Shown: positions 1 to 64,000 of the stretch, piece after piece | Position numbering within the stretch: the stretch's first letter is position 1 | Layout of the letters: every line of letters begins with the position of its first letter | DNA from: Allacma fusca | Taxonomy: Eukaryota > Arthropoda > Collembola > Symphypleona > Sminthuridae | DNA length: 64,000 nucleotides | Direction of reading: 5' to 3' | Assembly (NCBI GenBank): GCA_947179485.1 | Contig: OX359250.1 | Coordinates: 8,165,873 to 8,229,872 of the forward strand | Program-made: the position numbers and the translations under genes | The notes under the pieces: model-generated | What the model saw: the letters and a program-made list of their open reading frames with translations, nothing else | Database searches by the model: none | What the model was told of the DNA's origin: nothing

Positions 1-498
1 CTTAATGCTACAAGTACCTAGGGTTGCCAATTTGACAACCCCGAGGCATTTTGTGTGCAGACAATTTGAGTAATTTCAATCCTGGGCATTTGTGACACTT
101 TGATTATTTATTGCAGTGAATATTTATACAAAATTGTTTCATGTTCTCGAAGTTTAAAAGCAAGTTTTTGGTTATGGAGTTTAGTATTAAAGAATTCGTC
201 CCAGTTAGTTATCCTAACCCCATACAAGAATTGTTCAATATCCATTTCGCGAGAACACAATTCATTTCATTCAGTAAGTTAATATTTTGACGTAGTAGCA
301 TTTGAATTTCGTCAGTGTTAAAATAAATCATAAATGACCTTAAATGATTTTTAAACCATTTGAAATAGGATACCCTTAACGCCTACGGAAAATTTCCAAA
401 ATCCCGGACATTTCTAATGGAAGTCGAAAAATAGACAATTAAACATTTTCAGTTGAACAGGTTCATGTCTTCTTGGGCACTTTTGATCGGCTAAACTT
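1..498. other. non-coding, no gene seen
   Basis: A+T-rich sequence without a convincing reading frame, RNA gene or terminal-repeat pair. The short open frames here have no recognisable domain. Confidence 0.5.
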
Positions 499-753
499 CC
501 AGTACCCGAGTAATAGCCGGGTACAAACACTGGGTACTCGGATATGGGTACAGGTTTTGGGTACATTACGTGTACGGGTAAATTGTGGGTACAGGTACTA
601 CATTGTAGTTTCAAGTAGGGGTACGGGTACTGAAATAATTTACCCGGGTACTTGGGTACGGGTATAGGAACAACATTTTGTCGTACCCGATAATCGGGTA
701 CGGGTACGGGTATGGGTACAGGTACACGGTTTCTGTACCCAGTCCGAGCACTG
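499..753. repeat. decayed GTACCC/GGGTAC-rich element end
   Basis: About 250 bp dominated by degenerate GTACCC and GGGTAC hexamers, closing with CCGAGCACTG at 744-753, which resembles the right terminus of the MITE at 1818-3017. No matching left terminus or 8-bp target duplication was found, so this is probably a deleted or rearranged copy of that family. Open frames across it are repeat translations, not genes. Confidence 0.6.
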
Positions 754-1817
754 TTACGTACATAGTGTCTGGAGTCGTTCTTTGTAAACACCTTTTTGCT
801 TTTATTCATCTTTTTTCCCTTCGTGGACATAATATATAGCTAGAACTGATTTTATTACAACGAGTAGGATAGAATGATGCTTAGTGAACACTGCGTGACC
901 AAGTAAGATTATGACAAATTACACTTTTACAAGTAATCATTTACTATTGAATTTTAATCTCAACTCCCACCTTGCACTCGCACTTTGAATTTTCTCTCCG
1001 TCTTTCGCTGGAAAAGGAAACTCAAGCACGTGGTACTTGCAAGCTAAATAGATGGATGTTGGAAATTGGTTGGAAATTTCCCTTGTTAATTTCCATTTAA
1101 AGTTGTGATTTTCAAATTTCGCTCCAAAACAAAATTTGAGGAATTTCAAAAAAAAAGATAATTTGAGATTTGAGGTTCAAATTACACAATATATTCAAAG
1201 GGAACAGACGCAAAAATCCAGTTTGTATTTGGCTTGTTGTACACATTGCTTTCTGTACCTTTTTATTATGACTTTCACAGTCATTTCAAATTTTTCAATT
1301 TACACAACTAATAATATTACTTGTTACTTTGTGATATAATACGCTGATTATATTTAAAAACTATAACAATAATATGTCTAAAATAATTTAATTTTTTTTC
1401 CGATTTTTAATTTTATGTTGTCAATACAAAAAAAAGTGTTTTTGAATTTCGGAATGAATACACTGAATTTAAATTAATTGAAATTCAATTGTTTTGTGCT
1501 GAGAAAATACACACTAATTGTACGTGTACTTCCGTTTAAAGGCGTCCACATCCTTTATTATTTTCACGATTACAGTCGTCTGCTGCATGCACTGAAATTT
1601 ATTAAATCGATTGTAGAAAATCAAATAAATTTAATAGGACGCTGAGCTACCATATGTACCTAACATCAAGTACAAATAATTAGTCTGCTGTTCATTGTTG
1701 GCCTGTTGGAAGTCCATGATCGTTATCCTGAACTTCGTTCTTAACATTTACCACAGGATCTCTGCAGAAGCGCTAGTGTTGGTGTCTTCACTTAGCAACT
1801 CTAACCCTATTTCGATC
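754..1817. other. non-coding, no gene seen
   Basis: A+T-rich, with homopolymer runs near 1380-1450. Nothing supports a gene, RNA or mobile element with recognisable ends. Confidence 0.45.
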
Positions 1818-3017
1818 CAGTGCTCGGCACGGGTACGAAAAATCGGTACCCGTACCCGTATCCGTACCCGAAGTGCGGGTATTACAATAACTGGTATCTA
1901 TACCCGTACCCATACCCGAGTATACGGGTACAAATTTTTCGTACCCGTACCCGCAATGTAATCGCAATCCATGTACCTGTACCCGTATTGTACCCGTACC
2001 CGAAAAATACTCGTAAATTGTACCCATACTCGGGTATCACAGTGTCGTACCCGTACTCGTACCTGGGTACTTTATTCAGATGTGTCTAAATGTAATACAC
2101 AGTACTTTATATGTATATTGAATGTATGACACCTTAGTAGGTAATTTGGACTAGCTAGAGCGGTATTTGACATAACTACACGCATTTTTGATTAGAAATA
2201 TAGTTATTTTTATCCTTTGATTGTTTATGGGTTGATGGGCTTGATTGACTTATTCGGTCTTTTCCACTAATTTTCTCATGTGTTCTCTCTGTGTACATAC
2301 AGTATAACTCATTAATATCTTGTTACAAATATCCGCCTTCTCCTAATCAACTGCCAGTAACCTAAAATAACTTACCATCCAACTAATCAGATCTCTAATT
2401 TGTAAAATATATTCATTGTGTGTAATGACGTATTATGTACGTGTCCCACAGACTCTGTATATGTAATTAGTGACAAAGCACTACATTATGAAGACGTTTT
2501 GTAAAAAAATTCGTTGCATACTATTCTCCACAACTATTTTGTTATTATTCCTCGCCTGTTTATTTATTTACGCTTCGTAAAACATATTTCCATAAAAGCA
2601 TTTAATTTAACAACATATTCTAAAATACATTTACTGTATGTTGTAAGGTTAAAAGGGTATTAACAATAAGCTATATGTATTCAGAAATACTAAAAATACC
2701 GACAAAAGTTTCCAACGTACGCGCATGATGGCAGAAATTCATCAAAATGTCTCAAATCTCAACGTATCCAAATACTCGGGTACAATTGTCACGGGTACGA
2801 GTAAATGACCCCATTATACCTGTACCCGGTGGGTATATACCCATTTTGAAATCCTTGTACCCGTACCCATACCCGTACCCACAATTTGGAGCCGACCAAA
2901 GTGTACGCGGGTAGTACCCGGAACTGTTCGGGTACAAAAAATCGGTACCCGGGTAGTACCCATACCCGTACTCGTACCCGTTTACCCGAGTATTACCCAT
3001 ACCCGTGCCGAGCACTG
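1818..3017. mobile_element. hAT-like MITE, GTACCC family, copy 1
   Basis: Seen: the element opens with CAGTGCTCGGCACGGGTA and closes with its near-complement TACCCGTGCCGAGCACTG. It is flanked by a perfect 8-bp duplication, TTTCGATC (1810-1817 and 3018-3025). About 240 bp at each end is filled with GTACCC-type hexamers in both orientations, so each end can fold on itself; the 700-bp core is plain A+T-rich DNA without coding potential. Known: 8-bp duplications with a YARNG terminus are typical of hAT transposons. Inferred: a non-autonomous hAT derivative. A relative at 29965-32396 shares both ends and parts of the core. Confidence 0.88.
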
Positions 3018-3265
3018 TTTCGATCAAACCTATTTTGTAATATTACCTTACCAAACCTGACCATCTATTTTTGCCTTCTGTGAATTAGATTTGACCGAGA
3101 CATATATTGTCTTGTAGCTAGTATTAAGCTTAAACTTGACAGATGATTTGCTTTGATCTAAGCTTGAATTTGACACATACCTGACCATGATCTGCACTTG
3201 ACTTTCCATATAAGTAGTAATGTTTATGGAATCATTTTTACTTTTCCTGCCCTCGGGGGTTTTTC

Positions 3266-3373
3266 CCTCGAGTGTATGTATGTGTGTGTATTCCGTGTGT
3301 ATATATGTATGTATATATGTGTATGTATGTGTATTTATGTGTGTGTATTCCGTGTGTATATATGTATGTATAT
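3266..3373 (+). repeat. 57-bp minisatellite, left fragment
   Basis: TGTGTATTCCGTG and TATATGTATG blocks match the array that resumes at 10028. The LTR retrotransposon pair at 3374-10027 has split the minisatellite. The flank on both sides is ATAT, so a 4-bp target duplication fits but cannot be proved within a simple repeat. Confidence 0.8.
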
Positions 3374-3657
3374 TGTAATGGTAAGAGGTAGTGTAGCTCA
3401 GACTTATTATAAGATAGTGTAGGGTGGCTCAGTGGTAGAGTAGTAAAGATAGGTCAAATTATGTCAAGAGCTAAACCAGGAATGACCTCCCTTAATTTAT
3501 TCAACAGAATAGATGGTAGTCGTTTAGTTAGGTAAGCATCGTGTAATAAGCATTGGTTAATATCTTTCGTAATATTATAAATTCATTATTTCTAAAACTA
3601 GTAATAATTGTTTGACTCAATAATAACAACTATGGTTATTCTAATAATGTCGTAACA
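3374..3657 (-). repeat. LTR, distal (3' on minus strand)
   Basis: 284 bp, TG to CA, identical by eye to the LTRs at 6559 and 9744. On the minus strand it contains AATAAA, a possible polyadenylation signal. On the plus strand it contains GGTGGCTCAGTGG, which resembles a tRNA A box by chance or descent, but there is no B box, so no tRNA gene is called. Confidence 0.88.
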
Positions 3658-3669
3658 CTTCTCCTTCCC
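3658..3669 (-). promoter_or_regulatory. polypurine tract
   Basis: Reads GGGAAGGAGAAG on the minus strand immediately before the LTR that starts TGTTACGAC. This is the expected position for priming of plus-strand DNA synthesis in LTR retrotransposons. The second unit has the same tract at 6843-6854. Confidence 0.75.
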
Positions 3670-3800
3670 GGGGTGGGGTGTTTTGAGACTGGGATATCTC
3701 TCCGTCATGGGGGTGTTATAGGTCAATCACTTATAACTGTAGGTTTCTGGTCATAGCAATGGATTGGAAATTAATTAATTAACGTTTATTCTGGTAGAAG

Positions 3801-4526
3801 TCATGGTGTTCTTGATTGCATTGTTATCCATTGTCTGAAGGCATAGCAGTCACGTAGTTTGTGATTGCCAGTATTACAGAATGAACAAATTGGTGGTAAT
3901 GTTGTGTTTGAGGCATTTGGTAAATTGGAGGTAGGGTAATTCTTGTATTCTGTACAGTGGTTGCTAAAGTGTCTTCGTTGCTGTAAGTCCTTTTTTGGGA
4001 AGCTGACATGTCTTTTATTGCAGTTGTTCTTATGATGGTATTTATGTTGGCTATTCCATCTCAGTTGTTTGCTCAGTTCTCTGAAACTATTTGTTTGGGG
4101 AAGACTGCAAAAATTATTGGGAGATGAGGAATAATTATTTATTCGCTTGCTGGATATTGCATTCTTGAATGCTGTGCGGGGTAGTGTGGGAATTTCGATC
4201 ATGTGTCGGTATAGTTCTTCTAGAACAGGCATTTGATGTTGGGAGTTAGAGATGTTTTTCTTGGTAGTGGAATGAATTCGGTGGTGTCGTGGATCAGATC
4301 CTTGTCGCGGGAAGTAACGGGGATAATCTGGGGTATATGGAGCGTTGGGGAACGTTTTGGGAATAGGGGAGAACGAAGGTGGATGTATCCGTTTTGGTGG
4401 GGGAGTGGGAGGACTATTAAATACAATTGACATTAATGGGACAAGCTTTGGGATGGTTCTGGAATTGTTGATACGGTGGGAGGTTTCCGGGATGGCTTGT
4501 GTAGCCTGATGATCTCCCTTCTTCAC
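3801..4526 (-). CDS. second CCHC-knuckle protein of LTR element, copy 1
   Basis: 241 residues, rich in Pro, Ser, Asn and His, ending in a retroviral-type zinc knuckle, CSFCNTGNHKLRDC (CX2CX4HX4C), about 20 residues from the C terminus. No matrix- or capsid-like fold is obvious in the basic, proline-rich N-terminal part. The knuckle closely resembles the one in the upstream gag frame (4535-5500), so the two proteins probably share a nucleic-acid binding tail through duplication. Likely role, by inference, is RNA binding. It lies last before the 3' LTR. Confidence 0.65.
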   Translation of the reverse strand: MKKGDHQATQAIPETSHRINNSRTIPKLVPLMSIVFNSPPTPPPKRIHPPSFSPIPKTFPNAPYTPDYPRYFPRQGSDPRHHRIHSTTKKNISNSQHQMPVLEELYRHMIEIPTLPRTAFKNAISSKRINNYSSSPNNFCSLPQTNSFRELSKQLRWNSQHKYHHKNNCNKRHVSFPKKDLQQRRHFSNHCTEYKNYPTSNLPNASNTTLPPICSFCNTGNHKLRDCYAFRQWITMQSRTP

Positions 4527-4534
4527 CAGGCTAT

Positions 4535-5500
4535 TTAGTTTTCCGATCGCCAGTATTGGTCCTCGTTTGAAGGGTAGTGGTCATTGATTGAATCGTAGAT
4601 TGTATTTAGATGATAAAGTTGATGTGGGCTGCGATTAGGAAATTGTTGTTCGAGTTGTCCAAATTGTTGTTGAGTTGTAGGGTCGTTTCGTCGTTGATAG
4701 TTATTATTTGGGTTGCTGGTAACGATACTAGTCTCATTTAGCCATCGTTTGAAAGATCGACAATCTCGTAGCTTGTGGGTGTTTGTATTGCAGAATGAAC
4801 AAGTATGGGCTGTGGTTGCTGTTGTTTGGAAAGATGTAGTTGGCATTTGATTTGATGTATTCGGTGTTGGTAGCAGAGGTTGGTTGAAATTTGTCATTGG
4901 GTATTCATAAAGTTTCGTTATGGGCATTGCAGATTGTTGTTGTGGGGGTTGAGAGTGTTGAGATTGTAATTTGGAAGTATAGAACTCCAGCTGTTTTTGG
5001 AACTGGTCGATGGTACCATCAGCTCCAAGTTTCAATTGGATATTCCAGGTTAGTTCCTGAGGTAGTCCTTGGTATAGATAATCAAGTTTACAAGAGTCAG
5101 TCATTGTGGGGTCCATACGTTTGAATATACTTAATTTCTTGTAGATATAATCACGGGCGTTGTCTGTTTCGGCTGTGAATGTGGTGGTAAGATTTTCAGC
5201 TGTTGCGATGGCTTTATCGTTCTTTTCTGAAAATGCTTTCTGAATTTGTTCCTCGAATTCCTTGAAACGCTGTTGGGAGTTGGCGATATTTAAATTCTCC
5301 AGAAAATTGTCGTTGGAAAAGTTCCACCAGTGTAGAGCAGTTCCTTGGAGCAGAGAATCCATATTTTCGAATTTCCATTTGTCAGTCAGCTTGAAGTGAG
5401 TACATCTATAGTTCAAGGATTTCAGCCAAGCTTTACATGAGGATTGTCCATCGTAGGTGGGAATATTGGAGAATATTTCGTTCGGTAAAAAGGAAGTCAT
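4535..5500 (-). CDS. Gag-like protein with CCHC knuckle, copy 1
   Basis: 321 residues. The N-terminal 150 residues follow the Retrotrans_gag pattern: IPTYDG, then KAWLKSL, a tryptophan-rich segment with LLQGTALHWW, then an FKEFEEQIQKAFSEK helix. A Gln/Pro/Thr-rich linker follows, then the zinc knuckle CSFCNTNTHKLRDC near residue 245. Known: such proteins form the particle and bind element RNA. The start is the first ATG of the domain and lies right behind the preceding frame (5503-5877). Subfamily (Ty3-like or other) was not settled because no pol is present. Confidence 0.82.
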   Translation of the reverse strand: MTSFLPNEIFSNIPTYDGQSSCKAWLKSLNYRCTHFKLTDKWKFENMDSLLQGTALHWWNFSNDNFLENLNIANSQQRFKEFEEQIQKAFSEKNDKAIATAENLTTTFTAETDNARDYIYKKLSIFKRMDPTMTDSCKLDYLYQGLPQELTWNIQLKLGADGTIDQFQKQLEFYTSKLQSQHSQPPQQQSAMPITKLYEYPMTNFNQPLLPTPNTSNQMPTTSFQTTATTAHTCSFCNTNTHKLRDCRSFKRWLNETSIVTSNPNNNYQRRNDPTTQQQFGQLEQQFPNRSPHQLYHLNTIYDSINDHYPSNEDQYWRSEN

Positions 5501-5502
5501 GT

Positions 5503-5877
5503 TTAGTATCTATGCATCCACTCTTGTCCGTCTGGATCAGTCAAATCAATATTTGCCAGTATAGGGTTATTGACGAAGTCTTCAAGGGTGCGTTGTTGAT
5601 AGGTAACTGAGATGTTTGCTAATTGTTCGTAGATGTAGGAGGTATTAACTTTTAATTGGATGGTGACAATGTCGTCTTCGTGTTTTGAATAGAAAATGGT
5701 GTTGGTAGTGGCAATGTGAATGTTGATTTCCAAAGATGGATCAGTTGGTAAGGTGTATTGCTTTAATAAGGTAAAGTCTGGATAGTGGTAATCGTCAGGT
5801 GAAACGTAAGCAAAGATATTGATAAGGACCATGGGGTTGGCAGTGAGAGATATTTCCGGTCGCGGTGACTTCCACAC
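5503..5877 (-). CDS. unassigned 124-residue protein of LTR element, copy 1
   Basis: First frame after the leader, starting MWKSPRPEISL and ending just before the gag-like frame. It is mixed alpha/beta in character, with no membrane segment, no cysteine motif and no similarity I recognise. Its place between the structured leader and gag suggests expression from the same transcript. Function unknown. Confidence 0.6.
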   Translation of the reverse strand: MWKSPRPEISLTANPMVLINIFAYVSPDDYHYPDFTLLKQYTLPTDPSLEINIHIATTNTIFYSKHEDDIVTIQLKVNTSYIYEQLANISVTYQQRTLEDFVNNPILANIDLTDPDGQEWMHRY

Positions 5878-5963
5878 TAGTTCTCTAAGTGTTTATAAAT
5901 TTTGAAAAAATTGGGCAGGGGTTCCCCCTAAATTTGCACTTTTTTTATTTTTATTATTTTTTA

Positions 5964-6330
5964 TAACCCGGAATAATCCGAAGATTCGCCGTAGGTTAAT
6001 AATAATATCCCGGAAAGTCAGGTGACAAACCGTAGGATATTCACTGTCGAAATTAACCCGGAAAGTCTAAAGACCTACCGTAGGTTATAAAAGAAGTATG
6101 TAGGAGGAGTAATTTCCCGGTAAAAGTTTTTAAACTCAACCGTAGAAAATTACAGAAAGTAAAAAATTCAATAATCCGGAAAGTCGTTAAGACCTACCGT
6201 AGATTATGAATAAATATCACTTCACGATATTCCGGTAAAGGTTGTTAAACCCAACCGTAGAATATCACACTAAATAACACACTAATTAATTTTCACAACC
6301 CGGCAAGTCGTATTGACCTACCGTAGGTTG
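5964..6330 (-). repeat. seven covarying hairpins in LTR-element leader, copy 1
   Basis: Seven units of 35-45 nt lie at 5964-5998, 6004-6041, 6054-6087, 6109-6153, 6171-6207, 6226-6266 and 6296-6330. Written on the plus strand, each is: outer stem, CGG, three-base loop, inner stem and loop, loop, CCG-TA, outer stem. Outer stems differ but pair (TAACC/GGTTA, AATATCC/GGATATT, ATAATC/GATTAT, GATATTC/GAATATC, CAACC/GGTTG; one mismatch in the fourth unit). Inner stems also change together (GTC/GAC, GGTT/AACC, AGTTT/AAACT, AATC/GATT). CGG and CCGTA are invariant. The block lies between the 5' LTR and the first ATG on the element's sense strand, so a Gag-binding, packaging or translation element is the natural inference. 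Confidence 0.85.
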
Positions 6331-6558
6331 AGAAAAAATGAGATTACACAAGGAGGTAAATTGTATTCGTAAAATGTTACTCGTGATGAGTAGTGTAAAT
6401 GGAGGTTGGTGTCACTGATTGTAAAAAAATGTAATTGTGTAAAAAAAATGTAAATAATGTAATTCGTCACTGTGTAATGGGTGTGAAATGACACTCGAAG
6501 GTAGAGAGTAAAATAAATACCGTGAAATGAGAGGAAAGGTCACTAAAAACCGGCGCCT

Positions 6559-6842
6559 TGTAATGGTAAGAGGTAGTGTAGCTCAGACTTATTATAAGAT
6601 AGTGTAGGGTGGCTCAGTGGTAGAGTAGTAAAGATAGGTCAAATTATGTCAAGAGCTAAACCAGGAATGACCTCCCTTAATTTATTCAACAGAATAGATG
6701 GTAGTCGTTTAGTTAGGTAAGCATCGTGTAATAAGCATTGGTTAATATCTTTCGTAATATTATAAATTCATTATTTCTAAAACTAGTAATAATTGTTTGA
6801 CTCAATAATAACAACTATGGTTATTCTAATAATGTCGTAACA
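6559..6842 (-). repeat. shared middle LTR
   Basis: Identical by eye to the outer LTRs. It serves as the 5' LTR of the unit at 3374-6842 and the 3' LTR of the unit at 6559-10027. Next to it on the internal side (minus strand) is a GC-rich GGCGCCGG stretch that could be the primer-binding site; I could not assign a tRNA. Confidence 0.88.
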
Positions 6843-6985
6843 CTTCTCCTTCCCGGGGTGGGGTGTTTTGAGACTGGGATATCTCTCCGTCATGGGGGTG
6901 TTATAGGTCAATCACTTATAACTGTAGGTTTCTGGTCATAGCAATGGATTGGAAATTAATTAATTAACGTTTATTCTGGTAGAAG

Positions 6986-7711
6986 TCATGGTGTTCTTGA
7001 TTGCATTGTTATCCATTGTCTGAAGGCATAGCAGTCACGTAGTTTGTGATTGCCAGTATTACAGAATGAACAAATTGGTGGTAATGTTGTGTTTGAGGCA
7101 TTTGGTAAATTGGAGGTAGGGTAATTCTTGTATTCTGTACAGTGGTTGCTAAAGTGTCTTCGTTGCTGTAAGTCCTTTTTTGGGAAGCTGACATGTCTTT
7201 TATTGCAGTTGTTCTTATGATGGTATTTATGTTGGCTATTCCATCTCAGTTGTTTGCTCAGTTCTCTGAAACTATTTGTTTGGGGAAGACTGCAAAAATT
7301 ATTGGGAGATGAGGAATAATTATTTATTCGCTTGCTGGATATTGCATTCTTGAATGCTGTGCGGGGTAGTGTGGGAATTTCGATCATGTGTCGGTATAGT
7401 TCTTCTAGAACAGGCATTTGATGTTGGGAGTTAGAGATGTTTTTCTTGGTAGTGGAATGAATTCGGTGGTGTCGTGGATCAGATCCTTGTCGCGGGAAGT
7501 AACGGGGATAATCTGGGGTATATGGAGCGTTGGGGAACGTTTTGGGAATAGGGGAGAACGAAGGTGGATGTATCCGTTTTGGTGGGGGAGTGGGAGGACT
7601 ATTAAATACAATTGACATTAATGGGACAAGCTTTGGGATGGTTCTGGAATTGTTGATACGGTGGGAGGTTTCCGGGATGGCTTGTGTAGCCTGATGATCT
7701 CCCTTCTTCAC
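6986..7711 (-). CDS. second CCHC-knuckle protein, copy 2
   Basis: Same 241-residue protein as at 3801-4526, in the second tandem unit, offset by 3185 bp, with no difference in translation. It carries the same C-terminal CSFCNTGNHKLRDC knuckle. Confidence 0.65.
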   Translation of the reverse strand: MKKGDHQATQAIPETSHRINNSRTIPKLVPLMSIVFNSPPTPPPKRIHPPSFSPIPKTFPNAPYTPDYPRYFPRQGSDPRHHRIHSTTKKNISNSQHQMPVLEELYRHMIEIPTLPRTAFKNAISSKRINNYSSSPNNFCSLPQTNSFRELSKQLRWNSQHKYHHKNNCNKRHVSFPKKDLQQRRHFSNHCTEYKNYPTSNLPNASNTTLPPICSFCNTGNHKLRDCYAFRQWITMQSRTP

Positions 7712-7719
7712 CAGGCTAT

Positions 7720-8685
7720 TTAGTTTTCCGATCGCCAGTATTGGTCCTCGTTTGAAGGGTAGTGGTCATTGATTGAATCGTAGATTGTATTTAGATGATA
7801 AAGTTGATGTGGGCTGCGATTAGGAAATTGTTGTTCGAGTTGTCCAAATTGTTGTTGAGTTGTAGGGTCGTTTCGTCGTTGATAGTTATTATTTGGGTTG
7901 CTGGTAACGATACTAGTCTCATTTAGCCATCGTTTGAAAGATCGACAATCTCGTAGCTTGTGGGTGTTTGTATTGCAGAATGAACAAGTATGGGCTGTGG
8001 TTGCTGTTGTTTGGAAAGATGTAGTTGGCATTTGATTTGATGTATTCGGTGTTGGTAGCAGAGGTTGGTTGAAATTTGTCATTGGGTATTCATAAAGTTT
8101 CGTTATGGGCATTGCAGATTGTTGTTGTGGGGGTTGAGAGTGTTGAGATTGTAATTTGGAAGTATAGAACTCCAGCTGTTTTTGGAACTGGTCGATGGTA
8201 CCATCAGCTCCAAGTTTCAATTGGATATTCCAGGTTAGTTCCTGAGGTAGTCCTTGGTATAGATAATCAAGTTTACAAGAGTCAGTCATTGTGGGGTCCA
8301 TACGTTTGAATATACTTAATTTCTTGTAGATATAATCACGGGCGTTGTCTGTTTCGGCTGTGAATGTGGTGGTAAGATTTTCAGCTGTTGCGATGGCTTT
8401 ATCGTTCTTTTCTGAAAATGCTTTCTGAATTTGTTCCTCGAATTCCTTGAAACGCTGTTGGGAGTTGGCGATATTTAAATTCTCCAGAAAATTGTCGTTG
8501 GAAAAGTTCCACCAGTGTAGAGCAGTTCCTTGGAGCAGAGAATCCATATTTTCGAATTTCCATTTGTCAGTCAGCTTGAAGTGAGTACATCTATAGTTCA
8601 AGGATTTCAGCCAAGCTTTACATGAGGATTGTCCATCGTAGGTGGGAATATTGGAGAATATTTCGTTCGGTAAAAAGGAAGTCAT
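7720..8685 (-). CDS. Gag-like protein with CCHC knuckle, copy 2
   Basis: Same 321-residue Retrotrans_gag-type protein as at 4535-5500, identical in translation. Identity of both units across all coding frames supports a very recent duplication or an assembly repeat. Confidence 0.82.
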   Translation of the reverse strand: MTSFLPNEIFSNIPTYDGQSSCKAWLKSLNYRCTHFKLTDKWKFENMDSLLQGTALHWWNFSNDNFLENLNIANSQQRFKEFEEQIQKAFSEKNDKAIATAENLTTTFTAETDNARDYIYKKLSIFKRMDPTMTDSCKLDYLYQGLPQELTWNIQLKLGADGTIDQFQKQLEFYTSKLQSQHSQPPQQQSAMPITKLYEYPMTNFNQPLLPTPNTSNQMPTTSFQTTATTAHTCSFCNTNTHKLRDCRSFKRWLNETSIVTSNPNNNYQRRNDPTTQQQFGQLEQQFPNRSPHQLYHLNTIYDSINDHYPSNEDQYWRSEN

Positions 8686-8687
8686 GT

Positions 8688-9062
8688 TTAGTATCTATGC
8701 ATCCACTCTTGTCCGTCTGGATCAGTCAAATCAATATTTGCCAGTATAGGGTTATTGACGAAGTCTTCAAGGGTGCGTTGTTGATAGGTAACTGAGATGT
8801 TTGCTAATTGTTCGTAGATGTAGGAGGTATTAACTTTTAATTGGATGGTGACAATGTCGTCTTCGTGTTTTGAATAGAAAATGGTGTTGGTAGTGGCAAT
8901 GTGAATGTTGATTTCCAAAGATGGATCAGTTGGTAAGGTGTATTGCTTTAATAAGGTAAAGTCTGGATAGTGGTAATCGTCAGGTGAAACGTAAGCAAAG
9001 ATATTGATAAGGACCATGGGGTTGGCAGTGAGAGATATTTCCGGTCGCGGTGACTTCCACAC
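8688..9062 (-). CDS. unassigned 124-residue protein, copy 2
   Basis: Same as the frame at 5503-5877; identical translation, function unknown. Confidence 0.6.
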   Translation of the reverse strand: MWKSPRPEISLTANPMVLINIFAYVSPDDYHYPDFTLLKQYTLPTDPSLEINIHIATTNTIFYSKHEDDIVTIQLKVNTSYIYEQLANISVTYQQRTLEDFVNNPILANIDLTDPDGQEWMHRY

Positions 9063-9148
9063 TAGTTCTCTAAGTGTTTATAAATTTTGAAAAAATTGGG
9101 CAGGGGTTCCCCCTAAATTTGCACTTTTTTTATTTTTATTATTTTTTA

Positions 9149-9515
9149 TAACCCGGAATAATCCGAAGATTCGCCGTAGGTTAATAATAATATCCCGGAA
9201 AGTCAGGTGACAAACCGTAGGATATTCACTGTCGAAATTAACCCGGAAAGTCTAAAGACCTACCGTAGGTTATAAAAGAAGTATGTAGGAGGAGTAATTT
9301 CCCGGTAAAAGTTTTTAAACTCAACCGTAGAAAATTACAGAAAGTAAAAAATTCAATAATCCGGAAAGTCGTTAAGACCTACCGTAGATTATGAATAAAT
9401 ATCACTTCACGATATTCCGGTAAAGGTTGTTAAACCCAACCGTAGAATATCACACTAAATAACACACTAATTAATTTTCACAACCCGGCAAGTCGTATTG
9501 ACCTACCGTAGGTTG
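9149..9515 (-). repeat. seven covarying hairpins, copy 2
   Basis: Exact counterpart of the array at 5964-6330, shifted by 3185 bp, in the leader of the second unit. Being identical to copy 1, it adds no independent covariation; the covariation evidence is between the seven hairpins within a unit. Confidence 0.85.
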
Positions 9516-9743
9516 AGAAAAAATGAGATTACACAAGGAGGTAAATTGTATTCGTAAAATGTTACTCGTGATGAGTAGTGTAAATGGAGGTTGGTGTCAC
9601 TGATTGTAAAAAAATGTAATTGTGTAAAAAAAATGTAAATAATGTAATTCGTCACTGTGTAATGGGTGTGAAATGACACTCGAAGGTAGAGAGTAAAATA
9701 AATACCGTGAAATGAGAGGAAAGGTCACTAAAAACCGGCGCCT

Positions 9744-10027
9744 TGTAATGGTAAGAGGTAGTGTAGCTCAGACTTATTATAAGATAGTGTAGGGTGGCTC
9801 AGTGGTAGAGTAGTAAAGATAGGTCAAATTATGTCAAGAGCTAAACCAGGAATGACCTCCCTTAATTTATTCAACAGAATAGATGGTAGTCGTTTAGTTA
9901 GGTAAGCATCGTGTAATAAGCATTGGTTAATATCTTTCGTAATATTATAAATTCATTATTTCTAAAACTAGTAATAATTGTTTGACTCAATAATAACAAC
10001 TATGGTTATTCTAATAATGTCGTAACA
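9744..10027 (-). repeat. LTR, proximal (5' on minus strand)
   Basis: Third copy of the 284-bp LTR, ending AACA at 10027, after which the interrupted minisatellite resumes with ATATATGTG. Confidence 0.88.
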
Positions 10028-10400
10028 ATATATGTGTATATATGTGTATTTATGTGTGTGTATTCCGTGTGTATATATGTATGTATATATGTGTATATAT
10101 GTGTATTTATGTGTGTATTCCGTGGGTATATATGTATGTATATATGTGTATATATGTGTATTTATGTGTGTGTATTCCGTGTGTATATATGTATGTATAT
10201 ATGTGTATATATGTGTATTTATGTGTGTGTATTCCGTGTGTATATATGTATGTATATATGTGTATATATGTGTATTTATGTGTGTGTATTCCGTGTGTAT
10301 ATATGTATGTATATATGTGTATATATGTGTATTTATGTGTGTGTATTCCGTGTGTATATATGTATGTATATATGTGTATATATGTGTATATATGTGTATT
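10028..10400 (+). repeat. 57-bp minisatellite, right part
   Basis: About six copies of a 57-bp unit containing TGTGTGTATTCCGTGTG and TATATATG blocks. Because 57 is divisible by three, all frames stay open and produce long Cys/Tyr/Val/Ile pseudo-proteins on both strands; these are not genes. Confidence 0.9.
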
Positions 10401-10932
10401 TATGTGTGTATATGTGTGTATATGTGTGTATATGTGTGTATATATATATGTGTATATGTGCATATATGTGTATATGTGTGCATATGTGTGTATATGTGTG
10501 TATATGTATGTATATGTGTGTATATATATGTGTATATATGTGTGTATATGTGTATGTATGTGTATATATGTGTATATATGTGTATGTATGTGTATATATG
10601 TATATATATGTGTATATATGTATATATATGTGTATATATGCGTGTATATGTGTATATATGTGTATATATGTGTATGTGTGTGTGTATATATGTGTATATA
10701 TGTGTATGTATATGTGTATTTATGTGTATATATGTGTATATATGTGTATATATGTGTATATATGTGTATGTATGTGTATGTATGTGTGTATATATGTGTA
10801 TATATGTGTATATATTTGTATATATGTGTATATATGTGTATATATGTGTATATATGTGTATGTATGTGTGTATGTATGTGTGTATATATGTGTGTATATA
10901 TGTGTATATATGTGTATATATGTATATATACA
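10401..10932 (+). repeat. TATG/TGTA microsatellite
   Basis: Degenerate tetranucleotide and dinucleotide tract grading out of the 57-bp minisatellite. No coding value. Confidence 0.9.
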
Positions 10933-11267
10933 TTGAGGTGGGGTTATATGTTCGGAGAGGTTCGGAGATGGTTCGGGAAGTAGTACGGGCGGTTGTAAAT
11001 GAGACATGTGGGTGGATGTGGTGGGGTTGGGGTAAGATGGGCTCATTTTGCAATTTCTTACCCCCCGGCGATCCCTCCCAACTCCCCTCGAGTGTATATG
11101 TATGTGTGTTTGTTGTGTATGTATATAGATGTGTATATATGTGTGTATATAAGTGTGCGTGTGTAAGCCAAAAGACGAAAGTGCGTGGAGGTGGGTTATA
11201 AGTTCGTGGAGGTTCGGAGATGGTTCGGGGTCGGTATGGACGGTTGTAAATGGGACATGTGTGTGGA
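10933..11267 (+). repeat. diverged duplication, ~250-bp spacing
   Basis: The segment at 10933-11014 (with GAGGTTCGGAGATGGTTCGG, then a GTACGGGCGGTTGTAAATG-like part) recurs in diverged form at 11185-11267. A short TGTA-rich tract lies between them. This looks like a higher-order repeat next to the microsatellite. The CCTCGAGTGTAT junction at about 11087 also occurs at about 3267, on the other side of the LTR pair. Confidence 0.65.
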
Positions 11268-11289
11268 GGTGGAGGAGTAAGTGCGGAGA

Positions 11290-11700
11290 GTTGTGGATGT
11301 AGTTCTGTTGTGTTCGGACTATATGTATGTGTGAAAATGCACCACTGTGATCGTGAGTGTTCGTACTGGAGTTGTGTACATGTAATGTATGGAAAATATC
11401 ATGAGTCAGCCGAGTGTGTTCGGACTGGAGTTGTATGCATGTAATGTGTAGGGTATAATCATGATGAGGTGGAAGCGGTTCACTTGAAATGTGTCGTTGT
11501 GATAGCGTTCGGGGTTGGAACTTTGTGTATGTAATATAAGGTCATATCATGAGTCAGCTGGTGGATATAGTTTGACGCGTGTTAGGGCTCCAGTTGTATG
11601 CATGTAATGTATGGACATATCATGAGGAAGCTGGAGGATATATAGTTTGGTGTGTGTTCGGGCTGGAGTTGTATGCGTGCAATGTGAGGAACTATCGCGC
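11290..11700 (+). repeat. degenerate ~80-110-bp tandem repeat
   Basis: Five or so units share the core GTTCGG-CTGGAGTTGTATGC, then ATGTAATGTATGG, then ATATCATGAGTCAGC. Units differ by point changes and indels. No gene is supported within it. Confidence 0.65.
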
Positions 11701-11726
11701 CGCGGTGCCGCCTAGCTTGAGCGGTA

Positions 11727-11797
11727 CATCTTTGCACATCTCTGCACATCTCTGCACATCTCTGCACATCTCTTGCACATCTCTTGCACATCTCTTG
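11727..11797 (+). repeat. TCTGCACATC decamer array
   Basis: Six or seven copies of a 10-11-bp unit, TCTGCACATC or TCTTGCACATC. The reverse complement of the same unit forms a shorter array at 13875-13904, so the two bracket the PolB-like part of the Polinton relic as inverted arrays. Confidence 0.8.
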
Positions 11798-12295
11798 CTC
11801 TTCACTTTGTATACTTGATTCAGGATGATATACTATTGAAACATCTGACTTGGAGATACTGTCAGTCTCAAGACCTTGAGTCCATGTAATTGATAGATTT
11901 TAAAATATTTCTATGATGAGTCAGCTATTTTTATTGAAATTTTGCGCGTAATAAAACATTTTGTGGGAACAAATATCACCGAGTGTCTGTATGCACGACA
12001 TAATTTTTGATCGTGGTTACTACCGTTTTTATTTTCGAAGCAAACATTTTTTATTAACACAGAAAATAATTATTTTTACAAAAACATGAAGTGTTGAACA
12101 CGGAAAATGTTTTCTAGCCTTTGGAGTTGTCCTGACTGTGTAGCTGCTCGTCTAATCAATTTATGGCATTGAGAGTGTCCAGAGTCTCCCATTTGTACTT
12201 GGAATGAGGATATTTGGAAGTTTGCATTGCATGTGAATACAAGATTACAATATCAAAATAAATTACGACACTTGGAGACTTTTCTGGATTGTATC

Positions 12296-12913
12296 CTAAT
12301 GCACACGGACTCGAGCATTTTGAAAAAGTCGAAGTTCACCAACGTTTACTTCCACTTGATCAATACTGCCCACTCTCCACCCACTACCATTCTGAACAAA
12401 AGTTTCAAGTTTATCCACAATTTCTCCGACGCACAGCCACACCAGCGTTTCAATTCCAGTCGAGTCAAATAAATCATGATTTGCAGATTTGAAGTAAATC
12501 ATAGCCGACTTTATGGTCACCTCCCCATCATCGTCCAATGTTATATCTTTTTCCATTAAAACGGTTATGCTCAACTGCACGCGCATATTTCCATGGATAA
12601 CAAGAAGTTCAGTTAGTAACGTCTCCAGTGCTGGGTACGTTTCCTTAAAAGCAGTTTCCACGTCCCGTGTGTCAATGAGATGACGGTAAGCATAGTGAAC
12701 AATTACTCACAGATGTGAACGGCTTAGTTCGGTAAAGTTGCTCAAGTCCAGAGGATAGTTTGCATCAACATGACCCAACCGTTCTCCAAGAGATGGGCAG
12801 GAGTGAACCCTCTTCCAGGAACAATATTTTCCGCAATGCTCGCACAAATGATTCACTTCGAGATGACAAGCATACTGAATATGTGTACGACAGCGAAAAA
12901 TACAGTCAGGCAT
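12296..12913 (-). pseudogene. Polinton PolB N-terminal region
   Basis: The part at 12296-12661 contains FVQNGSGWRVGSIDQVEVNV, which matches the conserved segment (F-x3-GSGW-x3-I) found before the polymerase domain of Polinton and related protein-primed PolB proteins. The part at 12707-12913 has a Cys/His finger-like stretch (HLCEHCGKYCSWKRVHSC), also usual at this end of the protein. The exonuclease and polymerase domains are not present. Fossil, broken. Confidence 0.6.
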
Positions 12914-13065
12914 TGAGCAGTAAAGTTTCTGAAAATAAAAAACAAATAAATACTTATATAAAAACTAAAAAATAAATCAATCTCGTGTGTTTGCGCGCGA
13001 GCTAAAATATTTTCCCTATCTATTACACTATTTGAGTACATAAATGTCCACACTGATCCACACCA

Positions 13066-13287
13066 TTATATTTGTTTCGCAAATGACAAAAAACCTACCG
13101 GACGTGAAAATCCATATGTAGTGGGAACAGGTCGTTGGGTTGTTTCATAAGCTAAATTCGTATTGGAAGCTGCTCCGCTGTTCTCATTTCTATTTGGTTG
13201 GGACGGTCCAGAAATTGGCTCGATCCTGTTGTCTTGGTTTGCTCCTTCCATGGTTTTAATTATTGCTGTTCCTAGCTTTCCACTCAC
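13066..13287 (-). other. unassigned open frame in Polinton relic
   Basis: 73 residues, hydrophilic, rich in Asn, Pro and Ser, with no recognised domain. It sits between the PolB-like region and a frame with a signal peptide. It may be part of the element or unrelated. Confidence 0.3.
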
Positions 13288-13434
13288 TAATCAGCTTACG
13301 CGTAAACTTGTATGTTTTGATGGAGACCAGAACACACAAAAGCATTACTGACGTGTAGGTAGCTGCAAACAGGACAAGTTACACAGTTCAAGTGAATACG
13401 GGTGGGAGAAAGTGAGGAGAGAACTTTATACAGC

Positions 13435-13788
13435 TCAATAAGGGAAAAGAGAAATCTTACCCGCAGAGTTCTCACGCGTTGCCACATTATCTCCCTCTGT
13501 GGGCACGCTTGTGCTCCCGTTCTTGTATTTACGCGTGTCCTGCAATAGATGCTCAAGGAAAGCGTGTAGGTGAATTAACAACCGTTCGGTTGAAGTTGCT
13601 CCGTCATTCAGCACCACATCTTGAGCAAAGGGTGAACAAACTCGATGGTGACTGCATTTATACTTGACAACTCTACCGATGTCGCTAGCGTTAGCTTTAG
13701 CTCCGTTCACACTTGATTCGGAAGAAGTTGAAATAATAAAGTTTAATAAAAATAAATAAAGAGTCACAATAATTACTCGTGAGACCAT
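13435..13788 (-). other. 117-residue frame with signal peptide
   Basis: Begins MVSRVIIVTLYLFLLNFIIS, a good signal peptide or membrane anchor, followed by a hydrophilic region with two close cysteines. No family recognised. Within a Polinton relic this may be a membrane-associated accessory product, or an unrelated frame. The inverted GATGTGCAGA array lies just upstream. Confidence 0.35.
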
Positions 13789-14035
13789 GTTTACAGAATG
13801 CTTTCAAAATGTTAACTAATTGTTTTGTTTGCTCCGAATGTTCTTATGTACGTATATGTACGTATATATGCAAAGATGTTCAGAGATGTGCAGAGATGTG
13901 CAGAGTGGGTTAAGATGATCAGAGCAAGTTCAAATTGTTGATGGTAATTAGAGCCCGTGTTAACAGAACGCTTACAAAACGGGCACTATTTTTTTCGTAT
14001 GCTCCGAATGTTCTTATGTACGTATTTTGCAAATT
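13787..14035 (-). repeat. diverged direct repeat inside Polinton relic
   Basis: The stretch at 13793-13852, with CTCCGAATGTTCTTATGTA, recurs in related form at 13965-14026. It brackets the decamer array at 13875-13904. It may mark a local duplication or the junction between two element fragments. Confidence 0.6.
13875..13904 (+). repeat. GATGTGCAGA array, inverted partner of 11727-11797
   Basis: Three copies of GATGTGCAGA or a one-base variant. It is the reverse complement of the unit at 11727-11797, about 2.1 kb away. Confidence 0.75.
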
Positions 14036-14606
14036 TGTTACACTTTTTATTAGGCTGGGATTTTCTTTGACCATAACCACGTTGATTCTTTCGAGGTCTC
14101 AGCGATCTCTTGCGATCATTAATATTATTATCTCCGACAGCATCATTGTCTCCCATGGGTTTTTCTTTCCCAGAGATGTCGCCTGCTGTAGTGTTATCAG
14201 AAATTGCGTGAGTTTCAGCGATGGTCTGCTGAGGATCGTTCACATACTCCATAGGAATATCTTTACTTGCTTCATCTAGTGTTTTCCACTCTGGTGTCCG
14301 TGTGAGTCGATGACACATGGACGTCCCAATACTGTCACAACATCATATTTTGATAAATTTTGACGTCTTTAGATTTTGTTTTAAAACTCCGTGATGAACA
14401 TCGAGCTTTGAGGATACGTTTTCAGTTAAATTGTTTGTTATAGGGGCGGGAAGGTTTGGTTTAATTGCGTGATTAGGAGTCTCACTGGCTGTTGCTGCCA
14501 CTGATACCGGTTTGTGTTCATTAACTGACATGTTTATTTCTCTTTTATATAGTTTCATAAGCTCTTCATAAAGAGCGGGAGAAACAACTCGCATTACTTT
14601 AGCCAT
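13986..14606 (-). pseudogene. Polinton PY-like region
   Basis: The upstream part (14343-14606) starts MAKVMRVVSPALYEELMKLY, resembling the N terminus of a protein often found beside the small conserved protein and ATPase in Polintons. The downstream part (13986-14318) ends in a basic tail, RKSLRPRKNQRGYGQRK-like. The fossil is broken, about one break. Assignment rests on pattern and gene order, so it is tentative. Confidence 0.45.
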
Positions 14607-14630
14607 TATTGCGCATACGATAAAATAATT

Positions 14631-14960
14631 TCACTCATAAACACTTTTAGAAACACTTGCTAATATGGCTTTCACTAGGTTTTGGTTTCGCAAAAGCAGG
14701 CGTTTTGCAGTCTCTTTGTCGTTCGAATAGATTTTAATTTTCTTTACGAATTTACAAACTTGAGCGGTTTCCTTTTTACAAAATAAATTAAAATTGTATA
14801 TTAATTCCAGTAACGCATGTATTTGCAAATCTGATGCATTCTTCACAAGCCTTCTAGCCTTTACCTTTGATTTGACTGTTACAATTTGAAGGAGGAACTG
14901 ACAGTTTTCTTCAAACGAATTATTCACCGTCATTTTATTGGAGGGCGTATACTTCAGCAT
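14631..14960 (-). CDS. small conserved Polinton protein
   Basis: 109 residues, helical and basic, with the order FLLQIVTVKSKVKARRLVKN, SDLQIHALLELIYNFNLF, FVKKIKIYSND and KRLLLRNQN. This follows the small Polinton/adintovirus-type protein whose usual pattern is a string of helices with an Arg/Lys-rich centre and KRxLL near the end. Its function is not established. It overlaps the start of the ATPase frame by about 25 bp, consistent with the compact order of these elements. Confidence 0.6.
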   Translation of the reverse strand: MLKYTPSNKMTVNNSFEENCQFLLQIVTVKSKVKARRLVKNASDLQIHALLELIYNFNLFCKKETAQVCKFVKKIKIYSNDKETAKRLLLRNQNLVKAILASVSKSVYE

Positions 14961-15603
14961 TCTGGTCAGGGAAAATTGAATTTCTAACCCAAAAAGGAAA
15001 TGACTTATTTTTAGGATGCATGTCTAAAACGAGGTAGCCACACTGTCGACTTGACACGGCTTTAATATAGGCTGAAGTCAGAAAGTTTGTCTGACCTGTG
15101 CACACTTGTTTAGCGATGTTAGTGATTATACTGCGGTCTCTGGTATTATCAAACAACAGTAGTATTTGCGTATTTAAATTTATCTCTCTTAACCCTTTTA
15201 CAAATGGATTCTGAAGAATTAAAATTATGCTCGCCCCTCGATGATGTGAATGTTTAATAAAATCACGAGTCACAAGGTCCAAGTTTTCTTTCATTGAAAA
15301 CGTATCCTGCTGGTCTTTGATCACAATTAAACAAGGATCACTAGCCAATGTTTCAATATCGTGAAGATTACTTGTAAATATTATATTTTTATCTTCTTCC
15401 TTTAATTTATAAAACTCTTTCTGAAAATCGCTATAGACGTAGATGACCTTTTCTAATCGCTTTTCAAATAGTTCAAAGCGCCTGCGTATTATTTCAAGTG
15501 TCTTATACGTTTTACCACCCTGTGTGCTGCCTGCGATAGATATTGTACTGGGGTGGGGGAAGGAATAGTTAATTAAATTATTTTCTTTAGTTCCAATTTC
15601 CAT
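14935..15603 (-). CDS. Polinton FtsK/HerA-type packaging ATPase
   Basis: 222 residues. The Walker A loop is AGSTQGGKT near residue 24, after FPHPSTISI, the lead-in usual for Polinton and adintovirus ATPases. A hydrophobic Walker B strand, CLIVIKD, lies near residue 91. The diagnostic block DFIKHSHHRGASIILILQN follows, then LLLFDNTRDRS and CGYLVLDMHP, each matching the family pattern in order. Length is close to the family norm. Known role: a motor that packages element DNA into capsids. As part of a broken element it is treated as a fossil. Confidence 0.85.
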   Translation of the reverse strand: MEIGTKENNLINYSFPHPSTISIAGSTQGGKTYKTLEIIRRRFELFEKRLEKVIYVYSDFQKEFYKLKEEDKNIIFTSNLHDIETLASDPCLIVIKDQQDTFSMKENLDLVTRDFIKHSHHRGASIILILQNPFVKGLREINLNTQILLLFDNTRDRSIITNIAKQVCTGQTNFLTSAYIKAVSSRQCGYLVLDMHPKNKSFPFWVRNSIFPDQNAEVYALQ

Positions 15604-15737
15604 GACGTTGTTTTCACAATGAGTAGAAATGAGAAACTGTTCTTGTATATGTACAGGACCGAATCTTTATTTAACTTTTACACAATAAAGACTTACACAA
15701 TTACACCAAAACACTCACTAGCATTCATAAATCGCCA

Positions 15738-16225
15738 CTATTTTACCATTTTCATCAGTTTGTAAGTAAATAACGACACTATTTTATCATTATACAACGT
15801 ATTAGATTTAAATTGAGATATAAATATTTTATAAGGTATTCCTATGGTCCTACTGTAAGCAAACATTGCACAAAACTGTCCACACAGTTCGGACTGTGCA
15901 TTCTGCAGGATTTTACAATTCTCTCTGATAATAAAATTCCGTGGTATGCGTATATTGTGATATTGAGAAATATCTTTACCAAAACTATCAAAAACTTCAA
16001 ATTTTTTGTAGATTATTTTATACATGCATATCAATGTTTTCCTGGTCCTGAAATAACATCTGTATTGACAATTAAAATGCTCGGAGCGCTTATTTCATTG
16101 AAAACCGTGTTAAATTCATCAGATGCTAGTACATGAAAGGGCATTTTGATGTGATACCAACTAAATATAGCAGTAAGCATGTCTCGAATAGACCTTGTGT
16201 CCATCTTAATAATCCAATATAACAT
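15738..16225 (-). pseudogene. Polinton adenovirus-type cysteine protease region
   Basis: Two minus-strand parts. One contains PSILIVNTDVISGPGKH, which resembles the segment holding the active-site histidine in adenain-like proteases. The other contains QSELCGQFCAMFAY, matching the catalytic-cysteine segment. Known role: processing of capsid proteins during maturation. Position next to the ATPase is the usual Polinton order. Broken, about one break. Confidence 0.7.
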
Positions 16226-16439
16226 GACGGTTGTTGTCTATTTCCAAAACGTTTGGTAATGGCTGTAAACGACAACTTGAACAGCCTCGTCCAACGGTGC
16301 TCTAAACTTTATCGTTATTTTAATGTTTCCTCGACGGTTAACCGAGAGCGCGTCGTTTTGATTCGGGAGCAAGTCAACAGCAACAAGAACGTTTCCTGTG
16401 AAATTGTAAATAATTTTTTTTATAAATCATCCAAGTTTA

Positions 16440-16639
16440 NNNNNNNNNNNNNNNNNNNNNNNNNNNNNNNNNNNNNNNNNNNNNNNNNNNNNNNNNNNNN
16501 NNNNNNNNNNNNNNNNNNNNNNNNNNNNNNNNNNNNNNNNNNNNNNNNNNNNNNNNNNNNNNNNNNNNNNNNNNNNNNNNNNNNNNNNNNNNNNNNNNNN
16601 NNNNNNNNNNNNNNNNNNNNNNNNNNNNNNNNNNNNNNN
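16440..16639. other. assembly gap (200 N)
   Basis: Exactly 200 undetermined bases, probably a gap of standard size rather than a measured length. Frames that cross it are meaningless. Missing Polinton genes could lie here. Confidence 0.99.
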
Positions 16640-16749
16640 CCCGCTAATAAACTGCACTGTGCAATCCAATGGACATTTTACACACCTGATGTTTAGCGTA
16701 TCTAGTATTTTTGTTATGTGATTCTTTTTTAATTTTTGGAACTAACGAG

Positions 16750-16945
16750 AACAAGTCTCACCGAAAATCACGAACTTTTTAATATTTTTAAATTTTGGGT
16801 ATTGTATTACCCGGGTTAAATGACCGGACGTCATTAGCACGAAGATAACCTGACGCCTAACAAGCTTTAAAAATATTGCTGCAGTGAAAATCACGAATTC
16901 TTTAATATTTTTGAATATCGGGTATTGTATTACCCGGTTCCAGTA
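16750..16945 (+). repeat. ~130-bp spaced duplication
   Basis: The segment at about 16760-16816 (ATCACGAACTTTTTAATATT, ending GGGTATTGTATTACCCGG) recurs in diverged form at 16889-16938. Each copy ends with a GGGTATTGTATTACCC hairpin. Unassigned; possibly part of a MITE end. Confidence 0.6.
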
Positions 16946-17210
16946 CCCGCCGAATATTTGCATGAACAGTAAAGCAACATACTATAAGCCATAAGTGGGT
17001 TTGCATTTTGGTTGGTCCTAATTGGCCAACACAAACGGCAGTAATCGTCATTTAAACGTGCTAACCTAGGCCTGGTATCCTGTTACCCGAATGGGCCCTA
17101 AAAATCAATTTAAGCTCCTGGTATTATATGGAAACGATTCGATTCGTTGGTTTCGCTTGAAACACAGTATTTCACAGAAAACACAGAAATAGCCCGAGGC
17201 GACACTTGTG

Positions 17211-17395
17211 TGACGTCACAGGGTCATCACGGGACGTCGCTTATGGGAAATCTACACGAGGTTACGCATGTCTGGTTACATGGCTGACGACACCACGTTG
17301 GATAGCGTTTCCACTATGTATGAAGGAGCGTTGTCTAAAAAAGGTGCGGAGCAGCCAATCAGCAAGGGATACGGTAAAGATGGCGACTTCACGAT
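17211..17395 (+). promoter_or_regulatory. possible CpG-containing promoter: CRE, CCAAT, YY1-like
   Basis: TGACGTCA, a full cAMP-response palindrome, is at 17211-17218. AGCCAATCAG (CCAAT box) is at about 17354 and AAGATGGCGAC (YY1-like, often at starts of housekeeping transcripts) at about 17378. They lie within 190 bp in locally CpG-richer DNA. No coding exon follows convincingly on the plus strand. This could be a promoter whose exons are outside recognition, or chance. Confidence 0.25.
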
Positions 17396-17956
17396 GAATA
17401 AGGTTCTGGGTAGGGATAGCGTCGAGGTTTAATTCTATTGTATATGCCTTTGCTGGGAGTTTCTATAAGAGGAACGGATCAAATGAATTTGGTCGTGAGG
17501 TTGATCTAGGTACTCAAAAAAAAGAAAACTTTGCAAGCGCTTAAACATCTTAGCAGTTTTCAACGAAAAAGGATTTTCGTATAAAGTTTATTTATTATAA
17601 AAATAATTGACAAGTTGTTTCGTGATTTATTTCTGGTACTTTCTGAAATTTACCTGTCCATACAATAAATTAAACAAAGCGAAGCCAAATTTATATTGCT
17701 TGAAGAGCGACTGTTGCTCATAATTTGATAGTTTACCTGTTCTGTAATTTCCAGGAATAAGTGTTGATAATTAGTGATTATCATTATTGTCTGTAGGAAC
17801 CCCCAAGTTCCAGTGTAAAATCCAGATTTAAATTACCCAGCAAAATAAGATATTTCATAAATAAATTTATAACTTTCCCTCCAAAACACCTTGTAGATCT
17901 ACAACCATTTATAATACCAAGCAAGAGAGGTTTTAGACAGTACAGTAAGGTTTTAC

Positions 17957-18041
17957 CTGCAGTAGACTTTGTTCTTTGTAACTCTTCGTGAGCTATTGCA
18001 GGGTTAGTATTGTCGTCCTCGGGTCTGTTGGCGACAGGCAT
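17957..18041 (-). CDS. candidate first coding exon, unassigned
   Basis: Reads MPVANRPEDDNTNPAIAHEE, then LQRTKSTAG, up to a good splice donor (CTGCAG then GTAAAA). The composition is hydrophilic and protein-like, unlike the surrounding repeats. I found no convincing acceptor with an open frame nearer than 17.4 kb, and no known protein is recognised. It could instead be a chance open frame. Confidence 0.25.
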
Positions 18042-19463
18042 TATCGATTCGAATATATTGTAGAAAGTGTTTTTAAGTTCAGATTTTTAGTTAGATTCTA
18101 AGTAAATACAACCGTAAAAATTGAGGTTGAAAATGGAACGTTTTTGTGTCTAGAATTTTGAGCATTCAAAATTAAAGTATGTGCAGGGTAGTGCATCGCA
18201 CGGGTACAAAAATGGTGTACCTGGACCTGGACCCAAATGGTGGGTACCGGCAAAACTCGTACCCATACCCGTACCTGATTATAAGTACCCATTAAATAAA
18301 TTTTGGTACCTGGACCTGATTATTTTGCAAGTAGTGCGTACCTGAATTTTACCCATACCCAAAATATACCCAATACATGGACCTGTACCTGAAAATGTTT
18401 CCTGCGTACCTGTACCCAATCAGGTACTTTAAAAAGAATTACTGTAAACGACTCAACATGATGACATTCGATGATTTACATCACAGCAATTACAAGCTAG
18501 AGGAAATTCAGCCTCATCATAATTTTTGCAAAGCTAGACATCTTAATGGAACTATAACTTCTATACATTTGAAGAATTGCCATCATTATTATCAATTAAA
18601 TCTTCCACTTCTAGGTCATCCTCCATAACCACAATATCATTTAACTTCATTTTGATTGAATCACAAGTGGAATTTGTAATTATATGAACTTATTGCTGGT
18701 ACGTTGTTCTAAGTTGGTTAACCATCTCTATTGCTTAAACGTATGCTTTTCAAAAATTACGATGCATTCCTCAAAAAACACGCTGAATAGCAAAATAGAT
18801 CTTTAGATCGGAGAGAGCCACGTACTACACTAGATGCCTCGTAAGATTGATTTCTGTTCGTAAAAGTACCCAGATTTTCAGGTACTAATTTATCAGGACC
18901 AGGTATATCGGAACCTTGTACCTGTTCCTGTCAGGTACAACCCAAACACTTCCAAGTTTGTACATGTACCCAGGCACTCCGGAACGTCCAAAAAAGTGGG
19001 GGGACAATATTTTAAAATTAGTTTTCGTTACATTTTCTTACACACACTAAATGCTATCAAAATTTTACTGATTTCAAATAGAGGTATCAAAGAATTGATT
19101 TCTCGATCTATTTCCGAGAATGGTTCAATCTGTTCTTTCATTTTTGGTCTGATATGGTCCAAATGTGTAGAACCATTCCTCTAGATCTGTTTTTTTTGAC
19201 GTAAATGTTTCACCAAACAACAATATTTCATTTTAATTTTTAATATCCCGAAACAAACTCCTTGTGTGACGTTTTAATACTCAGTTGTACTCTTTTCAAT
19301 AATATTGGCGCGCTAAAACCTATTGAGTTTATAAATTGCTCCTAGCAAATTTTCGGTTCAGTTCGTAATACCGGAATGGTATTATCTGTCTGGTCCGACA
19401 TTTTGGAACAGATTTATTGGTCTGGCATGAATTTGGAACGAAATTCAAAGTAAAAGTTTCAAA

Positions 19464-19997
19464 GAGAAGTTAGAAGAACTAGACTTTTTTGTAAACTGGG
19501 AAGAAATTACACCAGATTGGATTGAGAAAAATTATGACTCCATTATTCAAGCCACAATTATGAAATCCTACCTAGAAGACCTAGATAAAATAATGATCTC
19601 TCAACAGAACCCGAGGTATAAATATCTGTTAAAGGCTACATCAGCTCCAGGGTATCTCACTTGTAACCTACCTATGTACAAAATAAGACTAATTGCTCAA
19701 TTACGATTATCAAACCCATTAGAAGCTAAATTTACTTGGAAACAGAATACAATAGAAATTATACCGAATAAGGCATGCTTACTATGTAAACATCCCCAAA
19801 CCTCGATACAACATTTAATTGTAGATTGTTCCAAACTACAAAACTTAAGGGTCAAGCACAATTTAAGGCAAGAACATGAAACCTCAGAAAGAACTCTCGA
19901 AAATCTGTTGTGTAGTTCTAACCCAATTGTACTAAGCAACCTTTATTATATGTGTCTGGACATCCGTGCTATAATTACAAAAAACCTCAAGAAATAA
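19464..19997 (+). pseudogene. C-terminal part of LINE reverse transcriptase protein
   Basis: Open from the truncation point to the natural stop at 19997. The 145 residues from the first ATG (19560) include CLLCKHPQTSIQHLIVDC, a CX2CX8HX4C motif usual at the C terminus of Jockey/I/R1-type LINE proteins. The RT catalytic domain is missing because of the 5' truncation, so no activity is expected. The frame is preserved in copies 1 to 3, probably because they are young, not because it is selected. Confidence 0.75.
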
Positions 19998-20130
19998 CTG
20001 AAAAGGATACTGAAAAGAAGAAAAATTGTGACAATTTACAATTATTGTGACAATTGTTGTAAAATTATAAGTGTACTTTTGTGTATGAGCAGACTCAGAA
20101 ACACAATAAACATACATACATACATACATA
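19464..20130 (+). mobile_element. 5'-truncated LINE inside MITE, copy 1
   Basis: A 667-bp LINE 3' part, flanked by an 18-bp duplication CAAAGTAAAAGTTTCAAA (19446-19463 and 20131-20148), ending in ACACAATAAA and a CATA repeat tail. The duplication and microsatellite tail show target-primed insertion into the MITE before the MITE spread. The frame carries the last 180 or so residues of the ORF2-type protein. Confidence 0.87.
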
Positions 20131-20967
20131 CAAAGTAAAAGTTTCAAATTGTTCAAACTTTTGATCCAGGTCAAGATTTTGGCCTGGATCAATCTGGCAA
20201 GGGGAGGTCAATATGTTCGGCATACGAACGGGAAATAATATTCCAAATTTAGCAATAGTAAAGAATGTTGGATAGAAAAATATCCTCAAATTTTTTTATG
20301 GGCTGCGTTGCGTTGAATACCTAAGTTACTATTTGAATAATCACGCTATCACACAATTTCAACCCTGAAAGTATTGCAATGCTGGCATAAAATCGTTTGA
20401 ATAAGTTCAAAATCATTATCAAGGATGAAAACGGTAGCTTTAAAAAATCTAATGTTGACTGCAGTATGACCCACTACTTTCACTATTCAATTTTGGTAAT
20501 TACCTAGATGAGCCGATCTTCACATGCATGCATATACCAGGATGGAAAATATATTTATCATTTGAGTAAACAATTTTGTTTAGAAGAGGTAGTTTGTTGG
20601 GAGTTTTAAAAAACAACTAACAGCAGTTTGTGGAGGATTTTTAAAAAAACATGAAGCTTCATAGAAAATTTGACTTCAGAAAGTTAAGAAAAGGTTAATT
20701 TGATTCTTAAAAGTGGGGGGACAGCAGTATAGCCTGTCCCTCCCTGACATTTTTTGGGAGGGACAGTGACCCTCCTGTCCCCCCTTATTCCGGAGTGCCT
20801 GCCTGTACCCAACACCCGGCTTTGTACCCAAAATTTGGGTACATATAGCTAATACCCATAAAATACCCATTCAGTTTGGGTAATTCAACAGAGTACCCAT
20901 TTCGGACCTGACCTGTACCTGTACCCAAATGCTCAGGTACTACCCGTACCCATGCGATGCACTGGTG

Positions 20968-21060
20968 CAGGGGTCGTATTTTGTGGGAAGACGGGAAGAT
21001 TCTTCATAGGAAAAAAATATTTCTGGCACGGAAAATCTCAAAGGGAAAGTTTCCTAAACA
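20968..21060 (+). repeat. interrupted MITE end, CAGGGGTCG family
   Basis: CAGGGGTCGTATTTTGTGGG, followed by GAAGACGGGAAGATTCTTC, resembles the left end of the MITE at 33536-33788. The element at 18189-20964 inserted at its first bases, so CAGGG now also stands on the left flank. No right terminus was found. Confidence 0.55.
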
Positions 21061-22427
21061 GAAGTGAGGACTGTTCACGTATTGTTGAGTCACGGTCGTA
21101 GCCATCAAACAACAATATACGGGAACAAAAGCTCCACAATACAGAAAATAGTTCGGTTGTTAATACGCTTTCAACTTTGCTGTAAAATACATATATCGTC
21201 GCAGAGGATAGAATTGGGTCTACATGTAACAAAGTATGTGAACGTTGACCATTTTTCCTTTTTAATGACGACATCCTATATATAATGCAAAATTCATTGT
21301 TGGACAAGTTATTATTCCGAGAAAAGTTAATTTTATGACGAGTTCCATTCTACGCAGGTAAGAATCAGAACAGGTTTAAATCAGCCCAACAAAGAAGTAA
21401 AAGCGTCTTCGTGGTTTTTCTGTGCACGAGGTTTTCTTCCAGTTTTTTTAATCTGGTTATGTTGTACAGTGACTCTTGAGTAATAGATGCAAAGAAATAG
21501 TTCAATACATTACTTGAGAAATGTATATAAATATTATTTAACTCCTTTGCAATGTGCAGCCTTAAACAATCTTAGGCATATGATCATATATTGTTGACAA
21601 TAAGTTGATATGGGCGAATTCTTAGACATGACGACTACAGTAATTATTTCCTAACAGGTAACAGCCCACCCAGTTACCATTGGAATCATGGGTTATAGTA
21701 ACACTCTAGCATATTCACATGTCCAATAGTCTAGATCTAGTCAAATAAAGACTTCAATACGCCACCTGTTTTATTGTGTTTTTAATTATATTTGAATTGC
21801 ATTTATTTCATGTAAAAATTATTTGAACCTTGTGGAATTTACATCAGCTTGAAATTTTACAATAAGTTCAAAATTACAATTTCCAATGAAATATTGGAAT
21901 TATGATTACGATTGTATTTTGGTAAACACAAGCGCATTAAATAAATTGTTTACACTTCCCATTTTTCAAGTCTACTCTACAAAGCTACACTGATTGTGAA
22001 TAAATACATTAATTTAACAGTGAACAAATAAAAAACTTACCCTATAAACTTTCCTACAAACTATCGTTCCATTCGCCTTCCTACTCGCTTATACTAGGTT
22101 GGGGTTTTCTTGCTTTCCTACCCTACAAGTTTAGCAATTATGTGTAATCCTACAAATTGAGATATTTTGGTTAACTTGCTAAATACATATGAACACATGA
22201 AAATTCATGTTGGCTTGTTACATTTCTATGTTTCAATTATGCTTGCATTCAATCTGGTGGCCCCTAACTATCTACCCTGAATTAGCTAAAGTTCACCTGT
22301 TTCCTATTTTGTAATTAGACATTTTGAAGTACCTTACTTATCGCTGTCCCTACAATCAGGCAAATTTTTCAGCTTGGTTACTTTCTAACGTATTTACAGA
22401 GATAACGCGTATACTCTAGGCACCTAC
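21061..22427. other. non-coding, no gene seen
   Basis: A+T-rich, no domain, RNA gene or paired termini recognised. It may be intron or spacer next to the candidate exons at 22428-22766. Confidence 0.4.
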
Positions 22428-22584
22428 CATTGCATGAATTATCCCGTTGGCTAAGAAACGGTTCGTCACAAAGCAAATGTACCGGTATTTCTGGTTTATG
22501 TAAACGTGCACAAGAAGGACATAGTTTATTCTCCAGATTTTCCTTCCAAGGGGTGCAAAATGTTAAGTGGTAGTCTGTACCTGT
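22428..22584 (-). CDS. candidate Cys-rich internal exon
   Basis: Bounded by an acceptor (TTTCTAACAG) and a donor (AATG then GTAGGTGCC) on the minus strand. The frame reads about 52 residues with FCTPWKENLENKLCPSCARL and two further cysteines (LLCDEP, DNSC). The spaced cysteines suggest a small zinc-binding or disulphide module. No family recognised. It lies 100 bp after the candidate exon at 22684-22766, but simple splicing of the two does not keep this frame, so their link is unproven. Confidence 0.3.
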
Positions 22585-22683
22585 CTGTTAGAAATATGTG
22601 AAAGAAAAATTGATATTTCCACAGAAAAGTAAATAGAATACATGGTTAGTAGTTTTAATTTTTCAGGGATAAGAAATTCATAC

Positions 22684-22766
22684 CTTGCATGTTGTAAAGC
22701 ATAAAGTGATGTTCGTTCGAACTTGTCCAGTTGAATCGGACCAAATATCCACGTTCTTATAGCCAT
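22684..22766 (-). CDS. candidate first coding exon, unassigned
   Basis: Starts CAAAATGGC, a fair initiation context, reads MAIRTWIFGPIQLDKFERTS then LYALQHA, and stops at a donor (GCAAG then GTATGA). The translation looks protein-like. Together with the Cys-rich frame downstream it may be the 5' part of a host gene that continues toward lower coordinates. Confidence 0.3.
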
Positions 22767-22799
22767 TTTGAAACTTTCAAGTGCGATCTATTAGGCATA

Positions 22800-23634
22800 G
22801 TAACAAGTTACAAAAACAATATATCTGGTTCTCCAAAATGTATTATTATTAGCATCAGCTGCTTGCACTTAATATTTAACATATTCAAAGGTTTGGAACT
22901 ATGATTGGGAAAGTGTTTGAGATTTAATAAGGCTCAATTATTTTTACATGACGAGGTACTTTAACACGCTGATGCTTACGTATTAGAGAAATTCAGTTCA
23001 AACAGATTGTAAGAAAGCAAAGGAAAGGGATGCAGATTCTGGCATACTTTCATCATATTAGACTCAAGTGATCCCCATGAAATTTGCTACAAATCAAACC
23101 TTCTCAATAATTTTGGGAACGCCTGACCTTCCAAAAAAACGAAGCTATCTCACTTTGGCTCTCGAAGCTGCATTTATTCAACCTTCCACCGGTCATTCTT
23201 GGTTATGACCACAAAAGCAAAGTACGGAACTATCAAGTACGTCGGTTGGAAAGCCCATAAAATTTTTGATATTTTTCTCTATTTAAACAATGTTTGAAAT
23301 TGTTTTTTGTAAGCACGTTTGAGAAAACTCACGCTCGAAAACATGAACTCAAATAATAACTCAGGTCAATGAAAATTATTTTGGAAAATCTCGAGTTAAT
23401 TTTACTTCGAACGGAGGGGAATCAAATATTTTAAGGGTTATAGTTCCATAACTGGTATATAGGATCTAACACGGGGATTTTAGCTAATATATTATACATA
23501 CACAGTTTCCAATGTGACATGTCAGGAGAAATACAGTAGGAATTTGTAGCAGGCTCATACTATGGTATCAATCCATTATGTCAGTCATTTACTGAACCAC
23601 AAGAAGACAATGAAAAGAGAATTTTATAAAGATT
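22800..23634. other. non-coding, no gene seen
   Basis: No convincing frame or repeat terminus. Contains scattered short A+T-rich runs only. Confidence 0.4.
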
Positions 23635-23850
23635 TGTTCCCTGGTGTTGGCCGGGGTTTCGGGCAAAAGAAAGAAGTACCAGGAATATAATTGGTTTTAA
23701 TTTACGGAAATCCGGTGTTGACAATGAGAACTCCCTGAAGTACCACCAAGAATGTACCTAATATTAATTGAGAGAAAACTGGTGCCGACGTAAGGAATCA
23801 CGTTAGGAGTACCAAGTATAGTTTTACTCCCCAGTACATATACTTGGCAT

Positions 23851-25680
23851 CAGGCACTCCGGAACGTCCAAAAAAGTGGGGGGGGGACAATATTTTAAAA
23901 TTAGTTTTCGTTACATTTTCTTACACACACTAAATGCTATCAAAATTTTACTGATTTCAAATAGAGGTATCAAAGAATTGATTTCTCGATCTATTTCCGG
24001 GAATGGTTCAATCTGTTCTTTCATTTTTGGTCTGATATGGTCCAAATGTGTAGAACCATTCCTCTAGATCTGTTTTTTTTGACGTAAATGTTTCACCAAA
24101 CAACAATATTTCATTTTAATTTTTAATATCCCGAAACAAACTCCTTGTGTGACGTTTTAATACTCAGTTGTACTCTTTTCAATAATATTGGCGCGCTAAA
24201 ACCTATTGAGTTTATAAATTGCTCCTAGCAAATTTTCGGTTCAGTTCGTAATACCGGAATGGTATTATCTGTCTGGTCCGACATTTTGGAACAGATTTAT
24301 TGGTCTGGCATGAATTTGGAACGAAATTCAAAGTAAAAGTTTCAAAGAGAAGTTAGAAGAACTAGACTTTTTTGTAAACTGGGAAGAAATTACACCAGAT
24401 TGGATTGAGAAAAATTATGACTCCATTATTCAAGCCACAATTATGAAATCCTACCTAGAAGACCTAGATAAAATAATGATCTCTCAACAGAACCCGAGGT
24501 ATAAATATCTGTTAAAGGCTACATCAGCTCCAGGGTATCTCACTTGTAACCTACCTATGTACAAAATAAGACTAATTGCTCAATTACGATTATCAAACCC
24601 ATTAGAAGCTAAATTTACTTGGAAACAGAATACAATAGAAATTATACCGAATAAGGCATGCTTACTATGTAAACATCCCCAAACCTCGATACAACATTTA
24701 ATTGTAGATTGTTCCAAACTACAAAACTTAAGGGTCAAGCACAATTTAAGGCAAGAACATGAAACCTCAGAAAGAACTCTCGAAAATCTGTTGTGTAGTT
24801 CTAACCCAATTGTACTAAGCAACCTTTATTATATGTGTCTGGACATCCGTGCTATAATTACAAAAAACCTCAAGAAATAACTGAAAAGGATACTGAAAAG
24901 AAGAAAAATTGTGACAATTTACAATTATTGTGACAATTATTGTAAAATTATAAGTGTACTTTTGTGTATGAGCAGACTCAGAAACACAATAAACATACAT
25001 ACATACATACAAAGTAAAAGTTTCAAATTGTTCAAACTTTTGATCCAGGTCAAGATTTTGGCCTGGATCAATCTGGCAAGGGGAGGTCAATATGTTCGGC
25101 ATACGAACGGGAAATAATATTCCAAATTTAGCAATAGTAAAGAATGTTGGATAGAAAAATATCCTCAAATTTTTTTATGGGCTGCGTTGCGTTGAATACC
25201 TAAGTTACTATTTGAATAATCACGCTATCACACAATTTCAACCCTGAAAGTATTGCAATACTGGCATAAAATCGTTTGAATAAGTTCAAAATCATTATCA
25301 AGGATGAAAACGGTAGCTTTAAAAAATCTAATGTTGACTGCAGTATGACCCACTACTTTCACTATTCAATTTTGGTAATTACCTAGATGAGCCGATCTTC
25401 ACATGCATGCATATACCAGGATGGAAAATATATTTATCGTTTGAGTAAACAATTTTGTTTAGAAGAGGTAGTTTGTTGGGAGTTTTAAAAAACAACTAAC
25501 AGCAGTTTGTGGAGGATTTTTAAAAAAACATGAAGCTTCATAGAAAATTTGACTTCAAAAAGTTAAGAAAAGGTTAATTTGATTCTTAAAAGTGGGGGGA
25601 CAGCAGTATAGCCTGTCCCTCCCTGACATTTTTTGGGAGGGACAGTGACCCTCCTGTCCCCCCTTATTCCGGAGTGCCTG
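23851..25680. mobile_element. composite hAT-like MITE (CAGGCACTCC family), copy 2
   Basis: 1830 bp, same orientation and almost the same sequence as copy 1. Flanks CTTGGCAT and TTTGGCAT are an 8-bp duplication with one mismatch. It differs mainly in the length of the G run near the left end and of the CATA tail of the internal LINE. Confidence 0.87.
24347..25009 (+). mobile_element. 5'-truncated LINE inside MITE, copy 2
   Basis: Same truncation point and same 18-bp flanking duplication (24329-24346, 25010-25027) as copy 1. This proves that the LINE was inherited with the MITE rather than inserted separately. The C-terminal protein frame (24443-24880) is unchanged in translation. Confidence 0.87.
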
Positions 25681-26042
25681 TTTGGCATCAATTATAACTG
25701 GTGCTGACAATGAGGATTTACGTAAGACAAACCAAGTTTATTTAACCCCAGACAATAAAACTGGTATTAATTCTTCTGAAACTGGTGCGGAAAATATGGA
25801 ATCATGCAGGTTTCACCAAGTAGGTTCTCACCTGAAACAACCTTTGTATTAAATGAACAAAACCTTTGTGAGTCAATCATAATTCTGGAATTGGAAACCT
25901 AACCCGTCTTTTCGGACGTTCATGTTCAGAAACATTAATACCAATTATGTTGTCGGTATGGTTATGTATACGTGGTTTGTCTTACATAAATCCTCATTGT
26001 CAGCACGAGTTTTCCTACGATTATTCTCAAGAATATTCTCGT

Positions 26043-26432
26043 TTAAATCAAAATATACTTTGTGGTACTTACGTGACTTCTCATTGTCAGTGCCAGTTTT
26101 CCTTCAGTTAATACCAAAAATATTGTCGGACGAGGGAAAATATACTCAGTGGTTCTTAAGGGATTTCGCATTGCCAACACCAGATTTTCTTTAATTAATA
26201 CCAGATATATTCGGGGCTCAGTGTTTGTCTGGTACAGTGTAATAATTTTCCGGATATAAAAAAAGTAGCGTTGTAAAGTGCAAACCAGGATAATCACACA
26301 AAGTATATAATTGGTGTCGTCCACGTGGTACGGCACTATATCTATTTCCGTAGTAACACCATTATGTGGGATTGCAGGGTGGCAAATTATTATAGTTAAT
26401 CCGTGCTTCACAATAATGTAAATTGCGAAATT
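26043..26432 (-). CDS. possible last exon of GPCR gene (TM7)
   Basis: After an AG at 26433-26434 the phase-0 frame reads NFAIYIIVKHGLTIIICHPA, then IPHNG. This is one hydrophobic helix followed by HPAIP where class A receptors have NPxxY. The frame continues to a stop at 26043, and its last part runs into the foldback repeat arm, so the true end is doubtful. The acceptor has a weak pyrimidine tract. It fits the receptor in phase and topology but is not certain. Confidence 0.4.
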   Translation of the reverse strand, partial: NFAIYIIVKHGLTIIICHPAIPHNGVTTEIDIVPYHVDDTNYILCVIILVCTLQRYFFYIRKIITLYQTNTEPRIYLVLIKENLVLAMRNPLRTTEYIFPRPTIFLVLTEGKLALTMRSHVSTTKYILI

Positions 26433-26674
26433 CTTGTTGGATTAGTTGTGCATCTAAAAAATCACCTGCACATCCAGTTGTCCTAGGGAATAAATCCAAG
26501 GGTTAAGGAACGACTTAATTAATACAAGAAAATTGATGGTGACTTCAATTAAAATTGTCACCGTCTTTCCAATCTATAAAAACACCACAACCCGAGAGAC
26601 ATGACGATTGAAAAAATATCATTTCACATGCCAAATGTAAGCTACCATTAACAAATAACAGTTGAGAATCTTAC

Positions 26675-27655
26675 CCGCTTTTCATCCAATGGACCACCAG
26701 CATAGGATAATATGAAAACGAGAGGTAATGGAACCAACCCCAAACCAAAGGACCCTATGATCTTGCCACTGGTTGTAGCCGCCTTGAAGTTGAATTCATT
26801 TTCATGACCCTGCTCAACAAAACCAATAGCCACATACGCATTAAGCAGACGCATAATACTCACGTGTGAATACAAGTGCTGAGAGAAATTTCTACTCCAT
26901 TAAAAAAATATAAACAGAAGTTACAATTTAAACTGGTATGAAACTATTGTAATGGCAAGAGTAGCAGTGTTAGTGACATACTACAATAAATAAATAATTA
27001 TTACCGCATTTGGATTCTGCTGCTTTGACTTGTTAGCTATAATGAAAATTTTAGCGTAAATAAATACAATTGTCATAAATGGGCACAAGTATAAAGCCGA
27101 GTATGCGGTCCTCCATGGTAAACTTTCCATAAACGTATAATCCGTACAACCATCGCTTCGAAATCCTTGGCCAGAAATGGTTGAAAACCACATGAGCACA
27201 AAAGCCATAGGAAGAATCCAGCAACAGATGAGAAAAGCTTTGACTCTTCCCTTTGTGACAATCCTATCCCGCTCAAGCGGTTTCACTATTCCAAACCAAT
27301 GGGCAATCCCAATGAGTAGGATATGTCCCACCGGAATCGGAATTCCTCCAAGTCTAGTCAATTCAATTAAAAGATTAATACAATGATTTTCAAATGCTTT
27401 AATTTCAAAGACAAACGGAATCAGGGAAGAAGCCACCAGGCTGAAACCCAAGTTGAAGGAACTGAAACCATCCGCTGCGGCAAGAAAAAATGATATGTAT
27501 GCAGTTTTTGTCATTGATGACCGAGCCCAGATGAAAGAAACGGCGATGAAGAAATTGTGGACAATTGAAATTCCGCAAATAATAAGAATAAGTGTCAGAA
27601 GATAAGGGTAAACTTTTTTCTGAAAATAGTTACTTGTGATGCTTTCAGGATCCAT
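26675..27655 (-). CDS. class A (rhodopsin-like) G-protein-coupled receptor, two exons
   Basis: Exon 1 is 27005-27655 (217 codons) and exon 2 is 26675-26878 (68 codons). The intron has GT at 27004-27003 and TTTCTCTCAG before 26878, phase 0. TM1 lies at about residues 18-42 with N34. TM2 has LAAAD (D62). TM3 starts after C92. AHW (118-120) stands where DRY is usual. TM4 has W146 and P149. C170 can pair with C92. TM5 has P192. Exon 2 carries TM6 (KIIGSFGLGLVPLPLVFILS) and ends at a donor, GCGG then GTAAGA. The first ATG in frame is at 27700, but MDPES at 27655 gives the more usual short N terminus. Ligand not predictable; orphan receptor in the plasma membrane. Confidence 0.78.
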
Positions 27656-27749
27656 CCCGAGTTGATACTCTTCTATTATAATTACATATAAATTACACAT
27701 GATTTATCGAACAAAATAACTACACTTCTGTCAAGTATGATATGTTATA

Positions 27750-28291
27750 CAGAGGTGTCCATTTGAAAACACCTTCGTTCATCCTTCAGAAGGAGAACCG
27801 TTTACAATTACGCGTTCCTTCATCGTTCCGTAAAATGAAGCCTTCTGAATGTTTATCCTTCCTTCGCCCTTCCTTCATTCAAAACCATGCTATAATCCTT
27901 CCTTCAGCCTTCAAAAATTATTTAAATTCCTTCATGCTTCGGGTATCTTGCTGCCTTTGTGATATAAATGTTTCAGAATAACGTTAAGCCGACCCGCCAG
28001 AAAAATAGTTTTCAGTTGAGTAACGGTGTACGTACGTACATGAACTTAAGTTACGGAAGAATTTTGCCTAAAATATAGTAGATGGAATTGCAAGTTCCAG
28101 CGGCGTTCGAAGGCGTAAAAACAACATGTTCCTTCACATTCCATTATTTCTGCAAAGAGCAGAAGCCTTCGTTCAGCCTTCGTTTCCTTTCCAGCCTTCC
28201 TTCCCTTCCCTTCATAATTGTCAAAGATAACGCTTCATTCGTTCAAAGAAGCCTTCTCTGAAGGAAATCCTTCGAAGGATGGACACCTCTG
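27750..28291. mobile_element. hAT-like MITE with CCTTC/GAAGG arrays
   Basis: 542 bp with termini CAGAGGTGTCCAT and ATGGACACCTCTG, and a perfect 8-bp duplication ATGTTATA (27742-27749, 28292-28299). Both ends are filled with CCTTC and GAAGG pentamers. No coding sequence. It lies about 95 bp upstream of the GPCR start, so it could sit in that gene's promoter. A lone left end of the same family is at 56452. Confidence 0.9.
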
Positions 28292-28299
28292 ATGTTATA

Positions 28300-29336
28300 T
28301 AAATTACTTACGATAATTTAATAGTAGTAGGTATTGCTTCCATCTGTACAAGTGTCGACTGCTCCTTTGAATTTACACTATTTAAATGAAGTGTCATCTT
28401 TGATTGCACACGGACGATGTAAAAATCTTTTGAGCCGCTCTCCTGTATTTGTGTTTGCATCTCGTGTCATTATTATGTATGTCTTTTCCAATTTAATCAA
28501 GTCATTATGCATACGTACTCTGAATATACAGTGAAAGTGCAAATTTGTAGAAATTGTTTGAAAGCTAAAGCTTAGAACTGGAACGTCTTCCTTTGACCAT
28601 TTAATTTTTTTCCGATGCTCGCAATGCTCTTAAAGGGTCATGGTAATACCCGGGAAGATATGTGCCATTCGATGCCGGTATATTTTCACTCTGCGATAGT
28701 TTTGAACTGTTTCAGTGATTAGTGCGTCGCACTTTGATCAAAAATGCTTATCCAGGACCCAAAATTTAGTATCTAAAATATTTTTCTACAGTTTACTCCC
28801 TATATAACGACTCACCTGGTAGCGACACTCCAGGGCGCTGAATGGTTTTATTTTTAAGGTGGTCTTTGTTTACCCTGTTTAATCACTTAAATTTTCTTTC
28901 GTTTTTAAATAATTTATTTTTAATGTAATTTTTAGTCGAATGACGTGAGTACTTGGATCAACATTATTCAAATTTGTGGATATCGTAAGAACCAAATTCT
29001 CTATTAGCGGCAAAACTTTTCATGCCTTTGGGGTGTTTTTTTGGAAGGGTGGAATACGTCGTTACCGGTATCGGATTACAGTAATATGTACAGATGATAT
29101 TAATTGCTAGACTTGAAAAATTATAAATATTACAAACCCGCCCCCAAAATGTACCCACGTACGAATTATTGTCTAATATTTTCTGGCATGTACCTGTACC
29201 TGTTCCCGGGTGCTTTAAAGAATGAAGAAAATTGAGGAATTCCGTCAGTCCGTACGTTATTTAGACGTCATAGGAAATATCAAGATGATTCTGAAGTAAC
29301 AGCCTTCCTAGATCTACTTGTGGGAAAGAAACATTT
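28300..29336. other. non-coding, no gene seen
   Basis: Upstream side of the GPCR gene. A short GTACCTGTACCTG remnant occurs at about 29190. No gene or complete element recognised. Confidence 0.4.
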
Positions 29337-29472
29337 GATCCCATTCCCGAACCCGATAACGAAAATTGAGTCATCAAAATTTTTGGACTCGCACCTGATC
29401 CTGAATCCGACACACTGAGATCAGGTGCACGAAAACCTAGTCATAAAATATGCTTGAATCATTGATCTCAAA
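29337..29472. repeat. CCCGAACCC-type flank, left
   Basis: CCCATTCCCGAACCCGATAA and similar motifs end where the MITE at 29473 starts, and the same type resumes at 32591-33240. This suggests a fourth, outermost element around the nest. Its termini and target duplication could not be fixed. Confidence 0.45.
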
Positions 29473-29964
29473 TAGAGCATCACCCCGTGGGATATTTTAG
29501 GCCCGTACCCGCCCGCGGCCCGTAAATGTTTACCCGTGCCCGCCCGGCCCGGCCCGTAAAATTTAAAAAAGCCCGTAGCCCGCCCGCTAATACCAGTCCA
29601 GCTTGTAAATTCATAGCTATAGACCCAGAACAATTTTCTTATTCAATTTTTCATTTTCGCCCTTGTTTGAATGAAATTGGTTGGGTTACTTCCACTGCAG
29701 AATTCTTACAATTATGTTAGGCAAGAATTGTTGTTCCTCCTTGGCGCGATTGAAATATCCCTCCACTCATTGGACTTCGCATCATTTATAGACACCTACG
29801 TTCAACTAGTATCTGTTTAAGTGTTTTTCAAACTTGCAATCTTCCGACTATTTCCTGTAATTTAATTCGTCAACGCTGCCATTGTTTTAAAGGTAAAATT
29901 GCAAAAGTTTGAAAATCGTTCCATGTATTCAAGTTATGTAGTTTTACAACCCCTGATCCAGCAT

Positions 29965-32396
29965 CAGTGCTCGGCACGGGTACGAAAAATCGGTACCCGT
30001 ACCCGTATCCGTACCCGAAGTGCGGCTATTTCAATAACTGGTATCTATACCCGTACCCATACCCGAGTTTCCGGGTACAAATTTTTCGTACCCGTACCCG
30101 CAATGTAATCTTAATCCATGTACCTGTACCCGTATTGTACCCGTACCCAAAAATACGCGAAAATTGTACCCATACTCGGGTATCTCAAGGCCGTACCCGT
30201 ACTCGTACCCGGGTACTTTATCCAGATTTGTTTTAATGTAATACATGCAGGGTTGCACAATTGAAAATGCCATGGCATTTTCGGCATTATGCCTGCCCAA
30301 AATGCCAGGGCATTTTGGGCATTTTCATTTCATGGCATTTTGTGCATCTATGGCACTTTGGGCATTTTGGGCATATTCAGCCTAGGGCAGGCATTTTCGG
30401 CATATTCGCACCAATTTTTTAAATATATGGCTTTTTCCACCTGCTAATTTCGCAAAATAAGTCACAAAACAGTATGTTACAAATAATTTTAATATTCAAC
30501 TGGATTATATGATAAAATTATAGAAACAAAATATTTCCAAGAAGGTTAAAAAATTATTATTATTTATGGAAAAATAATAATAATTCTATTTTCCTTATTT
30601 TATTGTAAAAATTCGTTTGTCCACCGTGTCTGGAATTATTTAGATTTCAACAACAAACATATGCGGGCAAAGATGCAACACAAAAAGATAAAACAGTTGT
30701 TAAAAGATTTAAAATATCTTTGTTTGTGAGTTTCAGAACTCGTCGGCATCTAAATGTATTTATTGTTACATTTTGGACTCCTAGAATTATTACACTGGTT
30801 TACTACGGCTAATTAAATGCAATTTTCAAAGTCGACACAAAATTTTCTACGGAGGTTTTGACATATATTATAACAGTCGCATCTTATGTATCTAATGAAA
30901 GTGTAAAATTGTCTATACTTTACAAGCCATTATCAAAATACGGAATTTATGCTGGCACTGTGCAAATTGTTCTTTCCAAATCCAAAAGCTTTTAATAATG
31001 TACAGCGTTGAATGTTTGCAACTCCGTTGGGGCTTAAATTTTTTTAAGGATTATTGAAATAACCACTGGCCATAAGTAACGAATTAGACTAATTAAATTC
31101 TTTTTTTTAAATCAAGTACTTCTAACATTTTCTAAAACTGAATGGGTTTGCTTATGCTATGAAGAACTCCCTTATATTCGTTAAACGAGCAATAATGGTC
31201 ATATTGTATGTTTCGGTAAAAATGCCCAATATGCCCAAAATGCCTGCCGAAAATGCCCAAAATGCCGGGCATTTTCAGAGTAAGGCATTTTCAGGGTATT
31301 TTCGGCGTTTTGGGCATTTTCAGGGCATTTTCAGGAGGGCAGGCATAAAACCTAGGGCATTTTCATTTGTGCAACCCTGAATACATGGTACGTTATATGT
31401 AATAATGTATGACACCTGAGTGGGTAATTTTGACTAGCTAGAGAGGTATTTGACATTGTATATTTTTATTGAAGAGTAGAAAACTATAAGCGTTTTTGAT
31501 TAGAAGTAAAATTATCCCCATTTGGTTTATGGGCGGATGGGCGAAGTATTTTATAGCACCCAGTCCATATGTACATGCATTTTTGGCTTGGGACTTGGCG
31601 ACTCGATTTTTCACTTCTTGATGTATTCGGCCTTTTACATTAATTTTCTCATCTCAGTAGCTCTGTGTACATGTAAGTCATTAATATCTTGTTACAAATA
31701 TCCGCCTTTTCCTAATCAACTACCAATTACAAAAAATATCTTGCCATCCAACTCATCGGAACTCTAATTTTTAAATTGTATTCATTGTGGCTAATGAAGT
31801 ATCATGTGCATACGTGTCAATCAGACTATTTCTGCAATTAGTAATAAATTACTACATTATGAAGACGTTTTGTATAAAATTTCGTTGAATCCTATTCTCC
31901 ACTTTTATTTTGATATTATTCCTCGTCTGTTTATTAATTATTCTTTCTAAAAGATGTTTCCATAAAAACATATATTTTAGCAACACAGTCTGAAATACAG
32001 TTACTGCATGTTGTAAGGTTAAAAGGGTATTAACAATAAGCTATATGTATTCAGAATTACTAAAAATACAGACAGAATTTTCCAACGGAAGTTCTATTAT
32101 TTTCATAAAATTCATCAAAATGTCTCAAATCTCAACATATCCAAATACTCGGGTACAATGGTCGCGGGTACGGGTAAATGACACCATTATACCCGTACCC
32201 GGTGGGTATATACCCATTTTGAAATCCTTGTACCCGTACCCATACCCGTATCCGTATCCGAGATTTTGAGCCGACCAAAGTGTACCCGGGTAGTACCCGG
32301 AATTGTTCGGGTACACAAAATCCGTACCCGGGTAGTACCCATACCCGTACCCATACCCGTTTACCCGAGTATTACCCATACCCGTGCCGAGCACTG
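29965..32396. mobile_element. hAT-like MITE, GTACCC family, copy 2, middle layer
   Basis: Termini CAGTGCTCGGCACGGGTA and TACCCGTGCCGAGCACTG, as in the element at 1818-3017, with a perfect 8-bp duplication TCCAGCAT (29957-29964, 32397-32404). The core also matches copy 1 (for instance ATGTATGACACC and GGTAATTTTGACTAGCTAGA). Interrupted by the element at 30248-31379. Comparison with copy 1 shows exactly where the insert entered. Confidence 0.9.
30248..31379. mobile_element. hAT-like MITE with GGCATTTT arrays, inner layer
   Basis: 1132 bp, termini CAGGGTTGCACAA and TTTGTGCAACCCTG, with a perfect 8-bp duplication AATACATG (30240-30247, 31380-31387). Copy 1 of the host MITE, without the insert, has a single AATACA-like site at the same place, proving insertion. 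About 180 bp at each end repeats GGCATTTT, AAAATGCC and CCTGCC. The core has no coding potential. Confidence 0.92.
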
Positions 32397-32590
32397 TCCA
32401 GCATGCACCACACATGAATTTTTTCACGGGCTTTTACGGGCTTTCATGGTCTTTTTTAACCGCATTGAAAAGACCGTACCCGCCCGTAACCCGTCAAGTG
32501 TAATAAATTTTACCCGTACCCGCCCGAAGCCCGGGCGGGCCGGGCTTTTTACGGGCTTACCCGCAAATTTTAACCGCCCGAGATGCTCTA

Positions 32591-33240
32591 ATCTCAAACC
32601 CTATCCCGAAATCAGATAAAATTTGCTCCCAATCCCGAATCCCTTGAACCCGGTCTCGTTCCCGGGACCAGTAAAATTAGTGTAAAACAATTTTTTGCTT
32701 CGCATTTTTATTGATTTAACAATACTTATGCATGCGCATTATGTAACAATAGATGTAGGCACTATTGAAAATGGTCATTATACTAAGATCTGCTTTACCG
32801 AAAAAGCTGCAGGAAGACTTTAAACGATTCCCACCATGCGTTTTGCAATGACTTTCATTTTTCAAGTTAGAGCAGGTGGAAATCACTACTATGCTATGCC
32901 AACTGACAATATGAGAAACGGCTCAAATGGTGTACATAAAATTTATTATCTCAGCATTTCTACGAAGGAAGCCGTGCATGCTTAGTATTTTTTCCTCCAC
33001 TAGATGGATGCGTAGTTCCCAGGAACGTAACGGATTTGGGGACGAAGACCGGTTCCTGACAGGAACACAAATACCTTCATCAAGATTGAACCCGTTCCCG
33101 AAATCTCGGGTCTGCGCAACATGTTCCTGAATCTGGTCCAAGAGTATTTGGGAACATTAATTAGACACCCAAACTCGAACCCGTTCCCGAACCCAATTCC
33201 CGGGTGTATCCCGATCTCAAAACTGGATCTAAGTCTTCCT
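32591..33240. repeat. CCCGAACCC-type flank, right
   Basis: Motifs such as CCCGAATCCCTTGAACCCGG, GAACCCGTTCCCGAAATCTC and CCCGTTCCCGAACCC recur over 600 bp, matching the left flank at 29337-29472. It probably includes the right end of the outermost, unresolved element, perhaps near GATCTCAAAACTG at about 33225. Confidence 0.45.
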
Positions 33241-33535
33241 AAGTCAAGGTATCGGTTCATACCTTGGCATGTCAAAACGATCTGATTTTACTGACATCAC
33301 CACTGTATTTTGAATGAGTAACATTCTTAGTTTAGAACTGCTGACATTGCGCAATATATATTACACCATGATTTACATATTAGTTTTGTACAGTAAGTTC
33401 TTGAAAGAAAATATCTCAGAATTTTTGGAGTAAGTGACTATATACTTTGTCCCAGATATCACATACTGGTAATTACACCGCAAAACGTTTTGGGAATCCA
33501 GTGTACATATTTTATTATATCTAGTCAGGGGTCGG

Positions 33536-33788
33536 ATTTATGTGGGAAGACTGGAAAACCTTCCCAGGGAAAAAAATTTTTCAGCAGGGAAATTTTCAAA
33601 CGGGATTGCAAACAGGGATTTTCAAATCTGTTGACCTTTTTTGGCAGGGATTGATTGCAAATTGTTGAGGTGTATTACGAAAATTATTTCGTCAACAGGG
33701 AGTTTTAAATTTGCTTCGAACAGGGACATCATGGCCAGCGGGGAAAGTAAAAAATTCTTCCAGAGAGATTACAAAAATCCAACCCCTG
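33536..33788. mobile_element. short hAT-like MITE, CAGGGGTCG family
   Basis: 253 bp with termini CAGGGGTCGGATT and AATCCAACCCCTG. Flanks TATCTAGT and GTTCTAGT agree in six of eight positions, so the duplication has decayed. Internal CAGGGA motifs repeat through the element. An interrupted relative begins at 20968. Confidence 0.72.
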
Positions 33789-33796
33789 GTTCTAGT

Positions 33797-35892
33797 CAAA
33801 GCATGCATTCTTAAAATAAATCTAATAAGCTCAAATTTTATCCACGTTGCTCCTTATATTCATCGTACTAATACAATTTGCATAGCAATTCGGGAGGTAA
33901 CGACATGCGAACCAGTTCCATGGAAATGATGTCAAATGTTTCCCAGTCCAAAAATATTATCTCCGAAAATATTTTGTCGAACAGAAAACTCTGAAGTCAG
34001 GATTTCCTTACAAAATTGTAATTTTGTGGCTGTTCCTGTGACTCCAGAAATTTCCTTCTTCATGGAAAATATTTTTTTAAATGAAACGCAAAGCTTGTTA
34101 ACCGTAACAATCAAATCAGTTATGGATTACTCCGTGATGTAAGCTAAGAGACGAGCTTCCGTCCGCACCTTGTACAAGGTACGCAAAAAACAAACACATT
34201 CTCAGCTTTCCCCTTTTGAAAGGATCTGAAACAAAAGCATATGTTTTGTTATACATTAAAAGATGATATTCTTATCAGGGATTGGACGGGGTAGAATTCG
34301 GCTGTTTTTTAAATCCTGGAGATACAAAGGAAATATTTGACAGAGTACTTAATTACTCTTAATACATAAATTAAGTATTTTGCGTGAAACTTGTCAATTT
34401 TTGTTAGTCCCTACGAGGAAGTCCATAATGTAAAATACAAATTGGCAAATTTGCAGAAGTTAGCGCTAGATGTGGGAAAAGTTAACATAAATTTAAATAT
34501 CAGCTTTTGGATGGAAATGTGTCCTGGTAATATTTTTTACTGTCGCCAGCACTGACTCACGGTATGTAAAAATGATCATAGGATGACAAAGTAGTGGTCA
34601 TCTCAACTTTAACTTCACTCAAGCATGTACAATTGGAAATTAGATATAAAACCTATCCAGTTTCGTGTTTACCTTTGCTAGTCAACTTGACTTTACAGAA
34701 CATGCTCTGCTCAATTTTCCATAAATTTCAAGGAATCGGCAACTCCTCTTTACTCTGAGTGGAGCACACACACAATAATGCACATTTACATGTGAGCAAA
34801 CGAACCTGATCTATATATTTAATGGAGGCACACACCAAGATCATGGAATCTGCATACAGTTGCTGCATTCTCAATTGACTTGCATTCCTCAGACCTTGCT
34901 CATCTTTATTTACCTTTTATAGGGAACACGGAAGTAAATCTGTGAAAGGATATAATTACTATCCCATCCCAAGAAAACTGGAGAAGGCACGTTTCTCATA
35001 GCACCACATTTTCACTTTTAGCTCATCGCAAGCAACACTTGATAGTCACTTGGAAGTTCACACAGCCGAAGACCATTCAAACTATTCTGGCTCGATGGAG
35101 TAAATTATTGCTATCGAAGGCATGCATATAGGCCAAGCATATATTTTCACTTCCTTACATCAATGATAGTGACATAATCACGGATCGTTCAGCAGAATCG
35201 CTGGATGGGCAAAATACTATACAAATAGGCAAGTGATTTATTCTTCGGGTGCAATGTTAAAGCACCTCGAGAGAGTAGTCATACATACATGTAATATAAT
35301 TCCCTACTATCTAATTCCCCCTTATCTACGAAAGAAATGTTTGCCTCTAACAGAGCAAGGTGAAATGTAATTATTACACACATGCGGAGAGATACAATTG
35401 CCTTGAGCAATTCATATACCAACATATGCTCAGTCTTCTCTTCATTAGCGATGGGAATAGAGTATTAATCCGAGATAAAATAAATCCTGGAATGGGAATT
35501 TCTTCGTTAACAATCAGTACAAGAACTTATCCAAGATTTGAGCAAATTTGAATCCATTCACTAATCCTCATGAGTATTACCCTAGTAACAATGCAGTTGC
35601 ATTCTATGAATTAATCCGCAAACCTAATCCAATTTATTAGATAGCATTGATTGCATTGTCTTGCTGTCAGTGTGTATGTACATACGTATTGAAATAACTG
35701 GTAATTATACACATTACATCATCACTAGCATTATTTTACTTCTGGTTCAATATTGATAGATCGGATGGTGCCATGATAGTTATGCTAGTCATTTTATGAT
35801 AATAAGAACCTATCACACAGGATTGTCACGTGTCATGTACTGTCTTGTAGTCTTGTAGTGCATTAGATTAGAACAAATTCCAGCCCGCAGAG
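33797..35892. other. non-coding, no gene seen
   Basis: About 2.1 kb without a recognisable exon, RNA or paired termini. It has fewer simple repeats than the neighbouring DNA, so it may be older unique sequence or intron. Confidence 0.4.
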
Positions 35893-36077
35893 GAGTGAAC
35901 CAATGGTGGGCAACCTGAGGAGGTATGAGGTCGTTCCTCGCCCTCGGCCTACATTTTTGAGGGATGAGAGCGAGTTTCTATCATAAAAGAAGGGCCCTCA
36001 TATAAATAAGGGCGAGGCATATCAAAATGAATGTACTAAAACGAGGGCGAGGTTGAATAATAAAAGCTAGTCCTCAT

Positions 36078-37006
36078 TTAGTGTTTCTGATCGAGTTCGG
36101 GAAACTCGAGGTTTCGAGTTCGAGTCGGGTTCGAGTCGAGTTCGAGCTTAATATTTTTGGTACCGTTTGCTTTCGAGTCGGTTTCGGGTCTCAAGTTTTC
36201 GATCCGAAAAAATCGGGTCGAGTTTGCCAAATCTACCGGTCCCTACCAAAACTCGAAAGTAAAAACTATTTTTGGAATTATTGATTCATGTTATCTTAAC
36301 AATAAAAATTGGCCTTCCTGCCACCTCTGATTTTAAAAAATATGCAGTTTTTATGGAAAACATCAAAGAAAACAAAACAGTCTCTGTACGGAGCAAGTAT
36401 TTGTACATGACAGTATAACACTCCTCATACCTAAGTTTTATTAGCTCACGAAGCTAAGTACCCTAATATGGAAAGGATGGCGCGTGAATTCTTGGGTATT
36501 CCTGGCATTCCTATCGAGCGTGCTTTTTCGTTGGCTCCGACATTTTAGCACTGAAATGTTTGGCTACTCAAGGAAATACGATATGGAAGTTACCGCTTTT
36601 AATATCGTGGTTAAAATTGGCATATAACAAGTTTATCGAAGCAACAATGAAGAGCATTACGGAGAGATGGCCGGTTGAACCAAATTATAATGATTTGAAA
36701 TTATATTGAAAAAATGAAAACGACAGTGATTGTTGCATTATTTTGCTTTTACAAAAAAAAATGCTTTGTTTGATGCTCATTTTTCGGGACTGTGATGCTG
36801 TATTTTACGTACATTTTGTGTCTGGTTTCGGTTCGAGTTCGAGTCGGTTTCGGGTATAACATTTCTTAACGGTCTCGGTTTCGGGTACAAAAACATTTTC
36901 CGACTCGAATGTCCCGAGTTCGAGTTCGAGCCTAAAAGTGGAATTTACACCGGGTTTTATTTCGAGTCGAGTCGAGCCCAACTATTTGTTACCGATAGAA
37001 ACTCTA
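36078..37006 (+). mobile_element. hAT transposon relic with TCGAGTTCGAG arrays
   Basis: 929 bp inside the element at 35901-37862. Perfect 8-bp duplication GTCCTCAT (36070-36077, 37007-37014). Termini TTAGTGTTTCTGATCG and CCGATAGAAACTCTA are roughly complementary. GAGTTCGAGTCGG-type motifs fill both ends. The core keeps a scrap of hAT transposase (36459-36545), which ties this whole style of element to the hAT superfamily. Confidence 0.83.
36459..36545 (+). pseudogene. hAT transposase C-terminal dimerisation motif, fragment
   Basis: 29 codons read YPNMERMAREFLGIPGIPIE then RAFSLAPTF. This matches the hAT C-terminal pattern YPxLxxMAxxxLxIPxxSxxxERxFS. The frame is closed by a stop soon after, and the rest of the transposase is absent, so it is a relic with no expected activity. 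Confidence 0.75.
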
Positions 37007-37142
37007 GTCCTCATCAAGTTCAAACAGCAGTATTAAATACCGCGAAATAATCATCGCATTTCCTCTTCTTCCTTGCTGTGCATTTTTGCCATAAACTAGC
37101 CTGAAGAATAAGCTCAAGATCTTAATAATTACCTAAAGTTCG

Positions 37143-37262
37143 GAATAATTTTACATAAAGGTCTGAAGAATTTTACATAAAGGTCTGAAGAATTTTACAT
37201 AAAGGTCTGAAGAATTTTACATAAAGGTCTGAAGAATTTTACATAAAGGTCTGAAGAATTAA
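37143..37262 (+). repeat. 22-bp minisatellite, ~5 copies
   Basis: Unit TTTTACATAAAGGTCTGAAG plus AA, nearly perfect across five copies, within the MITE at 35901-37862. High identity indicates recent expansion. Confidence 0.9.
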
Positions 37263-37870
37263 GTGAATGTTTAAAGGTCTCAACTGGGTGATACTAAAGG
37301 AACTAAAGGACTGGGCTTAATGAAATAACTATTTGAGGCGACGAAACCAAATGAAATGCATTTTTCAAGGGACAAATAATTGACAGCAACTTTTTGATGA
37401 GACGGGACACATATTTCACAGAGCATCTTTTCCACGGATCAGGACAAGGTTTCAAGTGATGGTAATCTTCGTACTTCTCACGCGATTGATGGGTAATTAG
37501 TTATACCTAACTCTCACCTCACGAGTTTAGCTGTTAAGTCTGTTTGCGCTCGCCATCGTCTAAGCGTTCACGATAAGCGACGCTTCTTTCTACTCGCCCT
37601 CAGACTCGATGGACGAGGGTGAGTGCTTGTTTTTAAAAGCAGACTGTCACGGGCCCGTGAGACCTATATTGCAATGCAGTTGCAGTTATGATGTACTTAT
37701 GGACTCATGAGGCCGTCCTTATGATTAAGTAGAGGCCATCCTTATGTATTGAGTTCCAGCGTAAGCTGTCGTGAGGGTACGGATGATACTGAGTCCGGCA
37801 AGATTTTTTTACACACATACATCGTCAGGCGAGGGCGAGAGATTTAAAAGTGCCCATCTATGGAGTGAAC

Positions 37871-38350
37871 TACATGATGGAAGGAATTTGAGACATCTAT
37901 TTCGAACCAATACAAACTACTAGCACAAGCCATTAAAAAAGGGGGAACCATCTAGTGGCATGAACATAAGTAATTATGTATATTCGTTGGAAAGAGTTGG
38001 TTAAAAAAATTGTGCTAGGGAACATAAGGAACCATGCAGTATATTTTTAATGGCGAAGTTTCCGATAGTTGTCGCTTGGATGTTTCTCTGGTTGCCTGCG
38101 TGTCTGCTTGACCTTAATCATGGAAAATGCCGAACGACAATGTCACAATTCAATTCAAAGTTTTTACAGAAACACATTACCCAATGTGTCAGAATATTAT
38201 TGTTTTTGCAGAAGTTCGGATCATCCGTTTGATCTCAGGAAATTAAAATGGTTCGCGAATATGTTAATGCATGAGGCTCCCACAGAGGCGCTGTCCTAGG
38301 CACGATGTGTACACAGACCTCGCACAAAGCTCTCATGGTACTGTTACTAG
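37871..38350. other. non-coding, no gene seen
   Basis: Short open frames at 38050-38300 lack a recognised domain and splice context. Nothing else noted. Confidence 0.4.
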
Positions 38351-38749
38351 CAGGGTTGGCAAGTGGCATGAAATGGCCTGGCCGTTATTGGTTAAAATCC
38401 GGTTCTTACCTGCTTGGTCCAATTGCTTGGGTTGGTATAAATTGGTCGTAATTAATATTATTCAAATAAATCCACTGTCCAATAAAAACCAGTTTTAACC
38501 AAAACGTACCACCGGCTTGGCTAATATTACGCATGCATGAACACAGGGTTGCCAAGTGGTCAGAAATGGCCTGGTTATTATTGGTTAAAATCCGGTTCTA
38601 ACCGGCCCGGACCTGTTGTATAGGTTGGCATAAAATGGCCATAATTAATACTATCCAAATAAGTCCACTGTCCAATAAAAACCTGTTGTTACCATTTCTT
38701 GCCACTGGCTTGGCCTTTATTGATAAAAGCCGGTTTTTTGCCAACCCTG
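38351..38749. mobile_element. hAT-like MITE, internally dimeric
   Basis: 399 bp with termini CAGGGTTGGCAAGTGG and TTGCCAACCCTG, and a perfect 8-bp duplication GTTACTAG (38343-38350, 38750-38757). The left terminus recurs inside at 38544 (CAGGGTTGCCAAGTGG). The two halves of about 195 bp are diverged direct copies, each with AAATGGCCTGG, TTGGTTAAAATCCGGTTCT and CCACTGTCCAATAAAAACC. No coding sequence. Confidence 0.88.
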
Positions 38750-38888
38750 GTTACTAGGGTATGTCGATTTGAAAATTTCTGCAATTTTGGAGGAAAAGCG
38801 TTCGAAAATTCCTTACCAAGTATTTTCGTTGTATTGGTTTTGGCTTATGTAAGGACGTAATACGATTTTCCAGCATTCTGGTATATAC

Positions 38889-39281
38889 TGTAGTGCTCGC
38901 ACATCCACCGCGGTTACGTCGCGCTCACTCCAGTGAGGCGCGACGTAACCACTTCGACTTCCCTAACTCCATCCTGATTCAACCCCATGTTATGTAAGGA
39001 AGAGCCACGCTCTTCCTTACCAACCCACGCCAGCTTCAGCATTCGCGTCTTTCCCGATCGACATTACCAAGCTCACTCCCTGCGCTCTGTTTTTTTTCCA
39101 AGGGATTTTAGGAGTTTTTTTTGTTTTTAAGAGGTTCGCCTCCTTTAATATTTTTTTGTTTTCTTGACTGGCCTTGAGGCCCCCATTGTAGGACTCGTGT
39201 GAGTATTTCTTTTTTTATATTGTTTAAATAAACTTGAGCATTTGTAGCTCGAAGAAGTTGACCTAATCCAGACCGTCACAA
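38889..39281 (+). mobile_element. possible solo LTR
   Basis: 393 bp from TGTAGTGCTCGC to CAGACCGTCACA, with strong hairpins near the start, AATAAA at 39227 and a CTTGAGCATTTGTAGCTCG-like R/U5-type region. This is LTR-like in layout. No flanking 5-bp duplication was found, so boundaries and identity are uncertain. A fossil if real. Confidence 0.3.
38912..38950. repeat. long GC-rich hairpin
   Basis: GGTTACGTCGCGCTCACT pairs almost fully with AGTGAGGCGCGACGTAACC across two bases. A second hairpin, GTAAGGAAGAG with CTCTTCCTTAC, follows at 38994-39020. Two strong stems within 110 bp in A+T-rich surroundings are unusual. Confidence 0.85.
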
Positions 39282-39377
39282 ATTTTATTTCCCTCGCTCC
39301 ACCATTCATCACCACATTAATACTTACCCCTATATATATATGTATTTATATTGCTGATTAGCTGATCAAGCCACCGC

Positions 39378-39840
39378 CTGCGTCGGTGGATACCGTAAAA
39401 ACCCCAAAGATGGCCCCCGGCCAACTTCCAAACATTAACCTAAACCCAGGCTATCTTTAGAGGCCCGGCTACCTTTAGGGGCCGGCCATCTCTACTAAAT
39501 ATAAAAGCGTAAATTACAAAATATGATTTTTTTAATGAAAAAATGTTTTTTAATATTTAGTTCTATTCCAGAATAATGAATGTAGCATAATTCGGATTCA
39601 GATGAATAGTCCAGATTTTCCGTAGAGTAAATAACAGCTTCAAAATTTAAACTGCATATATAGAAAAAAAACTATTGCATAAAAAACCAGGCCATCTTTG
39701 GGGGCCCGGCTATCTTTAGATGCCGGCTATCTCTACATGTATGGGGTAAAACCCAGGCCATCTTTAGGGTCCCGGCCACCTTTAGAGGCCCGGCCATGTT
39801 TAGGGTTTTTTGCCATTTCCTTATAACAACACCGACGCAG
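39378..39840. mobile_element. terminal-inverted-repeat element with GGCCATCTTTA arrays
   Basis: CTGCGTCGGTG at 39378 and CACCGACGCAG at 39830 are inverted, and similarity continues outward (AGCTGATCAAGCCA against AGCGGTTCAAGCAC), so the true ends lie a little outside. Subterminal motifs such as GGCCATCTTTAGGGGCCCGG repeat many times in both halves. No target duplication was resolved. A related AAACTGCGTCGGTG site at 48430 shows the family is dispersed. Confidence 0.6.
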
Positions 39841-40082
39841 TCTAGTGCTTGAACCGCTAGTATTAAAATTATTTTGCCGAAATGATTTTTTTAAATCGAA
39901 TATTTTGTAAATGATGGCCTTCGCTTCTGAAGTACACTTTCTTATAATTACAATCGGGGGTGAATTAATAAAATAATTATTCTTACCCAGCTCTAACCCT
40001 TAAAATAGTTTTGACCCTCACGCATGTAATCTGAGAGACTTATTGTTAGTTAACATTTTATTACCCGAACGGTAAATCTGTA

Positions 40083-41149
40083 CAGTGGTCGTCACGGGAA
40101 CGGGTAAAACCCGGGTACATGGGAACGAGTACAGGAACGGGTACGGGAACATTTATTTTGTTCCCAGCCAGTTTGGGTACGGGAACAGGAACACACTCAG
40201 GTGGACCCGACCACTGGGAACAGGAACACGAGTGGGAACAGGAACTGAGATTTTCATCTTGTTCCCGTTCCCATTGGGAACGGGTACAATCTACGCATGT
40301 TCCCGTTCCCATACCTGTTGTTCCCGGGATCAAGTGGGTACTTTTACCATCTTCTAGAAACAGACTCAAAATTGATTTTGGAAGAATTGATAGTACATTG
40401 TTTATGTAGAAAATTATATTGGCATATTCCATTCTTTTTTTCCTGCAATTTTTACTTTCTACACTCATATCCTTGTCTTAAAGATAATAATGTTAGAACA
40501 CCTGTTTCAGTACAATTGCGGTATTTTATTGAATAGTTCCACAAGTTAATATAATAAATATTAAAATAATAATTATTAATTTATACTTTTACTGCAAGTT
40601 TTTCCCTTGTAAAATTGATTGCTCGAGTTAATGTTTTTTTCAAATAAGACTAACAAAGGGAAACTAATCCGTGTTGGCATATATTTGTCACAGAGAGATA
40701 GAAATTTATTTATTTCACTGACACTTCAACAGTGCTTGCCTATAGACAGTATATTTAGTTATAATATTGTAACTACAATTAAATCACATTTTATAGAATT
40801 ATTATTTTTTTGTATTAACATTATACAAGTGATTATGAGCTATCTTATAAGATCCTCTAATAACACATATTATTTCTTTTAAAAATTCCTTCTTTAAACC
40901 AAATCGATTCCGAAAATCTTCAAAACATTGCATATTGTATATAATATATTGCACATGCAGCATAATTATCTTTGGACGAGCAATTGACGGGGGGGGGTAC
41001 GCATTTTTATTAAATTCGTGGGAACGGGTACCTAAAATACTGTTCCCACCATCACGGGAACGGGTTCGGGTACGGGAACACTTAAGCGGAGTACCTATTG
41101 AGTGGGAACAGGAACGGGAACAAACTTTTTGTACCCATGACGACCACTG
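40083..41149. mobile_element. hAT-like MITE with GGGAAC/GTTCCC arrays
   Basis: 1067 bp, termini CAGTGGTCGTCACGGGAACG and GTACCCATGACGACCACTG, with a perfect 8-bp duplication AATCTGTA (40075-40082, 41150-41157). Both ends are packed with GGGAAC and GTTCCC. The core is A+T-rich with no transposase scrap. Frames over the arrays are repeat translations. Confidence 0.92.
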
Positions 41150-41157
41150 AATCTGTA

Positions 41158-41721
41158 CTCGCGAAACTACTGTATAAAGCGCGGTTACTTTGCTTTTGTA
41201 ATAAATTATTGTTGTCTACTGTACTACGCGACGCCTAGCTATGTGCTCTCCTGTTTGGTAGGTAAGAGCTAAACTACTCCCTTCGCGCGAGTTTTTAAAA
41301 AATTGAGCCATGGCCATCCTTCTTTTACTACTGAGAGATGGTTGATCAGAGATATGTTTGCTGTCCAAATTTGGACCAATAGAGTTTTTTTTGTTCTACA
41401 CATTCAAACTAAAAAAACACTGTTTAGCGGACCTGTGTGTAGGACATTGATTTTTACTCGAACCATTTTTCCAGCAATTAGGATCGATTATATTTTTTTC
41501 TGCATAACATTTATACTTTGAATGAAATTGATTATCACAGGAGAGATAAAGTATATCACCCCATGTCATTGAAATTAAATTGATTTGTCAATGTGTCTGC
41601 AATTAATATTAACGAACAAGTGAATAACCAAACATTCACAATTATGACTTCCTTCGCTGCTCCTATACATTTGGATATTTTGAATCTAAACTAGTGATCC
41701 AATTTTGGGTCCGCCAAAAAT
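41158..41721. other. non-coding, no gene seen
   Basis: No gene, RNA or paired repeat recognised. Confidence 0.4.
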
Positions 41722-41975
41722 CAGAGCTCAGTTCAAGTCAAGGTATTTTGGATAACTTGACTTGAACTTGATAAATTGTCTAAATGAGATATCCTCACTT
41801 GTACTTGATGAATCAAGTTTCTCAAGCAACTTGAGTATTCAAGTACACGATTTTCAAGTTCATTTGGTAGAACTTCAACTTGATTAGACCTTGACGTTCA
41901 AGTTGGACACATAACTTGACTTGAACGTGAACTTGAACTTGTACTTGAACTTGATTATTCAAGTATTTTTTTCGT
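41722..41975. repeat. TCAAGT/ACTTGA element end (A)
   Basis: Starts CAGAGCTCAGTTCAAGTCAA and runs 250 bp as overlapping TCAAGT and ACTTGA motifs. The segment at 46215-46479 is its inverted partner over the whole length. The 8-bp flanks of the pair do not match, so they are not simply the two ends of one insertion. Complete relatives lie at 48601-49859 and 58494-59801. Confidence 0.75.
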
Positions 41976-42394
41976 AAATGAGTAAACCGTACTAGAAATT
42001 GCGTCCACAATTATTACAGCTGATAATAGTTATTAGGATAAACTAAACGGCATGCGGACGATATTCTTTACTTAAAAATTGCTAAAAAGTTTAAAATACA
42101 TGATCAAATAAATGTAACCATTGTAGTCTAATTTACTAAATTCTATAGCTAGCAGGTTAGAAATCATTTTATTGGCCTGTTCACATTGAATTGCACTCGT
42201 TTGGTGAGTTTAACCAGCAATTATAATCATGAATATTTGTCATCGTTAATACTGTTTAACCAATATTTATTTATAAGATTGTTTGTTGTTCATGTGCGCC
42301 ATCACCTTTAATATCAGCAAAAATCATTCCTACAAGGAATAATAAATTGCTCTTGAACTTCTTCTCAGAAGAGGTGAACTAAACAATCACTTCA

Positions 42395-42960
42395 TCTCTA
42401 TATTACTGGCCACTTCTGAGGGATCTGTTAATTTAAATCTTGGCGCGCTCATTTCACTATAAAGCAAGCTAATACGTATGTAGTATACAACTTGACTATA
42501 TAGCCAAGCAAGTCGGTGGTATACACACAGCAAGCAAGTCGAGAAGCACAAGCACAGCGAGCTGAGCGAGCTGAAACTCTGTTGCAGAGGAGACATTTTT
42601 CAGCTCGCTGTGCTTCTCGGTTAAAATAGCTTGCTTGCTGTGTATATACCACCGACTGCTGGCCTAATTCTTCGATATATAGTGAAGTTGTATACTACAT
42701 AGACATGCTATCAGCGCAGCAAGCGAGCAAGCTTTAAATTACCACTCACCGACTTTCCTTTCCTGCATCATAGCATGCATCACATAATCGCACTCAAATA
42801 GGTTCGGCTTATTGCTGTATAGTATACACTATACACCACCGGCTTATATAGTACTATATAGCTAAGTAGCCGAAGCCGAAGCCAGCCAGCCGAAGCTTCT
42901 ATCGAGTCGAAACTCGACACCACTCTCCTGCTTCGCTCTTCATTTTCAACGAGAATTTCC
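42395..42960. repeat. palindrome-rich dispersed repeat (GGCGCGCTCATT family)
   Basis: Contains CTTGGCGCGCTCATTTCACT, an inverted pair of AGAAGCACAGCGAGCTGA-like segments around 42535-42620, and TATATACCACCGACT. Parts recur at 53205-53480 and 54836-55010, always with GGCGCGCTCATT next to an ACTATATAG-like TATA stretch. Ends not defined. Confidence 0.65.
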
Positions 42961-43200
42961 AATAGTGTGGACTTTCCTGGATATGGTTGAACTTTCATGT
43001 TCGGATTTACGGATATTTTTACACTTGCTTTGGGAATTGTTTGGACATTTCTCCGGATATAGTTGGATTTTTGTGTGTTTAGGCATTGTGGGGACTTTTC
43101 CTAGGATATTGTTGGGCTTTTATTTTATTATTATTTGGATTTACCCAATTTTAAACATCTTTTAGACGTGGTTTTTACCCATTGGTAGAAAAGAAGGGTG
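42880..43200. repeat. foldback arm B
   Basis: Inverted and roughly 85 percent similar by eye to 46990-47290. Both copies contain GGATTTACGGATATTTTTAC and GCTTTGGGAATTGTTTGGA, and both lead into the same minisatellite. Together with it they form long inverted arms about 3 kb apart. Confidence 0.7.
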
Positions 43201-43830
43201 GAAAGGAGTAGTGACCCATTGGTTTAACCAAGGGTGGAAAGGAGAGGTGACCCAATTGGTTTAACCAAGGGTGGAAAGGAGAGGTGACCCAATTGGTTTA
43301 ACCAAGGGTGGAAAGGAGAGGTGACCCAATTGGTTTAACCAAGGGTGGAAAGGAGAGGTGACCCAATTGGTTTAACCAAGGGTGGAAAGGAGAGGTGACC
43401 CAATTGGTTTAACCAAGGGTGGAAAGGAGAGGTGACCCAATTGGTTTAACCAAGGGTGGAAAGGAGAGGTGACCCAATTGGTTTAACCAAGGGTGGAAAG
43501 GAGAGGTGACCCAATTGGTTTAACCAAGGGTGGAAAGGAGAGGTGACCCAATTGGTTTAACCAAGGGTGGAAAGGAGAGGTGACCCAATTGGTTTAACCA
43601 AGGGTGGAAAGGAGAGGTGACCCATTGGTTTAACCAAGGGTGGAAAGGAGAGGTGACCCATTGGTTTAACCAAGGGTGGAAAGGAGAGGTGACCCATTGG
43701 TTTAACCAAGGGTGGAAAGGAGAGGTGACCCATTGGTTTAACCAAGGGTGGAAAGGAGAGGTGACCCATTGGTTTAACCAAGGGTGGAAAGGAGAGGTGA
43801 CCCATTGGTTTAACCAAGGGTGGATCTACG
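43200..43830 (+). repeat. 36/37-bp minisatellite, ~17 copies
   Basis: Unit GGTGACCCAATTGGTTTAAC then CAAGGGTGGAAAGGAGA. The first ten or so units are 37 bp (CCCAATTGG); from about 43617 all are 36 bp (CCCATTGG), which keeps reading frames open and gives the repeat THWFNQGWKGEV. These frames are not genes. A few diverged units remain in the inverted arm at 46848-47010. Confidence 0.92.
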
Positions 43831-44064
43831 GGTCAAACATGGGGCATGGGCAGGGCCTTGGTGGGAAGTTCCCAAGTGCGCTCAACCATGATATATTGCT
43901 TGAATTATTCTAATGTGTCAAGTCTTAAATCTCATTATACTCATGCATATTCTAGAGTATATGTAAGGGTATCTCGAACCTATAAGTAATTATCCCTGCT
44001 GAGCAGGGCTTTCTACTAGTTTTTATAATGGAACAAGAACCCCGAGTGTCAAGAACATTCTTAT

Positions 44065-45896
44065 CAGGCACTCCGGAATAAGGGGGGACAGGAGGGTCAC
44101 TGTCCCTCCCAAAAAATGTCAGGGAGGGACAGGCTATACTGCTGTCCCCCCACTTTTAAGAATCAAATTAACCTTTTCTTAACTTTTTGAAGTCAAATTT
44201 TCTATGAAGCTTCATGTTTTTTTAAAAATCCTCCACAAACTGCTGTTAGTTGTTTTTTAAAACTCCCAACAAACTACCTCTTCTAAACAAAATTGTTTAC
44301 TCAAATGATAAATATATTTTCCATCCTGGTATATGCATGCATGTGAAGATCGGCTCATCTAGGTAATTACCAAAATTGAATAGTGAAAGTAGTGGGTCAT
44401 ACTGCAGTCAACATTAGATTTTTTAAAGCTACCGTTTTCATCCTTGATAATGATTTTGAACTTATTCAAACGATTTTATGCCAGTATTGCAATACTTTCA
44501 GGGTTGAAATTGTGTGATAGCGTGATTATTCAAATAGTAACTTAGGTATTCAACGCAACGCAGCCCATAAAAAAATTTGAGGATATTTTTCTATCCAACA
44601 TTCTTTACTATTGCTAAATTTGGAATATTATTTCCCGTTCGTATGCCGAACATATTGACCTCCCCTTGCCAGATTGATCCAGGCCAAAATCTTGACCTGG
44701 ATCAAAAGTTTGAACAATTTGAAACTTTTACTTTGTATGTATGTATGTATGTATGTTTATTGTGTTTCTGAGTCTGCTCATACACAAAAGTACACTTATA
44801 ATTTTACAATAATTGTCACAATAATTGTAAATTGTCACAATTTTTCTTCTTTTCAGTATCCTTTTCAGTTATTTCTTGAGGTTTTTTGTAATTATAGCAC
44901 GGATGTCCAGACACATATAATAAAGGTTGCTTAGTACAATTGGGTTAGAACTACACAACAGATTTTCGAGAGTTCTTTCTGAGGTTTCATGTTCTTGCCT
45001 TAAATTGTGCTTGACCCTTAAGTTTTGTAGTTTGGAACAATCTACAATTAAATGTTGTATCGAGGTTTGGGGATGTTTACATAGTAAGCATGCCTTATTC
45101 GGTATAATTTCTATTGTATTCTGTTTCCAAGTAAATTTAGCTTCTAATGGGTTTGATAATCGTAATTGAGCAATTAGTCTTATTTTGTACATAGGTAGGT
45201 TACAAGTGAGATACCCTGGAGCTGATGTAGCCTTTAACAGATATTTATACCTCGGGTTCTGTTGAGAGATCATTATTTTATCTAGGTCTTCTAGGTAGGA
45301 TTTCATAATTGTGGCTTGAATAATGGAGTCATAATTTTTCTCAATCCAATCTGGTGTAATTTCTTCCCAGTTTACAAAAAAGTCTAGTTCTTCTAACTTC
45401 TCTTTGAAACTTTTACTTTGAATTTCGTTCCAAATTCATGCCAGACCAATAAATCTGTTCCAAAATGTCGGACCAGACAGATAATACCATTCCGGTATTA
45501 CGAACTGAACCGAAAATTTGCTAGGAGCAATTTATAAACTCAATAGGTTTTAGCGCGCCAATATTATTGAAAAGAGTACAACTGAGTATTAAAACGTCAC
45601 ACAAGGAGTTTGTTTCGGGATATTAAAAATTAAAATGAAATATTGTTGTTTGGTGAAACATTTACGTCAAAAAAACAGATCTAGAGGAATGGTTCTACAC
45701 ATTTGGACCATATCAGACCAAAAATGAAAGAACAGATTGAACCATTCCCGGAAATAGATCGAGAAATCAATTCTTTGATACCTCTATTTGAAATCAGTAA
45801 AATTTTGATAGCATTTAGTGTGTGTAAGAAAATGTAACGAAAACTAATTTTAAAATATTGTCCCCCCCCACTTTTTTGGACGTTCCGGAGTGCCTG
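44065..45896. mobile_element. composite hAT-like MITE (CAGGCACTCC family), copy 3, reversed
   Basis: 1832 bp in the opposite orientation to copies 1 and 2, with a perfect 8-bp duplication ATTCTTAT (44057-44064, 45897-45904). This is the clearest proof of element boundaries and duplication length for the family. It contains the same truncated LINE. Confidence 0.93.
44736..45402 (-). mobile_element. 5'-truncated LINE inside MITE, copy 3
   Basis: Same LINE part as at 19464-20130, on the minus strand, with the same 18-bp duplication (44718-44735, 45403-45420). The RT C-terminal frame is at 44869-45306. Confidence 0.87.
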
Positions 45897-46109
45897 ATTC
45901 TTATGAAACAATAAGTCGGGACTTTTAATTATTGAAAGTATGGAAACAGAACGCAAGAATTAAAGTAAGAAGGCGACTTTAATGCCGATGAAATAAAAAC
46001 AAAGATGTTATTATTGTGATGATTCGCATTCAATTTTATTTTTAGTGGGATGCCAAGATGCCACTAATTCCGCTATGCTTACATTGCTTTTCGTAGAAAA
46101 AAATCCAAG

Positions 46110-46479
46110 TTATACTCAAGTTTTATTCAAGTACTTCCATTCAGTGTACTTGAACTTGACTTGATTTTGCTATCAAGTAATAACTTATTAACTTGAACTA
46201 ACTAATTGTTTATTCATTTACGAAAAAATATTTGAATAATCAAGTTCAAGTACAAGTTCCAGTTCACGTTCAAGTCAAGTTATGTATCCAACTTGAACGT
46301 CAAGTACTTATCAAGTTCAAGTTCTATACAATTAACTTGAAAATCGTGTACTTGAATACCTAAGTTGCTTGAGAAACTTGATTCATCAAAAGTGCGGATA
46401 CCTCGATTAGACAATTTTTCAAGTACAAGTCAAGTTCAAGTCAAGTTGTCTGAAATAACTTGACTTGAACGCAGGTCTG
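46110..46479. repeat. TCAAGT/ACTTGA element end (A')
   Basis: Reverse partner of 41722-41975, ending GACTTGAACGCAGGTCTG, with an extra 100 bp of the same motif on its inner side. It lies between the two B arms, giving the crossed order A-B-A'-B'. Confidence 0.75.
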
Positions 46480-46847
46480 TTACTTACTTTTAAAATGAAG
46501 TCAAACTGATTGTGAGCCTCATGCTAATTATAGGAATCAAATAATCGTGGCAAAATGAATAGGGAATCGATTTACTTACGGAGAGAAATTACTATACAAT
46601 TGAATGACTTTTACCTTTATTTGACATATTTAAAATATAAACCAAGGGGATTTTTTAAACGGAAATGAAATCCAAAGAAAGAATCTAGTAGATAGAATAG
46701 CTCGGGAATCAACTGAGAGTTTTGAAATAAAGAAACTCAGAGATTATTATAACTGCACACAGAAAGCTTACAGATTACAATTGTCACAGGCATTTTTCTA
46801 CGAATAGTGTGATTAGAATTTAATTAATCATTGGAGGCCAAACACAG

Positions 46848-47330
46848 GTGAACCAATGGGTCATATCTACGTTCCACCCTTTGTTAAAGCAAATGGGTCA
46901 CCTCTACTTTCCAACCTTAGTTGAACCAATGGGTGGTCACCTTTACTTTCCAGCCTTGGTTAAACCAATGGGTGGTCACCTTTACTTTCCATTCTTGTTT
47001 AAACCAATAGGTAAACATCACGTCTCGAAGCAGTTTTAAAAATGAGTAAATCCAAATAATATCAAAATAAAAGTCTAACAATATAAAAGGAAAAGTTTCC
47101 ACGATACCTAAACACAAACATCCAGAGAAACTTCCAAACAATTCCCAAAGCAAGTGTAAAAATATCCGTAAATCCAAACATCAAAGTTCAACAATTTCCA
47201 GGAAAGTTTACACTATTGAAAATCCTCTTTGAAAATGCAGAGCGATGCAGGAGAGTGTTTTCGAGTTTCGCATCGATTGAATAGAAGCTTCGGTTTGCTT
47301 TATAGACCACCGGTTTACTACGCTATCCTC
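46848..47330. repeat. foldback arm B'
   Basis: Starts with about four diverged units of the 36-bp minisatellite (reverse strand), then matches 42880-43200 in inverted orientation as far as the TGCAGGAGAGTG-like part at about 47250 and the ACCACCGG part at 47310. Only arm B has undergone the large minisatellite expansion. Confidence 0.7.
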
Positions 47331-48600
47331 ATACTATAATTTGATGATGATGATATCGGTGGACGTGGGAACGTTTTAAAATCTTCGCGCTCTACTAAAC
47401 GCGCTTTATAGGTTCGCGAGTGCATATTGCCATAAAGGCTAAGCTTACTGGTATACCACAGCATAATACAGTAGCAAGGCCGGGATATTTTCATGGGTTA
47501 CATTTATAACAATATAAGCAGTGACCACCCGAAAGAGTTATTCTTATGAACATTTTCTCTCGCGTGGCAGTATAAAACCCAATGAAATCGATACTTTATT
47601 GGAATCGGAATTCATGAAAAATATTCGAATACCGATTCCAATACCCTTGGCTTTATTTTAATCCAATTTTGGATACAAATACCTTTGTAAATTTTTTTCC
47701 GATTCCAATATTGACTCGGATACCCGCATTTTTTTAACATAATTACAATTCTAATTCCTATTCGAATACGTATTCTCGTCTCTGCTTATAACATTCTCGT
47801 TTATTCCTTGTAACACGTAAAATTTCAAGAACCTACACGTAATACTATATTAAAGAATAACTAAGTTTCCTCGAGAAGCGTTTTCGGCAGCAAAGGATTT
47901 TTGCTTAAGAAACTCCAAATGGTTTTCATATTTCAGCCGAAAATAAATACCGTAAATAACAAACAAATAACAAGCTGAATACATGCTTGTTTGTCAGAGA
48001 ATTTCTTTCTTGTGTTTAAGTGACTGCTTGAACCATCTTATGAACCTCCACAAGCAGTTAAATCAGCGATATTCTCCCTTTTCTCACTCATAACAAATAA
48101 CGTTGATTAAACTAATGTATTATTTTAACGTAATATAGATTGTGTATGAACTAGACTGCAGGAGCTTCGCGTTGGAAAAGCTTCAGCAGCGAGGTGCAGT
48201 GTCTTTTGTTCATTAAAGCTACCAGTGGATTCCCGCAATTTACTACAAAGCCTTTCCCAACACGCATGTTTAACTCGTTCAGAAATTTGTTAGTTGAACT
48301 GAAGTTGAAATTGAATGTTCAACTAATACTTGGTTTCAAATTGAAGTTGACTTGAAATTGTAAGTTGCAACTACATACTACTTGAAGTTGTGAGGAGTCT
48401 AGTGGCTAATTAAGCCAATAAACTGCGTCGGTGCTTTTACTCCACCGTCGCAGACGGTGATCCGATATTTGATAACATAATTTGACGATGATGAAAATTA
48501 AGTCTTCTCTCCTCTTAAAGGGTAAAACCTTCTACTGGTTTGCGATTGAGAGTAACAATTACCTTAAAGGATAACTACCCGGTTTATTTATGGTATGCAG
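47331..48600. other. non-coding with remnant repeat tracts
   Basis: Contains a GATTCCAATAC-type tract at 47585-47784 that ends TACGTATTCTCGTCTCTG, a likely lone hAT-type right end. It also has a TTGAAGTTG-type tract at 48285-48390 and a CTGCGTCGGTG site at 48430 shared with the element at 39378. No gene seen. Confidence 0.45.
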
Positions 48601-49859
48601 CAGTGCTGCGATCGGGTCAAGTAATTTCAAAACTTGACTATGAACTTGACTTGACCACGAAACTTCAAGTAATTTTCAAGACACAACCTGAACTTGATAA
48701 CTCGCGTTCGTGTAATTACTTGACTTGTCAAGTTTAAGTAATCAAGTAACTTTTGTAAGACCCGAACTTGATCAAGTAATTAAAGTTCCAAACTTGACTT
48801 GAACGCGACTTGACCATAACTTGAACGCGACTTGAACTTGATAATTCAAGTTAAGTATCACAAAAAATAAAACATGGCCACAATAACTTGTCGAACTGGC
48901 ATCGGCAAATTATTTCCTTCAGACTGAAAATCAAAACACATTCAGAAAACAATTTTACTACCATTTTTTATTTAAAACCATTCGAGGACATCTTTGAGTG
49001 TATACTGAATACAGTAAAAGTCCGATATAACTAACTATACAATTTATAAAGAAATTTCCCTTAAAAAACGTCTAAAGCAATGTATAAATGAAAGTTGGGG
49101 TCATACAAATGCATCCTTGATATCGATACATTCCTTATAAGCCGAGCCCTTATAACGGACTTTCACTGACGAGTTTTACATGGTGTCAAGATTTATTTAA
49201 TGTTCATTTATAGTTACATATACCTAATACCTATTTGAGTATTACCAGAACTCTTAATTTAATATTTCATAAACTAGTACTTATTTATTAAACGCTCTTT
49301 GTAAAGGCCATCCAAGCTCATTTTATATTGGAATTTATTTACACAAGTTGAAACTAGAATAATTCTAAGCAATAATATGATTATCAAGATAATTCTTTCA
49401 TTTCATGGAGCGGCTGCTGCAACAACTAACAATGAACAACGTCTGGTAAACAAGACCTTTAATAAAACGGACTCTGATTTTGAATGTTGTCCTTTGATTT
49501 ATGACATAAGCAAACAAAATACCCTAAACATGACATGAAATTGGATTGTGATTTTGAAATTTGCTTCCGTCCTTTATGGCATGCGCAATCTAAAATTACT
49601 TGAACTTGACCATGAAATCTCGAGTTCATGGTCACGTTTTTTGTTTCCATTACTTGACCCTGAACTTGACTTGAGGTTCAAGTAAATTTCCCTTACTTGT
49701 ACTTGAACCTGACTTGTCTTAAAATGGCATGGTCAAGCCGAGTACGTACTTGAACTTGACCCGAAAGATTCAAGTAAAATAGTTGGCCTACTTGAACTCG
49801 ACCCGAACTTGAACTTGACTTGAAAACTCAAGTATTACTTGAACTTGTCCGCAGCACTG
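48601..49859. mobile_element. hAT-like MITE with TCAAGT/ACTTGA arrays
   Basis: 1259 bp, termini CAGTGCTGCG and CCGCAGCACTG, with a perfect 8-bp duplication GTATGCAG (48593-48600, 49860-49867). About 250 bp at each end is TCAAGT/ACTTGA array. The core contains the small inverted-repeat element at 49012-49168. Confidence 0.92.
49012..49168. mobile_element. 157-bp MITE, pogo/Tigger-like termini
   Basis: CAGTAAAAGTCCGATATAA and TTATAACGGACTTTCACTG are complementary at 17 of 19 positions. Such CAGT-AAAAGTCC...TATAAC ends recall pogo/Tigger-type elements. TA is present on the left flank but not cleanly on the right. It is nested in the MITE at 48601-49859. A lone related start (ACAGTAAAACCTGTATATAA) is at 50013. 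Confidence 0.65.
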
Positions 49860-49867
49860 GTATGCAG

Positions 49868-52324
49868 TATGCATGTGTTTACAATTATATTATTAAATTT
49901 TTCATTGGTGAAGCCGAAATCTGCTTAGGAATGTCATTTTCTGCATCATTTTGTCTAGAATATTTTGATACTAGCCGAACAAACCATTAGTCCTTTCTCT
50001 GTTAATGTTTATACAGTAAAACCTGTATATAATGGCCCCAAACTCCAAACATTAACCTAGTTCAAGGAAGTAAACATTAGCAACTCAAGATCTGAAATCT
50101 GAAATCTCTATCAAAGAATTTCAATTAAAAGAAAGCGGCAACGGAGATTTTGTAAAAAATATTAAGACTAGGACGTAAAAGGTTTGGTAACGTGACAAAT
50201 TATTAGAGTTCAGAAAATCCGGAAACTGTTTGTTCTTTGACCATTCTCCTATTCAATTATTTTGAATAGCCAAAATGGTTCCAAGAAGACACGCTCCTTT
50301 CCATAATTTTTTATCAAGCTACTATTACACAGAAAAAAAATTAGTGCAAAAGGAGAGTTCGAAAATTTATGCAATAGTCGAAACAGAGGCCATTAAAAAG
50401 CGTATTTTCAACCTAATGGTGCTCTTGTTGCCCTAAACGCATCTGGAATACATTAAGGACTGACTGAGACTTTTGCTAAGGACTTTAACTAGGACAGACT
50501 GATAGGGACTGATACGCCGATACTATAAGACTGAATGGACTGACTGATAGAATGCTACTTGGGACTGTTAAAGGACTGTGACTGATAAAACCAAAGACTG
50601 CATAGCCTTGCTGCGCAGTCAGCTATTTGTTAACCACTGAACCAACAAACCAGTGATGTATACTCTTGGACTTACTCAGAAGAAATGCTACATATGACTG
50701 ACCGAAGACTTATTAAATGGCAAATTTAAGGAGACTGCAACTAACTAGAACTGAACCGAATATTCTGGAGGACTGACTGAGACTTATGAAACTACATGTA
50801 ATTAATGTAGTTCGACTCGGATTAGGTCTTCCAAGTGCCTCGTTGCGATCAACGGAGGCACTATGACATATTACTATGCCAACGTTCTGCCTGCATGCTT
50901 GCCATCGCTTCAAAGTCAGAGGTTTCACGTTCGTTTCATGTTTGAAACCGCATCGTTAAATAAGTTTACTTTTAAGTCATCATACTGTGCTTTCTGTTCG
51001 TTTTTAATTCTGGTTTTTGGCAGTTGCATTAAGATTAGTTTACATATTACTTGTAACCACTTAAAGTGCTAGTTTTTGATGAAGTGGAAGTCACCGGGAC
51101 CACATCATCAATTTAAAACGGACGAAAATCATATGTAAGTATACATTTGGGAAAATACGAGCTGCTATTTTGAGCAATTCAAGCACTCAAGTACTTATTT
51201 AAGTATACGCCGTTGGTGAAGAGGTTAGTAAAAACAATGTGACCCATTTTTCAATTGCAGAGGGCTGTATCTTTAACAATTTTGCCTTTACGAAAAAATA
51301 CACGTGGACCACTTCGCTTTTAATCGAAAATGTAACTGGACCATTTTGTTTATATTAGCTAATTGAATGCACTCCTCTAGAATTTTAGCACTAACAATAA
51401 TATTTTGAAGGAACAATGACGAGGGCATGCCTACTCAATTCCTGCAAATTCCAAAAAAAGTATGTAAGACCCAGAATACATTGTGTAAGCGTGAGCGATA
51501 GCGTTACGTACTTTTGTAAATTGTATTACATAATTTTGAAAATAGATAATATTCATTTATTATTATTGATTTCCCTTTACTTAAAAGCAAAACAAGCTCC
51601 AGGCAATAATTTAGATACAGAACTTCCGCGGTTCACCAAGTCTCATAAAAGCAGGTAATCTTAATTATCTTAGAGTACTTAAGTAATCCATTGGAACCCT
51701 AAGAAAATTTTGGGGCACTGAGAATTTATTTATAATTGTTTGGCCTTGTTGTCTCCCTCTGCCTCTTTGTGCTAGGGATAGATTAAAGTCTGCAAGCACT
51801 CTCCCTCGTCATCAATAAAGCGACACGTTGCGGATTGTTCTCGCCCTCACCCTCCTGAGGTGCTAATTTTAAAATTCACCCCTCTCCCTCGCCCTCGTGA
51901 GTGCCCTCTTTATTTTATAGTATACGTAAATAAACCTCCATACAATTTTCTACAATCTCTGTGCTTTCAAAAAACATGTTCACGGATTCTTGGTAAAAAT
52001 ATGACAGTTTCAAAATGTACACTTCTCATTGTTAAATTTCACTTTGGAAGCAGAGTTGCTGCAACTTTGTTTATTGTTAATGTCTTGCTTGGTCCTGTCC
52101 ACAATCCTGGAGTGTATTAAGTAGCACTCTGAAACTGAAAAGCCCATCCAAGCCACAACAAACGATAGCAAAATATTTTGTTAAGTGGCGAGGTTGTAAA
52201 TAATTGCTAATTTAGAAATAGTCGATATTTTTGAATTTGCGTCTTGTTTCTGACCCCAGCAACCTTGGATAAAATTAAACTTTAAGTACTGATAAGTATC
52301 TTCTTTAATTTATCGTTTTAATCT
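49868..52324. other. no gene seen; GACTGA and CCTCGCCCTC tracts
   Basis: Contains GACTGACTGAGACT-type arrays at 50454-50790, probably another MITE-type subterminal tract, and a CCTCGCCCTCAC tract at 51830-51912 related to the element at 35901. Other short frames lack recognised domains or splice context. Confidence 0.45.
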
Positions 52325-52558
52325 TTTTTTAATCGTTTGAATATACCCGGGTAGTCCCAGGTACTCTTAATATATACCCGGGTACAAAAACCTTTTTGCA
52401 TACATTTTGGATGCAGGTACGTTTCAGGTATAGGTACTCCCTATTTAGATTGGGAACAGGTACAGGTTCAGGTAAAGTGAAACTGTGTATTCAGGTACAG
52501 ATAAACATTTATGTACCCAAATTCAGGTACAACATTTTTGTACCCATGCGGGGCACTG
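52325..52558. repeat. GTACCC-type MITE fragment, right end kept
   Basis: About 230 bp of GGTAC-rich motifs ending GTACCCATGCGGGGCACTG, a terminus of the GTACCC type. No left terminus or target duplication found. Confidence 0.55.
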
Positions 52559-52792
52559 ATTCTAAATCAGCAAAAAGCTCCAACTTTGGTTCACGCCCTT
52601 GACGTGCAAACGTTTAACCTAGAAGCTTACACAGGCCAATGAAGTTTTTGGAAAATCTGCGACGTTTACTTGTTGGATTACTGTGCATGAAGCTGGCGCT
52701 GTGGGATTGCCTTGACACAGAAAAATGTACTACGTAAAATTTTCTCTCCTAATTTGATAAAGGTTCCGGTAAGTAAAAATCATGAGGGATTA

Positions 52793-52968
52793 TATGTGCC
52801 CTCTGCCTCGCCCTCTTTCGTTCACATCCCCTCCATTGGTCCTCTCCCTCATGTTCATGAGGGCTCCTGAAATAAACGTGTACTCACCCTCACCCTTGCA
52901 TTTTGTGAGGGCGTGGACGAGGGAGAGGGCGAGGCATCCCTCAATCCCTCGTGAGGGTGCCCATGTAG
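52793..52968. repeat. CCTCGCCCTC/GAGGGCGAGG tract
   Basis: Same subterminal motif as in the element at 35901-37862, ending GTGAGGGTGCCCATGTAGGG. Probably the right end of a second member whose left end is degenerate, perhaps near 51830. Confidence 0.5.
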
Positions 52969-53002
52969 GGTGACGTCTCGAAAATTTTCAAACTTCGCGC
53001 CA

Positions 53003-53480
53003 TCTTAAGGATACCTAGGACTGACTAGGACTCATTCGTAGGACTCTTTTTTGGACTGAGATTGACTAGAACTGACCGCATGAGTGCTCATGACTGCCTG
53101 GAATGACTGAATCAAAGGTAGACTGAACTCAACGAGGAGTAAGACTGAAAGAATGAACAAATATACAACACTGCAACAAACTGTGCAGCCTTTCAGAGCC
53201 AGCAATAGCTGGCTGTGCTGTGCTAGTATAGTACTATATAAGCCGGTGGTATATACATACAGCAAACCGAAGCTATTTGAGTGCGATGATGCGATGTAGG
53301 AGAGTTTAGGAGAGTCAGAGAGTGGTAATTTAAAGCTTGGCGCGCTCATTCTACTATATAGAAAACCGCTCTATGTATTATACTACTTTACTGCATATCG
53401 GAAAAAACCGGCAGCTGGTGGTATATACAGCAAGCCAAAGATGCATTTATTCCATCTTGCAAGGATCCACTACAAACAGG
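53003..53480. repeat. GACTGA tract and GGCGCGCTCATT dispersed repeat
   Basis: 53003-53150 is a GACTGA/GACTAG array like that at 50454. 53205-53480 carries AAAGCTTGGCGCGCTCATTC and the TATATACATACAGCAAACCG-like part found also at 42395 and 54836. Orientation and ends are unresolved. Confidence 0.55.
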
Positions 53481-53942
53481 CATATTTTTTTGAATAGGAA
53501 CTGACTTTGCAAGAATTTATATGTAGGATAAGGAACGCATGCAAAATCTAATAAATAAAAGTAGGGATAGGATAGGAAGCCTCCTTCAGAGGAAAAGCAT
53601 AAATAGGAAGGGTAGGAGTTAGCGTGCAAAGCATGAAGTATAAAAGGAAAGGTCTCAATCAAAAATATTTATGTCAGTGTCCGTAATAAACGTGACCTAG
53701 GCGACATTTACAGACAAATGAAAACAGGAACTCCCCGACGATTCTACATGCAATTCCAAAGTTTCTTTTTTGACTTTTAGGCATAGGTATAGGGAAAAGG
53801 AATACGTTTTTTATGTCAAAGGAACCTATATAGGAATATAGGAAGGCAGAGTTGTCCACGATTTTAGAATATGTGCATATATGTAGGGCTCGAGGCTGAC
53901 ATTTGGACTAGATATAGGATATATGTACGAGAGTATTAAGAT

Positions 53943-54340
53943 TAATGTTAGTCACACTCCCAGTTCGTCAGTCCCACTCCCGATCAGTCCCAGAAGCGCT
54001 GTGATACACTCACTCCACTCATTCCTATGCTATCTACAGTGTGAGTCCAACTCAGTCTCAGTCCCAATGAAACTCTGTGGTCAAACTCCAACTCAGTCCC
54101 CAAGGATACAAAATGGCGCTAATTTTCATCCTTGGGCATTAACATATGGCGCGAAAATTTAAAAATGCCTAATATTGTACGCGCATCAGTCCCGCTCAGT
54201 CCATGCACTTGAATCAGTTCATTCCGTCAGTCCCACTCAGTCTCAGTCCCAACCGTTTTCATACATATCACTCCAATCCCACTCCACTCCCTATGTTTTC
54301 GCTCAGTCCCAAAGAGCTGAGTCCCGTTTGACTAACATTA
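53943..54340. mobile_element. MITE with TAATGTTAG ends and AGTCCC arrays, member 1
   Basis: 398 bp, termini TAATGTTAGTCACAC and GTTTGACTAACATTA, with a perfect 8-bp duplication ATTAAGAT (53935-53942, 54341-54348). The interior repeats CAGTCCCACTCC-like motifs. TAATG fits the hAT YARNG rule. A sister lies only 65 bp away. Confidence 0.85.
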
Positions 54341-54405
54341 ATTAAGATATCATTTAAAGGAAGAATGTATGTATTGTGATTCAATTATGCACCTTTCCAG
54401 CAGGG

Positions 54406-54827
54406 TAATGTTAGGGAAATCTCTCTTCTTACACTCCCAATCCCCATTCACTCTCGACACTTCATAACACACTCCGTCCCAATCACTCTATGTACCATAC
54501 AGAAAACTCCCAATCTCTCTGATGCACATACATACCCCGGATAGTCAATTCCACTCACATCCGCTTACATGGATACATACTGCTCCAATTTTAAAAAGCA
54601 TTATAAAATTGACAAAATTAATACAATTAATTAAATTAATTTCAATTAAGGTGGCCTCATTTCTGATAATCAATCCCGCTCAGTTTTCTACATACTTTTT
54701 GTCAGTCTCACTCCGTCTGAATCCCTCTGTACATTCAAATAATAAATCCCAATCCCAACGCCACCCCGCCTGGACTGATGTTTTTGTCAGTCCGTCCTGT
54801 GAGCTGCTCGGGATTTCCCTAACATTA
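54406..54827. mobile_element. MITE with TAATGTTAG ends and CTCCCAATC arrays, member 2
   Basis: 422 bp, termini TAATGTTAGGGAAAT and ATTTCCCTAACATTA, with flanks CAGCAGGG and CAGCAGGT (54398-54405, 54828-54835; seven of eight match). Interior of CACTCCC/CAATCCC-like motifs. Shares only the outermost nine bases and motif style with member 1. Confidence 0.85.
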
Positions 54828-54835
54828 CAGCAGGT

Positions 54836-55010
54836 CAGTAATTAACCGAGAAGCACAGCGAGCTGAAAGTGCTTGCTCGGCTTGCTTGGCTATATATAAT
54901 CAAATAGTATACTACATAGAGGCTCCCTATATAGTAAAATGAGCGCGCTAAGCTTTAAATCACCTCTCTCCGACTCTCCTAAACTCTCCTTCACTCTCCT
55001 GCATCGCATC
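54836..55010. repeat. GGCGCGCTCATT dispersed repeat, reverse copy
   Basis: Reads GAGAAGCACAGCGAGCTGAA, then TATATAATC and AAAATGAGCGCGCTAAGC, matching 42395-42960 and 53205-53480. It begins at the target duplication of the preceding MITE, which therefore inserted at its edge. Confidence 0.6.
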
Positions 55011-55443
55011 ATTAAATTAACAAAGTGGTCAGTAATATCTTCCCTTATCGAATCCAAGCCTGTCTGTACACATTTGAAACGACCCGCTCGAATCACAATA
55101 TAGGGCATGACACTCAATGATGCCGAAGCCATTGCGTTTCTGTCTGACGTCGGTGTCTCAAGCCTAAACGAGATATTGACATGTTCTATGCCTATGCCTT
55201 GATAAACCGTACCATACTACAAGCCTATAGCCAATCACACCATATCACACCAGTTATAAGAGATGTAGTGTAATTCTGCTCAGGGCTTGGGCCTTCTACT
55301 CTACAGACATTAGAAGATTAAAGACATTAGAGTCAAAAAGAGTAGAAATAGAATAGAGGTAACACTAATATCCATCCAGTAAAAGTAGAAATAAATAGAA
55401 GTCGAATTTTAAATTCAGCAGATACTTAGAATAGCAGTATTTA

Positions 55444-55899
55444 GGGAACGTGTACAAATTATGTCATCCAAATAGTGGGTGGGTGACTTGGTATTTCTAT
55501 GACATGGGATGACAGAGTCCATGGGTCTCTACCGTATTGTATGACATAGGCCCAATGTCATCTATTCTTTACGTAAATTAAACACCTGGAATTTATCTGG
55601 AACTCCAAAAATAACTTTCCGAATTTTCAATCAGGATTCGGTAGATCAAAATTTGCAGCTTCCAACGACTATTCTTTTAGCGTGTGTGACACGGAAAAAT
55701 TGCGAATCGCAGGATTTTTTTTCCTTTTCAGCACTATTCGATCAACCATAAAGTATGTACATAGCATTCCGCATTTGACACGATGATGTCATTTTCATGG
55801 GTGGGTCAGTACATTATTAACTTATGACACAAAATGACCCAGGAGTGATAGGGTCCTACAATCGCCCTTTTTTAGATGACATAATTTGTACACGTTCCC
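55444..55899. mobile_element. Harbinger-like MITE
   Basis: 456 bp, with long terminal inverted repeats GGGAACGTGTACAAATTATG and CATAATTTGTACACGTTCCC (complementary over about 25 bp including GTCATC) and TTA on both sides (55441-55443, 55900-55902). Known: PIF/Harbinger elements use TTA-type 3-bp targets and often start GGG. The core repeats ATGACA-type motifs. No coding sequence. Confidence 0.82.
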
Positions 55900-55902
55900 T
55901 TA

Positions 55903-56451
55903 GCTGTCAAGCCAGCATCCTGTGGTAGCTTTAGAAATAGAATAGCAGAGCAATACAAGGTCCGATGGTAGAAGTAGCATAGCATATACATATAAATTCA
56001 CATGTGCATACTATAACGTATCTTTGAAATCATTAAACGCTTCACTGATGTATAAACAGTCCAAACGTGTTTAAAGCTTTGATTTTTAATTCAAATACGT
56101 TTTAGAAACCGGGAATTACGCATCACTTTGTACTAGAAGTAGCGATAGGTAGCATTATTGTTGCATTTTAACTGGCTAGAACAGAAGTAGAAGCCGGATG
56201 CTCACGATTTAAGATTAGAGTAGAATAGCATATCTTAGATACAAACGTCCAGCACTGGTTCTGCTCATTGTTGGTGTAGTTGTCAATCTATCAAAACCTT
56301 TCTAAAAATTAGCTGTAGTTTCCTATTTTAGCAGAATCTCTAAAGATAAAAAGTTTCCTCCAACCCAAAAATCGGTTAAGTATACACACCATAGAGTTCA
56401 AGCGCACCTCTATTATTCCAAACCGACGTGTCTCTCTATGCGTTCATATCA
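55903..56451. other. non-coding, no gene seen
   Basis: Contains scattered AGAATAGCA/GTAGAAGTAG motifs (also at 55320-55440), probably a degenerate repeat. No gene. Confidence 0.4.
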
Positions 56452-56530
56452 GAGATGTCCAACCGGAATAGCCTTCCTTTAAACCTTCCAAAGCGTTTTT
56501 TAACACATTCCTTCATCCTTCTTCAGGGCG
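56452..56530. repeat. CCTTC-family MITE left end, solitary
   Basis: CAGAGATGTCCAACCGG followed by CCTTCCTT and CTTCATCCTTC motifs resembles the left end of the MITE at 27750-28291. No right end was found nearby. Confidence 0.5.
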
Positions 56531-56944
56531 GGGTCAAGGCGGAATCATCTGCGGGACACATAGTTTTGTTCCGAGGACTTCGGAATCGGACGGAATTTTC
56601 TGCCGGAGAAATAGAAACCCAAAAACATTGAATATAAACAACCAATCTGAAGCTGATCCAAATCAGTTTTGTGGTGACAGCTAATAAAATTCAGGGGCAA
56701 ATATTTGGTTGGCTTCGATTCAAATTCGTTTGTCATCACCAGTTTCCATGCATTGTCAGTTTTATGTGCCATTTCCTGGAGTTACGGCGGGGAACGATAA
56801 GTATTGTAAATTAGTATGAGGGGAGTAATGCAATTTTTACTACCAACGTTGTTCTAAGGAGGCTTTCAATGGTTAAGTTAAAGGACTTAACTTAATGTGG
56901 GACTTAATCTATGGAAACTACCTCCATCTATGCATCAAACATTG

Positions 56945-57110
56945 GGCATGGACAAGCGTCGTCAATTTCAATTGAGCTTTGCAATGACAATTAATAAATC
57001 ACAGGGACAGGTTTGATACAGTAAGCATATATTTTCCCAAACCTGTTTTCACATATTGTTACATTTGTGCTACCCGGGTATGTTGTATCGGTGGGTAACT
57101 GAAATGTAGC
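56945..57110 (+). pseudogene. Pif1/Helitron helicase fragment
   Basis: 56954-57010 reads KRRQFQLSFAMTINKSQGQ, the signature of the C-terminal helicase motif of Pif1-like proteins, including those of Helitrons. About 25 bp further on, in another frame, FPKPVFTYCYICATRV resembles the next family block (PxPVFTHGQLYVALSR). The frame change and missing flanks make it a relic. Intronless form and repeat context favour a Helitron origin over a host PIF1 gene. Confidence 0.6.
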
Positions 57111-57129
57111 CTAGGTTCGGGCGTTCCAT

Positions 57130-58105
57130 TCCCCTGAATTATGGTTTCGATGTTGGTGAAACTCATGAATAAATGGAACTATTTATTTCTGTTGTGTAGT
57201 TCTACACTGTCTGATTTATTCGGCCAATTTAATGTTCCTAGAACTGATACAATCTACATAAAACGTGAACTTAACATTTAACACTTAATAGAATGAATTT
57301 CTGAATCTCTTCTTCCTTCATGAAATCTCCCGATTTCATGTTGCCCCGCTTGCTACCTGTTGAGATCCATCCCGGAGGGAATGGACTCTAGGTGCGGCTC
57401 CTCTTGATGTTGCTTGCTTGAAGTCGAGATTAGAACTTGTTACTAATTCTACGTGTCTTAATCTAATCTTAATCTATTCCTATCTTTATTGTTTATTAAA
57501 TAATCTGAATCATTTCCTTTCCTTTCTCATAATTATGTTTGGTCAGCGTTTGGCGTCACGTAGCCTTTGCTTACGACCTTCCAAACTATTTGCTGACTTA
57601 GATTATGCTTATTCTAGCCTATTTATAATATATCCGTAATAATATGGGCAGCTATACCTACCATTTTCCAGAGCTAAATGCAAAAACAACATAAGAATTG
57701 TTATTGTTAATACAGCTGAGCAAGACGAAATCATGGGGAAAGACGGGAGAGTATACATGAGCAATTGCGTATACAAACAAATACATTAGTTTTTAAATTG
57801 TTAATGCAGTACAAGACGCAAAAATTCCTTAAAAAATTTCCAAGGCTTATCATCTAGTTACATATAAAATGTGCAAACCTCAATTATGTTCATATTACTT
57901 TTTAGTTGTTCTAGGGAGCCAAGATTAGTAACTACATTCTATATAGCAGAAATCAGTAAATATGTGTGTTCCTGTCGAGCATTTATTGCCAGTGGGATTG
58001 TATCAGTAAATCTGTAAGTGCATATTCACATGCTAATACTGAATACTGTAAAAACATAATGTATCAAAACAGAATATTACAAATTTTTGTCTCGCTCTTA
58101 GATCC
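57130..58105. other. non-coding, no gene seen
   Basis: No recognised domain, RNA or paired termini. It may include further decayed Helitron DNA. Confidence 0.4.
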
Positions 58106-58116
58106 ATACGTAGCAG

Positions 58117-58485
58117 TAATAATAATAATAATAATAATAATTTATTACGTCGATATGGCCTAGGCCCTTACAACACCTACATACAATGTTTGCTTTACTT
58201 ATTAGTAGATTAAATTAATCGTATCCTAACTTATTTTATGAGTAAAATATCATATAAAGATTATTGATTTCCCATTAGATCGATGTAAACATTACGTAAT
58301 TTCATGGCGCTGACCCAGAATAGAAAAAGGTTTATGTATTCTTGTCTGTTGTTGTCTCTGTTGAACATTTTCATAATGTAATTTTCTCTTGAAATACTTC
58401 CATCATTAAAGAAGTTAATGTTAACTCTGTATAATTTGTAATGCCTGCACTCCCACATGATATGATAGTGGTCGTAGCAGTAATA
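58117..58485 (-). mobile_element. 5'-truncated LINE with (ATT)n tail
   Basis: On the minus strand the frame carries CYDHYHIMWECRHYKLYRVN, the Cys/His segment usual near the C terminus of LINE reverse-transcriptase proteins. It is followed by a 3' UTR with GGCCTAGGCCATATCGACG and AATAAATT, and an ATT tail at 58117-58142. ATACGTAG occurs on both sides (58106, 58486), a likely target duplication. It is a different family from the LINE inside the CAGGCACTCC MITEs. Non-functional fragment. Confidence 0.72.
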
Positions 58486-59043
58486 ATACGTAGCAGGCCT
58501 GGCATTCAAGTTCAAGTGAAACTTGGCAAGTTCATGTCAAGTTCAAGTCAAGTTCGGGTCACAAGTTAATTTGAACTTGATACTGAAACCTCAAGTTCGG
58601 GTCACCATGAAATTTGAACTTGATTTTAAGACTTGAATCAAGTTCAGGGTCAGGTCTTCATTATAGACTTGACATCAATATCATGATCATGTTCGGATCA
58701 TATAACCCCGAAACCATGAACATGACTTGACTTTTCATGGTCAAGTGCCAAGTTCTTATGCTCATATAAGACGCTGTAGATAATTGTTCTTATGCGGATG
58801 TCCTTGCTGAAGCCGTAAACGCTAATTTAAATCCCAGCGTTTTCGCGTGCAAACCGGTACATCTGTGTTTTCAACGAGCAACGTGCTCCGGGCTCAAATA
58901 TTAGAAGCAAAATCTTTCCTGTTGTATTTTCTTCTTCACAACAACTTTTTAATTTTAACTTGATTAAAATTTTTGAATAATCATATTATTTTAAAAACAA
59001 CTGGAAAATGAGCACATCTGAAAAATCTCAGTGAAAAAAAAAG

Positions 59044-59163
59044 TGTGGAAAAGATGCTGATCCTGGAAGTCTAACTACATCAAGTAGCCAGAAAAAATGG
59101 CCTAAGGTCCACAAGCATTTCACATTTTGCGATTCTGCAAAAAAATACAGCTGCAAACACTGT
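59044..59163 (+). pseudogene. BED-type zinc finger relic of hAT transposase
   Basis: 40 codons end with KKWPKVHKHFTFCDSAKKYS then CKHC. This fits the first half of a BED finger (W, then HF, then CxxC) as found at the N terminus of many hAT transposases. A stop precedes it and the TA microsatellite follows, so only the scrap is left. It supports the hAT origin of the surrounding MITE. Confidence 0.55.
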
Positions 59164-59260
59164 ATATATATATACATACATATATATATATACATTATAT
59201 ATATACATACATATATATATATATACATTATATATATATAATATATATATATATATATGT
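59160..59260 (+). repeat. TA/TATACA microsatellite
   Basis: About 100 bp of TATATA and TACATA interrupting the transposase relic in the MITE at 58494-59801. Confidence 0.9.
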
Positions 59261-59809
59261 GTGTTTCAGTTATCCTGGCGCAGACCTACTAACTCCTAAA
59301 AGAATGTTAGAAGACATCATTTGTGTTTGTCTGTGCTTGACGGGATGGTTGAAATTCAAATCTCAAACCAACTTTGATGAAATCCGGGCCAATGCGGTCA
59401 TTCAAAAAATCCTGCGGGAAATCTAGTTATTTTTATATTCTCTTACTAGAAGTTTTATCAATCATTATGTACTTCTAAATTTTGATATTAAATTTTAAAA
59501 AATAAATGAAAACTAAATCTCAGGTAATTTTTTAGCGTTTGTAATTATAAGAATACATACAACACTATAACTAGAAATTCAAGTTCATGGTCAAGTTCAT
59601 GATCAAGGTTTTTCTGAACTTCATGGTCAAGTTCCATTCATTGTCAGCAATTAGCTTCATTATGAAAACTTGATTACTCCGGTTCGTACCTACTTTTAAA
59701 AAATCAAGTTCAAGTTCGAATCTTAATTTTGGTGATAAAATCAAGTTCGGGTCAAGTTCAAGCGCGAATCATTGGTTGAACCGAACTTGAGGCCAGGCCT
59801 GATACCTAG

Positions 59810-61174
59810 TGTGGGCTGAAAATAATTTACTAAAGTGTAATAATTATGCAAATGCATTTCGAATAATTTAATTTTACAGTAGTAGCAATTTTGTATGCTT
59901 TGTAGATCAAAACATCTCAATGTATGAAACTTCAATGCCTATAAAGTAAAAAAACAACAAAAACAATGATAAGCTAAGAATTTGGAGGAATAAACATAAA
60001 TGCAGAATTAATGCTAAAAAGGCAATCAGAGACTGGCGGCCAAATGTAAAGCAAAAGTTATTAAGTTTTTTCATTATCTTATTATTTCTACAGCCTTGTC
60101 CTCACATGTTTGTGAGATTCATTACATGGGAGTAGCCACTTATTGACAGGATTGCTATTGGACAGTGCTAATATGCAATGCACAATACTCAGTTCTTAAA
60201 TTATCTGGCCGCTATAAGAAATGTAAGCCTTTTATGAAAACAGTAGATATTATAATATTACAAAAATTACATTTGATCTCTGGATATGTTCTGTTTTTAT
60301 TTTTGATACCAGAAATAATTACTGAGTTTTGCAAGTAGAAATTCGGAGCCCTTTACTGTTTGCTACATACACATGTGATATTGCGAAATTCTTTCCGACA
60401 GGGTGCAATACCAGTGGGCTTGGGGGACTGATTTTATGGAATTATTTATTGTTGAAAGGTCATGACGTCAGCACTAAATTACAACTACAGACAAATATTC
60501 AGTGTTCTTCCAATTCAAAACGTGTTGATCTGTGGTAGTCTAACATTGCCACGAAAAGAAATTCTCATTTTAGCCTTTCTGCAATAATTTCAGTTCATTA
60601 CGGAGATACAAATATATTTTAAAATAATTGACGAATTGTTTTTTACATTATTCAGCTGTAAAGAGTAATTCAGATAACTAGCATTTTACAACGCTAGAAG
60701 CTCCAGCATTTACTGAAAAAACACGTGATTTCCCTATGAGTGCGTAATATATAAAACAAATAGAAAATGGGATATAAAATAACAAACCAGTGAACATCTA
60801 ATTTGAACCGACGAAATCTTGACTTGTATTTAGAGGTTTTTAAAATTTTTGTGGGGAATTTCTTCCTAACAAAATTATGCGAGTTTTAAAATGCGTGCTG
60901 GAGTATGTTCTCAGTGTGATATGCAGCCCCAGAATATGGAGGGCTTATCTTTATTTGAAATGCGGGTCTGAATAAAGGTACTTATGTATATTCTTAGGTA
61001 CTTATTTATTGACGATATTTCTACCTTCTAGTTACTAATTTGGGTTCACGAAATTTTGGCCCAATAACTAGGTTTAAATAAAGTAATTAGTTAGGTATGT
61101 TGTTTATACAAGTCAACACTGATAGCCTGCTTAAATAGCATAAACCATTCAAGCAAACCTTCATCACTGTTAGT
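59810..61174. other. non-coding, no gene seen
   Basis: A+T-rich, no exon, RNA gene or terminal-repeat pair recognised. Confidence 0.4.
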
Positions 61175-61983
61175 CAGGCACTCCGGAACGTCCAAAAAAG
61201 TGGGGGGGGGGACAATATTTTAAAATCAGTTTTCGTTACATTTTCTTACACACACTAAATGCTATCAAAATTTTACTGATTTCAAATAGAGGTATCAAAG
61301 AATTGATTTCTCGATCTATTTCCGGGAATGGTTCAATCTGTTCTTTCATTTTTGGTCTGATATGGTCCAAATGTGTAGAACCATTCCTCTAGATCTGTTT
61401 TTTTGACGTAAATGTTTCACCAAACAACAATATTTCATTTTAATTTTTAATATCCCGAAACAAACTCCTTGTGTGACGTTTTAATACTCAGTTGTACTCT
61501 TTTCAATAATATTGGCGCGCTAAAACCTATTGAGTTTATAAATTGCTCCTAGCAAATTTTCGGTTCAGTTCGTAATACCGGAATGGTATTATCTGTCTGG
61601 TCCGACATTTTGGAACAGATTTATTGGTCTGGCATGAATTTGGAACGAAATTCAAAGTAAAAGTTTCAAAGAGAAGTTAGAAGAACTAGACTTTTTTGTA
61701 AACTGGGAAGAAATTACACCAGATTGGATTGAGAAAAATTATGACTCCATTATTCAAGCCACAATTATGAAATCCTACCTAGAAGACCTAGATAAAATAA
61801 TGATCTCTCAACAGAACCCGAGGTATAAATATCTGTTAAAGGCTACATCAGCTCCAGGGTATCTCACTTGTAACCTACCTATGTACAAAATAAGACTAAT
61901 TGCTCAATTACGATTATCAAACCCATTAGAAGCTAAATTTACTTGGAAACAGAATACAATAGAAATTATACCGAATAAGGCAT
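61175..61983. mobile_element. composite hAT-like MITE (CAGGCACTCC family), copy 4, interrupted
   Basis: Left terminus CAGGCACTCCGGAACGTCC and 800 bp nearly identical to copies 1 and 2, stopping at GAATAAGGCAT inside the LINE frame, where TGTTATGAAGG begins. It therefore looks interrupted by an insertion rather than decayed. The rest of the copy is not in the window. Confidence 0.87.
61671..61983 (+). mobile_element. 5'-truncated LINE inside MITE, copy 4, interrupted
   Basis: Starts after the same duplication CAAAGTAAAAGTTTCAAA (61653-61670) as in the other copies and stops at the foreign junction at 61984. Confidence 0.83.
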
Positions 61984-64000
61984 TGTTATGAAGGGGGATG
62001 GGGATGATGTGTGTGTGTGTGTAACTATGTATGTATGTATAGAAGGGGATAGGGGTGTTGGGGACTCAAGCTTGGAGTGAGAGATGATAATAAAGTATGA
62101 GAGGGTTATAATATAATTTAGAGACTGTAATATTTTACTAATTGTGAGTTAAGAGATAAATCAGAACTGAGGATTGAACTGAGGTTCAATCCTTATATGT
62201 ATACGTATGTTTACATTACTCATTATTATAATAATAACATTCTGTACTTGTTTCTTATGTATTGCATTCCTTAATCATTGCATAATGGTGAGAGAGTCTT
62301 CACATGCTCTCTCTCTCTACTGTGTATATGTACATGCGCGTAACATGCGGGGGGTTTGGAAGAAGCAAGCTCCGTCTTGCTCGCGGGCCTCAATATGGTT
62401 TTTCGTGCCTTTGCTTCTCTTGACTCCCTTGCTGTGTCGTCACGCAGCGGGCCGTTCAAATTGGTTCCTCGTGTCGTCTTCATACTTTTTCCTTCTTCTG
62501 AACAATTCATAGTTTCATACCTTGTGCTTCACATAATTCATAAACTATCTACCCTATTTACTTCGAAATTTCACGAATCGTTTATCCTAATGTGTTATAT
62601 ACATACCGGGTGGTCAAAAAATTTTGGACCCCAAAATATTCAAGTAATGAGTGTTGCAACTGTACAAATAGTGTTGGATTATGCTAAATTCATCTCAAGA
62701 TTGGACTTTCATCTCAGATAAGTTTCATTGTATCCATTTCTTAAATTATTATAATTAAATATTATTGTTACATGTTATGTAAATGTTTAGTCATATTTTA
62801 TGTGTGGTACAGAGTAAAAATAAGTGAACTATATATTAAAAAGACAAATATTTTTGTGTTGTTTTCAGGAACCACGGGGATGTGGAGGGTGAATGAAAAT
62901 CGTCACAAGGTGATCAGTCTTGGTCGGAAAATCGAAAATGGGAAATTGTGTATGGCCATACGGGAGGGTTAACAATTATCGTTCCTTTTACATTTTGTAT
63001 ATTATATTATCATGTTATAATTATTAATGGAAACTAGATATGACTTAAGGATATATAAGTATTATGATGTGAAAAATGATTACAAACGTACGAATGTATT
63101 GTAATATAAACCTTAATATTAATACGTGTTATCCTATATATTTTCAGAATCCGGTGTCTGGAATTCTGGGGTGAGGTGCTATCAGCGCTCAACTGATAAT
63201 TAATCCAACTCATCGTGTTTCTTGTTGGCTTCGCTGGAGCAACACTGCATGGTATATTGTAAGTGTGTAAATAAACTAAAATAAATAAGAAAACAAATAT
63301 TAGAATCATGTTTGGATTACTAGGACTATATATAGTATGGTGTAGGCTACATAGGTATCTGATAATAGGCATGTTAAAGGTTGCAGATGTGTGTATATGT
63401 AAGTAATTAATTAATTATTTCGAAAACTAATGTATCTTTTCAACGTGAGTCCATACAGGAAGAAAACATCGAAGCCATCTTTAGGAAAACAACTTCAAGA
63501 TAGAAGACCTCAAAGAGATTTTAGTTGTGAACTGGCCCAATGTGAGCCAGTAGGCTAGGGATTATGGGTGTGGAGTGGACTGTTCACCCATCTCTGCATC
63601 CTGGTTAACCTGGGCGCGTAGGTGTGACTTTTTAGGGGGTTTTTATCTGAAACTACTTTACTAGTGTCGTTAGTACTACAGATTACTTTACAAAACTCAG
63701 TTAGTGTCACACATGGGGAAAGTTAACCGAGGCTGTTCTTGGTCAGGACTGAGACAGAACTAATATATTTAAGAAACTAGGGAAAAATTAAACAGATTCT
63801 CAACGGTTTTGATGTGGGCTCTCGTGGACCGCCTGAATTCGGAGTCAACTCGGGTGTCAAGATCAGAACCAAGCATTCGTTGTGTGTCCTCCTGTAGTAA
63901 TTGGTGTTGATTTCGTCGTTTTCTTTTAGTAGGTATCTCTACTTCCATCTGTGGTTTCATTAGTGCGTCTCTGTAGGATTGTGTTCGCGTTTGTTCAACC
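61984..64000 (-). mobile_element. probable LTR retrotransposon entering the MITE, incomplete
   Basis: At 61984 the MITE sequence changes abruptly to TGTTATGAAGGGGG, an LTR-type TG start. On the minus strand this would be the end (CA) of a 3' LTR, with coding DNA at higher coordinates. The only coding hint is the basic frame at 63769-63960. The inner LTR boundary could not be fixed and the element continues past the window, so family and completeness are unknown. It must be younger than the MITE copy it interrupts. Confidence 0.4.
63769..63960 (-). other. basic frame, possibly a Pol C-terminal tail
   Basis: 63 residues ending VDSEFRRSTRAHIKTVENLF. Basic RRSTR-type tails are common at the C terminus of LTR-retrotransposon Pol proteins. 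There is no catalytic domain inside the window, so this is only a hint. It may continue upstream beyond 64000. Confidence 0.25.

Follow-up and report, generated by a model that had tools for sequence, protein, structure and literature searches.

Psi packaging signals lie in general in the 5' part of the RNA. Among the described systems closest to the present locus, the Gag3 protein of Ty3 carries one CCHC motif, and its NC is required for all Ty3 Gag3 nucleoprotein interactions (PMC4974528). In RNA viruses, multiple stem-loops with one common recognition motif form a packaging scheme and promote assembly (PMC6281560), and the gypsy insulator comprises twelve Su(Hw) repeats clustered in the 5' untranslated region (PMC2493044). 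In Sireviruses, palindromes occur in clusters and, with one exception, have a CGG-CCG core; the authors suggest for them a possible role in regulation (PMC2829016). Here, seven paralogous units are described from the leader of an LTR retroelement of the springtail Allacma fusca; the arms of the seven units have changed in step, and the units are likely a family of predicted, selected RNA hairpins.

The element is located on the minus strand of the window (the whole 64-kb stretch of DNA that was analysed) and is arranged LTR-body-LTR-body-LTR (3374-10027; Table 1). The three LTRs (284 bp each, TG...CA ends) are mutually identical, as are the two bodies, and the LTR at 6559-6842 serves as 5' LTR of the copy 3374-6842 and as 3' LTR of the copy 6559-10027. 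The tandem of bodies and LTRs at 3374-10027 shows identity over 3470 bp, which reflects a very recent recombination or insertion, or a duplication in the assembly. Read on the minus strand, the body consists of a PBS-like stretch AGGCGCCGG, the 726-nt leader, ORF1, ORF2, ORF3 and a stretch GGGAAGGAGAAG that we take to be the polypurine tract. The PBS-like stretch follows directly after the 5' LTR (6550-6558, minus) without the usual TGG; inside it lies the palindrome GGCGCC. As a possible target-site duplication, ATAT flanks the tandem on both outer sides (3370-3373 and 10028-10031), although within a TA-rich microsatellite. No polymerase was found among the ATG-started ORFs of at least 100 aa in the body, the class of frame that the check covered; the three ORFs present are ORF1 to ORF3. 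With its LTRs, its polypurine tract and no ORF for reverse transcriptase (RT) or integrase, the element is a non-autonomous LTR retrotransposon in which no polymerase was found. The transcript start was inferred from the LTR, and the 5' position of the leader in the genomic RNA rests on that.

Table 1. Coordinates of the features of the element in the window (seven units: sense strand is the minus strand).
Feature	Position	Strand	Remarks
LTR	6559..6842	minus	284 bp, TGTTACG...CCATTACA
Further identical LTRs	3374-3657 and 9744-10027	minus	
Leader between 5' LTR and ORF1	5833..6558	minus	726 nt, zero AUG on sense strand
Hairpin unit 7	6296..6330	minus	-22.0 kcal/mol, lowest energy among the seven (sense strand, 10-nt flanks)
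Hairpin unit 6	6226..6266	minus	
Hairpin unit 5	6171..6207	minus	
Hairpin unit 4	6109..6153	minus	9-pair outer stem, one U-G wobble on sense strand
Hairpin unit 3	6054..6087	minus	
Hairpin unit 2	6004..6041	minus	7-bp outer stem
Hairpin unit 1	5964..5998	minus	outer stem, UA bulge, CGG/CCG, inner AAUC/GAUU, UUCG loop (sense strand)
Same seven hairpins, second body	9149..9515	minus	body identical to first
ORF1	5503..5832	minus	109 aa, no Pfam match at cut-off
ORF2, predicted Gag	4535..5500	minus	321 aa, one CCHC knuckle CX2CX4HX4C
Candidate -1 frameshift signal, ORF2 to ORF3	4478..4544	minus	heptamer, stop, stem, possible pseudoknot
ORF3	3801..4433	minus	210 aa, second CCHC knuckle resembling that of ORF2
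Polypurine tract GGGAAGGAGAAG (presumed)	3658..3669	minus	directly before 3' LTR of first copy, read from sequence

CCHC knuckles of the form CX2CX4HX4C were read from the sequence in ORF2 and in ORF3 (one in each), and the two knuckle regions are similar. At the Pfam cut-off no match was obtained for ORF1, ORF2 or ORF3, Gag families included. The protein homolog search of the element covered ORF2 and returned no homolog of ORF2 at E<=0.001 and none at E<=10 among 462 candidates. The PDB search with ORF2 gave only two antibody-like matches (E 0.05 and 0.33), neither of them credible; its single-sequence fold was uninformative (pLDDT 39), and in viral contigs one stretch matched the ORF2 peptide pattern and none was confirmed. 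ORF2 is referred to as a putative Gag at motif level, by its knuckle and by the layout of the element only, the profile, homolog, PDB and fold tests having brought no confirmation.

Several other features were recorded in the window. Two neighbouring ORFs of 222 and 109 aa at 14631-15603 (minus) had no Pfam match at the cut-off; the larger contains a nucleotide-binding-like motif, GSTQGGKT, and presumably resembles the packaging ATPases of Maverick-like elements. A fragment present four times at ~99% identity (18971-20801, 23849-25680, 44065-45898 and 61174-61983) is probably LINE-derived, because the ORF of one copy has a sub-threshold zf-RVT match. A tandem satellite with a ~37-bp period extends over 43177-43824 and has a diverged inverted relative at 46851-47293. 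At ~16440-16639 there is a run of unknown bases, where a crossing ORF reads X and the self-comparison breaks. Across 91% of its length, one receptor ORF of the window shares 90% identity with a protein of Allacma fusca.

For detection of the units, the 64 kb were scanned with the pattern CGG-N10-22-CCGTAG, which gave 7 matches in the leader, 7 in the second body (9154-9486) and 3 elsewhere, against a chance expectation of 1.1 (mean of 50 Markov sequences). The seven paralogous units at 5964-6330 have their cores at 5969, 6011, 6059, 6118, 6177, 6233 and 6301, and both CGG and CCGTAG are present in every one of them. On the sense strand a unit is built from outer arm, UA, CGG, 2-3 nt, inner stem, a loop of 4-5 nt, inner stem, 2-3 nt, CCG and outer arm, with a CGG-to-CCG spacing of 16 to 19 nt among units. 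Only the columns C-UA-CGG, one U and CCGG are invariant, i.e. bulge, core and one U; the asymmetric UA bulge occurs in 7/7 units. An outer stem of 5 pairs is present in all seven units on the sense strand (in unit 4 with one G·U), and inner stems of 3-5 pairs, with four different sequences, are present in all seven as well. No loop sequence is conserved among units, and the linkers between the 5-bp arms (7-31 nt) contain no common motif by eye. A covariance model built from the seven units gave 21 matches on the window, comprising the seven units twice (minus), units 3, 5 and 7 read on the plus strand, likewise twice (E 0.006-0.024), and a single match at E 0.56; there is therefore no credible further unit in the window. 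With Rfam 15 (4227 families), 0 matches were obtained in the window at the gathering cut-off, and a relaxed threshold applied to the leader yielded 2 matches, far under the cut-off and not credible. Self-cleaving ribozymes (hammerhead, twister, pistol and hairpin) were considered and rejected, their conserved letters, as generally known, being unlike those of the units and no Rfam match being found. Viral contigs contained no match to two hairpin patterns; in prokaryote genomes a gapped pattern with 20 fixed letters had one match, in a Pararhodobacter contig, where about two are expected by chance, and no relative was confirmed there.

Covariation was assessed on a MAFFT alignment of the seven units, which is not fitted to structure and comprises 77 cells, by comparison with 500 shuffles. 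Pairing amounted to 93.5% of the 77 cells (82.8% in shuffles; reached in 0/500), 10 double-changed cells kept the pair (4.0 in shuffles; 0/500), 6 pairs had double changes (3.2 in shuffles; 6/500) and the covariation score was 0.416 (0.198 in shuffles; 0/500). When partners were slid by 1-3 columns, pairing was at most 54.3% and the score at most 0.121. The count of further pair types was ordinary relative to shuffles (269/500), and among the eight outer and core pairs four are invariant and hence uninformative. Of the helix-2 cells, 76.2% were paired in the MAFFT alignment, which misplaces part of the inner stem; the inner stem was therefore assessed on a structural alignment made by hand. 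This alignment was drawn with the structure in view and with its own segmentation (I4 empty for unit 2), and its 83 cells, which leave out O6-O10 and I5, all pair on the sense strand (83/83), with 10/10 double changes keeping the pair. On the sense strand each of its four non-Watson-Crick cells is G·U (A×C on the other strand); 3/4 of them lie in I4, a pair drawn with knowledge of the sense strand, and belong to the related units 3, 5 and 7. By eye, the omitted rows contain on the sense strand 5 G·U, no A·C and many mismatches in O6-O10, and 2 G·U in I5.

Permutation of the right arms among units (plus strand, Watson-Crick pairs only) reached the observed sum in 18/5040 cases (observed 42, highest 46) and the observed run length in 14/5040; some permutations exceed the observed value because units 1, 3 and 7 share arms and units 1 and 3 pair better mutually. 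In a tree-based null, in which pairs O2-O5 and I1-I3 were evolved on the unit tree from a paired consensus ancestor with no pairing constraint, a mean of 71.7% of variable cells was paired, compared with 100% in the units (0/5000 as high). All covariation is among paralogs of a single element, because no relative was found. A passive palindrome mini-satellite that spread by duplication, with template switching or gene conversion from arm to arm keeping it perfect, would need no function; all units are paralogs within one element, and palindromes repaired from a template can look as if they had undergone compensatory change, but such a process leaves unexplained the asymmetric UA bulge in each of the seven units and the confinement of invariance to bulge and core, and we consider it very improbable. 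The first-pass annotation of this DNA had described seven units with invariant CGG and CCG-TA at 5964-6330, which the scan recovered in full, and inner stems that change together, which agrees with the stems listed above; it had also named no described family with this consensus, in line with the Rfam searches. Its argument that compensatory change among the paralogs points to a selected structure is borne out by the MAFFT covariation score and by the tree-based null, above which the pairing of the units stands. Its pairing of the outer stems holds for 5 pairs in all units on the sense strand; on the plus strand that it had quoted, unit 4 departs from it, the G·U cell being C×A there and the Watson-Crick run of this unit 1.

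The sense strand of the element is the minus strand, and on it the fold of the whole leader had a z of -8.66 (0/20 shuffles as low), compared with -2.06 on the antisense strand (1/20 as low). The 726 nt of the sense leader contain 0 AUG (shuffle mean 6.1; 3/5000 as low) and the antisense leader contains 12 (11.0 in shuffles); the AUG-free run from the last AUG of the LTR to ORF1 measures 889 nt. Unit energy was lower on the minus strand in 7/7 units, single-unit z relative to shuffles was lower on the sense strand in only 4/7, and unit 1 was not more stable than shuffles (z -0.6). In the antisense ensemble the outer stems of units 2, 5, 6 and 7 reached 0.99; with 4/7 units on either strand, the antisense ensemble equals the sense ensemble in outer stems, and local hairpin formation alone therefore does not favour sense. 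From the sense fold excess, the lack of AUG and the G·U cells it follows that the selected molecule is very probably the RNA leader of the element, on the sense strand. The claim of the first-pass annotation on this point, the placement on the sense strand between 5' LTR and first ATG, is supported by fold z, AUG depletion and G·U cells; of its description of the locus as the leader of a gag-only LTR element, the place stands and no polymerase was found, and the word Gag holds by motif only.

The same data bear on whether the units are DNA sites, i.e. a clustered insulator or enhancer read as double-stranded DNA, the dyad reflecting a dimeric or multi-finger protein. The array has the same position as the twelve Su(Hw) repeats in the gypsy 5' untranslated region (PMC2493044) and shares the CGG...CCG signature of the clustered Sirevirus palindromes (PMC2829016). 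However, arms that change in step between units are not required of a DNA recognition site, the CGG-CCG spacing varies from 16 to 19 nt, the non-Watson-Crick cells are G·U on the sense strand (3/4 of them in I4, drawn with sense in view) and the leader shows its folding excess on the sense strand, so that DNA sites appear improbable. Taken together, the evidence speaks for an LTR-transcribed, scanned RNA more than for a pure DNA site.

Folding of the whole sense leader was predicted as an ensemble, which ignores proteins and co-transcriptional folding. Outer stems were strong in units 2, 4, 5 and 7 (0.78-0.99) and had a probability of 0.01-0.04 in units 1, 3 and 6, and core plus inner stem exceeded 0.5 in 6/7 units. 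Unit 6 had its core at 0.99, its inner stem at 0.92 and its outer arm at 0.01. Units 1 and 3 formed a mutual 10-bp cross-pair (mean 0.90) that encloses unit 2, whereas the outer stem of each by itself had a probability of 0.04; core and inner stem were at 0.28 and 0.29 in unit 1 and at 0.58 and 0.61 in unit 3. The arms of these two units (5959-6092) are complementary to each other over 10 and 7 bp, compared with 5 bp with their own partners. The whole-leader model, as a prediction, counts against seven equal hairpins. Between the array and ORF1 a separate G-rich hairpin, AGGGGGAACCCCU, is located at 5917-5929 (minus).

A different RNA step, be it export from the nucleus, RNA stability or dimerisation via the self-complementary arms, would be consistent with the 10-bp complementarity of units 1 and 3 and with the GGCGCC palindrome directly after the LTR; cross-pairing is expected among palindromic repeats, however, and there is no conserved loop sequence for kissing, and we regard such a step as distinctly unlikely.

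Another reading of the leader is translation control, in which ribosomes scan or shunt through the AUG-free leader and the hairpins set initiation at ORF1, perhaps via a repressor such as Gag. The AUG-free 726 nt and the 889-nt run fit a scanned mRNA leader, and the compact junction of ORF1 and ORF2 together with a candidate frameshift signal suggests a reliance on special translation steps; AUG depletion, however, would be found in any mRNA leader, with or without hairpins, and stability alone would not preserve an invariant bulge and core. Translation control is in our judgement somewhat unlikely. At the junction, the ORF1 stop and the ORF2 start are two bases apart (UAA AC AUG; 5498-5505, minus), an arrangement that would suit termination-reinitiation.

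The candidate -1 frameshift signal consists of the heptamer GGAAAAC at 4544-4538, in ORF2 phase and directly followed by a UAA stop, and of a stem that begins at 4533 after a 4-nt spacer (which starts with UAA) and has 7 perfect Watson-Crick pairs (11 pairs in the fold). Its loop GGGAG could pair with a downstream CUCCC ending at 4478, giving a possible pseudoknot. Ahead of the ORF3 ATG, 49 codons in the ORF3 frame are open (the 50th is a stop); this frame spans the end of ORF2 and is the -1 frame by coordinates. A stem so placed occurred in 7/2000 mononucleotide shuffles, and the fold z of the region was only -2.0 (6/200 shuffles as low). As ORF2 contains four loosely slippery heptamers, the one at 4544 included, GGAAAAC alone proves nothing, and the case for a candidate site lies in the placement of GGAAAAC at the stop together with the stem. 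To our knowledge, GGAAAAC is not among the textbook slippery heptamers. In the accessible part of one review GGAAAAC was not found, which says little because a related spelling used as yardstick was equally missing from that part. If the candidate signal works, the products would be Gag and a Gag-ORF3 fusion with two knuckles.

The reading that we tentatively prefer, with the balance falling just short of even, is that the hairpins are repeated docking sites through which the predicted Gag packages the RNA of its own element. The hairpins would form in the cell on the sense RNA, Gag would bind the invariant part, that is the UA bulge beside CGG/CCG, leaving the outer and inner helices free to vary, and several sites would give cooperative loading of Gag. 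With a Gag and without a polymerase, the element RNA would enter particles and borrow RT and integrase from another element; since such an element needs its own RNA in particles, selection for self-recognition is expected, and drifting yet paired arms around a fixed bulge and core are the trace to be expected of a protein that reads structure. Covariation, the fold of the sense leader, the lower unit energies on the minus strand, the leader position, the two CCHC knuckles and the limitation of invariance to bulge, core and one U speak for packaging, as do the precedents of Ty3 Gag3 (PMC4974528) and of the RNA-virus stem-loops (PMC6281560); the motif-level status of Gag, the predicted weakness of the outer stems of units 1, 3 and 6, the equally good outer stems of the antisense ensemble, the mixed single-unit z values and the origin of all units from a single element speak against it. 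A more specific version, in which Gag and a frameshifted Gag-ORF3 protein would load the RNA cooperatively via the UA-bulge hairpins, the array acting as a seven-fold structure-read tag and the element riding on a foreign RT, is possible, and we hold it with more doubt than confidence. On that version, the UA-bulge array would represent a new RNA motif family, and such a multi-copy tag is described for the leader of an LTR retrotransposon in none of the titles among the matches listed. If packaging by these hairpins is true, the element would be a compact example of a polymerase-less retroelement that keeps its own RNA recognisable. It would also provide seven natural variants of one binding site, in which the contacts of Gag could be read from the invariant positions because the paired arms drift, and would allow cooperative packaging to be tested in a springtail LTR element, beyond those of yeast and vertebrates.

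Among the literature matches listed, taken by title and start of abstract and with subscription literature mostly outside, nothing equivalent to a hairpin array in an LTR leader was found, and no title among the matches listed dealt with springtail LTR elements. With TR-GAG non-autonomous LTR elements the present element shares LTRs, a polypurine tract, a gag-like ORF and no pol found; those among the matches listed are from plants, and here the host is a springtail and there are three ORFs. The likeness to the gypsy insulator is that of repeats clustered in the leader of an LTR element (PMC2493044), but the Su(Hw) sites are DNA sites, and the present units have covarying arms and a leader with its folding excess on the sense strand. 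The Sirevirus motifs are likewise clustered palindromes with CGG-CCG; they are found in the LTRs and before env and are short dyads that follow, within each element, a single consensus (66.5-100% identity) (PMC2829016), whereas the present units lie in the leader and combine a bulge and two stems with arms that vary from unit to unit. The dispersed packaging signals of RNA viruses also comprise several stem-loops with one shared motif (PMC6281560); here the stem-loops are clustered in the leader of an LTR retroelement and have an invariant bulge and core, their recognition being putative. Psi signals and Ty3 Gag3 (PMC4974528) resemble the array in the 5' leader place, in the sense-strand structure and in the CCHC protein encoded by the element, and the array differs from psi in repeating a single hairpin type seven times, without an Rfam match and with arms that covary, as a putative target of Gag.
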